Positions 1 to 64,000 of a stretch of 64,000 bases of DNA are shown in pieces. Numbering within the stretch: position 1 is the first letter of the stretch; every line of letters starts with the position of its first letter. Source of the stretch: Ailanthus altissimus (taxonomy: Eukaryota; Streptophyta; Magnoliopsida; Sapindales; Simaroubaceae). Where the stretch lies: the NCBI GenBank assembly GCA_946807835.1, contig OX327690.1, forward strand, positions 6,916,501 through 6,980,500. The letters are read 5' to 3'. The position numbers were made by a program, and so were the translations under genes. A model generated the notes under the pieces. The model was not told the DNA's origin. It was given only the letters and a program-made list of their open reading frames with translations, and searched no databases.

Positions 1-431
1 CGAATTAGCTGTCACTAAAAACATCAAAGTTATAGATAAGTCTCTTATATTTTCAAATTGAGTTGTATCATACATATTAGATACGTATTTCTATAGTTAT
101 AGGCTAAATACTGATGACTGTTCGGATTGGATCTATACTGCAGATCAGTTTTGTTCTAGGCTATTTTTACCCTCTAAACGCTCAAATTTTAAATGCCTTA
201 TAAATACAATATGTTAACCCATTGAGTCAGCTCTCCATAGGATTAAGAATCACTCTAATTCAGTTCTTATGTAGAAAGTTATGCCCATTTTACTGAACCT
301 ACCACAAAACAGTTAAAAGCTTATTAGGTACAATATTGTAAACATACTTAAGTTAGGGGGGTTAAAGACACTAATAATACAAAACAGTGATATAAAACTC
401 TTATTAAATATTTAATTTAAAGTGTTCATCA
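1..431 (-). repeat. 3' LTR (partial) of the Athila-like element
   Basis: These bases align from end to end with 11763-12194 (shared phrases include GTCACT, ACATCAAAGTT, AGATACGTATTTCTATA). The upper boundary at 431 is set by TGATGAACAC read on the minus strand, directly after a G-rich polypurine tract. The remainder is left of the window. Confidence 0.85.
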
Positions 432-442
432 CCCCCCCTCCC
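432..442 (-). promoter_or_regulatory. Polypurine tract of the Athila-like element
   Basis: On the minus strand this reads GGGAGGGGGGG immediately before the 3' LTR start. Such a tract primes plus-strand DNA synthesis in LTR retrotransposons. Its position adjoining the LTR start confirms the LTR boundary. Confidence 0.8.
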
Positions 443-951
443 AACTAGCTTATTGGTAGTCCCTACAATTGAAGCATAAATAAAATTTAAACACTACTTA
501 AGTGTTTCAAACAAAATGTCAGTTAAAGATCACAATCGCTATAAAGGTTATTTCAATCATAACTCTCGAAAGTGTTTATGTGTGAATTAAGCCGAAGCCT
601 TCTTACCACAAACCATAACATATATAGCCTTGAAAAAAAATTTCAAGTAAAAGCCTCAACTCCATATCTTCATCGGTGAATAACTGTTTAACGGGTTGGT
701 ATTTCACTCATGGAGTTGGAAAACAGATAATCGCTCAAGAAAATGTTACATTTAAGGACAGATAGACAAACTAACATTGATCCAAAGATAGAAAAATCAA
801 TTATTTAGAGTCAACCCATTCTTTTCCACATGCTCGCTTCAAAACTTTAATTATTTTATGTGAATCTTACAAATAAAAAGTCCGATGATAAAATTGCTTC
901 CTAATAACTTTTATCTTCTAGAATTAAACAAAATCTTTATTGAACAGAATT

Positions 952-987
<36 letters not shown>

Positions 988-1041
988 ACTTTTGTTTTCT
1001 AGAATTAAACAAAGACTTTATTGAACTGAATTGACTTCTTT

Positions 1042-1074
<33 letters not shown>

Positions 1075-1423
1075 TTTTTTTGTTTCTAAAATACATATGG
1101 AATCATTACAAAATAAGAGGAATTTTTCACCATAATACTTTTCCAATTTTTTTTTTATCATCCTTCACCTAAGCAACCAAATTATTCTTCATCCCAAATA
1201 ATGTCATTCCAAACAAAAATTAATCATTTCAAAATATCAATGAAAGTCCGTAAACTGTTATTTCAAGCATCTCCACTCATTCACAAAAGATATGTGAGTT
1301 TAGAAAAGAATATATATACTTAAATATGAAAATTTTCTTGGCTATATATATTGAATCATCCATCTTACCGCAAGACATAGTATTGTGCTCAAGAAATAAT
1401 TTTGAAAGTTATTCTTTAGTAAC
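443..1423. other. Non-coding AT-rich interval between polypurine tract and LOG pseudogene
   Basis: No coding signal was recognised. The interval contains an imperfect tandem duplication with a TA/TG microsatellite (listed separately). It lies inside the Athila-like element, downstream of the LOG pseudogene in the sense of both. Confidence 0.6.
903..1075. repeat. Imperfect tandem duplication, each copy ending in a microsatellite
   Basis: A segment of about 55 bp with TCTAGAATTAAACAAA and TTTATTGAAC at 903-956 is repeated at 984-1041. Each copy is followed by a simple repeat: (TA)n at 957-984, and (TA)n then (TG)n at 1042-1074. This looks like slippage or unequal exchange at the TA tract. Confidence 0.75.
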
Positions 1424-4400
1424 CTACAGACGAAGTGTCAAATCTATCTTGCATTTCTTTTCACTGTCATCAGTATATCAATCTATTTGACGCATTGTTG
1501 GATCAGAGAGAGGTGTAAAAGCTTGTAATTCATCGAGTAACTAATCAACAGTTAAACCAAAAATGAGGATTTGTCGTGCTGCAGATGAGACAAACTATTT
1601 TTCTACTGTATAGTAAAAAAAAGACAGCAACTCATTATAAAAAACCATCAACATTTAACAAACCAATGGATTTTTAGTGGATTTACAATTGTGCCCATGA
1701 GAAAATTTAAAAAAAATTCTCTAAAGTTTTGAAACCTCTAGGTAGAGCTATGAAGGCATCAGCATTTCGAAGTATAAGAGACATTTGCTCGTGTATTGAT
1801 AATACTTGTAACTCATCTCCAATTGTATTTTTTACAATGTTTCCAACAGCTAGAGCTTTCGGTATGATACCCAAAACTCGACTGTCTTTATTTTGTGCAG
1901 TAGTTACCACACATCCCATTAATCCAACACTATCTCTTCCATATACTAAATATATTTTTCTCTCAGCTTGATAGGACCTTACCCGAGACCCTTTATAGCA
2001 GATCCCAGTGGTCCTACCGGGCACCCCGATAGAAGTTTCTCAGAATATAACTTGGTAAGTTGAGAAATTTTCGCGAGGCGAACCCCTTTTTAGTTCTTAC
2101 TACTACTGAAAAAGTCTTGTAATATATATGAAAATGACATCTTAATTTTTAAAAAAAACGGACAGAGTTTCTCGTGTTTTTCAAAAAATCCATATAAAAC
2201 CTGCACAAAATGTTTCACTTCTATTTCAAACACTTCTCAATACTACCATTTGGACCTCTGGTCCTTTCCAAATCAAATCCAACACAACTTAATAGTTTCA
2301 TTTAAATCACAAAATGAGCATACTCATAAAAAGCAAAAACGATCATCATAATATCGAAATCTCTTCTTGTTGGTTCAAAACATACATACAAATATACATG
2401 CCTACAACTACTATGCATAAAGTAAAGAGTGCTATTTAGCACATTTACATGTACAAAAATGATCTTCGGATTCAGCCCACTACTTGGCAATAAGAGAATC
2501 AGCAGCTTGCGTAACGAGACCTGCACCTGGGAAAGGGGTTTAGAAAATATAAAATACAAAACGGGTGAGCTAAAGGAGCTCAGTGAGTGCAAATAAGATT
2601 TCAAATAAAATAACATTATGTGTAGATAGTAAATTCTAAAGTCCATGCAGAAATCATGCTTCTAAAACTGATGTAAAACTGTAAAACGGTTTCTAATAGC
2701 ATATGCTAATGAAATCTTGCCGAGCGGGTTTTTCTACATCTTTGGAAAACAATATCCAAAATCTGCATAACATAATAACTGCTGTGTGCATATAAATGCA
2801 TAAATACTATCGGTAAATCAAAAACTAGTAAAATCCTCACTCGGCCATTTTCCTTCTAAACTGTACCAATGGTAACCCTAAACCTCTATACTCACGCAGT
2901 GACTCAACTAGCACCGCACACGTGAGTAGGTCACGGGGTACCTCAACTAGCAGCACCCGCAGTGACATCTCAAGACATCTCACTGGCTATGCAGCAGAAT
3001 CCTAAATCGCATACATATAGCGAGACAATACCCCGTACATATAGGGCGACTCTCATGACTCGACATCCTAACTTTCCGGAGTTAGTGACACACCCCCAAG
3101 ACCTACCATGTGCACGAAATATACCGACCGGGTCTAATACAATCATCACCACTACAATCTGAGGGTATCAATGGCCTTTAGAATGGATGCAGAAATTTTA
3201 AAACTGTTTCTCAAGTCGAACATGTAAAAGCATGTCTATGAATATATATCAAGATTATAAATCATGTTTATGCATCGAAAGCTCATAAAACATACATATT
3301 CATTATGCGAAAACATAATAAACAAAAAACAAAAGAAATGACAGATTTTCACTCACAACCGCTCAGCGCTCAATTTCGGTCCCGATTTCTGCTCCCGTTA
3401 CCGCTCTCGGTTATCTTCACCTACGCGCCATAAATGACATTTAGAACCAAATCGAATGCTAGAATCTCATTTAACTACTAAACGTCCTAATCAGCACACA
3501 AAACCCGGATGGATACTACTTTCCAATTTTTATTTACGGAGCCATTTAATCTAATCTAACTCACCATCCAACGCCCTGAAAATTATTGAATGCCTTATAA
3601 CTTGGTTGGACATAATTAACCTTCACCTTTCCAAAATGGATAATTATGTCCCATTTTCTTCATTTTTGGTTTTTCCATCAACCATACACATTCAATTTAC
3701 AATATCCACCATTTACACACAATAACTCCATCAAAACACCACTCAATCCCTAACTTTCCTAAAGTGACAAAATTTCACCCTGGGTTCCAACACATTCCTT
3801 TTCTCAATTTCTTGTTCCAATTACAACAAAATCAAGACAATCTCATTCTAAAGCCCTAATTATAACCAATGGAAGTCTCTACATTCAAATCACCAAAACC
3901 CTAATTCTTACCTTGCCAATTTCTTTAAATTGATGACTCCTTCAAGCTTCACACTAGAATTTAACTCAATCTAAGCCAAGAATACACACAAGAACATCAA
4001 TTAAAGCATTCTTGAAAGCTCACTTATCAAACTCATAAAACAATGCTTTTCTTACCTCTTTTCCTTGAATTTTCTCTAATGGAGACTTCAATTAAGCTTA
4101 GGGATTGGTATGTAACCTTATTTTAGCTTGATTACACATGAAAAATCATAAATAAAAAAACTAAAATTTCACTATAACAGCACCCCCTTCACCTTGCAGG
4201 AATTTTGTTCTCTTTTACTCTAAATGGTTGCTTTTTGTTCTCTTCAAATTTCTACACACTTCCAACATATATATAGTGCTCCCTCAATTAACTATTTTGC
4301 CCTTCAACTTACTTAAAATTACTAATTTGTCATTAGTTAAAAACTAATTATGTAATTAGTTCATTTGTAACTATATAGTTAGAATAGTCCAAAGAACTAA

Positions 4401-4866
4401 CTAGAATTTCCAACTTGGCAATCCATGAGATTTCTTCTAATTGGTCCATTCTCTAATATATGGATTATATTTCTCAATAAAAACTTGTTCCATACATCAC
4501 CTTTAAATGAAAATTGATGTAGTAAAGTAGAATTTCCTTTTCCATGCCAATAGAGAAAATTTTCAAAAATATTCTAGGGTCGTCCGGTGTTCCGATCGAG
4601 TGTGAAATTATCAAATTAGGTCCAATATCTCTCACGCGCACGATAAAGAAAATATTTCTAATAGGATTAAAATCGAGTAACCTTACAATGTCTTTATTAC
4701 TCTATACTGAAATCTAGGTGCCAATACTACTAATAGGGATTAGATATTACACAGTTAACATCTTACCAAGGGTTTCTGCTGCTTCTACAAACTCTCTAAT
4801 TTTTCCAGGGCTAGATCCATAAAAGACACAAATTTTTATGAATTTACAAGTTTATGTTCCTTTCAT
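1424..4866 (-). pseudogene. LOG: LOG-type cytokinin riboside monophosphate phosphoribohydrolase, intronless pseudogene split by a solo LTR
   Basis: Two segments, 4866-4757 (start-codon end) and 1968-1424 (rest, to a TAG stop at 1424-1426), match the intact LOG at 42591-43244 in the same order and with no introns. LOG enzymes release active cytokinin from its riboside monophosphate. Here the nucleotide-binding GGGNRGLMG is GRDSVGLMG and the catalytic PGGFGTLEE is PRGFKTLEN, so the glycines and glutamate of the active site are lost. Further stops and frameshifts disrupt the C-terminal third. Homology continues past the start codon to a degenerate TATA box near 4928-4942. A 2.8 kb solo LTR separates the two halves. 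The pseudogene lies within the Athila-like element and in its sense orientation. It may be a captured gene or a separate insertion; I cannot tell which. Confidence 0.88.
1969..4751 (-). mobile_element. Solo LTR (about 2.8 kb, Tekay-like) inside the LOG pseudogene
   Basis: The segment reads on the minus strand from TGTAATATCTAATCCC to GGTCCTATCA, with TG...CA ends, and is flanked by CAGCT (1964-1968) and CAGTT (4752-4756), a 5-bp target duplication with one mismatch. It exactly fills the break between the two LOG homology blocks. Nothing in it resembles gag or pol. Length and the short ORFs with many stops suit a long chromovirus-type LTR left by LTR-LTR recombination. It is a different family from the 2.7 kb LTRs at 28202, 39429, 45998 and 60245. 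Orientation is inferred from the TGTAATATC start, which is usual for Tekay-type LTRs. Confidence 0.72.
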
Positions 4867-5944
4867 TATTACACTCACCCTCTCTCTTAAATGATTTGAG
4901 TTTGTATAAAGATGCAGAAATAATGCAATGTCTTTATAGAGCCAAAAGTTGTTGTAAAGTTAAGTCACATGGGTTGTTGGCTTAAAATATAAAATTTTCA
5001 AAATCGATTATAGGTGGTTGTTTGTTGGAAAAGACTTTTGAGTTTAAAATGAAACATTTAAAAATAACTGCTATAGTAAATATATACAGGTAGTTGTGAT
5101 TGTGGCTCACATTTTCTTCTGGTTTTATGTCCAAAAATGACTTAAAGGCCCTCTATGGGTTGGGGATAGGCTTCTCATCTAATTTTCTTATAAATTAGCA
5201 AACAGGGTCTTTTAAAGTCAAATTCTCGAGACTGTACCACTCATGTTCTTTTAGGAATATATCCCATAATTCACGAATTGCAATATGCACATATCCACTA
5301 GGATGCGTCTCAAGAGTCAATAAGATATCATCTAAAGACTCCTTACTCAGGCCATCCTTAATAAACCTAATTTTATCTTCGCAATTTATAGACACCATTT
5401 CTAAAGTGCAGCAACGTGTGTTGTAACAAATGCTTAATCGTTTTGCTCTTTGTTGTTTTGGCAAAAGAGTTTTTACCTAAGTCAGGTATGTAGGAAATTA
5501 ATGAGTCTAAAAATTTATCTGTCAATCGAACTTTGATTTCAATTAACTAACATACATCAACAGATATATTCATAATCATTAATAACCTTAATCTTTCACA
5601 TCTTACTTGGTAAATTTTCTTTAAGGTATTTTGAGGGCAATGAGAGAAAACATTTTTTCAAATTCTTTAGAAGATCATCCTTTTTTTTAGCAAAGGGGAA
5701 GAAGAGAAGAGAATGATGATCTTTAGAAGATCGTCCTTTTTTTTTAGAAAGAGGGAAGAAGAGAAGGTATCAGTAATTATGAAAAACTAACAAAATCGAC
5801 TTGAAATGTCACAGAGTGCTGTTATTCGCCACTTAACCAGGGTGCAAAATAAAACTTTAACAAAAATACTAAATTAACCTGCAAGTAGAAACAAAAAAAA
5901 AATAAAGTTAGAAGAAGAATACATATATAAATATGTAAAAAAGA
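4867..5944. other. Interval between LOG pseudogene and integrase, no recognised gene
   Basis: It includes the upstream flank of the LOG pseudogene, with a degenerate TATA near 4928-4942. It also holds an 89-codon open frame on the minus strand (5195-5464) that I do not recognise, and a roughly 56-bp tandem duplication at 5665-5766 with TTTAGAAGATC, a T-run and a GAAGAAGAGAAG block. The open frame has no motif I can name and may be chance. Confidence 0.5.
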
Positions 5945-8719
5945 CTAATTGGTCTCATAACAAGGGTCAGACAAGGATACAAATTCTTCGTGAAAAGCTT
6001 GATTTTCTAGAAATGGCTTGAGTTTTTGTCCATTTACCTTAAACACATTACCATTTCTAGAATTTTCAATGTCAATTGTTCCATATTGGTACACATGTTT
6101 CACAATAAAATGGCCACTCCATCTTGATCTTAATTTTACAGGGAATATATAAAGTCGAGAATTATAAAGCAAAACCTTTTGACCAGCATCAAATGTTTTT
6201 CTTATGAATTTTTTAATCATGAAAAGCTTTGATTTTAGCTTTATGAATTTTCAAATTCTCATATGCATTATTTCTCAATTCTTCAAGCTCGTTTATTTTT
6301 AATTTACGTATCTGTCTAGCAGAATCAAGATTTGCATTGAAAGTTTTAATGGTCCAGTTGGCTTTATGCTCAAGTTCCATAGGTAAGTAACAAGGTTTTC
6401 TATAAACTATCCTATAAAGAGACATACCCAATGAAGTTGTAAAAGTAGTTATATAAGCTCACAGTGCATCATTAAGTCTTAAAGACCAATCTTTGCGATT
6501 TAGGTTTATAGTTTTTTCTAAAATTTGTTTTATCTCCCTATTTGCTAGTTCAACTTGTCCACTTATTTGATGATGATAAAGGGTGGCAACTTTATGAGTA
6601 ATACCATATTTTTTTCATTAATGTTTCAAATGGCCTATTACAAAAGTGCTTACCCCCCATCACTTATAATGGCTCGAGGGATTTCAAATCAACTCAAGAT
6701 ATTTTCTTTCAAACATTTCATGACTGTTTTATGGTCATTATTTCGACATGGAATAGCCTCAATCCATTTTGAGACATAATTTATTGTGACTAAAATATAC
6801 ATAAATCCAAATGATAGCAGAAATGGTCCCATAAAATCTATCCCCCAACAATCAAAGATTTCAATAACAAAAATGGGATTCAAAGGCATTATGTTTCATT
6901 TTGAAATTCATTCCAACTTTTGATAATTTTCACACGTTATACAAAATGCATGTGTATCTTTAAAAAAAGTGGGCCAATAAAATGCACACTGTAAGATTTT
7001 TGCAGTTGTTTTCTTTGATGAGAAATTTCCCCTACATGCTTCAAAATGACAAAATTCAATAACTTTACTTATCTCATTGTCGGCTATGCATCTTTGAAAT
7101 ATTTGGTCACGATAATATTTGAAGAAATAAGGATCATTTCAATAAAACTTTCTTACATTAATTAAAATTTTCTTTTTGTCTTGAGCATTCCATTGAGGTG
7201 GCATTTCTCCTGTTATAAAAACATTAACAATATTAGCATACGAAGGCATTGTAACAGTAGAAAATAAAAATTCATTGAGAAAAAAATCATTAATAGGTGT
7301 TATTTCTGTTGATGAATTTAATGCGAGTCTTGATAAGTGATCTGCAATAACATTCTCAGCTCCCTTCTTATCCTTGGTAGTGAAAATAAATTCTTGAAAC
7401 AATAGAATCCATCGAATCAGTCTTGGTTTTGCATCCTGTTATGACATTAAGTACCTTACAGCAATATGGTCAGTAAACACAACAGTTGAAGAACCAATTA
7501 AGTAAGAACAAAATTTGCCTAATGCAAATATTACAGTAAATAATTCTTTTTCAGTTGTTGTGTAATTCATTTATGCACTGTTTAAAGTTCTAGTTTCGTA
7601 ATAAATTACATAGGATTTATCTTCCTTTCTTTATCCCAATACAACACCAATAGCGTAGTCACTAGCATCACACATGAGCTCAAAAGGTAAAGACCAGTCA
7701 GGACATTGTATGATAAGAGCAGATGTTAAAAGGTCAATTAATCTTTCAAACAAATTTTGACACTCTTGAGTCCACTTAAATGATACATCATTTGCTAAGA
7801 GGCTACAAAGAGATTTAGATATAGCACTAAAAAATTTTATGAACCTCCTATAAAATCCAGCATGCCTAAAAATGATGGGACTTCTCTGATTGTTTTTGTG
7901 GAGGCAAATGTGTAATGAGTTTGACTTTTGCCTTATCTACTTTAATTCCTTTAAAAGACACTATATGTCCCAAAATAATTTCAGAAGTAACCATGTAATG
8001 ACATTTTTTCTAATTCAACACAAGACTCTTTTCTTCACATCTTTTAAGAATTTTTTTAAGTTTTCAAGATAATTATTAAAAGAATTTTCAAATACAGTTA
8101 AATCATCCATAAAAACTTCTAAATCATACTCAACCATGTCACTAAAAATGTTTAACATACATCTTTGAAATGTTGTCGGGGCATTACAAAGTCCAAAGGA
8201 TATTCTTTTAAAAGCGAAGGTCCCAAAAAGGCATGTGAATGTAGTCTTTTCTTGATCCTCTAATGCTATTATTTGATAATAGCCAAAATAACCGTCTAGA
8301 AAATAATACTTGGGATGTTCTGCCACTCTTTTTATAATTTGGTCAAGGAATGGTAAGGGAAAATGGTATTTTCTAGTGGCCAAGTTCAACTTCTTATAAT
8401 CTATGCACATCCTTCAAATAGATGAGACTTGAGTTGGTATTAACTCACCTTTGTCATTTTCAATGACTGTGATTCCATATTTTTTTAGTACTGCCTAAGT
8501 AAGACCTACCCACTTACTATCTGAGATAGGATAGATGATTCCTACTTCAAGTAAGGCTTGTTCAATTTTATGACTTCCAATAATACATGAAATTGTAGGA
8601 TAACCAAGGTCTTTGTATTTCAATACATTATTGTTTTGAAGAATGGCACTTACTTGTTCAGGTAAAAATGCTTTCTTTTTCACATTCAGTTTTCTTTTTA
8701 CTGTACATAAATTCTTCAA
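5945..8719 (-). pseudogene. Athila-like pol: protease remnant, reverse transcriptase, RNase H, integrase
   Basis: Minus-strand order: protease remnant (about 8720-8540, with TISCIIGSHKIEQALLEVG), running straight into the RT amino end (GIIYPISDSKWVG). RT proper follows (8410-8015) with CIDYKKLNLATRK and the FMDD catalytic box, then RNase H (about 7700-7320, CDASDYAIG, TDH and ADHLSRL), integrase core (about 6890-6690, [11 protein letters not shown] and [10 protein letters not shown]), and integrase C-terminus (6431-5945, SRLYIFPVKLRSRWSG, FKVNGQKLKP). Stops and frame changes break the frame at several points, for example between the zinc-binding region and core of integrase and in RNase H. 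The codons normally lying between the protease active site and RT are missing. Sequence style is Athila/Tat clade of Ty3. Not functional. Confidence 0.88.
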
Positions 8720-8742
8720 AAAAAAATTGCATAAAAGGGAAC

Positions 8743-10507
8743 CTATTTAATAACATCCAATAAAGGAATATTAACTTTTACCTGTTTGAAGATTTTAAAA
8801 TTTCCAGGATTGTGATTCATCTTCTTAGTGTTACGTAATGCATAAGGAAATAAGGGTAGAGATGAGGATTTAGTGTTTTCTTCATTAGATATAGGTTCAA
8901 CATTTTCCTTACCCTTAGAGATTGATTCATCATTCTCATGAGGTTCAAAAATATTTTTTTCAATAATTTTACCATTCCGAAGAGTGATAACCTCTTTAAC
9001 TTGATCCATGTGTTGGCTTCTTGAACTACATGCATTTGAATTATGTTGTCCTTTAGAGTTTGGTTGTGATTGAGAAGGAAATTTTTCTTTCTCATAAATG
9101 TTCAGTACGGATGCAAATTTAATAAGAGTATCTTTCAAATCAGCAAATGTTTGAACATTTTGAGAATTAATAGACTCTTGCTTTTCAATGAATGCATGAA
9201 AAGTTTTTTCAAGATTTTTTCTAAGAGGTGGGATATATGGTGCATAACCTTAGTGGTTTTGAAAATTTTGGTGCAATTGAAAAGGTGGTTGTGAAGCCTA
9301 TACTTGAGTGTCATTCCTCCAACTAAAATTCGAGTGATTTTTACATTCAGGATTGCAGTTTTGTGAATATGGGTTATTGTTTGACTGCTTGAACATGTTT
9401 AGAACATTGGCTTGTTCATGGAGACATTCCTTAAATGCAGGAAAAGTTGGGTAATCATTGGTAAAGTAATCCTAGGTTTCACAAATGTGACACACAATTT
9501 CTTGAACAGATTTTAATTGACCACTCTTTTTCATTTCTAAGGTTTCGAATTTTCTAGTTAGGGATGCTAATTTGGCTTGAAGGTCATGATCTTCCCTAAG
9601 ATGATAAATACCCCCACTAGATGTAGTGGTTTGATTTTTGCTAAGTGCCTCATAGGTACTAGCAATGTCCTAATTTTGAGCATTTTCTACTAGTAAGTCT
9701 AGATAGTTCATGGCCTCTTCTGGGTCTTTGTCCTCAAATATTCCATTACACATCATTTCTACCAATTGCCTAACTTGAGCTATTAAACCCTCATAGAAAT
9801 TTGAGACTATTCTCCATGTTTCAAAGCCATGATGGGGATAGATATTAAGTAATTCTTTATATCTTTTTCAGCATTAGTAAAGGGTCTCTCCTAGTTTTTG
9901 GAAAAAAAATGGTAATTTATCTTTTGAAAGAATTTGTTCTATGGGAAGGAAAAATGTTTTTCAGGAATTGTTATTGCTTCTCATCCCTTAAAGAAATTGT
10001 ATTCTGGCATAAGGTTTTGTAGCCATGTTTTAGCTTTATCTTTTAAAGAAAAGGGAAAACGCTTAAGTCGAATTGTGTTCATGCTACAATTTTGGTCATT
10101 ATACGTGTTATACACTTCTTCCAATTCTCTTAGATGTAGATAAGGGTTCTCTGCATTTATGTCGTGAAAAATAGGTAAAAGGTTAATAATGTCTGGCTTA
10201 AAATTAAAATGTGTTGCATCCGGAGGAAAAATTAAGCAAGATGGTGCACCAGTTCGTGTAGGGTTCATGTAATCTCTAAGTGTCCTAGGTCGATTATGGT
10301 CATTATGTTGAGGGTGATTTTTCCTGGGTCTATGAGTCCCTCAATTTTATTTTTGCTCATGGTGTTAATTAGTGAAGAATGAGAAGATGAAGGAGAATTT
10401 AACAAATTATCAAAGAAAGTTCTGAAATTACCTTTCACCAAATGATGAGAATTAGGATCTCGAAACCAACTGCTCATACAAAGAAATAAAATAAAATACA
10501 ATAACAA
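8743..10507 (-). pseudogene. Athila-like gag
   Basis: The capsid-type region at 10268-9981 contains LHLRELEEVYNTYN and LKRFPFSLKDKAKTWL, the conserved block of Athila/Tat gag proteins, which package the element RNA. Near 9500-9300 the minus strand encodes a cysteine-containing segment (CHIC) followed by NNNPYSQNCNPECKNHSNFSW, matching the zinc-binding tail of this clade. The 9138-8743 frame holds the linker towards protease, including EVITLRNGK. Frames shift between these blocks, and in-frame stops occur, so no complete gag is made. It lies 290 bp or more from the primer site at 10798-10815, the usual leader position. Confidence 0.82.
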
Positions 10508-10797
10508 TAAATATTACAAATAAGAGGGGAAAAAAGAAAATAAATAAAATATTAAATAAAGACAAATAAAATAGGCAAAACTAACAATAAAATAAATGTT
10601 AGATAAATAATTAGAAGTTAGATTAATAAATGTTAGATTAGTCAGTGTTAGATTATATAATAAAAAGTTAATAAATAAAGAGTAGGAGAGGCTTAGCCTT
10701 CCATGAAAATAAAAAGCGAGTAATAAATAAAGTAAAGTAAGTTATGAGGCTTAACTTTTCATAAAAATAAAATAAACAAAAAAATGTTAATTTCACT

Positions 10798-10815
10798 TCC
10801 CCGGCAACAGCGCTA
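10798..10815 (-). promoter_or_regulatory. Primer-binding site, tRNA-Asp type
   Basis: The plus strand here reads TCCCCGGCAACAGCGCTA, which matches the 3' end of plant tRNA-Asp (TCCCCGGCAACGGCGCCA) at 16 of 18 positions. The minus-strand element RNA would therefore pair with that tRNA to start reverse transcription. It lies six bases inside the 5' LTR boundary. Confidence 0.85.
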
Positions 10816-10821
10816 AAAACT

Positions 10822-12194
10822 TGACACGTCAAGAATATAGGAATTTATTCTCAAGTGCAGGATTGTCGAAGTAATAAATAATCTGGTGAGAACGGGGTCG
10901 ATCCACAGGAAAGTAGAATTAAAATTACAAATTATAAATACTTTAAAGACAATTAATGCAACATAAGATGTTTGTAAATATTAATTCAATTAACCAATTC
11001 GAATAAAAGCTAAGGTTAGGGGGATCCACTCTTAGCATAAGAAGTAAAAATATATTTAACTCTTTTTATAATTTAATTGGAATCCTCACACAAAGGAGGT
11101 TCCAACCGGAAGATATAACAATTAAAGTTCATCACCATTTATATATTAACTAATATTTATTTCTTTCAATTATTATACATCAAATCTTATAAATGGGTTC
11201 AAGTATTTATTATGACAATCTTTATATTTGTTTACAATAAATCAAGACTCCCACTTTACAAGAAATGGTATATACACCAAATCTTGTAAATGGTTTTAAG
11301 AATTTATTGTGTCAACTATAAAAATTATCTATAATAAATCAAGAGGTACCACTTTAAAAGAAAGTATATTAATATTACAAATAAAATAAATACATCATAT
11401 ATAAATTTTCATAACTTAATAATAAAGCATTAAATTCATAAATAATAGTTAAGTATATCTTATTACCTTGCCAAGAGTTTCACCATTTCACCTTAGCATA
11501 AAGAAAATTACTTGAACATAATAAAATTAAAGAAAAAGAAATGAAATAAAAAAAGAGATAACATGACTTTAGAATAATAAATAAGATAAATAAACATCCT
11601 TTGGGCTTAAACATACTACCTATTTATAAAAACATATGGATAAATCAAGACAAATGAAAAATGAACTACTTGGATGATAAAAGTTATGAATGGTGGCAAA
11701 TAATTTACATTGATTATCATTAATGTACTTACTTTATTATCCAATTTGGAATTGATGTGTTCCAAATTAGTTGTCACTCAAAACATCAAAGTTGTAGATA
11801 AGTCTTTTATATTTCTAAATTGAGTTGTCTCATATGTATTAGATACGTATTTCTATATTTATGGGTCAAATATTGATGACTATTCGGACTGGGCCTGTAC
11901 TGCATATTAGTTCTGTTCTAGGCCATTTTCACCCTCTAAAAGCTCGAATTTTAAATGTCTTATGAAATACAATATGTTACCCCATTGCGTCAGATCTTCC
12001 CAGGATTAAGAATCACTTTAATTTAGTTCTTAGGTAGAATGTTATGTCCATTTTACCGAACCTACCACAAAACAGTTAAAAGCTAATTAATTAAAATATT
12101 GTAAACATACTTAAGTTATGGGGGTTAAAGACACTAGTAATACAAAATAATGATATAAAACCCTTATTAAACATGTAATTTCAAGTGTTCATCA
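10822..12194 (-). repeat. 5' LTR of the Athila-like element (1373 bp)
   Basis: Boundaries are set by TGATGAACACTT at the upper end and ...CGTGTCA at the lower end, next to the primer site. The part at 11763-12194 is the mate of 1-431. The bases 12195-12199 (AGCAC) are the expected target duplication. Confidence 0.85.
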
Positions 12195-12299
12195 AGCACG
12201 TTCGAACATCAGGTAAATTACCTATAATTTTAATTAATATTTTCTTATGGAACTTGTCTTTCTTAAAAATATGGTATGTGTCATTCACGTATCCTCGAC

Positions 12300-13576
12300 T
12301 GATTATCAACTAGATATTAATTCTCCTGATAGCCAGATGGAGATTGACTATAAGCCAAACAATAATTTTGAGGAATAAATTAATGTTGGACATGGTAGTA
12401 TTTAGGTGGTACTTGTTGGGACTAAGGGGGCAAACATGTATATGCCCTTTACGAATCCTTTTTGCAGGAGATCAAAGAAAAGAGAAAAATAGTCAAAGGT
12501 CGAATAGGTTTTTTAGCATAGAGTTGGTGTGGATCCTATGCACCTAGTTGATTTAACACTTCATGGAGGTTTATTGAGTGGCTTGGCGAGGGCAGTGAAC
12601 GAGTGGATTGCCAAGTGTTAATGCTTCTTGCTCATGGTTTGAGGCACTCTTACATCAATGGTTGGCAGAAGTTATACGTATTTTCAATTAAAAGTTAATT
12701 AATCATTTTTTATGTAATCAAATAGTGATAATTTAGTGTTATATTCTTATATTATAGCACATCAATAAGTATCTAAGATTGATTCACCTTCGACAATCCA
12801 AATACATCCAGACGTTACTCTAATGATGTAAAATGATAGGTTCATATTTTTTTTTGTAAGTATTAATAATTACCCCCACTAAACAACTTAAATTCTATAT
12901 GAGGATATATTGGTTTGTATAATACATTTTATTGAAAATTAGTTGTCTTCATGAGTTCTTTTTGGGATTGTATTCATAGCACTGCCATATTTTATCGTCA
13001 ATAAATTAAGATCCTAAGCTACTACAATATACAAGTGGGACAAAGAACACTTGTACGGTTGTAAGCCTTTGATCGATATCGATAAGGTACGTATATTTTT
13101 ACACACATTCACATTTTTCTGTCCTACATTTGCATACTTTTAATACATGTATATTTATGTGTGATTTTAGGTGTATCTTCTTGTCAATTACCAGGGCGAG
13201 AATTAGGTTGTAGTTGAGGTGGATTTTATAGGGCGACAAATTACTATATATGACTCTAGCATCAAAGGTTATATTGATGGAGTTATTGAGGGTTATCTAG
13301 TGGCTATGTACATGTTGATGCCATTATATCTCTATCTTACCCATTTTTTTGCTGCAAAGAGTGACGTGGCTCAAGATTTTTCACCTTATAGCATTGTGCA
13401 CTTACAGGAATAAATGTTTTAACAAACTATTGGGAGCGGTGCTTGTGGTGGGGTCTTCACTTGCAAATTTATAGAATTGTTTTATGTTAAGGTGTACATT
13501 AGATTTTAAGCCTGAGAACGGATCATGTTTAAGAGAAAAGATGGCTATTGATTTGTGGTACGATGAGTTGCAATAA
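12300..13576 (+). pseudogene. Ulp1-like (C48) cysteine protease of the MULE-associated kind, degenerate
   Basis: The C-terminal Ulp1 catalytic region can be followed in several frames: KWDKEH...GCKPLIDIDK before an 84-bp GT-AG intron (13087-13170), then VYLLVNYQGE, VDFIGRQITIYDS, the cysteine segment ACGGVFTCKFIEL (about 13440-13480), and the end MAIDLWYDELQ with a TAA stop at 13574-13576. Ulp1 proteases remove SUMO. The catalytic histidine-tryptophan pair, expected right after QGE, reads AAT TAG (Asn, stop) at 13201-13206, so the enzyme is dead. The upstream part from about 12300 is less clear. The gene converges on the minus-strand MULE transposase, as expected for Ulp1-like genes carried by plant MULEs (Kaonashi type). 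The 5' part was probably separated by the Athila-like insertion at 12194. Confidence 0.72.
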
Positions 13577-14115
13577 AGAATTAACATTTATGCATTAGTC
13601 AATCTGTAGTGTAATGTATTAGTTGATTTGTGGTGTAATGAATCCAAAATGCTTCCATTACAGGTTTGGGAATGTCTAAAGCATATGGAAAATGTTGTCT
13701 ACATCATTAAGATATAACAATCAATTACAATAACAAATGTGCAATAATCGTCAATATATATATTTGGACAAAATACATCAATCCAAAAAAAATTAAACAA
13801 ATGAAGAAAACCAAATGAGACATCATCCTCATGAGGGTCATACAGCAGAGTTTCGACATGTCTATCGATTTTGTTCATGTTGTTTGCACCTACTACACAC
13901 ATTTTTCGAAGGCTCCTCCCATTGGGACAGTATGCATTTTGCTCTATGTCTACCTGACTGTCTACATGTAACTAAAGGTTGTATCTAAATATTTTTCACA
14001 TTGTCTTAAATAATCCAATCTAACTGATGGTCAATAGGATTTACTAAATTGCCATAGCCTGAATAAAGACCCGACACTGTAACCTAACATGTCTATACAT
14101 GACCATTATATGGAC

Positions 14116-15443
14116 TAATGTGTGCTATAATACTCTAGTGCAAGCACACGCTATCATATCAAGTAATATAGGATTTTAAGTCCATATATTATTCCCCTAT
14201 TGACTATTTGATATATTTCTATCAACCAATTACTAAAATTATACCTACTTTAATTTTATCCAGAAAACTATAATATAAGATTTAACTAATTAACCTAAAA
14301 CTTAACCAAGATAACAAATAAATAAAGGTTAAATTCATAAAATGATAATAATTTAGGGTATAGACTCATCCCCCAATATTTCATTGGACTCATTAATATC
14401 TTAGTTAATCCCTTAATACAAATTGTTGGCTTAGATACTAATCTCATGACAAGCCTTTATCGATGATCGAGTGATTATATTACACATTTTAACAATCACC
14501 TATATATCTATGGTAATCAAATTAGAATATAATTCATTAAGATCAAGTCTAAATTATGTCATACATGCCATCTAGGTATATGTCTATCTTAGATGGAACT
14601 CATAATTGTTACCCTATGATAATGCATCAAACTATCATAGGTTAAACACATGAATCCCTTTGTTAAGTTCATCATGGTTCCTCAATCATTCAAGATATTG
14701 ATCAGATGAAATAAAAGTATTAAGATCAAGATATAATGAATCAATTGTATGTATTAAATTCATAACCTAAGAATCCATAAAATTCAACTACATACTAGGT
14801 TCACATAGTCTAATCCTAGATCAAAAAATTTAGCTCATCACAAAATTAAAAGTATCAAACCAATCTATAAGAGCAGCAAGAATAAGAATATAATAATAAA
14901 AAAAGACAAGAAAAACTATTCAAGAAGATGCCTTGATGTGCTTCTCTCTTTTTCTTGACTTGAATCTTTAATCTTAAACTTGAATCTTGATTTCTTAGCT
15001 TTGATCTCTCAAATTTGTGTGTGAATTATTTCTCTACATTTTTACCTCCCCAAAGTCTCTGTTTTGGCTCTGAAAAGTATTCTTTTATACGTGTTTTAAA
15101 ACCCTAAGATCGAAGGCCTTCGATTCTTACTCGAATTAGGACTGAAAAGTAGGGTTCTCTTACTTATCGCATGAGCACCGCGGCGCTAAGACCTGGGAGT
15201 ATAGTTCTTGGTGTTCTTCGATTGGGCACCGCCGAGTTGGCTTAACCTTGCTACCTTGGGCGCTATAGTGCCCAGGCCTAGTTTGTCTTAGTGGCATAAT
15301 TTGAGCGCATCTCGTTCATTTATTTTCCCTTGTGCACCTATTTAAGATTTAAAAAAATATGAATAAATAGTTAAATATTCATAATTAAGATCAAAATACA
15401 AAATTTAGGGACTAAATATAAAAGTGCATGTATGCTCCTATCA
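14116..15443 (-). repeat. 3' LTR of the gag-protease-only element (1328 bp)
   Basis: It matches 19803-21162 throughout (for example AAGTAATATA, ATCAACCAATTACTAAAATTATACC). Its outer end lies exactly against TGGAC. The inner end at 15443 corresponds to TGATAGGAGC read on the minus strand. Confidence 0.87.
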
Positions 15444-16990
15444 AATACTCTCAAATTAAGACTTCACTCATCCTTGAACAAAACAAAGACAAACAATCAC
15501 AACTTATTAACTCTAAATAAAAACAACTAAAAAATGGCTCTAGTTGATTAGATGATCATCCTCATTGTCTTAAAGGCTGCGAAAATAGCACAAAACTTTT
15601 CAAAAATTGATAAACAACTTTCAACAACCCTCATACCATTCATCAAGTCCTTTATTCACCCATATAATTGACCACTTATATTGTAAAATAAGCAAGTCCT
15701 AGATGAATGAAACTTAAATTTACCCCATAACTTAAGACAGTACATGAAGATGATATCTCGACATAATTTAAATTATAACACTACATAAGCTTGTTATTCA
15801 TACTACTCTCCATTAATGTAGAAATACATGTCTATGGATCTATTTAGAACTTTAATTAGCTTGTAATGTAAATCTAGGGTCAAAGTGGGATATAAATATA
15901 TATATATATATATATATAGCTCAAAATCACACTATGAACGCTTAGACTTATAACCTCTTAATTATTCATCTCCTCTCCCCAAACTTATGTTATTCCTATC
16001 TTTCTTTTAATCACTTTTGCAAATAATTTCTTCTTTTTCTTAAGCTGAGAGTATTGTGCTTTAAAGCTCATTGTGCTTTAAAGCTCTTTCTATTTTATTT
16101 TATATTTTTAATTTATATGTACCCCAAAACTAAGACTAATAAATACTTTGAAGACTTATTACTTTTCATTGCAGTATACTTTTTCACACATATAACTTTT
16201 TTTCTTTTAAGAATATTTTTAAATAAACTCAAGATTTATAGTGCTACCGGTAGATTTTAGAATAAATAAACTCAAAGTCTTTAGACTTATAATGTGGTTA
16301 AATAGAAAAAATGAGTAATTAGGCTCAAATGGGGTAGCTAGGGATAAATATGCTCTAAGGCGGGCTAAAAAAGGCTCAATCGGTCCAAAAATGGCCTAAT
16401 GTCATTTCTTTATTCATGTGTTTCCTAGGATTTGGCCTCAAATAGTAATTAAGCAAGTTTTAGAGTGTTTGTCCTCAAGACTGTGGTGTACTTTTTAAGC
16501 ATAAATTATCCATAGGAAAAAAAAAATCAACTAATACAAGCTTATCTTAATGTGCTCAAAAGTAAGTGATCAAAAATAAGGTTAAACTTCATTCAAGAAT
16601 CATGATATAAGAAATATGTCAACTATCTATTATTTACTAGAGACTTGTGAAAATAAATTTAGTGATTACACTAATGATCATCTTCTTAATCAAAACTACT
16701 AAATAAAAAAAATTAACCCATAAGACGACCAATCAATAAAAGCAGTAAAATAAACACAGGTTATGTATTTTTCACCCCCAAACATAAATTAGATATTGTC
16801 CCCTATGTCAAAAAATAAACTTAAAAGTAAGAAAAACTTCCCTGATAAGTGAAGTTGAAGTAATGCAACGTTGTGTTCTAATAATGGAACTGTGATTTCT
16901 ACAAAGAAAAGAAACTAACATAAATAAAGTTGAAACTAGACAAAAATAAAAATAAAAATTACTTAGGTTGTCTCCCAAGAAGTGCTTAAT
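15444..16990. other. Non-coding interior of the gag-protease-only element
   Basis: No coding similarity was found between the protease block and the 3' LTR, where RT, RNase H and integrase would be in a complete element. An (AT)n microsatellite lies at about 15894-15919. Confidence 0.6.
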
Positions 16991-16999
16991 TTAATGTCA

Positions 17000-19564
17000 C
17001 CGGCTTGGAGAGGCTCTTTCTACTTTTATAGAGAATCAAAGTTAATGGTGGAAGCATCTTTGTATGTAAGCTTACCAGGCTTTCTCTCTTTTGGCTTCCA
17101 CATCTTTGCAATTAGACCTTAAGTACAACTTGTTCCTCTTTTTCCTCATGCTTCTCCGAAAAGACTTGAATTTTAGACTGGTGAAGTAATTTTTTTGTGC
17201 CTCTCTCTTCAATCCTCTCATTGTACTGCTATTCTTTCTTCTTTCTTCTCTTTTTATGCCTTAATGCCTCCGTTTTTACATGAGGATTCAACATCTCCAT
17301 ATCTTTTAGTTCCTTAGCGATTAGGTGCATCACATTAATGCTACCACAGTCTTTATTCTCAGATGACAACTTAATCTTCTTAAAGACTTTAAAAATCGCA
17401 GTGTCACCTTGTACTATTATAGTTATCTCCCATTTTTTAACATCAATAACCGTATAATCCGTAGCTAAGAAGGGTCTTTCAAAGATGATAGAGATCTCCT
17501 TGTCTTTTTTAATGTCTAGAATAAGAAATTGATGTGGAAGATGAATTTGTCCACTTTTATTAATACGTCCTCTATAATTCTTTTTAGGTAGGCTAAAAGA
17601 GCAATCAGCAAGTTAAAGTGTGATATTGATCAATTTTGCTTCTCTCAAACTTAACTTGTTGTAGATAAAGAAGACCATGAGATTGATACTAGCTTTAAGA
17701 TCACATAGAGCTTTACCAAGGTCATGAATATCAATTGAGCACAATATGGTAAGTCTCCTGAGATCTTTGAGCTTAGGAGTTGCTTTTTTTGAAGAATAGC
17801 GATATACTCCTCTGTTAACGCTACGGTCTCATAATCCTCTAATCTCATCTTCTTTGTAAAGATACTCTTCATGAACTTGACGTAACTATGCATTTGTTCC
17901 AGAGCATCTGTAAAATTGATATTAATATGTAATTTCTTAAAAACATCAAGAAATTTAGAGAATTGTTTATTTAATCTCTTATTTTGTAGCTTTTGTAAGA
18001 ATAGTAAAAAAGGTGTGAACAACTAATACTGCATATTGGTATTGGTATTTTCTGCTACATTTGAACTTTTCTACACTCTAAAATTTTTCTGCACTAATAT
18101 CCTAGCTTCTGCACGATTCTTTGCTGAATTTTCTAAACTATTCTGAGTTTTTGCACTTGGTTCTGTACTGATATATTGCTAATTTTTTGTTTCGGCACTT
18201 ATATTGCACCTCTGTAGCCTTTGAGAAAGGAATTGGCAGTCTATATGGCTGCACTTTATTTTTCTATACTTCATTATCCTTTATACTTGATGGTGATGGT
18301 GTGGATGTGTTCTCTTGTAATGTCTTATCACTCCTCAAGTTGATGGCTTAACATTACTTAACATTTTCTCTTGAATTTGTCTCAGTGTCACTTGGTAGAG
18401 TGCTTCAAGGTTACTTATTGAGAGATGTAACAAGTTGTCTTATTTGAACTTCTAAGTTCTTTAAGGTTGTCAAATAGTTTTGTAGGATAGCATCATTAGA
18501 CTTCATATAGTATATGAGCATGTCTTCTAATACCGGCTTCTTTTCTTATGCTGCTAAAATCTTGGGGGATTTATTGGTCTAGATGGCTCCTTATGGTTAT
18601 TACACCAAGAGAAGTTTGGATGATCTCTCCACCCCAGATTATAAAAGTTAAATTATAGGTTAGGTTGCTATCTGTTGAAATTGCCAATATAATTTGCTAA
18701 TTCCTTGCACCACTTATTCATGTAGTTATCACCACAAAAGTCACAAGTTACTTACTGAGGTTTAACAACATTCAATTTATTAATCTTCTTAGATGCCATA
18801 TTGATCTGTGCTGCCAATGCATTGAATATGTCAATCTCATGCACACTGGTAACTCTTCTTGGTATAACCATCTCTGCTGGCCATTGTTAACTGTTTGATG
18901 TCATTTTTTTCAATAGATCATAAGCCTCATTCATGGACTTACAAATTATGGCTCCTTCAGCAGCAGCATCTACAATGGTCCTCAAATGACCTACTAGTCT
19001 ATTATAGGATGTTTTGACTAATAGCCATTTAAATACTCTATAATGAGGACACTTCCTTAACATGTCCTTGAAGCGCTCTCATGCCTCATACAATGCCTCG
19101 CCATTAATCTGACTAAATGAGGTAATATCATTCCTCATCTTTGCTATCTTTGCTAGTGGGAAAAACTTGATTAAGAATTTCTATGCTAAATCTTTCAATG
19201 TCAATATAAATCCTGACAGCAATGATATCAATCAACTCTTAACCCTGTCCCTTGAATAGAAAGGAAACAATCTTAATTGGTTGGCATCGTCTGATACTCT
19301 ATTATACTTAAAAGTATCACAAATTTTTAAAACATTTATAATATGCATGTTCAAATCGTCATTGGGGGCTCCATTGAACTGTACAATCTCTTTCAGCATC
19401 TTAATAATATTCAACTTGATCTCAAAATTATTAGTGTTGACAATTGGTCACCGAATACAAAACTGAACACCATTTGTAGTTAAGATAGCATACTCTTTCA
19501 AAACTCTTTGTGGTATCATGGGCTCAAATACTGAATTATTGATATAATTATTGTTTTCCACCAT
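17000..19564 (-). pseudogene. gag-protease of the non-autonomous element
   Basis: A likely start codon lies at 19564-19562 (MVENNNYINNS). An in-frame TGA interrupts the frame shortly after, followed by the gag block at 19414-19232 with FNGAPNDDLNMHI, LKICDTFKYN and LRLFPFYSRDRVKS. Near 18760-18670 is a cysteine-bearing CGDNYMNKWCKEL segment. At 18022-17650 is the linker FLDVFKKLHININF...YVKFMKSIF...ALTEEYIAILQKK that precedes protease in this clade. The protease flap and active-site region follow (about 17720-17290), with CDLKASINLM replacing the usual DLGAS, and RPFLATDYTVIDV further on. Coding similarity then stops. Several frameshifts indicate decay. The layout resembles gag-only parasites that depend on a partner for pol. 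Confidence 0.78.
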
Positions 19565-19778
19565 GTTTAAAGTCGTTTGCGCTATTGTTCACATTAAAGT
19601 CTATGCAATGTTCTTTCGATCTCAGGATCAAAAGAAGTTAAGTCAGCACTTTTCGCCCTTCACATGAACTGTCATAGCAAAATAGAAAGAAAATCAAAGT
19701 AAATAAAATAAATAAAAAAATCTGAATTAAAAGCAAGTAGCTCAATATTAGTATTTATCTAAGAGTAGAAAAAAATAG

Positions 19779-19796
19779 TCCTTAGCAACGACGCCA
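19779..19796 (-). promoter_or_regulatory. Primer-binding site, tRNA-Asp type
   Basis: The plus strand reads TCCTTAGCAACGACGCCA, 14 of 18 bases matching the tRNA-Asp 3' end. It adjoins the 5' LTR start at 19803, as expected for this clade. Confidence 0.75.
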
Positions 19797-19802
19797 AAAA
19801 TA

Positions 19803-21162
19803 TGGTACGTGCTATAATAGTCTAGTATAAGCACACACTATTCGTATCAAGTAATATAAGATTTTAAGTCCAGATATTATTCCCATAAATACTATTCAAC
19901 ATATTTCTATCAACCAATTACTAAAATTATACCTACTTTATTTTTATCCAAAAAATTATAATTTAAAATTTAACTAATTAACCTAAACCTTAAGCTAGAT
20001 AACAAATAAACAAAGGTTAAATTCATAAATTAATAATAATCTATGGTATAGACTCGTCCCCTAATATTTCATTGGACTCATTAATATTTTAGTTAATCCC
20101 TTAATACTAATTGTTAGCTTAGACACTAATCTCATCACAAGCCTCTACAGATTGTTATATGACTATATTACACATTTTAATAATCACTTATATGTCTATG
20201 GTAATTAAATTAGAATGTAATTCATTAAGATCAAGTCTTAATTATGTCATACATGCCATCTAAGTACATGTTTATCCTAGATAGAACCCATATTTGTTAT
20301 CCTATAATTATGCATCAAACTATCATAGGTTAAACACATGAATCTATTTGTCAAGTTTATAATGGTTCCTAAATTATTCAATGTATTGATCAGGTATAAT
20401 GAAAGCATTAGGATCAAGATAGAATAAATTAATTGTATGTATTAACTTTATAAACTAAGAATCCATAAAATCCAACTACATAGTAAGTTCATATAGTCTA
20501 ACCTTAGATCAACAAGTTTAGCTCATCACAAAACTAAGAGTATCAAACCAATCTATAAAGAACAGCATAAACAAGAATATAATAATAAATAAAGATAATA
20601 AAAACTATTCAAGAAGATGCCTTGATGTAATTCTCTCTTATTTGACTTGAATCTTTAATCTTGAACCTGAATCTTGATTTCTTGACTTTGATCTCTCAAA
20701 TTTGTATGTGAATTATTTCTCTGCATTTTTTCCTCCTTAAATATGCTTTTATACTTGTTTTAAAACCTTAATATCAAGGGTCTTCGATTCCTACTCGAAT
20801 TATGACTGAAAAGCAGGGTTCTCTTACTTATTGTATGAGGGCCACGGTACTTGGGGTAGTGCCACGACGCTGAGACCTGAGAATGCAGTTCTTAGGGTTC
20901 TTCGATTATGCCAACACCGCAGCACTGACTTCTCTGCCTTAGGCGTTATAACGCCTAGTCCTGGTTTATCTCAATGGCATAATTTGAGTGCATCTCACTC
21001 GTTTCTTGTCTTATTTGCCTTCTATTTGTTCCTATTCATCACATTGTTTTCTCGTGCATCCATTTAAGATAAAAGGCATGAATAAATAGCCAAATATTTA
21101 TAATTTATAACAAAATACGAAAGTTATGGATTAAATATACTAGTGCACGTATGCCCTTATCA
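19803..21162 (-). repeat. 5' LTR of the gag-protease-only element (1360 bp)
   Basis: The upper end reads TGATAAGGGCATACG on the minus strand and the lower end ...GCACGTACCA. It is the mate of 14116-15443 and is followed outside by TGGAC (21163-21167). Confidence 0.87.
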
Positions 21163-22730
21163 TGGACACGTGACAAATGGCAAAAGTTGAACTTTCAACA
21201 ACAATATGTCTTAAGTGAGTGGTCATATTTTTTGCAGCCTCTCTCATATTATAAAACCAATTCTATCTTAGCTCTCGTATCTATTCAACCAGTGAAGTTA
21301 TGGGTAAGGAACAAACTTGTTTTTCCATTACATTGATACTGTCTGCAATATTATTGGTCATAATATTATACCTTTTAAATGCACCCATTATTTGGCTCAC
21401 TTACTCCGACCTCCTCTTCCAAATACTTAACTGCCTCGAGTGTTATGCCTCGCATATTATTCATTTGAATTTGAAAATTTGATAGTCTATATACCCTTAC
21501 AACAAAAAAATATGTGGTTAGGAATCCATCTTTCTTCTTCTTTCCAGTTGGAAGCTTGTACATTGTGATCAAATTTCTTTTTAATTGGTAGATACATACT
21601 CTATGATAGGCATTTAGAAATATTTTACTTATAGCCTTCTCTATGTTAGTATGCCAATCTGATACAAAGATTACATCATTGACATCACCAATATCACCCT
21701 ATAGTTTCTTTGTAAACCATTTACGAGATGCATCATTTTCAAAATCAACAATGCCTTATGCCAATGGATAAATCTAATTATTTTCATCTTTACAAATTGG
21801 TACAACATACAACTAAGATAATGGTGGTCTTTCAAGAATGTACCATCCACAATAATCATCGGTTTGATAAATATATGAAAACCCCAAATACAATGACCCA
21901 ATGTCATAAAAAAAAAGTACAAGAAGTATCCACTATCACCTATCTTTAAATGAGCAACAATACCTGGAGTCGCATTTTTTATCACATAACAATAAGCAAG
22001 AAGTAGTCTGAATGATTCCTTCAAAGTACTAATATTTAATCTCTTCACATGCTATTTAGTCCAATTAGCCGTCTTGTACGTTAAATTCATACCATATTCG
22101 TACATCTACTATGATATCCTTTAGTCTATAAAGTATATTGACATTTGTGAATACTTCTTTACCACTTGAGCAATTATTCAACTCTATACTTAACGATGAC
22201 GATCATACAATTGATCCAACTAACATATGTGCTCCTTGTTAATTCTTTGCACAATAAAATATTTACGAACATCTATGGACATAGCATGAACTCACCATAA
22301 GCACCTTTTATCATCACATTTTACCTCAAGTTAATCTTTGGTAGACTTGTTAACTTTGAAACTCCAATTACTCTTTAATTCAAGTTAACCTAAAGCATCA
22401 TATATTACTTTCTTGCTAGGAAACAATTTCCCAATGATAACTTCCCAACAATAACTTTCCTAATTCTTGAGCATAATGCCTCATTTGATGAATTAAAGTC
22501 ATAAGGTGGTATCAGAGGAATAAATTGAAATAGGCTCTATTGTTTAACAATGTTGTCCTGCTCAACTACTGGTATTGGACATAAATCACAAATTTCTTCT
22601 TAATGGTTATCTGAAAAGTGGCATTTGCTACCCTCTTCTATATCATTTAACCCATATGCTTCTCCATCATCATCGACATTACCACCATCATCATTAGCAT
22701 TACAACCATTATAAACATCCTCATCTATCT

Positions 22731-24496
22731 ATCATGATTATCATAGGGTGGGTAATCATTATATCTCACTAGAAAAAATTCATAGTTGTATATTTTGTTG
22801 GTTAGGATGTTCATAGTTAGTAATGTTGGGAACGTGATACTAATATGGTTATTACCAACTTGCGGACATAAAGTGGTTATGACAAGGTTATTGTCTCTCA
22901 ATAGGAACTTATGAAATCTCATAAGAAGTAAGTTTTCTAAGATCTCCATTAATACATAAACGTAACAAAGCCTCTTCTATTAATGCTAAATAAAAACTAC
23001 ACTTCTTGATCATTTTGGAGTATCAACGATATAGCATCCATTCCATTTGTGGGCACCAAATTTTTTATAATGACACTATATTAATCAAAATTAACTCCAA
23101 TTCTATAACATACTATATTACGAAGTTGTTCATAAGTCACATTTGTAGGAACTGTTATGGCAACGCTTTAATACCTAACATATCTCTCTTTTTTATTATT
23201 AGAGTTTTCTCATCATCCCTCAAAATATACCGCTTAGTCTCTATAGTACCTATATAAAAAAAATTAAATTACAAAATAAAATAATTTACTATATTGGCAC
23301 GATAAAAACTATTGCACGTGGGTGGATAGGTTGCTATCGTGCTGTGTCCTAAAATCTCTTGCAGCACAATAACAATTGGTTTTTATTCTCTTTGTTTCAA
23401 ATCAATAAAATATGTATATTGATACAATGCGTTCATTTTACACATAATATTTGTTTATAAAAAATAATTTTCGATCTAAATATATATGAAAATTTATCTT
23501 CAATAAATTTTAAAAACTACCAAACTATTCCCAAGATCAAATTACAACATAAAGAAATATACATAACAATCTAACTTTTCTTATAAAAATGTACTTTTTG
23601 TTGAATGTTTAAATTCTCAAGGATTTCTGGGTGTGTATGTGTGTGTTTCCCAAAAAAGAGTGTGATTCTTTAAATTTTCAAAGGGGGAGTAACTCATATA
23701 TAGATAAGAGTATTTTTGTCAATTTGTTAGTTTTTTTACTGCAAAAGATAAAAAATTTCATAAATAACTAAATTAGAGAAATACCCTTAAAATTTAGCAA
23801 TTTGCAAAAAAAAAAATTAATTCAATGAAAGAAAATTTGTTTTCATGCCAAAGCACAAAATTAAATAATTCAAGTATTAAACCCCAACGCGTGAAAGTCT
23901 ATTATTTTTCCAAATATAATTCACACATCGATCTAAATGATATTATGTATATTGTATAAATTTTTTGGAAAACGAATGCTATTGAGCTATATACTAATTG
24001 CTTGAATTGTTAGAAATCATTACATGTTTTGGCAGTTATATCGAGCTTCCATACTCAATGAAGTTTTTTTTTTTTTTTTACGCAAACTTCATTAAATTTT
24101 TTTTAGGCTTTTTTTTAATGTAATTAATCCATTTTTAGAAAAAATTAATTTAAAAAGTAATAGATATAAATATATTAGGAGGAAATTGGTAAATATGAAT
24201 TTCAAAAGGTAAATTAGTAAATATTGTTTTTCAAATATATATATATATATATATATATAGTAAGGCTATATATTCTCAAATATTGTAGTACGAAATTGAA
24301 CACAAGAATTTCAAATATATATAGTTTCACGAGAAGAAAACTGCGAAATGATACATTTGTTAATAATACATAATTCCTTAAGAGTATTGACAACCAAGAA
24401 AAAGAGACCAAAAAAAAAAAAAGGAAAAAAAATATGGGAAACGAACAAAGTGAACATATTGATGAAGCTTGGAGAAAACAAACTAATAGTTATAGA
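22731..24496. other. AT-rich interval between MULE 1 and the peroxidase pseudogene
   Basis: A 74-codon minus-strand frame at 22725-22949 may be the N-terminal end of the MULE protein. Beyond that no gene was recognised. It presumably contains the right terminal inverted repeat of MULE 1, whose partner would lie outside the window. An (AT)n tract lies at about 24237-24260. Confidence 0.5.
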
Positions 24497-26699
24497 ATTG
24501 ACAAAATTGCAATTGGTGCGGATTTCGCCTTCATCTTGGTCTCTTATCACTTTTCTAAGCTTCATGGAAGCCCCAAATATTTGCTTGTAGAGGAATGGTG
24601 GCATGCTAGACAATGCTCTAGCAATTGGACTGGTTCTTGAATCGGAGAGCAAGAATTGATCTGTTGAAAGCAAACCCACGTTGTTTTCAAGATTTTTGTA
24701 GTACATGGTGTCAAATTTCTATGGAGTTTCTTTTGGTTGGTAAATAAAAAAAAATTTGTTTATATAAAAATAAATACAGTGAAAATTAAATTATTTTATT
24801 TATAATTATATGTATAAAGATAGAATATTATTTTAATTTTTCGTTGTAGTAGATTTTGAATTGAATGATTGCAATTTTTTTTATTATCTTTAATCTTTAA
24901 ATTCAACGCATGTGAGCACATGGATCTTTCTTAATCTCTAAAATTACTAATACATAAATATAAGATAATAATATTAACTAAATTCTTTTTCTGCATAAGA
25001 ATACGTAAAAAAAAAAATTTTGAATGGTTATGATCATTTTTTCTTATTACAGTTTTAGCATCTAATTCAACATATTCTGATTCCCATCTGCACTTTCTTT
25101 CTAAAGAAGTTCGAGTATTGGTTCTTAATTGACTCATCTGATTTCTCAGTTCCTTTGTAATTGTAGAGCCTGGCTTGTACTGATTTACATGATGTCCTTC
25201 CAATTGTATGCGCCCCTAATAAAATCATTTCAAATTGTAAAAATGTTGTTTGAGCATTGGGAAATTAATTAGTTGAAGGTTTCATTAATTAATTACATGA
25301 GAGAATGACTAAATCAGAGACATCTAATCAAAGGGATTGGAATAACTCGAGCAGAGTGGTAATGCTTTCACGACCCATGGGCACAATATCGTCAGCTTCC
25401 ACGGCACTTGAAACTCGCCCATCTTTCCTTCCAAAGGGAACTGACCAGTAATCACCACCAAGAAACACGGTTGCGTCCCTGGCTGCCGCCGCCAATATGT
25501 CGGCAGACGAGACCGTTTTCGGGCATTCCCTCTCCATCTCCGCCTTGATATCATCAATCACTTCAAATCTTCTCAATGTTTTGCTAGCATTAGCTGCTCT
25601 CTCGCTTCTGTCGTAGTTCAAAAGAACGGAGCCATTACATCCCTGTACACGATACCATGCAAATTTAGGGCATATTTGGTATACTTTTTCTTTAGTTGGT
25701 GTTTTTTTTAAATAAACTTATTCTTATAGCATAAAAAATGGGATTTTAAATTTGATGTTTTTAATTTAAATTTTTGTTTGATCAAGTGTTTCGAAGATAG
25801 TAATAATAATAATATGTCCTGAAGATAGTAATAATAATAATGTCTTTGGACATTGTTTGGATGCTCGTGAATATTTTTTATATTTTTTGTTATTCAAATT
25901 CAAATAAAAAAATATAAGAGATTGATATTTAATAGATGAGATTTTTTAACTCAATACATTTTAAAAAAAATTAAAATAATAAAGAAAAAAAAGTACTAAA
26001 CATATACAAAATCTGTATTTTGTAAAATAAAGCTACTTGTAAATGGAGACTTTTCGATAAACAATAACACCAACACTAACTAATAATAAGAGAACTTACA
26101 AGTTTACCTATTGACGAAATTGACAATTACAACTTTCTTCACTAATAAAAATCTCTTTTTAAAAGTGTAAGTGATCAAATTTTAGAGAAGAAAATAGTAA
26201 CAAAAAGAGAATAGTGGTATATATGACTTTCCTAAAAAAGAAACTGGTTTATATAAATTTTACTAAGAGTGAAACTAGAAAACTCTCTGATAATAATAAC
26301 AAATGATGGTGTCATTCGCTTACTCTTAACAACACAGTCATGGAAGAACAATCTGAGGAGACTAGGAGCAACTGTTTTATCATTCTTAACCCATTCTGCA
26401 ACTTTTCTACTGATAATTTCTTCAACATTTTTATTTGGAGACCTCCGATTGTAGTAAAAGGAGGATGGCCATTCTTCAGGAAAGATGTCAATCTCTGGCA
26501 ATGTAATATTGTCAACATCACCAATTGAGAGGTTAACATCAACTAGGGTTTTCTGATCTTGTTCTTGATCTTGATCTCGACCTCTATCATTGTACTTGTT
26601 ACCATGATTTCGATCATTGTAGTCATAAGCTGATGAGATTGAAACCAACTGAACAACAATAAGAATGATCAAGAAGAAGCGAATGGAAGAGAGTTTCAT
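24497..26699 (-). pseudogene. Class III peroxidase (peroxidase 7-like) pseudogene
   Basis: Exon 1 (26699-26324) starts with a signal peptide (MKLSSIRFFLIILIVVQLVS) and ends at the distal-haem motif RLFFHDC. Exon 2 (25642-25297) has GCNGSVLLNYD, KTLRRFEVIDDIKAEME, VSSADILAAAARDAT and YGRKDGR-like FGRKDGR. Exon 3 (from 25215) has the proximal-haem GAHTIGRTSC, then CRWESEYVELDA, and after a roughly 300-bp AT-rich insertion MYYKNLE...LLSTDQFLLSDSRT and GEIRTNCNFVN. Secreted plant peroxidases of this class oxidise phenolics with H2O2. Defects: TGA at 25328-25330 where glycine is expected, Ser for the disulphide Cys in VSCADI, a frameshift in exon 3, loss of the normal stop, and out-of-frame joining at intron 1. 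It probably represents an authentic host locus now dead; expression of a fragment cannot be excluded. Confidence 0.88.
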
Positions 26700-26770
26700 G
26701 ATTTCTTTTTGGCAAATACTAATTTCTAAATTAACAAAGAGATGTTGGAGCTTTCTAAATTTGTTTCCAC

Positions 26771-26780
26771 TTATATAAAG
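26771..26780 (-). promoter_or_regulatory. TATA box of the peroxidase pseudogene
   Basis: The minus strand reads CTTTATATAA about 72 bases before the MKLSS start codon, a usual distance in plants. Because it lies inside the longer open frame that begins at 26807, it argues for the MKLSS start. Confidence 0.55.
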
Positions 26781-26789
26781 TTTAGAATA

Positions 26790-27238
26790 TAGTTTGAAGA
26801 TGGGCACATGATTATATTATTAGGTAAGAGAAATACGTGAGACGCACACCCACAAACAATGACGACCTGCCAGCATGTTTGTAGAGTTGACAATAATTTT
26901 ACTTATTTTTATTATAATAATAAAGATAATACAATGAATTGCATAAGTGATAATCTTATTATAGATTTGTTCTATAACATGCCTTGGATTTTCCTTTCTT
27001 CTTTCACTTTCTCAAATCAAAGTTGTTGAGGCCAAATTTGGACCCAAGAAACGTTACGTTAGCACAAATATGTATGCCCTAGTATAAATGGAGAAGTTCT
27101 TAGTTTTGAATTGATCATTTCTCTGAAGCTCAGAGAGATTTTTCATAAATCGCAGTGAGTAAAATTTTACACAACCAAATCAAATTGATTGGACGGAACT
27201 GAAATGGTTGGCTTAGTGATGTTTTTGACATAAAGTAA
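26790..27238. other. Upstream flank of the peroxidase pseudogene, no further gene seen
   Basis: No coding or repeat structure was recognised in this stretch. It may include the original promoter of the peroxidase. Confidence 0.5.
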
Positions 27239-27989
27239 TGTGAGAATATTGATTAAAAATTATTGGGATATGATTTAGAGAGCAAGCTAAGTGCGTAGGG
27301 TGCACACGGATCGAAAATAAACGTAAAAAGAGATGAAAAATGAAGAATGGCACACCAAGCACCAGCGTCGCGGTGCTAGGCGACAAGCGTCACAGCGCTC
27401 AGATAGGCGCGCCAGCGCCGCAACGCTAGAGACGGGAACAGTATTCCGAAATAAGGAAACTTTCTTATTTCGTCTTCCACTTGCTCCAGGACTTCCTAAT
27501 ACGACTCCCACGCGTATAGGGTAAACCTAGGACGTCCCAAAACCTATATAGAGGCTATCAATTGGCTTGTAAATACATCTTTATGGTCATCAATTAATCT
27601 TTGTGATAGGTTGAGAAATCTTAGTAATCATCAACAATCTTTGTAGTTCTTTGTGAGAGAAAATTCCTAAAGTGAGAGAAAGAGTTTTCTTTGTAATCTT
27701 TCTTGTAAAATGCATACTTTGTGAGTGCCTTATGATTCATAATAAGATAAGAGTGTGATCATGATCCGCCGTGAACGTAGGCAAGTTGCCAAATCACGTA
27801 ATTCTTTGTGTGATCTTCTTCTACCCCTTCACTCTTTATTCCTTAATTACTTGTTGTGCATATATTGCTTGGGTGATATTACTTGTTTTTGTGCTTTCTC
27901 TTCAACAAACTAGTATCAGAGCTTGGTTCCAAGCAGACATGGCCACACCCAAGTATAAGGTAGAGAAATTCAATGGAACGAATAACTTT
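27239..27989 (+). mobile_element. Ty1/copia 5' end: LTR, primer site and first gag codons, truncated
   Basis: The LTR probably spans 27239-27907 (TGTGAGAATA to CTTCAACA). It is followed by TAGTATCAGAGC at 27911-27922, one mismatch from the initiator-Met primer site. A gag start codon at 27939 opens MATPKYKVEKFNGTNNF, the typical copia gag beginning. The match ends near 27989, where sequence of a reversed Tekay-like leader begins. The LTR contains a GC-rich block (27350-27440) unlike its surroundings. The 5' LTR boundary is my least certain point. Confidence 0.75.
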
Positions 27990-28181
27990 AAAAGTACTAT
28001 TATCTACAATATTAACAATCTTTGCAGCTCTTGGATAATGTGTCATCTTCACAAAATCATACAAAAATTTAAGTAAGATGTCAAACATTTACACAACCAA
28101 ACTACAAATACAATCTTAAGGATTTGGCATCTACTCAATCCCCTTAACTTGACACTTAAAAGTCTACAGAATCATATCTTA

Positions 28182-28193
28182 ACTCTGATACCA
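28182..28193 (-). promoter_or_regulatory. Primer-binding site, initiator tRNA-Met type
   Basis: The minus strand reads TGGTATCAGAGT, one mismatch from the initiator-Met complement, and lies eight bases inside the LTR end at 28202. Confidence 0.8.
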
Positions 28194-28201
28194 CTAAAAG
28201 C

Positions 28202-30860
28202 TGTCACGCCCTAGACCCAAAAGATCTGACACATGACATAACTTCACTCGTTCAATAATATGCATTCATAATTAATATTGCATAAAATTTCAAACTTAAA
28301 TTCAACATAAGAATCCTTAACAAGTTGCTAGTAAGTTCAACACAAAGTTCCACTCATGACTATACTTGGTGAAGTATAAACCAAATACAACCATACTCAA
28401 TAAAATAATACATATGTATTTATTTAGTAGCAAATCAAATATCTTAAACTACGTGTCCACAAATGAAACACTTAACAACCTAGCAACTTAGGGAACCCAA
28501 TAAACAGTAGAAGTCTTACCAAATTCACTCAGCACACATATACCTTATTTACTTGAAATCACCATAAACTATAATAAATATAAAACTCGGTAAGCATACT
28601 AATTTTTTATTTATCAAAATACAAATATATATATATATATGTACACAATGCATGTGTATGATATGTTGAATCAAAATCATAATTTTATCAAATCACATGT
28701 CAGGTAAGCGCTTACACATTCTTTCAAAATATATAATAGGAATACAATCACTCAACTACTACTTAGTAGGACTTTCATATCACATATCACATAATGAGCA
28801 AAATGTCACTCGTAAGTGACATACCGTATGAGAGAAATAGTACAAGTTAGGTTTACATTACACATATATAATGCTCATACCCGAAGATAAGATCCAAACT
28901 CTCACCTTAATCATCGATGAGTCCTCTCACACGCACCAATACGCCACCACACAAATATGATGACTCAATCTTCCTTTAGGTACCAATAGGATCCTCCCTA
29001 CATATAGAACGCATAACATATACCAATCCCGAAGGAAATGCCACACATAAAAGCTCCACAAATCACATAAAATGCCTACTAAGCCAACAGTGAGTTCAAG
29101 TACCCTCAAAACACAAAATATTTCTCATGGACATATTACACTTCAAAAGCTTTCTTTGTTAAACACATCTTATTTTGAATGCTCACTTAAAAAATACATG
29201 TATGTCCATGCTCAATGTCAATGCTCACATTCATAAATATATGTCTTTCACATTTCATATCAAATATACTTTGGCATAATATAAACATATTTCTAAGCAC
29301 ATTTATAAAATTATACATAGATAAATTACTATGTTTATTATGATTTCAGTAAAAGTCTAGTATATTTACCTTTTAACGCTTTCGGCTACAAGGCTTAATT
29401 CTCCATAACCTATCAATGAAGATTAATCCTTTCATAAGCCTCAATATTCATACAAAACACTTTAAATAGTTTACAAAATTACACATATTGCACTTATCAC
29501 ATCGAATTGGTCTAATTACTTGATCTCTCAAAACTTGTCATTCTGACCACTTACACTTAACAAAATTTTCTTATACATCAAATGATGTCCAATTACTCCA
29601 AAATCAAAATATATTATTCTTGACTCATATATCCTTCTTATGTATGAATATTATATCATAATTCTTACACAATTCATTCCATAAACATCATCAAATTCAA
29701 ACATTATCGTGATTGGATCAAGATATTTACTGAATAGTATTCAATATCCTAATTTTATAAAATCATATACTAACTCAAAAATTATAAAACTACCATAGAA
29801 TTATTCTTGACATATATCTCAATTCATGATAAATATTTCACTTCAAAATAATTGCCAAAAGTATTTCAAAACTATTTTATTCTATAACTTTAAAAATCTG
29901 TTAATCAAATACTACAATGAGCTAACACTCTTTAGAAAATCATAACAATTTAACCATATTGATCTAAATTCTCAATTCTGAGTATATTATATTAGACATA
30001 TAAACTTATCATATTCCATAAATTTATAATTTTTGAAGATTATTCAGCAGATCAAAAATTATTTGTCACTGTATCATACTGTAAACACAGGAAGTTTACA
30101 GAATTTTAGGGTCATTTTGGTAAATTTATTATAAATTCAATTTTTGAAATTTTCAATCGATTCAAAGTCTAAAATGATTCTAGATATATCTAATTTTATA
30201 TACTCAAAATTTAAAATCATAATCAAACCACAACAATTTATAAAAATTTTGGATCAAGAAACTATCAAGAAAAAATTCTACAATTCATCATGATTTATCA
30301 AGTTATCTACATAATCATCATCAATTCTCACAATATCTTACGAAATCCACATCAAGTCCTCAATTATACATATTTTCAGAAATCAAAACTTAAAGAAATT
30401 AACTTAATTAACACTAATAAAATGAAAAATAGTTATGATATACCTCTTAAAACTCCAAATTCCAATTTCTTCTTCTTCTTCTTCTTCTTCTTCTTCTTCT
30501 TCTTCTCTTTCTCTCCCCTCTATTTCTCTCCCCTCTATTTCTCTCGTTTCTCTCTCTAAAGTGGTGGATCGACCCAAAAATGAGTAAATTAGGATTTAAA
30601 ATGTATATTTTTATACTAAGAAGCTAACTTTTAATATTTACAAATTAACCCCAAAAAGTTTTAAAGTATTATAATTTGGTCCCTAAAATAAATCTAAAGT
30701 CTTACAAATAAACTCAATACTAATAGTATGTCCTTAATCTATACAAATAATACTAATAACAATACATAAATTTAGTATCATCCATATTTAAATAAAATAT
30801 GAATATTATACATATATATAAATATTTATTCTTTTGAGTGTTGGATAAGTGGTTACTACA
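28202..30860 (-). repeat. Tekay-like LTR, older copy
   Basis: It is the reverse complement of the LTR family at 39429-42153, with shared ends and the 12-base palindrome GTAAGCGCTTAC at 28704-28715. Clear divergence from the young copies indicates greater age. Confidence 0.85.
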
Positions 30861-30919
30861 ATAGGATACATTGCAAGAGTCAAAATAGAGTAGGGTGTTA
30901 CTTTTAATGTTTGAAAAAT

Positions 30920-33900
30920 TACTTAAAGTTTGTTTTCAATGTGGGTGTCTTGGCCATGTATTCAGAGGGTGTAAACATAATAAACCAGAGCTACATAGAG
31001 AAGGCAGAGACGGAGAGTTTTTATTATAGAGCTCGATTGAAAGCTTTTGATCTATTAAAATATACAAAGCGTTGAAAGGAACCAGTAAGGGATCGACATC
31101 GAAATAAATTAAATTCATCAGTGGCAAGAAATCAGCAATCAGTAATGTTTTAAGAAGTTGGAGGACACTCTAGCAAATCGGGTTCGCTTGAAAAAAAAAA
31201 GTGCACTAAACTCGATAGCCTATAGATATTGAGGGTAGAATTGTCCAAAAAGCTTTAAAAAGTATGAAAAGTCATAAATAATTAAATGAGTCATTAATAG
31301 TGATAGAGAGAGGAGACATAAAAAGAGGTTGTTGATAATTATGGAAATTTGTGCTAGTTAGGATTTAGAACCCGAAAAAATTCAAAATCTAACCCAAAAA
31401 AATTTAAGTTTTTGTCTGGATTCCTATTTTTTAAAAAATTTCAATCTAGCCCGAAACTGAGTTTTTCTGAGAACCCAAAAACCTAGCCTAGATTCAGATT
31501 TTAATTATTTTTTTAAAGAAAATTTCTAAATTAATGTAATATATATGAATATAATAATTACTTTATAAAGTAAATATCTTAAAATGTTAAATTTAACATA
31601 AAAAGTTAAAAAATTGAAACAAGGTAAAATAAATAAATTTAAAATTTTAATAATTATAAAAGGATAAAATTTAATAAAGTTTAAAAAATATATTAAATTA
31701 TGAATACAAATTTTATAATTTAACAATTGCTTCATCAAATAAATACCTAAAAGTTCAAATTTACCAAAAAAATTAAAAACAAATTATAAAAAAAAAAAAA
31801 AGTTTAGCCTAGATCCAGCCTGGTCGGATGTATACTCGATTTGGCATGGCACTAAAAAATGCAAGCTAAACTCAAGTTTTGAGTTCACCAAAAAAATTTA
31901 AATTTAAATTTAAATTGAGCAAAATTTAGATATAAATTCAAATTTTACAATTCCTAATTGTTGAGTAAGAAATGATTTTAAAATATCTAATGAAATAAAT
32001 ATTTGAGGCGATTTCAAGAGAGAGAGAGAGCAGGGAAGTTTTAAGATGGTAGAGAAAAAAAGTGGTAGGAAAAGAGTAACGGGCTACAAAATTTACTATC
32101 TAAAGAAGGTGGCCGAATCCCTTTAAGCCTAATGTCAACAAATATAAAGAAGGGGCTTAACATAATAAAAGTTTCTGGAAGCTGGAAGTCGAGGGCCAGA
32201 AACCAAAATGAGAGCCCTATTTAAAACATCTTGTTTTAAAGGGCCTGGAAAATATGAGACCAAATGGGTTAGAAGGCAACAAACAGTTTTAAAAAGGAAC
32301 ACGAGTATAATATGGACCAGGAGAATGAAAGCGAGGCAAGGGTGATTTTCCAACCACTTAATACCAATAAGGTGGTGCAAAGTGTATAGGTAGGCAACGG
32401 AGAGAAGCTGAAAACAATAGTGCAATCAACATAGGCTAGAGGCTAGCCCTACCGAGAGCCATGAATATGCTAAGTTTGAATGTCTGGAAACTGGAGAACC
32501 CGTTCACATTTTGGTTATTAAACAAGGTTTTTTTACTGCATCAACTAGATATTGTGTTTCTTTATGAGACAAATATGTAGGATTTTATCAAATGAAAAAA
32601 GTGGGAAGAAGAATTAATTTTAAAAATTGCTTTATTATAAATAAAATGGGCTTAAGTGGAGGTCTGACTCTGCCATGGTCAACAAATGTAGATTTACATG
32701 TTAGCTCTTATAGTAGGCATTATATAGATGCCATGAAACAAAGGAATGGATTTTAGTAAAGAGTTACAGGTGTTTATGATCATCCTGAAATGGTTGAGAA
32801 AAGACATAATTAGAGACTATGATAAGAAGACTGAGTCCTTTAGATAATCTTCTATGGCTGTGTTGTGGAGATTTCAAGGAGATTATGCATATGGATGAGA
32901 AATGCAGGGCTCTTCTAAGGAACATGGAAGCTATTTTAAAGTTTATAAATGCCGTTAAGGTTTGTGGATTAAAAGACATGGGATGGTCCGAATTTCCTTT
33001 TACATGGTGTAATCGAAGAATTAGGGCCGATTTGGACACGGTATTATGCAATTCAAGTTGGCAAGATCACTTTAGAGGGTCTTCTATGCAAAATTTAGTT
33101 TCTGGACTTCAAATTAGTCTGTCATCCATTAGGAGGATTTTTAGAGCTCTTATGAAAGGTGTAAAGACATTTTGGAGGAAGTTTGGGATGTACAGATTTG
33201 TAAAGGGCATTTAAACCCAATTAAATGATTCCCAGATATGGTTGCAAAGTCCAAAGAAAGGCTGAGAAGGTGAACTGCTAAGGAATTTAAAGGCAAAAAG
33301 AAGAAATATGATAGTTTCATTCAATAGTTACATACAATCAAAGGCACAAGTCAATAAAATTTTACTATGAAAGAAGTCAAGGAAGTGAAAAAAGCAAATT
33401 AATATCTGCGTGCAAGAAGATGAGATAAACTGGAGATAGAGATTTAGAGTAAATTGGTTGAGGGAAAGAGACAAAAACACAAAATTCTTTTATGCCAAAA
33501 CTTCTGCCAGAATGAAAAAGATAATGGAATTTGGGTGGAAGATGACCAAGGTTTAGAGAATGTGGTGTGTGACTATTTCTCTAATTTTTTTTTTATAGCA
33601 GCCTCAAGTGACTGTCAAATGGAGGAAGCTTTGATGGAAGTTAAAGAAAAGGTGTCAACTGAGATAAATCATAGACTGGAGCAGCCTTTTTACCAGAGAT
33701 GAAATTCTTAAAGCTCTGAGACTATGGTCTCCCAACAGTATTTTCCAGAAGCACTGGTATAAAGTGGAGGAATGTGTGCTCTCAGTGTGTATGCATGCTT
33801 TAAACTATCAAGGTGATATCTCAACTATTAATCAAAGTTTAATTGCTTTAGTTCCAAAGATACATTACCCAGAGAAAATTACAAATTATAGACTGATTAG

Positions 33901-35870
33901 CTTATGTAATGTAATTTATAGGCTAATAGCATAAGTTTTAGGGCAAAAGTTGTGGCTAATCGCCTAAAACTTATGCTTTTACTCCTAATCAAAGTGCATT
34001 TGTATCTAGTAGAATAATATAGGATAATATAATCCTAAGATATGAATCTTTACACAAAATTAAGAGTAGAAAAAAAAAATAAGGGCTTGATTACTTTGAA
34101 GCTTGATATTAACAAAGCCTACGATATAGTGGAATGAAGTTTCATGGAGAAGATTATGGGAAAATTGAGTTTTTTTAATAAATGGATCAAACTAATTCTG
34201 AATTATGCTACTTCTTCCTCTTTCTTAGTGTTGACAAGTGGCAACATTAAAAGGCATATTAAACTATAAAGATAATTAAGGCAAGGATGCCCTTTATCCC
34301 CCTATTTGTTCATCCTATATGTTGAGGCTTTTATCATTTTTTGCTTCATCAAGCAAAAGAAGAAAAGAAGATCCAGGGTGTGAGCTTTGAGAAAAATCTA
34401 ACAATCTCTCATTTGTTATTTACAAATGATAGGCTTGCTTTTTTTTTTTTCAAAGCTAATATTGATGTGTCTTGGGTTGAAAGATATCTTTGATTGTTAT
34501 GCTACTGCATCAGGGAAAATTTTTAGTTTTGAGAAATCATCAATTCTTTTAGCCCAAACAACCAATGCTCAATTGTATCTACTATCAAGAATATCTTCAA
34601 CTTGAGTATGGTGTAGATGCATCAGAAGTATCTAAGGTTGCCATTAATGATTGTAAGACATATAAGGAATTGCTTTAAGGGAATTGAATTCAAAATTATC
34701 AACAAATTGAAAAATTAGAATTGTAGAAATTTTTCAAGTGGAGGCAAAGAGGTTTTGAGCAAAGCAGTAGCATATGCTATCCCCTCTTATATTATGAGTG
34801 TCTACAAAGTGCGTTCGGGCCTTTGTATAAATATTCAAAGAATACTTAATAGCTTCTAGTGGGGGTTGGACTTATTGTGACAAGTAGTATGGTTCAAAGA
34901 AGAATGAAGGCCTTGGATTTAGATAATTACATTGCTTTAACTAGGCTCTCCTTTTTAAATAAGGTTTGAGGTTTTTGAGATACCTCAACTCTATGGTGGC
35001 AAAAATTCTGAGAGCAAGATACTTCAAAATGGAGATTTTTGGAACAAAAAGGTGGGACATAACCCCTCCTTTATATGGAGAAGAACAATTTGGGGAAGGA
35101 AAGTCTTGGAGAAAGGGGTAAGATGGAAAGTGTTTTGTTGTGTGATAAGATTGAAGTTTACAACAATAATTGGTTACCTAGACCTTTAACATTTAAACTT
35201 TTTTCCATTCAGGTGCTTCTAAAGAATATAAAAGTGAGTAATCTATTGGAGGATGGTTTTAGGTGGAAGGAAGACTTAATAAGAAGCAATTGTTTGAAAG
35301 AAGATGCTGAGATGATTTTGGCCATCCATTTATCAAGGAAAAGATGAGGTGCTATAGCACTTTGAGAAAGAGGGTTTTTACACGATTAAAAGTCAATATT
35401 AGGTTGCCTAAAAATTACCTAAAGATTGAAATTTCTTAATAAAGCCAGTACATCTTAAAGGAATGGTAAAAACTGGTGGTTGGCTTGGTCAATGGACATC
35501 CCTTAAAAAGCACAAAATTTTCAGTGGGGAGCATTATTAAACTTGCTCCCCACAACCTCTAAATTGTTTTGCAGGAGAATTGTTGATAGTCCAATTTGTC
35601 AAAGATGTAAAAAAACACCCAAAGATGTGTTTCATGCTCTCATTGGGTATAACTATGCTTGGAAGGTATGAACGTTATCAGATCTTAGCAGCATAATTCA
35701 CCGAAAGGCTTGTTTGAATTTTGTGAGTTTTTTTTTTTTTTTTTGCAGAAGATTCTGAGATAACAAGTAAAAAGGAATTAGAAATGATTGCTTCTATGCC
35801 TATCTGGTAAGCCAACAGTAATAAGTTGTTTGAGAAGGGTGAGGAACTGTGTAGCACCTCTAAATTTTGC
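30920..35870 (+). pseudogene. LINE (non-LTR retrotransposon), degenerate ORF1 tail and ORF2
   Basis: An ORF1 zinc knuckle CFQCGCLGHVFRGC lies at about 30935-30980. ORF2 follows: endonuclease start MNMLSLNVWKLENPFTFW (from about 32461), a later endonuclease block LWLCCGDFKEI and FPFTWCNRR (32840-33030), and reverse transcriptase with LIALVPKIHYPEKITNYRLI (about 33840-33900), KLDINKAYDIVE (34095-34135), GCPLSPYLFILYVEAF (34280-34330) and a mutated FTND in place of the catalytic FADD (about 34425). A terminal cysteine block CQRCKKTPKDVFHALIGYNYAW follows (about 35600-35665), then a WAxW-like RNase H beginning near 35790. Many stops and frameshifts. The ORF1 N-terminus is missing, apparently lost with the Tekay-like insertion and deletion on its left. 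Confidence 0.85.
31140..32440. other. AT-rich stretch within the LINE region
   Basis: Between the ORF1 knuckle and ORF2 there is little coding signal. 31370-31960 is particularly AT-rich, with runs such as AACCCGAAAAAATT, and could be an inserted small element; no target duplication was found. A short (GA)n tract lies near 32020. Confidence 0.4.
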
Positions 35871-36999
35871 ACTTGACAAACACATGCTAAATTGGGTTAA
35901 TAGTGACAAAATTGCATGTTATTATAATTGTTCATACAATTTGTATTTGTAAATGAAAATCCAAAGCTCTAGAATACAAATAATCCAAATGTCTCACAAA
36001 TACAATATCAATTTTAAAATCACCTAATAAATTTTAAGAAATTTATAACCAATTACGCAACAAATTCTTCTTCCAATGTTCTTGCTCATTCTAGTCAATG
36101 ATTTTTTACCACAAAAAAATGTAATCTTAAATTTAATTTAAAACTCAATTCTCCATTTGTACAATGAATATATCAAATCACACTTACTCAAATTCACCAC
36201 CAAAATTTAACCTTAAAATGTGTACTACAAAAAGATTCCGAAAAAACTAAACCTCTTACATTTTTCATACTTACATTATTACCAATAAAAGCTTCATTTC
36301 TAAACATTGCAACAAAGATCCTTTATAATGTCATTATTCCATAATGTTTATTGAATCATTTTGTAATACTTACTTTGCAAAAATATTAATAATTAGGGAT
36401 AAATCATCAGTTTTATAAGTAAATTTATTCATAATGTACAGTGACGTTTGTTTTGAAATGTTACAAGCTTTTTTTAAAATATTACCAATAATAATTTACA
36501 CGGTTTCAACTTCAAATTTGTCAATTCAAGTTCTTTAATATCATAAATCAATATAAATAAAAAATTTAAATAAAAAATCTTGTAAAAACTTATTCTTTCA
36601 TTAAAATAAAGCTCAATAAAACATCATAAATCTATATGTATAATATCATATAAGATAATGATACTTCTTATTCTTGGGATACAATTCTTGATTATACTTC
36701 TAAGAAGTCTGTCAGTCAATATGGATGTTTCTTGATAATGGTACTAGACCTTTCCAATGAATTTTTTTATACTTCCAAAGTCTTATTAAGATACATGACT
36801 CTTCCTAATTGATATAACCCTAAAATAGGACCTTTCTAAACTCATCTTTATGTCCTTATGACACAATGTGATTTGAATAAATAAAAATTCCTGGTGAATA
36901 TATGTTTATTTATCATATAGTGATTTCTGTTGAATAATAATTTAAAACATCAATTTTGCTTCCATAGGAGGGTAACTGTTAGGCACACGACCATTTTAA
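35871..36999. other. AT-rich interval, no gene seen
   Basis: Nothing coding was recognised. TGTAGCACCTCTAAA near 35850 looks like an LTR beginning and might mark a decayed LTR that truncated the LINE 3' end, but no partner or duplication was found. Confidence 0.4.
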
Positions 37000-37650
37000 G
37001 GAAGACTTTTGATATGTATGTTTCTTTGATAAAGGTTTTTGACCTTTTCAAACAAGTATTATAATATATGTGCCTCTTTGGTAAAGCTACGATACCTTGC
37101 CAAGAAAGGTTTTCAATATATGTACTTCTTTGGTAAAGGTACTAAACTCTTCTAAGGAAGTATTCTTATGTCAACTTATCTCCTATGTCTTTATCGCCTT
37201 TGTGAAAAAGAGTTTTGAAGATAAAACCCTTCCAATTAAAATATCTTATCTCTTACATCTTATCATCTCCATGATAACTTTGAGGATACAACCATTCCAG
37301 TGAAGTCATCTTATCTCTTATGTCTTATTATCTCTATGGAATGGAGCTTCGAGGATACAACCCTTCCAGTAAATTCATCTCATCTCTTATGTCTTATTAC
37401 CTTCATAGAAGGAAGTTCTAATGATACCACTATTCTAGTGAAGTCATCTTATCTCTTACATCTTATTATCTTCATAGAAAAGAATCCCAAGGATACAACC
37501 TTTCTAGTAAATTTGTCACATCTTATTACCTTTATGAAAGGGAGTTATAAGTATACAACCATTCTAGCAAAGTCTTCTTTATCTATTAAGTCTTCATGCT
37601 TCTATAGAAAGGTAACTATTGGGTATATAACCTTTCTGTAAAAGTCTTCT
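37000..37650. repeat. Minisatellite, about 69-bp units
   Basis: From about 37200 a unit with GATACAACC.TTCCAGT and CATCTTATCTCTTATGTCTT recurs. The GATACA phrase starts near 37285, 37353, 37423, 37492 and, in a shortened unit, 37552. 37000-37180 contains a related shorter repeat with TATGT.CTTCTTTGGTAAAGG. The open frames read across it are by-products of the period being a multiple of three. Confidence 0.8.
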
Positions 37651-39428
37651 TTTCATCTTTTCTTTAGCAAGATATAAGAAAAATTGAAAAAGAATGTTAT
37701 AATTAAATTAATGAAATATGATTATATAGAGAACCTTTTTTTTAATTTGAGTGTGTTTCATGGTGTAGAGGATATCTCTCTAATTCCACCACACCTTTAA
37801 AATACAAAGTTTTTTAAAATGATGATGCAGATGAGGTATTTCATTTCTCTGATAAGGAGAAAATTCTTGAGGGAAAACGTTGAGGAAAGTATGGAGGGAG
37901 CTGGTTCCTAACAACATCAAATTTAGTAAATGATGATATGGAGGAATACGAGTCTAATGATGATGATTTTCTAATTAGCTCTTCAAATGAGGAGGAAGAG
38001 GAGGTTTATAAGATGGCTAAGAAGGTTAATGAGAAGGTATGGGTAAAGAAACTCGAGGAGCAAATTTTCTTTGAAGAAGGGCATGTATTTGTTAACATTC
38101 AACAATTTAGAGATACACTAACAAAGCACATTGTTCAACTAAAGTTTACACCTAAAAGGGTGAAGAGTGAGCCTTTGAGAGCAACTATCACGTGTGCATT
38201 TGAGGGTCATCCTTTATGATTAAGAGTCATAATCCTAGCCATGCATGTTTAATAACCTCCAATACTGTTGAGAGAAATCACCATGACTTACAAAAGAGTT
38301 TGAAAGTTTAGTGAAGGCATTGCCAAAAATGAAAACTGAAGTTTTGGAACAAGAATTGTTATGTAAATATGGAGTTAGAGTTTATAGGCAAAGGATTTAT
38401 AGAGCTAAGAGGAAGGCTGTAGATATGATTGAAGAGGACTATGTTTAGTCCTATGCTAACCTACATAAGTATGTACACATGGTTCTGAATTGTAACCCTA
38501 ATGCAGTTGGCCTAATAACATCAAAAATGGTAGCCTCTGTTGGTAGGACCAGCACTGATTTTATACCTACAATCTTAACTTTCAAGAGATTTTTCTTAGC
38601 CTTTCCAGCACAAAAATTGAATTTCTTGGGTGGTTGTAGGCCTTTCATAGGTTTAGATGGTTGTCACCTAAAAGAGAAGTATAATAGAGTACTATTTTCT
38701 GTTGTGGCCTTAAATGCCAATAATGAAATATTTCAATTAGCAATATTTATTTGTGAGGTTGATTATATAGAGAGTTGGGGGTTTTTCTTAGAAAGATTGT
38801 ATCATTTGATTGAATATGAGAAAAATAGGTATGTCACATTCATAACTGATAAACAGAAGGGGTAGGTTGATGCCTTGGCAGTATACTGGCCAAATTCACA
38901 AACTAGGTGGTATGTTAGGCATATATATGATAATTTTAGAACTAAATAGTTTAGTATATAGTTGAAAAACTTATTCAAGTCTGCTACTAGAGAGTGACAA
39001 ATATTAGTTTAAAAAAATTTTGAAAAGTGTAAAAGCTATTTAGGTTGAGGCATATGATTGGCTTAGCAAACTGTTGTCTAATAAATGGTCTAGGCATGGG
39101 TTTAAAGCAGATGTGAAATGTGACCATGTCAAAAACAATTTCAGTTAGGCATTTAATAATTGGTTATTAAGTGAGAGAAAAATGCCAACCTTGACCATAC
39201 TAGAGCACTATAGAAAGAAGGTAATGGTTAGAATTCAAGAGAGGTTTCACATGAACAAGCTTAGGAAACAAACATATCACCTGTTGCCAAAAAGTAGATG
39301 GATAAATTGAGTGAGTATGGTTGGGCATTGAGGATTCTCAATGCTAAAAATGGTTTTTTTTATTTTAGATATTAGATTCTAAAAGAACATATTTAATTGA
39401 TATGAATACCCAAACATGTGAGTGATAT

Positions 39429-42153
39429 TGTAGTAACCAGTATTCATAACCGGTAAGAATATGTATATTTATATATATAAATATACGTATTTTATTTGTA
39501 TGTGGGTGATCCTTGATTTATATATTGTTATTAGTAGTGTTTTTATAGGTTAAGGATATACTATTAGTATTGAGTTTATTTGCAAGACTTTGGAATTATT
39601 TTAGGGACCAAATTGTTATACTTTGAAAGTTTTGGGGGTGAATTCGTAAATACTAAAAATTAACCACTTAGTATAAAAATACACTTTTAAAAACCCTAAT
39701 TCTCTCATTTTTGTCGAGCTACCCATTTTTAGAGAGAGAAGAGAGAAATAAAGGAGAGAGAAAGAGAAGAAGAAGAAGAAAAAGAAGAAGAAATTGGAAT
39801 TTTGGATCTTTAGAGGTATATCACAACTAATTATCAATTTATTGGTGTTAATTAAGTTAATTTCTTTAAGTTTTGATTTCTGGAAATATGTATAATTAAG
39901 GATTTGATGTGTATTTCGTTTGATGTTGTGAGAATTGATGATGATCTATAAGATAGTTTGATAAATCATGATGAATTATGAAATTTCTGCTGGATAACCT
40001 CTTGATCTAGGAATTTTATAAATTGTTGTGATTCGATTCTGGTTTTGAATTTTGAGTATATGAAATTAGACATGTTTAGGATCATCTGAGACTTTGAATC
40101 GACTGAAAATCTCGGAAATTGAATTTGTAGTGAATTTACCAAAATGACCCTGGAATTCTGGAAATTTCCTGTGTAAACAGTATGATACAGTGGAAAATAA
40201 TTTTTGACCTGCTGAATGATCTTTAAAAATTATGAATTTGTGGCATATGATAATTTTATATGTCTAATATGATATACTCGGAATTGAGAATTTGGATCAA
40301 TGTGGTTGAAGTGTTATGAATTTCTAAAGTGTATCAGCTCATTGTAGTATTTGATTAACAGATTTTTAAAGTTATGAAATAAAATAGTTTTAAAATACTT
40401 TTGTCAGTTATTTGGAAGCCAAATATTTATCATGGACTGAGATATATGTCAAGAGTAATTATGTGGTAGTTTTATAATTTTTGAGTTAGTATATGATTTT
40501 ATAAAATTGGGAGATTGAATACTGTTCAGTAAGTATCTTGATCCTGTCAGGTTTGTAGTTTGGATTCGATGGTGTGTATGGAATGAATTGTGTAGGAATT
40601 TTGATATAATATTCATATATAAGAAGTATATATGAGTCAAGAATGATATATTCTGATTTCGGAGTAATTGGACATCATTTGATGTATTAGAAATTTTTGT
40701 TAAGTGTAAGTGGTCAGAATGACAGGTTTTGAGAAACCAAATATTTAGACCAATTTGATGTGATAAATGCATTGTGTATAATTTTGTAAGCTATTTAAAG
40801 TATTTTGTGTGAATTGTGAGGCTTATGAAAGGATTAATCTCCATTGATAGGTTAAGGAGATTTAAGCCTTGTAGCTGAAAGTGTTAAGAGGTAAGTATAC
40901 TAGACTTACTACTGGAATCACAATAAACATAATTATTGTTTTGTATGATTTTGTAAATGGGGTTAAGAATATGTTTATGATATGTCAAAGTATATTTTGA
41001 TATGAAATGTGAATATATGTTTATGAATGTGAGCATTGACATTGAGCATGGACATACATGTGTTTTTTGAAAGTGAGCTTTCCAAAATAAGATGCGTTTA
41101 ACAAAGAAAGCTTTTGAAGTGTAATATGTCCATGAGAAATATTTTGTGATTTGAGGGTACTTGAACTCACTGTTAACTTAGTAGGCATTTTATGTGATTT
41201 GTGGAGCCTTTATATGTGGCCTTTCCTTCGGGATTGGTATATGTTATGTGTTCCGTATGTAGGGAGGATCCTATTGGTACCTAAAGGAAGTGTGAGTCAT
41301 CACATTCGTGTGGTGGCGTATTGGTACATGTGAGAGGACTCACCGATGATCAGGGTGAGGGTTTGGCTTTTACCTTCTGGCATAAGCGTTATATATGTGT
41401 GATTTAAAGACCTCACTTGTATTATTCCTCTCATACGGTATGTCACCTACGAGTGACATTTGGCTCATTATGTGATATGTGATATGTAAGTCCTACTAAG
41501 TAGTAGTCGAGTAATGGTATTCCTATTATGTGTTTTGAAAGAATGTGTAAGCGCTTACATGATATGTGATTTGATAAGATTATGATTTTGATTGATCACA
41601 GCATATCATACATATGCATTGTGTACATATATGTATTTGTATTGATATATGAAAAACTAGTATGCTTACTGAGTTTTATACTCATTATAGTTTATGGTGA
41701 TTTCAGGTAAATAAGGTACATGTGTGCTTAGCGGATTTGGCAAGGCTTCTGCTGTTCCTTGGGTTCCCTAAGTTGTTAGGTTGCTAAGTGTTTCATTTGG
41801 GGACACGTAGGATATGATATTTGATTTGTCCCTATTGAATAAATACTTATGTATTATTTTATTGTGTGTGGATTGAATTTGGTTTAAGTTTTATAAAGCG
41901 TGGTTATTGGATGATTTTAAGTAAGAATTTTGCAATGAATATATTCTGGGCTCCCGGTAACAAAGTTGCTACTGGTGACGTAGTAGAGTGTTTATCTCTG
42001 AGAAAACTCTGCGTATCTCCGGTTTACTAATTGTCCCAGTCATAATTCAATTGCTATAATTCTGAAAGAAATTAAAATGAATGTGCTTAAAAATATTATT
42101 GAATGAATGTAAGTGATGTCGCGTGTCGGATCTTTTGGGTCTGGGGCGTGACA
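39429..42153 (+). repeat. 5' LTR of the young Tekay-like element
   Basis: It begins TGTAGTAACCAGTATTC and ends GGGGCGTGACA. It contains a GAA-rich tract (39766-39793), a stem-forming TGTCACCTACGAGTGACA (41441-41458) and the palindrome GTAAGCGCTTAC (41547-41558). Short open frames in it recur identically in the other LTR and are not genes. Confidence 0.93.
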
Positions 42154-42161
42154 GCTTTTAT

Positions 42162-42173
42162 TGGTATCAGAGC
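42162..42173 (+). promoter_or_regulatory. Primer-binding site, initiator tRNA-Met
   Basis: TGGTATCAGAGC, the exact complement of the 3' end of plant initiator tRNA-Met, eight bases after the 5' LTR. Confidence 0.9.
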
Positions 42174-42538
42174 TAAGATATGATTCTGTAGACTTTTAAG
42201 TGTCGAGTCAAGGGAACCGAGCAGATGCCAAATCCTTAGGATTGTATTTGTAGCTTTTTTGTGTAAAAGTTTGACATATTCCTTAAATTTTGTATGATTT
42301 TGTGAAGATGACACATTATCCAAGAGCTGCTAAGATTGTTGTTGTTGTGGATAATGGTACCTTGTGGATCTTAATGTTACCATTTAGATTTTCTTTTAAG
42401 TTATGACTAATATGCTTAGTAAGAGTGATGTTGAATATCTTATAATGATAATTTGCATGTGATAGAGCAAATTGAGATAATTTTCTCAATGACAAAATAT
42501 AGAGAAGTAGAGTATTGAAGACATCAATTGAAACAACT

Positions 42539-42544
42539 TTTATT
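42539..42544 (-). terminator. Poly(A) signal AATAAA of LOG
   Basis: AATAAA on the minus strand about 47 bases after the LOG stop codon. The context and distance suit a plant near-upstream element, but the motif is short and common in AT-rich DNA. Confidence 0.45.
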
Positions 42545-42590
42545 GAAAAGGAAAACAACAACAATAGCAGCAACAATAATACAGTAGAGG

Positions 42591-43244
42591 CTACGGAGTG
42601 AGATTTAAGTCTATTTTACGCTTCTTCTGACTGTCATAAGTAGACCAGTCTAACTGATGCAATGTTGGATTAGACAGAGGAATAAAAGACTGCAATTGAT
42701 CAATCAGTTGATCAGCAGTTGGAGCAGAAATAAGAATCCGTCGTGCTAGAAGTGGGATGAATTGTGTTCCCGCTGCATAGTCAAGAAAAGATATCAACCC
42801 GTCGTAAAAACCATTAACATTTAACAAACCAATGGGTTTTTGGTGGATTTGTAATTGTGCCCATGAGACAATTTGAAAAATTTCCTCCAAGGTCCCAAAA
42901 CCTCCTGGTAAAGCTATGAAGGCATCTGCATGCCTAAGCATTTGAGCCATTCGCTCATGCATAGATGAGACTTGTAACTCATCCCCAACTGTTTTTCCTA
43001 CAATATTTTCAATAGCTAGAGGTTTTGGAATGATACCCAAAACTCGACTACCTTTATTGTATGCAGCTTTTGCCACAGACCCCATTAACCCTCGGTTACC
43101 TCCTCCATATACTAAATGTATATTTCGCTCAGCTAATACCTTACCAAGATTTTCTGCAACTTTTGTAAACTCTTCAGTATTCCCAGGGTTAGATCCACAA
43201 AAGACACAAATTTTTGTAAATCGACGAGCTGAGGTTTCCTCCAT
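42591..43244 (-). CDS. LOG: Intact LOG: cytokinin riboside 5'-monophosphate phosphoribohydrolase, intronless, inside a retrotransposon
   Basis: A 217-residue protein from ATG at 43244 to TAG at 42593-42591. LOG enzymes act in the cytosol and hydrolyse cytokinin riboside 5'-monophosphates to active free bases and ribose 5-phosphate. Signature blocks are complete: KICVFCGSNPG (residues 11-21), VYGGGNRGLMG (45-55), SRVLGIIPK, the MHERM arginine (98) and PGGFGTLEE (113-121). Length is normal for the family. The reading frame extends four codons upstream only through a GTG, so ATG at 43244 is preferred; the pseudogene copy has ATG at the same point. Plant LOG genes usually have several introns; this one has none. 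A TATA box lies about 60 bp upstream and AATAAA about 47 bp downstream. It is antisense to the host element, in place of gag-pol. Function is likely if transcribed; a retroposed ancestor is inferred. Confidence 0.93.
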   Translation of the reverse strand: MEETSARRFTKICVFCGSNPGNTEEFTKVAENLGKVLAERNIHLVYGGGNRGLMGSVAKAAYNKGSRVLGIIPKPLAIENIVGKTVGDELQVSSMHERMAQMLRHADAFIALPGGFGTLEEIFQIVSWAQLQIHQKPIGLLNVNGFYDGLISFLDYAAGTQFIPLLARRILISAPTADQLIDQLQSFIPLSNPTLHQLDWSTYDSQKKRKIDLNLTP

Positions 43245-43303
43245 TGTTATGCTCACCCCAATCTTTGAATATTTTTGAGTTTGTATAAGGATGCAATAAT
43301 AAT

Positions 43304-43313
43304 GTATTTATAG
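43304..43313 (-). promoter_or_regulatory. TATA box of LOG
   Basis: The minus strand reads CTCTATAAATACA (43302-43315 region), about 60 bases before the ATG, a canonical plant TATA box and spacing. The equivalent position upstream of the LOG pseudogene reads CTCTATAAAGACA, so the promoter is shared by descent. Confidence 0.75.
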
Positions 43314-43843
43314 AGAAACAAATTGATAATAGCTGTGGAACATATGTGTAAGTATGTTCAAGTATATATTTTTCTCGATTCTTGTGAGGTAAAAAAAAAA
43401 AAAAAAAAAAGAATGAGTTTTACTTTATCATTTTATAAGGGACAATAGGTCACAAAATCTTGAATAAATATATGTTGATATGTAAGTGTGATAAAAATTG
43501 TGTCGGAAGTGTGATAAGTTAGGTAAGATAATTAAGAAAAGTCAATAAAGGCCTATTTCATGGATTTAGGGACTTAGCCATTTTGGCACTAATGGTCGAC
43601 AATACATCAATGACTTGAAGACTTTTTGAGCTAACAATTGGACTTTGGACATGAGGCCAAATTAACTTTATTAATTACAAAGATTTTGTGGTCTTAACAT
43701 TAATTTTTGGCCGATAGATTAAAAGCAGATATGAAGAAAGATAAAGCATACTTGACATAAAGATAAAGCAGTAATCAGTCTCTCTTTGATGTGATAGAGC
43801 AACACGGATCTAGTTTCTGTGAAAATAGAAACAGCAATGTAGG

Positions 43844-45037
43844 TCAAAATGAGTCTCCTTGGTCGCTTTCATCTGTGTCGTATCCGTGAGAGAGGAACTT
43901 ATGAAGTTGTTGTTCCCATACATTGAATGAGGGCTCTGGCGGAGTGGAATGTGGGTCTACCATATCTTGATCTTCTCCAGGTGAGCTGGTCTGGATGAGG
44001 GATGTGCTGGCTTCCTCTTGGATTTGGGTGTCGGTTGGATAAGGTTGGGAGTCTTGAAAGAGGGATAAGTCAAGATTGGGTTGGTGTTGGTCAAGTTCTG
44101 TCGGGACAACTGGCTGAGATTGAGTAGGTTCTGTCGGGACAACTGACTGAGATTGGGTAGGTTCTGTCAGGACAGTTAGCTGAGGCCATTGGTGAAGGTT
44201 ATCCATTGCTTGTCTGTACCTGGCATAATAAGTCATGTTTGGGATATGGTGATGGTGGGTAGAGTAATCTGTATTTCTATGATGAGAAAGATGATGTTTT
44301 TGTCTTTGTCGGGATTTGTGTAGATTGGCAGAATTCAATTCTTCTGCAAAGTCATCTTCAACCTGTTCCCAAGGTGCAGCATCTTTTGGGGAGATCCAAA
44401 CAGACGGAGGAATTATCTGGTTTTCTTGAGCAAGAATTCTTTCAAGTTCTCTCTTTTGCTGGATTACTTCTTCAGGCCAGAGCTTAATTGATCCCTTTAG
44501 TGAAAGGGTAAATGTGAAGTAATCCTTAACAGTAGGGTAATAATGAATCTCGTGATCGGAAATAATCATACCCTTCCGTTGGAGAAGTAAGACTGACCAA
44601 AGATGTTGTCTGGGGACTGCAGCATTTGTGTTGTTTGCAATCATGTATTGAAATTTATTTATCCACCATGTCTTTGGGTAAAACCATTGGAGAAAAATCA
44701 GGGCTGGATGATCTTCATCACATTTTTCTAATTTTTGGAGGGTTCTAAGTAATGGGAATTCCATGGCGATTGTATACAGATCCAACAGGTACCATAACAA
44801 GTAAAGGACAGGTTTGGACCATTGGGAAAATGGGAAAAAAGAGTGCAGGTGAAAGAAAGGGTATTCTAAGTTGAACAAAGGGCCACCAAGAACTGTGAGG
44901 CCGTGTTCTTGTACTGCTAAGATGGCGTAGTGTCTGATGAATTCTTTGGCACGGGAATGGAGTGTTCTGGTTTTGATTAGGTCTGGAAATTGTGGTGGAG
45001 AAAAAGGAACAGGAGGAGTTATGATAATGGGATTCAT
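43844..45037 (-). CDS. Intact 397-residue antisense ORF of unknown function in the young retrotransposon
   Basis: It starts at ATG 45037 and stops at 43844. I do not recognise the family. Residues 1-220 look globular and are rich in Trp, Tyr, Phe and Leu (WFYPKTWWINKFQY, HLWSVLLLQRKG). Residues 225-270 are charged and His-rich. A PTEPTQSQ unit is repeated two to three times near 290-320, followed by a Gln/Pro/Ser/Thr-rich acidic tail ending DTDESDQGDSF. There is no signal peptide or clear membrane helix. A canonical TATA box lies about 62 bp upstream and AATAAA at 43667-43672, so it looks like a complete transcription unit. The open frame of nearly 1.2 kb in AT-rich DNA argues for selection until recently. 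Candidates are a captured host gene, or an extra antisense ORF of the kind known in some plant LTR elements. Confidence 0.75.
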   Translation of the reverse strand: MNPIIITPPVPFSPPQFPDLIKTRTLHSRAKEFIRHYAILAVQEHGLTVLGGPLFNLEYPFFHLHSFFPFSQWSKPVLYLLWYLLDLYTIAMEFPLLRTLQKLEKCDEDHPALIFLQWFYPKTWWINKFQYMIANNTNAAVPRQHLWSVLLLQRKGMIISDHEIHYYPTVKDYFTFTLSLKGSIKLWPEEVIQQKRELERILAQENQIIPPSVWISPKDAAPWEQVEDDFAEELNSANLHKSRQRQKHHLSHHRNTDYSTHHHHIPNMTYYARYRQAMDNLHQWPQLTVLTEPTQSQSVVPTEPTQSQPVVPTELDQHQPNLDLSLFQDSQPYPTDTQIQEEASTSLIQTSSPGEDQDMVDPHSTPPEPSFNVWEQQLHKFLSHGYDTDESDQGDSF

Positions 45038-45098
45038 TATGAAGATGGTAAGAAGGTTGGTTTTATTTATTGCTAGAAAAGTGATTATGAGGTTTAGG

Positions 45099-45108
45099 CT
45101 ATTTATAG
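45099..45108 (-). promoter_or_regulatory. TATA box of the 397-residue ORF
   Basis: The minus strand reads CTCTATAAATAGCC at 45110-45097, a textbook plant TATA box about 62-70 bases before the ATG at 45037. Confidence 0.75.
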
Positions 45109-45110
45109 AG

Positions 45111-45983
45111 TTTTATGAAAGAAAATCAATAATCGTTTTGTCCTTTCCTTTTACGTGGATGACGTTAAAGGAATAGTTAAAAGAATCATATTTGCCATCG
45201 CAGTAATTGTGCTAGTAGAATCTTTTCTATTTGAAATCGAGCATATTAGAAAAAGCAGACATGTCAATCTCAATGAGAAAATGATGTCCAATAAGGTGGA
45301 CTATTTTTTTTTTTAGAGTTAAAGTAAGAGATATAATGTTAAGATCTATAGTTTAAGAATCAGTTGAACTAAAGGTCTTTTTATTGAAGTTGATTTTTGA
45401 TCGTTTAAGATAATGCTTTCAATATTCTGATTTGAATGACAACTTAGTTGCGTAGAAATACTATATATTTTTTTTTTAATGATATCAAGGTAGTGAATGA
45501 TATTATGACGTATGAGTATATGTTGAAGGGATTAAAATTTTTAGAGGAGTTAAGAATTTTATGTAAGAGATTAGTATGGGTATTCTACATCTATGTTATT
45601 CTTTAATGAATGAAAGGTGAAGTGTATAGATACCCATTAAATATTGAACGAATGGAAAAAAAAAAAAAAGAATAAAAATATGTGTGTATAATTTTATAAG
45701 TCCATAATGTGTGTCATATGTTTATTTTATGGATATATGTTTCGTACTCCTCTCGTATACTCAGCTATGAGCCAACTTAGAGATAATCTAACATATGAAT
45801 GAGTATTTATTAGGATTTTGGACCACAATGAGCAAATCCTATATACAAGGAAGATTGCTTTGTAAATGTTTTATGAATAAACTATACGGTTGAAAAGGAA
45901 AATTGAGAATGAGAAGAAGAAATGAGATCTAAGTATCCTCATCTATGTGCTTAAGTTATGAATTTCGAGGACGAAATTCTTAT
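45111..45983. other. Interior remnant of the Tekay-like element before the 3' LTR
   Basis: AT-rich, no long frame. The last 35 bases match the usual end of Tekay-type pol (GAATTTCGAGGACGAAATTC). Upstream of it I see no chromodomain or integrase. This stretch presumably includes upstream DNA acquired with the 397-codon ORF. Confidence 0.55.
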
Positions 45984-45996
45984 AAGGAGGGGAGAA
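45984..45996 (+). promoter_or_regulatory. Polypurine tract of the young element
   Basis: AAGGAGGGGAGAA directly before the 3' LTR start at 45998; it primes plus-strand synthesis. Confidence 0.85.
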
Positions 45997-45997
45997 T

Positions 45998-48722
45998 TGT
46001 AGTAACCAGTATTCATAACCGGTAAGAATATGTATATTTATATATATAAATATACGTATTTTATTTGTATGTGGGTGATCCTTGATTTATATATTGTTAT
46101 TAGTAGTGTTTTTATAGGTTAAGGATATACTATTAGTATTGAGTTTATTTGCAAGACTTTGGAATTATTTTAGGGACCAAATTGTTATACTTTGAAAGTT
46201 TTGGGGGTGAATTCGTAAATACTAAAAATTAACCACTTAGTATAAAAATACACTTTTAAAAACCCTAATTCTCTCATTTTTGTCGAGCTACCCATTTTTA
46301 GAGAGAGAAGAGAGAAATAAAGGAGAGAGAAAGAGAAGAAGAAGAAGAAAAAGAAGAAGAAATTGGAATTTTGGATCTTTAGAGGTATATCACAACTAAT
46401 TATCAATTTATTGGTGTTAATTAAGTTAATTTCTTTAAGTTTTGATTTCTGGAAATATGTATAATTAAGGATTTGATGTGTATTTCGTTTGATGTTGTGA
46501 GAATTGATGATGATCTATAAGATAGTTTGATAAATCATGATGAATTATGAAATTTCTGCTGGATAACCTCTTGATCTAGGAATTTTATAAATTGTTGTGA
46601 TTCGATTCTGGTTTTGAATTTTGAGTATATGAAATTAGACATGTTTAGGATCATCTGAGACTTTGAATCGACTGAAAATCTCGGAAATTGAATTTGTAGT
46701 GAATTTACCAAAATGACCCTGGAATTCTGGAAATTTCCTGTGTAAACAGTATGATACAGTGGAAAATAATTTTTGACCTGCTGAATGATCTTTAAAAATT
46801 ATGAATTTGTGGCATATGATAATTTTATATGTCTAATATGATATACTCGGAATTGAGAATTTGGATCAATGTGGTTGAAGTGTTATGAATTTCTAAAGTG
46901 TATCAGCTCATTGTAGTATTTGATTAACAGATTTTTAAAGTTATGAAATAAAATAGTTTTAAAATACTTTTGTCAGTTATTTGGAAGCCAAATATTTATC
47001 ATGGACTGAGATATATGTCAAGAGTAATTATGTGGTAGTTTTATAATTTTTGAGTTAGTATATGATTTTATAAAATTGGGAGATTGAATACTGTTCAGTA
47101 AGTATCTTGATCCTGTCAGGTTTGTAGTTTGGATTCGATGGTGTGTATGGAATGAATTGTGTAGGAATTTTGATATAATATTCATATATAAGAAGTATAT
47201 ATGAGTCAAGAATGATATATTCTGATTTCGGAGTAATTGGACATCATTTGATGTATTAGAAATTTTTGTTAAGTGTAAGTGGTCAGAATGACAGGTTTTG
47301 AGAAACCAAATATTTAGACCAATTTGATGTGATAAATGCATTGTGTATAATTTTGTAAGCTATTTAAAGTATTTTGTGTGAATTGTGAGGCTTATGAAAG
47401 GATTAATCTCCATTGATAGGTTAAGGAGATTTAAGCCTTGTAGCTGAAAGTGTTAAGAGGTAAGTATACTAGACTTACTACTGGAATCACAATAAACATA
47501 ATTATTGTTTTGTATGATTTTGTAAATGGGGTTAAGAATATGTTTATGATATGTCAAAGTATATTTTGATATGAAATGTGAATATATGTTTATGAATGTG
47601 AGCATTGACATTGAGCATGGACATACATGTGTTTTTTGAAAGTGAGCTTTCCAAAATAAGATGCGTTTAACAAAGAAAGCTTTTGAAGTGTAATATGTCC
47701 ATGAGAAATATTTTGTGATTTGAGGGTACTTGAACTCACTGTTAACTTAGTAGGCATTTTATGTGATTTGTGGAGCCTTTATATGTGGCCTTTCCTTCGG
47801 GATTGGTATATGTTATGTGTTCCGTATGTAGGGAGGATCCTATTGGTACCTAAAGGAAGTGTGAGTCATCACATTCGTGTGGTGGCGTATTGGTACATGT
47901 GAGAGGACTCACCGATGATCAGGGTGAGGGTTTGGCTTTTACCTTCTGGCATAAGCGTTATATATGTGTGATTTAAAGACCTCACTTGTATTATTCCTCT
48001 CATACGGTATGTCACCTACGAGTGACATTTGGCTCATTATGTGATATGTGATATGTAAGTCCTACTAAGTAGTAGTCGAGTAATGGTATTCCTATTATGT
48101 GTTTTGAAAGAATGTGTAAGCGCTTACATGATATGTGATTTGATAAGATTATGATTTTGATTGATCACAGCATATCATACATATGCATTGTGTACATATA
48201 TGTATTTGTATTGATATATGAAAAACTAGTATGCTTACTGAGTTTTATACTCATTATAGTTTATGGTGATTTCAGGTAAATAAGGTACATGTGTGCTTAG
48301 CGGATTTGGCAAGGCTTCTGCTGTTCCTTGGGTTCCCTAAGTTGTTAGGTTGCTAAGTGTTTCATTTGGGGACACGTAGGATATGATATTTGATTTGTCC
48401 CTATTGAATAAATACTTATGTATTATTTTATTGTGTGTGGATTGAATTTGGTTTAAGTTTTATAAAGCGTGGTTATTGGATGATTTTAAGTAAGAATTTT
48501 GCAATGAATATATTCTGGGCTCCCGGTAACAAAGTTGCTACTGGTGACGTAGTAGAGTGTTTATCTCTGAGAAAACTCTGCGTATCTCCGGTTTACTAAT
48601 TGTCCCAGTCATAATTCAATTGCTATAATTCTGAAAGAAATTAAAATGAATGTGCTTAAAAATATTATTGAATGAATGTAAGTGATGTCGCGTGTCGGAT
48701 CTTTTGGGTCTGGGGCGTGACA
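45998..48722 (+). repeat. 3' LTR of the young Tekay-like element
   Basis: It is the copy of 39429-42153 at a constant offset of 6569 bases, with the same length and no difference seen. It is followed by GATAT, the second target duplication. Confidence 0.93.
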
Positions 48723-49889
48723 GATATGGATGACAGACAAGTAGTATACCATGCAAGCATGCCATAAGAGTTATCATTTATTTGAGAGCTGACCCTGTAA
48801 TATATATTGACAAAGCACCATATAAAAGTGCTTTTTTGAGGACTTATGAGGGCATGATTAGGCCCATTTTAGAGAGATGTGCATGAGATAATGTGAACTT
48901 ACCTACCTTAAACCCCCCCAACCAACAAATTAAAAGATTTGTTAGAAGACCTAAGTTGGTTAGAAGGTGGGAGACTAGTAAACCAGCCAAGGTGCAAAGA
49001 TCTTTTGTGGTAAAATACAACAAATGTGGGAAATTTGGACATAATTTCAGAACTTGTAGAGAGAAAATGTAGTTTAAAGAGTTTGTAAATTACACTCCAT
49101 ATTGTTTAATATTTAGTGACATTGTTTATTACTTTTTCTTAGTAATAATTATGCATCTCATTTATAATTCAGGAAGCATTTTTAGTTAGAAAAAGTTTAT
49201 CTCATGCTGCTACAAGAGAGATGCATTCTAATGCTATGGTATGCACGAAGCATAAACTTAAAAATATCTTATTACCTAAATCTGCAAGCATTTTTTTTAA
49301 TTTATATATTTTTCTTTATTTTGCAGGGAAGGGCATCAAGCAATAAACAAGGTTCCACGTCAGCCAATACTCATACTGCAACAGTTGGAAGTGGAGTGTC
49401 AAGTAAAGCATTTTATTTGTCTTATAATATATAAAATTTTGGATATATAAAATGATGAAATATTACACAACATCAATTCTAATATATAAAATGCTTTATT
49501 TTTAGGATATAGACGAAGGGAAAGGCCTAGAAGGCCTAAGAAACATCAGAGAGTCTGATTTTAGAGCTCATAAAGAAAATGTAAGTTGGATGAGGTTTCT
49601 AACTGTATTTTTTAAAATGATTTCATTATTATTGGTTATTGAGATATTTTGTAAGAATGATGATGCATAGGTTAGCATAGAATTATATCAGTTTACCATA
49701 ATTTTACTTTATTACATTTTGAAATTTTAGTCAATTTAACATTAGTTTATCTTTAATGAATTACATCTTTCACTTATAACTTTCATGTCATTTTTTGCTT
49801 GTACATTACAACACAATAATTACTATAACAACCAATAAAATACGATACATATTTTTTCATTAGACGTTTCATTTCATCAATTTGATTGG

Positions 49890-50130
49890 TCATATTTGCT
49901 TGTCTTGTAAACACACTACCCACTTCCACATTTAGATTCTACATTGCTTCCACCAGTGAAATAATTTCATAAACTTGAAGCATGAAATAGTTGAAATCCT
50001 CCTCCTTTGGTTCTCAAAATCGATAGTAATTGCATCTTCTTCCCTCACAGTAGAAATACAACTTATTAGAGTTGTTCTCTGAATCTGAAATTCTTACAAT
50101 GATTTCCTTCCATATAAATAATTTTTGTTT
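49890..50130 (-). pseudogene. Probable GRF-type zinc-finger fragment
   Basis: On the minus strand, RISDSENNSNKLYFYCE, then GRRCNYYRF, then EPKEEDFNYFMLQ and a coiled tail NMTNQIDEMKRLMK resemble the small GRF zinc-finger proteins of plants. Two stops interrupt the frame, and the first Cys pair is not visible. It lies just downstream of MULE transposase 2 and points towards it, like the Ulp1-like gene of MULE 1. Function unknown even in intact relatives. Confidence 0.45.
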
Positions 50131-50139
50131 TTGAATTTG

Positions 50140-52640
50140 ATAATTCTCTTATTCACTTCACCTAGATTTATAGGGTTTGACATGATTTTGAGACTAGTTG
50201 TTCCAAGATCTTTGGAAAGATTGTTGAAAGTTGTTGCTGTAAAGGAATTATTATTTTAATATTGTTGAAATTTGTTGCTATAAATGAAGGAAAGATTTTA
50301 TAATGTGTTGTTTAGGGTTGCTGTAAATGAAGAAAATGAGTGTATAATGTGTTTTTTCTCGTTGAAAGAGTTGTTTTTGTTTGCAACATGTTTGAAACAA
50401 AGGAGAAATTGTAAGTTTTTGAGTTGTGCAATAAAGGAGAAATGTAACCCTTAAATAGGAAATAAGCTTTGGACCGTTGTACTGTGCAATGGTCACCTGC
50501 ACATTTCAAACAATTTTTAATGTTTGTACATTTTTATTTCATTCATTAAAATTACAAAATATTTGAAAATTAATTACAATTCAAGAGTTTTTTGTCTAAT
50601 GACAACCACTAAATTAACAAAGAAAATGTTTTATTATTAAATTACAAAAAGGAATGTAAAATAATTACAGTTCAAATAAAATAATATTTAAATAAATGAT
50701 TCTAGCACAAAAGTAGTGAGAAAATTACAATAAAATATCTTAAATTTCTATTAAAAATGACTAAAAAGTTATGGAATTACAAAATCAGTTCAGAGGTATA
50801 TTAGTCAATTCACCATTTTTATTATTCTTAAATAAAATATTCAAAAAATCAAACTTTATAATTATAAAATTGTCAGCCGCATGAAAAATTATATAACTCT
50901 TGGAATACGTGCAACACAATACTGTTAAATCTACCTCTATTAATGTGTCAAGGATAAATTCATTATCTAACGCATATTTGCATAGAATATGTTATATTTA
51001 ACATAATATTTTTAACATTTGAACATTCTTATTTATTTTAGTTAAAAATTAGGTATAAATATTAATTTTTTAATTCTGTGAGTATTATTGTAATTAAGTC
51101 ACACGGCTGATATTGATGATAATATCCTAAATTTAAAATTATCACTCACTTCTTTCTTTTTTTTTATACTTTATTATTTTCTTATATAAGGGTAATACAT
51201 CACTTCAAAAAAAAATTATAACTAATAAAAATAAGATATGATTAAGAAATGTTGAGTAGGGATAATTGATAAGCTTCGTTCAAATTTTAAAAATTAGTTT
51301 TCAATAAAGAAAGATTAAATGCATTTATTTGAATAGTTTAGTTGTAAAGAACTTATAGTGTATTATTCTTTCATTATATTAGAAATTTTGAATTCGAATG
51401 CCCCTCTTTCATGTCAAATAATAAAATGTTATTTATTTACTTGTTTTTAACCCATTGGTCTACTACTACAATAGATGAAGAACCACCTTAAAGTTATTGC
51501 CAAATCTAAGGCAATATCAATTTCATAACCAAATCAACTAATATTTGCTAGATTTAGCTGGGAGCCACAGCATCTTACATCACTTGCCAGGTTATAATAC
51601 TTGCACACATGATGCATGATGCAAAAGGGCACATGCCCACATGACACATGGTTTGATTCTCAATTGTCAAATTGAATTCACCGTTATGCTATAATTAATG
51701 TAGTACAAGGAAAGAACATTGGGCTGGCTTTTAAAAAAAAAAAAATTATATGAAATTATAACGTTGATAATATTTAATGTTATATTATTATTATTATTAT
51801 TATTAAAAAAATTAAAATTATATTTATAATTTTAAATTATATTTTATTTAAATTATATTATTAAAATTATTAAGAATAACACGTACAATATTAAAATTCA
51901 TCTCTTTTGAAATATATTATAAAAATTATTAAAAATAATATGTATAATTTTAAGTATATTTTACTTGAATTAAAAAATTTATAAAAGAATAAAAATTAAT
52001 TAATTACTCTAATATTTATTAAAACTCAAACTTTCAACCTAATTAACAAACGCATTTTATGAGAGGATGCTTGTCATCAAAGCTTAGGTCATTATATTTA
52101 ATTTTATACTCTTAGATTGCTTCTCTCGATTGTGCAGTTCATGTCTCATAGGTTGGGTCATTGTCTTTGTCACATCTGGCTGCATCTATAAATTAAAAGT
52201 ATAATTTATACCAAGTGACAATGTTAATATCTCCAAATTTGAATAATACGTGGTGCATTGATCCATCATAAGATTAAAACAAAAAAAGATTATGCAACCA
52301 ATCACATGATAGTCATACGGAAAAATGTTTTTAAAATTATATTTTTTTATTAAAAACATAAAAATATTTTTTAATTTTCAAATTAAATAAAATAATAATA
52401 ATATAATTTAAATTTAAATTTAAATTACTATTGAAATGTAATTTATATAAAGCTCAAGGAGGGACAGTATTAATACCTCATTCATTAGGACTGATACAAG
52501 CACATGATTCTCATAAAAATAGTTATAAAATATTCAGACGAATCAGAACAGACATTACTGTAATCTGTGCCATCAATTTCTTAGAATTTAAGTAGGACCC
52601 ACAAGCTATCTCGTACAGATATAGGTAATGTGCATGATCG
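50140..52640. other. AT-rich interval, no gene seen
   Basis: Short open frames at 50278-50509 show no recognisable motif. Simple (TTA)n occurs near 51785-51805. MULE 2 terminal sequence may lie here but could not be identified by eye. Confidence 0.45.
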
Positions 52641-52870
52641 TCTCCCAGACTTGCGTTGCACAATAGTTTAACCCGAAGTCCCCATTTTTATTGAACCGAC
52701 CAAACCAAATCCATCACTTTGGTTGGTCGGGTCGGAGGGCAGGTGAAATCGTGGTGGGTCCCCCCTGAAATTGTGAGCTTGTTCGGACCCACATGGTGTG
52801 ACATAGTGGCTGGTCCCACTTACAACGGTGGGACTTGTGGATCCATCGTCATACGGATCCATCTTTTCTA
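52641..52870. other. GC-richer non-coding segment
   Basis: A short segment with TTGGTTGGTCGGGTCGG, GTGGGTCCCCCC and two GGATCCAT motifs stands out from very AT-rich surroundings. Frames of 64 and 79 codons overlap in opposite directions, and neither resembles a known protein. Confidence 0.4.
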
Positions 52871-55529
52871 TTATTCTGCGATACTTTTTAACTTTTTTTT
52901 TTTTTTTTTCTCAAGAAGGTTTATTGATTCTACGTTGACACCTTTAAAAATGACATAACAAAATTGGGTATTAACTCTGTCGTCCCCTATAGTTTATATA
53001 AAAATACTCACTCTTTAAAGATATTTTATTTATTTACATAATAAAAAATATATAATTATGCCAGTATTTTTATTTTTTAAATTAAATATAAAAAAATATC
53101 CATATAATTAAATCTAAAATGCAATTTATGTAAACCTTAGGGAGACAATGTTATCCCATAACAAAATTTATTTTAATCTTAATTTTTTTTATTACGGACA
53201 TTTTGCAATTAAGGTTTGTCTAGACTTAATTATGTTTTTTTTTAACAAACGATATAATATTATTGAATAATTAATAATATTACAACATTTAACTTTTGAT
53301 ATAAAATTATAAGATTATTGAAATGCTATACATGAATAAAATAAGTTTATAAAAACTATTTTGGATCTATTACTCTCTTATAAAGAGAACAAACAAATCT
53401 TAAACTAGGAACTTCAATAAAAGATTATAACTACTATCTCGAAACGAGAAAGCCTACTCTCTTGTAGAAGGGAATACCTACTCACTCTCGTAGAAGGGAT
53501 ATTTACCCTCACATAAGAGGGTCAAAATCCTCACAAAGAGATATAAATTATCTATCCTGGTATTAGAGGAATAATATAATACAATATTGCATATAAACAA
53601 CACCCGTACATCTCCCAATTATAATAATACCCTTCTACATCATCAAAATTACATATAAGAAAACAACCAACTCGACAAGAATAAAATATAGGGAGACAAT
53701 GAAGTTTTCTATCTGAATAGTAGAATAGCAAAATAGCAAATGAGAAGCCACCTAGGGTTGCTAAACATAAAGAAAGGGTCGGGCGACGACTATGGTGAGC
53801 AGAATGCTTGAAAATCACATACATTTAACCCACGGTAGTTGTAAGAGGCGACAGGCTACTAGAATCAGTTAGAGAAGAGGAGAACATAGCAACCGACTGT
53901 TGAGTTTGGTCGGTGTCAATGAGGCTCGTCATCGGTCGATCTGTCTGGGCGAGTAGTGGATCCATAGTAAAAGGCATGAGCCAACCACAAAATTCAATGA
54001 GAGATACCCGTGGAGCCTAGACAAAACAAATAGAGAAGGAAGAAAAAGAAAAGAGAAGAGAAAATGGGGGAAAAAGAAAAAAGAAGAATAAAATAGCTGG
54101 AGAGAAGAGAAAAGAATGAGGAAAAAAAAGGGGGGAAACTGAAAAGGAGAAGAGGAGAGGGAAAATCATCACCAAAGAGGGGGCATTTTTACCCCCTCTC
54201 CAATGAAGAGGAGGGTGCCACTGTTTTTTTCCTTTTGTTTGAGAGAAAAATATGTTAAAATAGACGAGAGTCTTTTTTTCTCAACTATGTTATTTAAATA
54301 AACAAAAACAAAAACTTTACTCTTCTTTTTCACTTAAATCCAATTCTATAGTATTTTTTTCCATTTAGTTTTTCTCCCTACATGTTAATAAATTTGTATT
54401 ACTCTTCCTAATTGAATATTGTATGAATTTCTTTGCAAATAATCGATTTGATAGAGTAAGAAACTTGGGGGCTATTTGTGTTTTTGGTTTAATATTGAAT
54501 TTGACTTAATTTAATTTATTCAGTCATTTAAATTTTTTTATTTTTCTAATTTAATAAGAATTTTAAATCAAATTTGACTTAATAGAAAGAATTATTATAT
54601 TTATTTTTTTTACTTTAATGTAAAAAATGGGAATGATGTTACAAATAATTTAACATTTATTTTATAATAATAAGCAAAAAAAAATAGTTGAATCAAATTC
54701 AATCAATCAACTATATTCATTAAATTTAGTTCTATTCAAAATTCAGTTAAAAAAAAAATCTTAAACTAAAGGGCAAATACAAAAGAAATACATACATTTA
54801 ATAGCAATTTGATAAAGGCCTAAAGGAGAAGGAATCATAATACAATAAAAACAAGATCCCATTCAAATTTTCTACATATCTTCAACATCCTTAGCCAAAT
54901 AAGGGTTAGATTGTGTTGACAGCAGAGTGGAACACTAAAAAAAAACATACATGGCCTTTAATTCCCTTGGAAATGCCAAAGGATTTATGTCATTCTGCTT
55001 TTCTTTGCTTCCAGTTTGCAGCAACTCAAAGGTCAATATTATAATTCTATAGGCAGGCCCTCCGGTACATCCGGCTATACCAAATAGCTGGATGACATCA
55101 GCAATGCCCCCTTAGGGAGGGTGAACTTATTATTTTCGATTTTAAACCGGTAATAATAACATTTAATAAAAAAAGCCCCTTTATTTATTATAAATTTAAA
55201 TAATAATAATAAAGTTTATTTATAATTAGTTAATTGATACTTTTTTATTTATAAGTTTAATTTTATTAAAATTTTAATTTACAATTAAAATTTATTATTT
55301 AAAAAACTTTAAGTTAGTCCTATTAAAATGAATTAATCATCTTTATAATAATAAATTGTATGTATAATAAATATATTGTAGAAATACATATATTTATAAA
55401 AATTATATGATCATTATCTTATGATTCTATATATGTTAATTTTAAACTATATTATTTATATATATATTAATTTTAATTAACTTTGAATTTGTTAAATAAA
55501 TTATATGGTTGAAACAATTGAAGCTAATC
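52871..55529. other. Interval before the satellite block, no gene seen
   Basis: Short repeats of CTCTCTTGTAGAAGGGA type occur at 53450-53525. A strongly purine-rich stretch of GAAGAGAAAAGA type lies at 54010-54180. A 90-codon minus-strand frame at 53552-53824 is not recognised. Confidence 0.45.
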
Positions 55530-58500
55530 TGTGAATGTTATAATTTCAATTTCAATAACAATAAATGTTATAATTACAATTTTAATTTATAATTCAATTA
55601 CATTAAAAGATTTAATTCCAATTCAAATTATAATTTTAATTATATTAAATATTATAATTACAATTCAAATTTTAATTATGTTAAATGATATAATTCTAAT
55701 TTTAATATTAATTACGTTCAATGTTAAAATTTAAATTTTAATTATGTTAAATGTTACAATTGAAGTAAAATTTTAATTGCAATTATGTTAAATATTATAA
55801 ATCCAATTTAAATTTCGATTTAACTTGTTATATGTTATAATTAGAAATATAATTTTAATTTTAATAATATTAAATATTATAATTTCAAATCATAATTCAA
55901 TTTCATTTGAAGTATGTTAAATAACATAATTTCAATTTTAATTTGAGTTTCGTTAAATATTATATAATTTTAATTTAAAATACGATAAATATTATAATTT
56001 CAAATCTCATTTTAATGTCAATTTCAATTTCGTTATATGGTATAATTCAAATTTCAAATTTGTTAAATGTTATAATTTCAATTTCAATGTCAATTTCAAT
56101 TATGTTAAATATTATAATTCAAAATCAATTTTCAATTTCAATTTCATCAAATGATATTATTTTAAACCTAATTTAAATATCAGATACGTTAAATGTTGTA
56201 ATTTAAAATCGAATATCAATATCAATTTCAATTACGTTAAATGTTATAATTTCAATTTTATTGCTTCGTATAATTCCAATTGAAAATCTAATTTCAATTT
56301 CATTTATGTTAAAAAGTTATTACTACAAATTCAATTTTAATTTTAATTATATTAAATATTATAATTTCAGTTCCAATTTTTAATTTTAATTATATTAAAT
56401 GTTATAATTTTAAATCTAAATTTAATTTCAATTACGTTAAATATTATAATTTCAATTCCAATTTTGATTTTAATTACGTTAAATGTTATAATTTTAATTT
56501 TAATTTTAATTACGTAAAATAGTATAATATAAATTCTAAATTTAAATTCAATTTTATTTATGTTAAATATTATAATTTTAATTTCAATAACTTTAAATGT
56601 TAATTTCAATTGTAATTTCAGCTTCAATTACATTAAGTGTTATAATTCTAATTACAATTTCAATTTTAATTAAGTTAAATGTTATAATTCTAATTCTATT
56701 TTCATTTTCAATTACGTTAAATATTAAAATTCTAATTCTAATTCTAATTTCAATTATATTTAATGTTATAATTATTTCAATTCTAATTCTAATTTCAATT
56801 TTAATTACATTAAATATTATAATTCTAATTCTGATTTTAATCATATTAAATACTATAATTCTAATTTCACTTTCAATTTTAATTACATTAAATGTTATAA
56901 TTCAAATTCCAATTTCAATTCCAAATACGTTAAATTTTATAATTCTATTTTCAATTTCAATTTCAATCATGTTAAATGTTATAATTTTAATTCTAATTTC
57001 GATTTCAATTACATTAAATGTTATAATTTTAATTTCAATTTTAATTATGCTTAATGTTATAATTATTTCAATTTCAATTACATTAAATGTCATAATTCTA
57101 ATTTCAAATTTAAATTCAATCCCAATTATGTTAATGTTATAATTCCAATTTCAATTCCAATTCCAATTCCAATTCCAATTCCAAATTCAATCATATTAAA
57201 TGCTATAATTCTATTTTTAGTTTTAATTTTAATTATGTTAAATGTTATAATTCAGATTCTAATTTTAATTTTAATTACGTTAAATGTTATAAGTCTAATT
57301 CTATTTTTGATTTCAATTATGTTAAATTTTATAATTCTAATTTTGATTTCAATTACGTTAAATATTATAATTTTAATTTTAATTTCAAATATGTTAAATA
57401 TTATAATTTTAATTTCAATTTCAATGATGTAAAATGTTATAATTTTAATTCCAATTTTATTTTGAACTAATTAAATATTATAATTATAATTTCAATTTCA
57501 AATAAATTAAATGTTGTAATTTCAATTTCAATTTCAAAAAATGAAAAATCTTATAATTTTAATTCAAAATTTAAATTCAATTTTAATTTTGTTGAATGTT
57601 ATAGTTTTATTTTTTAATTTCAATTAAATTAATTATATTTTATAATTTCAATTTTAATTTTAATCACGCTAAATGTTATAATTTTAATTTTAATTTAAGT
57701 TTCAATTACATTAAATATTATAACTTCAAATCTAATTTTAATTTTAATTTCAATTACTATAAATGTTATAATTCTAATTTCAATTCAAATTTTAATTTAA
57801 ATTACATTAAATGTTATAATTTCAACTTCAATTACGTTAAATGTTATAATTTTAATTTCAATTCAAATTTCAATTGCGTTAAATATTATAATTTCTATTC
57901 CAATTTGAATTTTAATTACGTTAAATGTTATAATTTTAATTCCAATTTCAATTTCAATTACTTTATATATTATAATTCCAAATCCAGTTTTAATTTTAAT
58001 TACGTTAAATATTATAATTTAAATTCTAATTTTAAATCTAATTTCAATTACGTTAAATATTATAATTCTAATTCTAATTTCAATTTAAATTACATTAAAC
58101 ATTATATTTTTAATTTCAATTTCAATTACGTCAAATGTTATAATTCCAATTCCAATTTTAATTTCAATTACGTTAGATGTTATTATTACAATTTCAATTT
58201 CAATATGTTAAATGTTATAATTCTATTTTATATTTTAAATTCAATTTCATTTACATTAAATGTTATAACTTTAAATTCAATTTAAAATTTAATTTTGTTA
58301 AATGTTATAATTTCAATTTCAATTTTAAATACGTTAAATAATTCCAATTGTAAATCTAATTTTAACATTAATTATGTTAAATGTTATAATTTTAATTCCA
58401 ATTTAAAATTTAATTTTGTTTAATGTTATAATTTTAATTTTAATTTTAAATACGTTAAATAATTTCAATTGTAAATCTAATTTCAACATTAATTATGTTA

Positions 58501-58700
58501 AATGTTATAATTTTAATTCCAATTTAAAATTTAATTTTGTTTAATGTTATAATTTCAATTTTAATTTTAAATACGTTAAATAATTCAAATTGTAAATCTA
58601 ATTTCAACATCAATTATGTTAAATGTTATAATTTTAATTTTAATTACTTTAAATATTATAATTTCAAATATTAAATTTTATAATTCCAATTACATTACAT
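55530..58700 (+). repeat. Satellite A, forward array (AT-rich, compound units)
   Basis: Several dozen irregular units. Each has a fairly constant core, ACGTTAAATGTTATAATT, followed by a variable number of hexamers of the form AATTYN (AATTTC, AATTCC, AATTCT, AATTTT). Unit length therefore varies from about 35 to 65 bp. Long open frames here encode only low-complexity Asn/Ile/Leu/Tyr/Phe strings and are by-products of the hexamers. Confidence 0.88.
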
Positions 58701-59060
58701 TTTATCGTGTAATATTTGCAACTGTCGTCAACTCCCATGTAAGTATATCCCCACCTTTTGTTGCCAGAATATGTGAAGGTAAAAATATTATACATTATTG
58801 TTGGGATTCCTTAAATTTAGAGTTGCAATTTCCGTGTCAAGAGTTTATTTATCCACTTTCACTGATTATGTATTAAGTTGTAGGTATGCAATGACCATTT
58901 GATGTATGTTCCCACTTCTTCAGACAATGTTCATAGTATTTAATTGTTTCACCAACTGAAGTGTGAGTATATCCTTACTTATAAATAATTGAATATTTGT
59001 ATAAATAAATAATCTTAATTAGTTAGTAATATATAAATACACTGCCACCGCCCCTCAACA
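58701..59060. other. Spacer between oppositely oriented satellite A arrays
   Basis: About 360 bp of non-satellite sequence. It contains GTATATCCCCACCTTTT (near 58743), whose inverted counterpart AAAAGTGGGGATATGTAC lies near 60068, and TATGTTCCCACTTC (near 58905), which resembles inverted satellite B. Confidence 0.6.
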
Positions 59061-59935
59061 CTCTATTTAATGTAATTGAAATTAAAATTAGAACTGAATT
59101 TGGAGTTTAATCGAATTGAGATTGAAATTTGAATTATAACATTTAACGTATTTAAAATTGAAATTATATCATATAATGTAATTATAAATGAGATTGGAAT
59201 TATAATTATATCATTTAATATAATTGTAATTGGAATTGGAATTGGAATTATAATTATAACATTTAATGCAATTATAATTATAATTATAATATTTAATGTA
59301 ATTAAAATTTAATTTAAAATAGGAATTCGAATTATAATAATTAACTTAATTGAACTTCAATTTAGAATTAAAATTATAACATTTAATAGAATTAAAATTT
59401 AAATTTAAATTAGATTTCGAATTGTAGCATTTAACGTAATTAAAATTAAAATTGGAATTGGAATTATTCATTTAATGTAACTAAAATTATAATTAGAATT
59501 AGAACATTTAATGTAATTGTAATTGAAATTAAAATTGGATTTAAAATTATAATATTTAAAGTATTTGAAATCGAAATTAAAATTGAAATTATAACAATTA
59601 AAATAATTTAAATTTAAATTAGAATTAAATTTATAACATTTAACGTAATTGAAATTTAATTAGAATTAAAATTATAAGATTTAACACAATTGAAATTAGA
59701 ATTAGAATTGAAATTATAATATTTAATGTAATTTAAATTAGAATTGAAATTATAACATTTACTATAATTGAAATTAAATTTAAATTAGATTTGAAATTAT
59801 AACATTTAACGTAATTAAAATTAAAATTATAACATTTAATAGAATTAATAAAATATTGAATGTAATTTAAATTAAATTTGAAATTATAATATTTATCGTA
59901 ACTGAAATTGAATTATAAATAATCATAGTTAATAT
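59061..59935 (-). repeat. Satellite A, inverted array
   Basis: The same core, now as AATTATAACATTTAACGTAATT with AATTGAAATT-type hexamers, that is the reverse complement of the array at 55530-58700. It is about a quarter of the length of the forward arm. Confidence 0.87.
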
Positions 59936-60121
59936 AAAGTACTTAAATGAAAAAAATTAAATATTTACAACTTTATGTAAGTAGGAACATGTATTTACAC
60001 TCATAAAATTGGAACACTTATATTAAATCACATATTTTCAGTGGTAATCGACAATGCGCTAAGAATGTAAAAGTGGGGATATGTACTCTTTTCTAAATGA
60101 AAAACAGTAAATAATAAAAAT
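59936..60121. other. Spacer between satellites A and B
   Basis: Non-repetitive; it includes AAGTAGGAACATGTA (near 59980), resembling a satellite B unit, and AAAAGTGGGGATATGTAC, the inverted partner of a segment at 58743. Confidence 0.5.
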
Positions 60122-60244
60122 ATGTAATATATACAGTGAGAACATATAATATATTAAGTGAGAACATGTAGTATATTAAGTGAGAACATTTAGTATGTTA
60201 AGTGGAAACACGTAGTACATTAAGTGGAAACATTTAGTATATTA
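60122..60244 (+). repeat. Satellite B, first part (22-bp units)
   Basis: About five units of the form TTAAGTGAGAACATTTAGTATA. The array is interrupted at 60244 by a solo LTR and resumes at 62775. Confidence 0.9.
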
Positions 60245-62774
60245 TGTCACGCCCCAGACTCAAAAGATCTGACATACGACATAACTTACACTCATTCAAT
60301 AATGTGCACTTATAATTAATATTACATAAAATTTCAAACTTAAATTCAACATAGGAATCCTCAACAAGTTTCTAATAAGTTCAACACAAAATTTCACCCA
60401 TGACTATACGTAGTGAAATATAAACTAAATACAACCACATCTAATAAAATAATATATAAGTATTTATTTAATAGGGACAAATCAAATATCTTAAACCATG
60501 TGTTCACAAATGAAACACTCAGCAACCTAGCAACTTAGAGAATCCAAAGGACAGCAGAAGCCTTGCTAAATCTGCTAAGCACACATGTACATTATTTATT
60601 TAAAATTATCATAAACTATAATGAGTATAAAATTCAGTAAGTACACTAATTTTTTATATATCAAAATACAAATACATATATATACACAATGCATATGTAT
60701 GATATGCCGTGATAAATCAAAATCATAATCTTATCAATTCACATGCCAGGTAAGCGCTTACATATTCTTTCAAAACATATAATAGGAATATCATTACTTA
60801 ACTACTAGTTAGTAGGACTTTCATATCACATATCATATGATGAGCCAAATGTCACCCGTCGATGATATACCATATGAGAGGAATAGTATAAATAAGATTT
60901 AAATTACACATATATAACGCTCATAATCGAAAGTAAGAGCCGAACCCTCACCCTAATCATCGGTGAGTCCTTTCACATGCACCAACACGTCACCACACGA
61001 ATGTGATAACTCACTTTTCCTTTAGGTACAAATAGGATCCTCCCTACATACGGAACATATAACATATACCAATCCCAAAGAAAAAGTCACACATAAAGGC
61101 TTCACAAATCACATAAGGTGCATACTAAGTAAATAGTGAGTTCAAGCATCCTTAAAACACAAAACGTATCTTATGGACATTTTTCACTTCAAAAAATTTC
61201 TTTATTAAACACATTTCATTTTAAAAGCTTATTTTCATAAAAACATGTTTGTCCACACTCAATGTCAATACTCACATTCATAAACATATGTCTTTCACAT
61301 TTCATATCAAATATACTTTGGCATAACATAAACACATTTCTAAGCACATTTATAAAATTATACATAAATAATTACCATATTTATTGTGATTTTAGTAAAA
61401 GTCTAGTATACTTACCTCTTAATACTTTCGAGTACAAGGTTTAATTCTTTTTAACCTATCAGTGGAGATTAATTCTTTCATAAGCCTCACCATTTACACA
61501 AAATACTTTAAATAGCTTACAAAATTACACATATTGTACTTATTTCATTGAATTGGTCTAATGACTTGGTTTCTCAAAACTTGTCATTCTAACCACTTAT
61601 ACTTAATAAAATTTTCTTATACATCAAATGATGTCTAATTACTCCAAAACAAGAATATATCATTCTTAACTCATACATCTTTCTTATATATGAATATCGT
61701 ATCATAATTCCTACATAATCTATTTCATAAACACCATCAAATCTAAACTATTATCCTGACAGGATCAAGATATTTACTAAACAGTATTCAATCTCCCAAT
61801 TTTATAAAATCATATACTAACTCAAAAAGTTATAAAACTACCATAGAATTACTCTTGACACATATCTCAATTCAAGATAAATGTTTCACTTCAAAACTAT
61901 TTTATTTCATAGCTTTAAAAATTTGTTAATCAAATACTACAATGAGCTGATACATTTTAGAAAATCATAATAATTTAATCAAATTGATAAAAATTCTCAA
62001 TTTTGAATATATTATATTCGACATATAAATTTATCATATTCCAAAAATTCGTAATTTTTTAAGATCATTCAGAAGATCAAAAATTATTTGTCACTATAAT
62101 ATATTGTTAACATAGGAAATTTTCAGAATTTTAGGGTCATTTTTGTAAATTTATTAAAAATTCAATTTCTAAAATTTTCAATCGATTCAAAGTCTCAAAT
62201 GATTCTAGACATGTCTAGTTTCATATTCTTAAAATTCAAAACCAGAATCAAAGTACAACAATTTATAAAATTCTCGAATCAAGAGATTATCAAGTATAAA
62301 TTCTGCAAATTCATCATAATTTATCAAGTTATCTACATAATCATCATTAATTCTCAATATATCTTACAAAATCAACATCAAGTCCTCAATTTTACATATT
62401 TTCAAAAATTAAAACTTAAAGAAATTAATTTAATTAACACCAATAAATTGAGAAAGAGTTATGATGTACCTCTTAGAGCCTAAAATTTTACCAAAAAATG
62501 AGTGAATTATGGTTTAAAATGTGTATTTTTATACTAAGAGGCTAACTTTTAGTATTTACGAATTAACCCCTAAAACTTTTAAAGTATTACAATTCGGTCC
62601 TTAAAATAAATTTAAAGTCTTGCAAATAAACGCAATACTAATAGTAGGTCTTTAATCTATACAAATAATACTAATAACAGTACATAAATTAAGTATCATC
62701 CACATACAAATAAAATATGAATATTATATATATAAGTACTTATTCTTATTGGTTGTGGATAAGTGGTTATTACA
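60245..62774 (-). mobile_element. Solo LTR of the Tekay-like family, inside satellite B
   Basis: 2530 bp, reading on the minus strand from TGTAATAACC to GGGGCGTGACA, with perfect TATTA duplications at 60240-60244 and 62775-62779. It is closely similar to the LTR of the young element, including the palindrome GTAAGCGCTTAC at 60750-60761, but with many substitutions and small deletions. No internal sequence is present, so an LTR-LTR recombination product. Confidence 0.9.
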
Positions 62775-63771
62775 TATTAAGTGAAAACATCTAATATATT
62801 AAGTGGGAACACGTAGTAGATTAAGTGGGAACACATAGTATATTAAGTGGGAACACATAGTATATTAAGTATGAATATTTAGCATGTTAAGTGAGAACAC
62901 GTAATATGTTAAGTGAGAACATATAGTATGTTAAGTAGAACATGTAGTATATTAAGTGAGAACATTTAGTATATTAAGTGAAAACATTTAGTATATTAAG
63001 TGAGAACACGCAGTATATTAAGTGAGAACATTTAGTATATTAAGTGGGAACATTTAGTATATTAAATAGGAACATTTAGAATATTAAGTGAAAACATTTA
63101 GTACATTAACTGAAAACACGTAATATGTTAAGTAAGAACATATAGTATGTTAAGTGGAATACGTAGTATATTAAGTGGGAACATTTAGTATATTAAGTAG
63201 GAATATTTAGTATGTTAAGTGAGAATACATAATATGTTAAATGGGAACATATAATATGTTAAGTGAGAACATGTAGTATATTAAGTGAGAATATTTAGTA
63301 TGTTAAGTAGGAACAAGTAGTATATTAAATAGGAACACGTAGTATATTAAGTGGAAACATTTAGTATGTTAAGTGAAAACACGTAGTATATTAAGTGGGA
63401 ATATTTAGTATATTAAGTGGGATCATATAGTATATTAAGTGGGAACATGTAGTATTTTAAGTGAAAACGCGTAATATATTAAGTGAGAATATTTAATATA
63501 TTGAGTGAGAATATTTAGTATATTAAATGAGAACACGTAGTATATTAAGTGAGAACACGTAGTATATTAAGTGTGAACATTTAATATGTTAAGTGGGAAC
63601 ACGTAGTTTATTAAGTGGAACACGTAATATATTAAGTGAAAATATTTAGTATGTTAAATGAGAACAAGTAGTATGTTAAGTAAGAACACGTAGTATATGA
63701 AGTGAGAACACATAATATATTAAGTGAGAACATTTAGTGTATTAAATGGGAACATGTAGTATATTAAGTGA
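62775..63771 (+). repeat. Satellite B, main forward array (22-bp units)
   Basis: Roughly 45 units of 22 bp with consensus near GTATATTAAGTGGGAACACGTA. Variation is mainly in GAGAAC/GGGAAC/GAAAAC, and in CATTTA/CACGTA/CATATA. Units that carry ACGTA and units that carry ATTTA alternate irregularly. Confidence 0.92.
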
Positions 63772-63779
63772 GAAATTTC

Positions 63780-64000
63780 TTCATATATTACGTGTTCCCA
63801 CTTAACATACTACACGTTCTCACTTAACATATTAAATATTCTTGCTTAACATACTAAATGTTCTTACTTAACATATTACGTATTCCCACTTAATATACTA
63901 CTTGTTCACACTTAACATACTAAATGTTCCTACTTAATATACTACATGTTCCCACTTAACATACTAAATATTCCCATTTAATATACTACGTGTTTTCACT
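63780..64000 (-). repeat. Satellite B, inverted array running off the window
   Basis: After the perfect palindrome AGAAATTTCT (63771-63780) the units appear as the reverse complement, for example CACTTAACATACTACACGTT. About ten units are visible before the window ends. Confidence 0.92.

What the first reader, a model, noticed from the sequence alone, without database searches (positions are those of the whole stretch)
39429..48722. A very recently inserted non-autonomous retrotransposon carries an intact cytokinin-activating LOG gene
Seen: perfect GATAT duplication, two 2725-bp LTRs without visible difference, intact primer site and polypurine tract, no gag or pol, and a full LOG ORF with all signature motifs, TATA box and AATAAA, antisense to the element. 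Known: plant LTR elements occasionally capture gene fragments, but intact genes with their own promoter are rare. Inference: each transposition would add a dose of a hormone-activating enzyme. If the family is multicopy, this would be a mobile cytokinin-activation cassette.
Basis: partly seen in the sequence, partly recalled or inferred. Interest (0 to 1): 0.92.

Follow-up and report, generated by a model that had tools for sequence, protein, structure and literature searches.

The report
Mobile, selected LOG gene in retrotransposons
A plant jumping element that cannot move by itself carries an intact-looking gene for a plant-hormone-activating enzyme, exists in roughly nine hundred copies in its genome, and shows signs that selection kept that gene working, so the gene looks like a real part of the element rather than a chance passenger.

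Summary
The element is real: 39429-48722, two identical 2725-bp LTRs, GATAT duplication, primer site, polypurine tract, no gag or pol found, and an antisense 217-aa LOG ORF.

The source genome (939 Mb) holds 916 sites of a LOG marker and 870 of the LOG/ORF397 spacer; reversed controls 0. In 29 other copies picked by ORF397, LOG lies at the same antisense place in 29 and is intact in 24.

Changes shared among copies are strongly purified in LOG (omega 0.15-0.22); changes private to one copy are weakly constrained to neutral (0.5-1.2 by method). So LOG was kept working along lineages that spread.

It is not a fresh host capture. A second, diverged LOG family (150 places scored) exists; the one copy read sits in sense behind pol and shares TATA and poly(A) stretches. 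The 120 nearest relatives mostly (100) end in an EAR-type motif; 0 of 120 LOG1/LOG3-type LOGs do.

LOG/YgdH in Gypsy elements of Citrus and Populus is in print. Enzyme activity, transcription and benefit are untested.

The parts
39424..39428 (.). target site duplication GATAT, left
39429..42153 (+). 5' LTR, 2725 bp, TG...CA
42162..42173 (+). primer binding site TGGTATCAGAGC (initiator-Met type, recalled)
   Evidence: read
42154..42363 (+). 210-bp leader and gag-like start, 89% alike in the related LTR element at 28201-27991
42540..42547 (-). poly(A) signal of LOG (CAATAAAA), also present in LOG2 of L069
42591..43244 (-). LOG1: 217-aa LONELY GUY-type ORF, antisense to the element; C-terminus KKRKIDLNLTP (basic + DLNxxP)
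43301..43315 (-). LOG1 TATA box CTCTATAAATACATT, no variation in 30 copies
43844..45037 (-). ORF397: 397-aa ORF without known family, antisense, shared variants under purifying selection
45097..45110 (-). ORF397 TATA box CTCTATAAATAGCC
45984..45996 (+). polypurine tract AAGGAGGGGAGAA
45998..48722 (+). 3' LTR, identical to the 5' LTR
48723..48727 (.). target site duplication GATAT, right
1..12194 (-). older Ty3/gypsy element (Athila-like by recall), cut by the window's edge: 3' LTR <1-431, purine tract 432-442, 5' LTR beginning at 12194, decayed RT, RNase H and integrase pieces at 8413-6692
1433..4866 (-). LOG2 pseudogene inside that element, same strand, split by a foreign stretch 1969-4751 with TG...CA ends (solo-LTR-like)
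27991..30860 (-). related LTR (86%) plus 210 bp of leader; a diverged relative of the same element
60245..62774 (-). second related, LTR-only copy (about 85%)

Best explanation
The finding is one very young copy of a large non-autonomous LTR-retrotransposon family (about 900 marker sites) whose interior is a two-gene antisense cassette: a LOG-type enzyme gene and ORF397, each behind its own TATA box. SHOWN: marker counts, fixed position and orientation of LOG in the copies read, recent activity of the four copies dated, purifying selection on LOG and ORF397 in variants shared by several copies, weaker or no constraint on private LOG variants, and a second LOG family of which one copy carries LOG in sense behind pol. 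INFERRED: LOG is a resident gene of a retroelement gene lineage that was exchanged, promoter and poly(A) signal included, between two element families. INFERRED mechanism: mobilised in trans by an element with matching LTRs and leader, the family expresses LOG from its own promoter; LOG turns cytokinin nucleotides into active cytokinin in the same cell, favouring division or meristem residence of cells in which the element is active. Since plant germ cells come from meristems, this would raise the chance that new insertions are inherited.
For: Copies: 916 LOG-marker and 870 spacer-marker sites, reversed controls 0. LOG at the same place and orientation in 29 of 29 other loci picked by ORF397, intact in 24; ORF397 in 28 of 29 other loci picked by LOG, 20 without stop in the part held. 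Selection: LOG shared variants N13:S25, private N42:S15, Fisher p 2.6e-4 (29 copies); against the mutation spectrum of the neighbouring spacer, LOG shared omega 0.22 (p 3.6e-6), private 1.19 (p 0.57); ORF397 shared 0.20 (p 1.1e-5); the two wrong frames of LOG and of ORF397 show no such deficit. LOG TATA box invariant in 30 copies. Activity: LTR pairs 0/2725, 0/2656, 4/2656, 6/2750. Exchange: TATA and AATAAA stretches alike in LOG1 and the pol-linked LOG2, dN 0.155, dS 0.49-0.52. Meristem role of LOGs: PMC3866579 (passages).
Against: No transcript, protein or enzyme data. The copies read were those scoring best against a query, so the fraction of intact LOGs among all 900 sites is unknown. The contrast varies with method: a tree count gives terminal omega 0.52 against internal 0.16 (p 0.0025), so private changes are not strictly neutral there; in the sample picked by LOG itself shared and private do not differ (p 0.33); for ORF397 residues 105-397 the Fisher test (p 0.22) and tree count (p 0.65) are not significant. 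One search used all 30 loci, broken ones included, which can swell private non-synonymous counts (77:23 there, 42:15). TATA conservation is modest: 3% of noncoding 15-mers are as invariant (LOG), 16% for ORF397. The benefit could be to the host. No mobilising partner was identified. A product acting in trans helps all copies in the cell, so selection on the element needs a cell-lineage or cis effect, which is not shown.
Confidence: 0.7

Rival explanations
1. Passenger: an old non-autonomous element that happens to hold a LOG copy, amplified by its LTRs; the ORFs look intact only because the family is young.
For: The four LTR pairs read are 0-0.2% apart; private LOG variants are weakly constrained or neutral; ORF397 alone does not reach significance in two of the tests.
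Against: Shared variants are strongly purified in the true frame of both ORFs and not in the other frames; LOG and most ORF397 frames stay open across subfamilies 5-15% apart in ORF397; LOG1 and LOG2 differ with dN/dS about 0.3.
Confidence: 0.12
2. Host benefit: a few copies serve the plant as extra LOG genes and act as source copies, so selection on LOG is selection on the host.
For: Also predicts low omega in shared variants and weaker constraint on private ones; LOGs regulate meristems (PMC3866579, passages).
Against: Selection also appears on ORF397, for which one near-identical relative and no other homologue was found; the same LOG clade forms a second family, pol-linked in the copy read.
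Confidence: 0.15
3. Changed function: the C-terminal basic patch and EAR-type motif make this LOG a nuclear protein that recruits TOPLESS-type co-repressors, for instance to alter silencing of the element; the enzyme fold is kept for binding or local cytokinin chemistry.
For: 100 of the 120 closest relatives end in LxLxL or DLNxxP and 102 of 120 have three basic residues near the end; 0 of 120 LOG1/LOG3-type LOGs have either there, 6 have the pattern elsewhere; tail kept in 56 of the 56 rows that reach residue 217, of 58 loci. EAR patterns as defined in PMC6283911 (passages).
Against: Motif match only; short pattern; the active-site motif is kept, which points to catalysis. Several Xanthoceras members stop before the motif.
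Confidence: 0.25
4. Assembly artefact: collapsed or duplicated LTRs, or LOG misplaced.
For: Identical LTRs are a known assembly hazard (recalled).
Against: Places on 32 contigs carry the genes, with private differences in the copies read; spacer and LOG markers keep distance and orientation at 33 of 36 exact spacer sites of C1.
Confidence: 0.02

Closest known systems
YgdH (LOG-type) domain in Ty3/gypsy consensus elements of Citrus sinensis, C. clementina and Populus trichocarpa (PMC9289625, section 12 read whole; it cites Steinbauerova et al. 2011, not held)
   Same: LOG-type domain inside plant Gypsy LTR elements, repeated in several consensuses.
   Different: That screen started from RT-bearing regions, so a family without pol would be missed. 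The section read reports no antisense two-gene cassette, selection test, C-terminal motif or copy number for it. Steinbauerova 2011 could not be read and may say more.
Antisense additional ORFs of plant LTR elements, e.g. Grande, RIRE2, Retand TRP28 (PMC7264820, part 1 of 3 of its main section; PMC11963269, passages)
   Same: Antisense ORFs kept in most copies of a family.
   Different: Those lie between pol and the 3' LTR of pol-bearing elements and mostly carry TRP28 or other DNA-related domains; no LOG was named in what I saw. Here no pol was found and one ORF is a LOG.
2-ODD (m6A demethylase) domain in Phalaenopsis Gypsy elements (PMC9289625, section 12)
   Same: A cellular enzyme domain held by a repeated plant Gypsy family.
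   Different: Different enzyme; found in RT-bearing consensuses.
LARD-type large non-autonomous retrotransposon derivatives (recalled)
   Same: Long LTRs, primer site, purine tract, no gag or pol found, many copies.
   Different: LARD interiors are described as non-coding; this one holds two ORFs under selection.
Ordinary plant LOG enzymes (LOG1/LOG3 type)
   Same: PF03641, PGGxGTxxE motif, similar length.
   Different: 45-50% identity to the four tested, separate group in the tree, basic plus EAR-type tail.

Membership tests
LTR retrotransposon | two LTRs with TG...CA, TSD, PBS, PPT | tested here: met
LTR retrotransposon | gag and pol (autonomy) | tested here: not met
   no such frame found in 39429-48722 (13 small frames not scanned)
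LARD | multicopy, long LTRs, no gag-pol | tested here: met
LARD | non-coding interior (recalled definition) | tested here: not met
   two ORFs with purified shared variants
LOG / cytokinin phosphoribohydrolase | PF03641 domain and PGGxGTxxE | tested here: met
LOG / cytokinin phosphoribohydrolase | releases active cytokinin from its nucleotide | not testable with these tools
   no assay; PMC11593424 reports that close LOGs differ in product (passages)
LOG / cytokinin phosphoribohydrolase | falls inside the group of ordinary LOG1/LOG3 genes | tested here: not met
   separate groups, FastTree support 0.94 and 1.0, midpoint-rooted tree with 117 of 120 LOG1-like, 37 ordinary LOGs (every third of 120, three dropped for length) and AtLOG8
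EAR-motif protein | LxLxL or DLNxxP | tested here: met
EAR-motif protein | binds TOPLESS or SAP18 | not testable with these tools
   none
Antisense aORF of plant Gypsy elements | antisense ORF kept in most copies | tested here: met
   (copies picked by score)
Antisense aORF of plant Gypsy elements | between pol and 3' LTR | tested here: not met
   no pol found
Athila-type Ty3/gypsy (for the LOG2 carrier) | PR-RT-RNase H-integrase order | tested here: met
   L069, (its 5' part is other sequence)
Athila-type Ty3/gypsy (for the LOG2 carrier) | RT phylogenetic placement in Athila | not tested
   name by recall of RT and gag motifs only

The most novel reading that the evidence does not exclude
A hormone-activating enzyme has become a resident, selected gene of plant retrotransposons: a distinct LOG clade, with its own promoter, terminator and a nuclear-repressor-type tail, lives in and moves between different LTR-element families, and spreads because it biases the fate of the cells in which the element is active (a selfish meristem drive).
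Probability: 0.3. Interest if true: 0.92.

Novelty: new variant of a known kind. Interest (0 to 1): 0.76.

Why it matters
Genes carried by plant retrotransposons are often read as dead fragments or accidents. Here counts within one genome separate changes that spread from changes that did not, and say that a LOG-type enzyme and an unknown partner gene were kept working by whatever spread. That makes a question testable: can a retrotransposon profit from altering host hormone state? It also warns that LOG family counts in plant genomes may mix host genes with element genes: published counts are 7, 9 and 13 in peach, Arabidopsis and poplar (PMC3866579, passages), against some 900 marker sites here.

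Tried and rejected
Fresh capture from a host LOG: rejected, because LOG1 is 45-50% identical to four ordinary LOGs, 73% to pol-linked LOG2, and shares regulatory flanks with LOG2. Assembly artefact: rejected for the family. ORF397 identity: no Pfam match up to E 1, no PDB sequence match up to E 10, one 96% relative only, none in viral contigs; the AlphaFold2 model from two sequences is useless (mean pLDDT 33.5), so no fold search was made. Mobilising partner: the 210-bp leader search of the genome did not complete. LOG2 copy count by pattern: not completed. Print: the searches led to one paper on LOG-type domains in LTR elements; the lists were capped (20 of 30, 25 of 82, 10 of 232) and one search failed.
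Full report
OBSERVATION. The element is as described. LTRs 39429-42153 and 45998-48722 are identical over 2725 bp, flanked by GATAT, with a TGGTATCAGAGC primer site and a purine tract. LOG is an uninterrupted 217-aa ORF on the minus strand, PF03641 E 9.4e-40, with PGGFGTLEE matching the PGGxGTxxE motif. Gag and pol were not found: LOG and ORF397 are the only frames of 120 aa or more, ten smaller frames have no Pfam match (13 others not scanned), and pol proteins of L069 do not match the element.

MULTICOPY. The source genome has 939 Mb in 37 contigs; 40 LTR copies at 97-100% were scored of 6311 candidates (39 further short matches ignored). ORF397 gave 104 scored places of 2658 candidates, all over 397 residues, 98 without stop. 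LOG gave 150 scored places of 6213 candidates, all 217 of 217, 97-100% identity, 147 without stop. These lists hold only the best-scoring places; together they touch 32 contigs. Whole counts come from patterns with up to 3 mismatches: 870 sites of a 28-base spacer marker and 916 of a 28-base LOG marker, reversed controls 0. On contig C1, 33 of 36 exact spacer sites have an exact LOG marker 624-644 bp away, on the other strand. Ten pairs among the 150 LOG places lie 6.45-6.71 kb apart in the same orientation (my reading), as expected of tandem arrays sharing LTRs.

LOG AND ORF397 TRAVEL TOGETHER. In 29 loci other than the window's copy picked by ORF397, LOG is present in 29 at the same place and antisense orientation; 24 are intact. 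Of the other five, L022 and L027 carry a stop, L011 a frame break, L025 a stop and a truncated match, and in L033 the match lacks the last residue. In 29 other loci picked by LOG, ORF397 is present in 28 (L040 is the exception), 85-95% identical, 20 of them without stop in the part held. At least two of these loci are the same places as two of the first set (L020/L059, L029/L048), so the pooled 58 rows hold at most 56 places.

AGE. Four LTR pairs differ at 0 of 2725, 0 of 2656, 4 of 2656 and 6 of 2750 sites. These four copies are very young.

SELECTION. Changes seen in one copy only are mostly younger than that insertion; changes seen in several copies passed through copies that went on to transpose. 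In 29 copies with full-length LOG alignment (three of the ORF397-picked loci dropped: L011, L025, L033; two LTR-picked loci, L005 and L006, added), shared changes are N13:S25 (omega 0.16) and private ones N42, 4 of them stops:S15 (0.84), Fisher p 2.6e-4. Pooled with the LOG-picked loci (58 rows): 0.15 and 0.74, p 6.5e-5. In the LOG-picked loci alone (30 rows): 0.09 and 0.20, p 0.33; picking by LOG score must lower the private class. A tree-based count on 30 copies gives internal 0.16 and terminal 0.52, p 0.0025. With the mutation spectrum of the 411-bp spacer as yardstick and all 30 loci L009-L038, broken LOGs included, LOG shared omega is 0.22 (15:24, p 3.6e-6), private 1.19 (77:23, p 0.57); ORF397 shared 0.20 (11:20, p 1.1e-5), private 0.55 (42:28, p 0.015; these loci were picked by ORF397). 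The wrong frames show no deficit of non-synonymous shared changes. Against this, for ORF397 residues 105-397 the shared/private Fisher test (p 0.22) and the tree count (p 0.65) are not significant. Nucleotide diversity at LOG codon positions 1, 2, 3 is 0.015, 0.005, 0.035 over all copies and 0.024, 0.014, 0.042 in L009-L038. Changes are not independent events, so p-values are guides.

PROMOTERS. The LOG TATA stretch is invariant in 30 copies, as low as 3% of noncoding 15-mers; for ORF397 the figure is 16%. Suggestive only.

A SECOND LOG FAMILY. The window also holds a LOG2 pseudogene (4866-1433, minus) inside an older element whose LTR parts in the window are 88% alike, with decayed RT, RNase H and integrase. 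A query with its close relative P0005 found 150 scored places of 6307 candidates at 92-95%; by my count 118 of the 150 rows show at most one stop. In the one copy read (L069) that stop is the natural end; for the rest this is inferred. L069 has open PR, RT-RNase H and integrase frames, then LOG2 in sense, then a purine tract and LTR; its 5' part is other sequence. LOG1 and LOG2 share 73% of residues, dN 0.155, dS 0.49-0.52, and alike stretches from the TATA box through the poly(A) signal. A Xanthoceras protein (P0003) joins LOG sequence to a 44-residue stretch 55% identical to the gag-side ORF of the window's LOG2 element, a hint that the same pairing exists there; annotation may have joined distant exons.

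A DISTINCT LOG CLADE. The 120 listed nearest relatives of LOG1 (of 7905 hits) include many from Reevesia, Xanthoceras, Populus and Paulownia, several in large clusters. Of these, 100 of 120 end in LxLxL or DLNxxP within the last 12 residues and 102 of 120 have three basic residues in the last 20; among the 120 listed nearest relatives of Arabidopsis LOG3 (of 7990), 0 of 120 have either there, and 6 have the pattern elsewhere. The comparison covers LOG1/LOG3-type genes, not all LOG groups. LOG1 ends KKRKIDLNLTP, kept in 56 of the 56 rows that reach residue 217, of 58 loci. Whether the relatives in other plants sit in elements was not tested.

MECHANISM. Shown: copy number, recent insertion, selection. 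Inferred: mobilisation in trans; antisense expression; enzyme activity; benefit. My preferred account is a cell-lineage advantage through local cytokinin activation. The EAR-type tail suggests a nuclear side that I cannot test.

KNOWN WORK. PMC9289625 (section 12 read whole) reports YgdH, the LOG domain, in Gypsy consensuses of two Citrus species and, without its filter, Populus, in line with Steinbauerova 2011, which is not held. So LOG in Gypsy elements is known; the pol-less antisense cassette, its partner ORF, the selection signal and the tail were not found in what the searches showed. Lineage names (Athila-like, initiator-Met primer, LARD) are recalled.

Noticed in passing
L069:6324-6665 (+): Between integrase and LOG2 lies a frame with a marginal match to PF05515 Viral_NABP (23.4 bits, cut-off 23), including a CxxC...C cluster; possibly a nucleic-acid-binding accessory gene.
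   Followed up: no
window 1969-4751: A 2.8-kb stretch with TG...CA ends splits the LOG2 pseudogene, flanked by CAGCT/CAGTT: looks like a solo LTR.
   Followed up: partly
own genome, e.g. C10:18789693-18805584, C21:16537054-16552898: Three LTR hits at equal spacing and orientation, and ten pairs among 150 LOG places at 6.45-6.71 kb: tandem arrays sharing LTRs.
   Followed up: partly
window 55530-59950 and 62774-64000: Two tandem-repeat arrays (self-matches about 72-85% alike), the second directly at the end of the related LTR.
   Followed up: no
window 25331-26816 (-): Frames resembling a class III peroxidase gene in pieces, about 1.2 kb from the leader of the related LTR element (name by recall).
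   Followed up: no
window 14122-15443 and 19809-21162: Direct repeats up to 86% alike, perhaps LTRs of another element; a transposase-like frame at 22051-21378 beside them (recalled resemblance to MULE transposase).
   Followed up: no
window 17774-17436 (-): A second, more diverged protease stretch (37% to the L069 protease), so remains of another Ty3/gypsy element.
   Followed up: no
P0003, P0004, P0006 (Xanthoceras sorbifolium): Annotated proteins with repeated or fused LOG pieces, one joined to a retroelement gag-side stretch: perhaps element genes annotated as host genes.
   Followed up: partly
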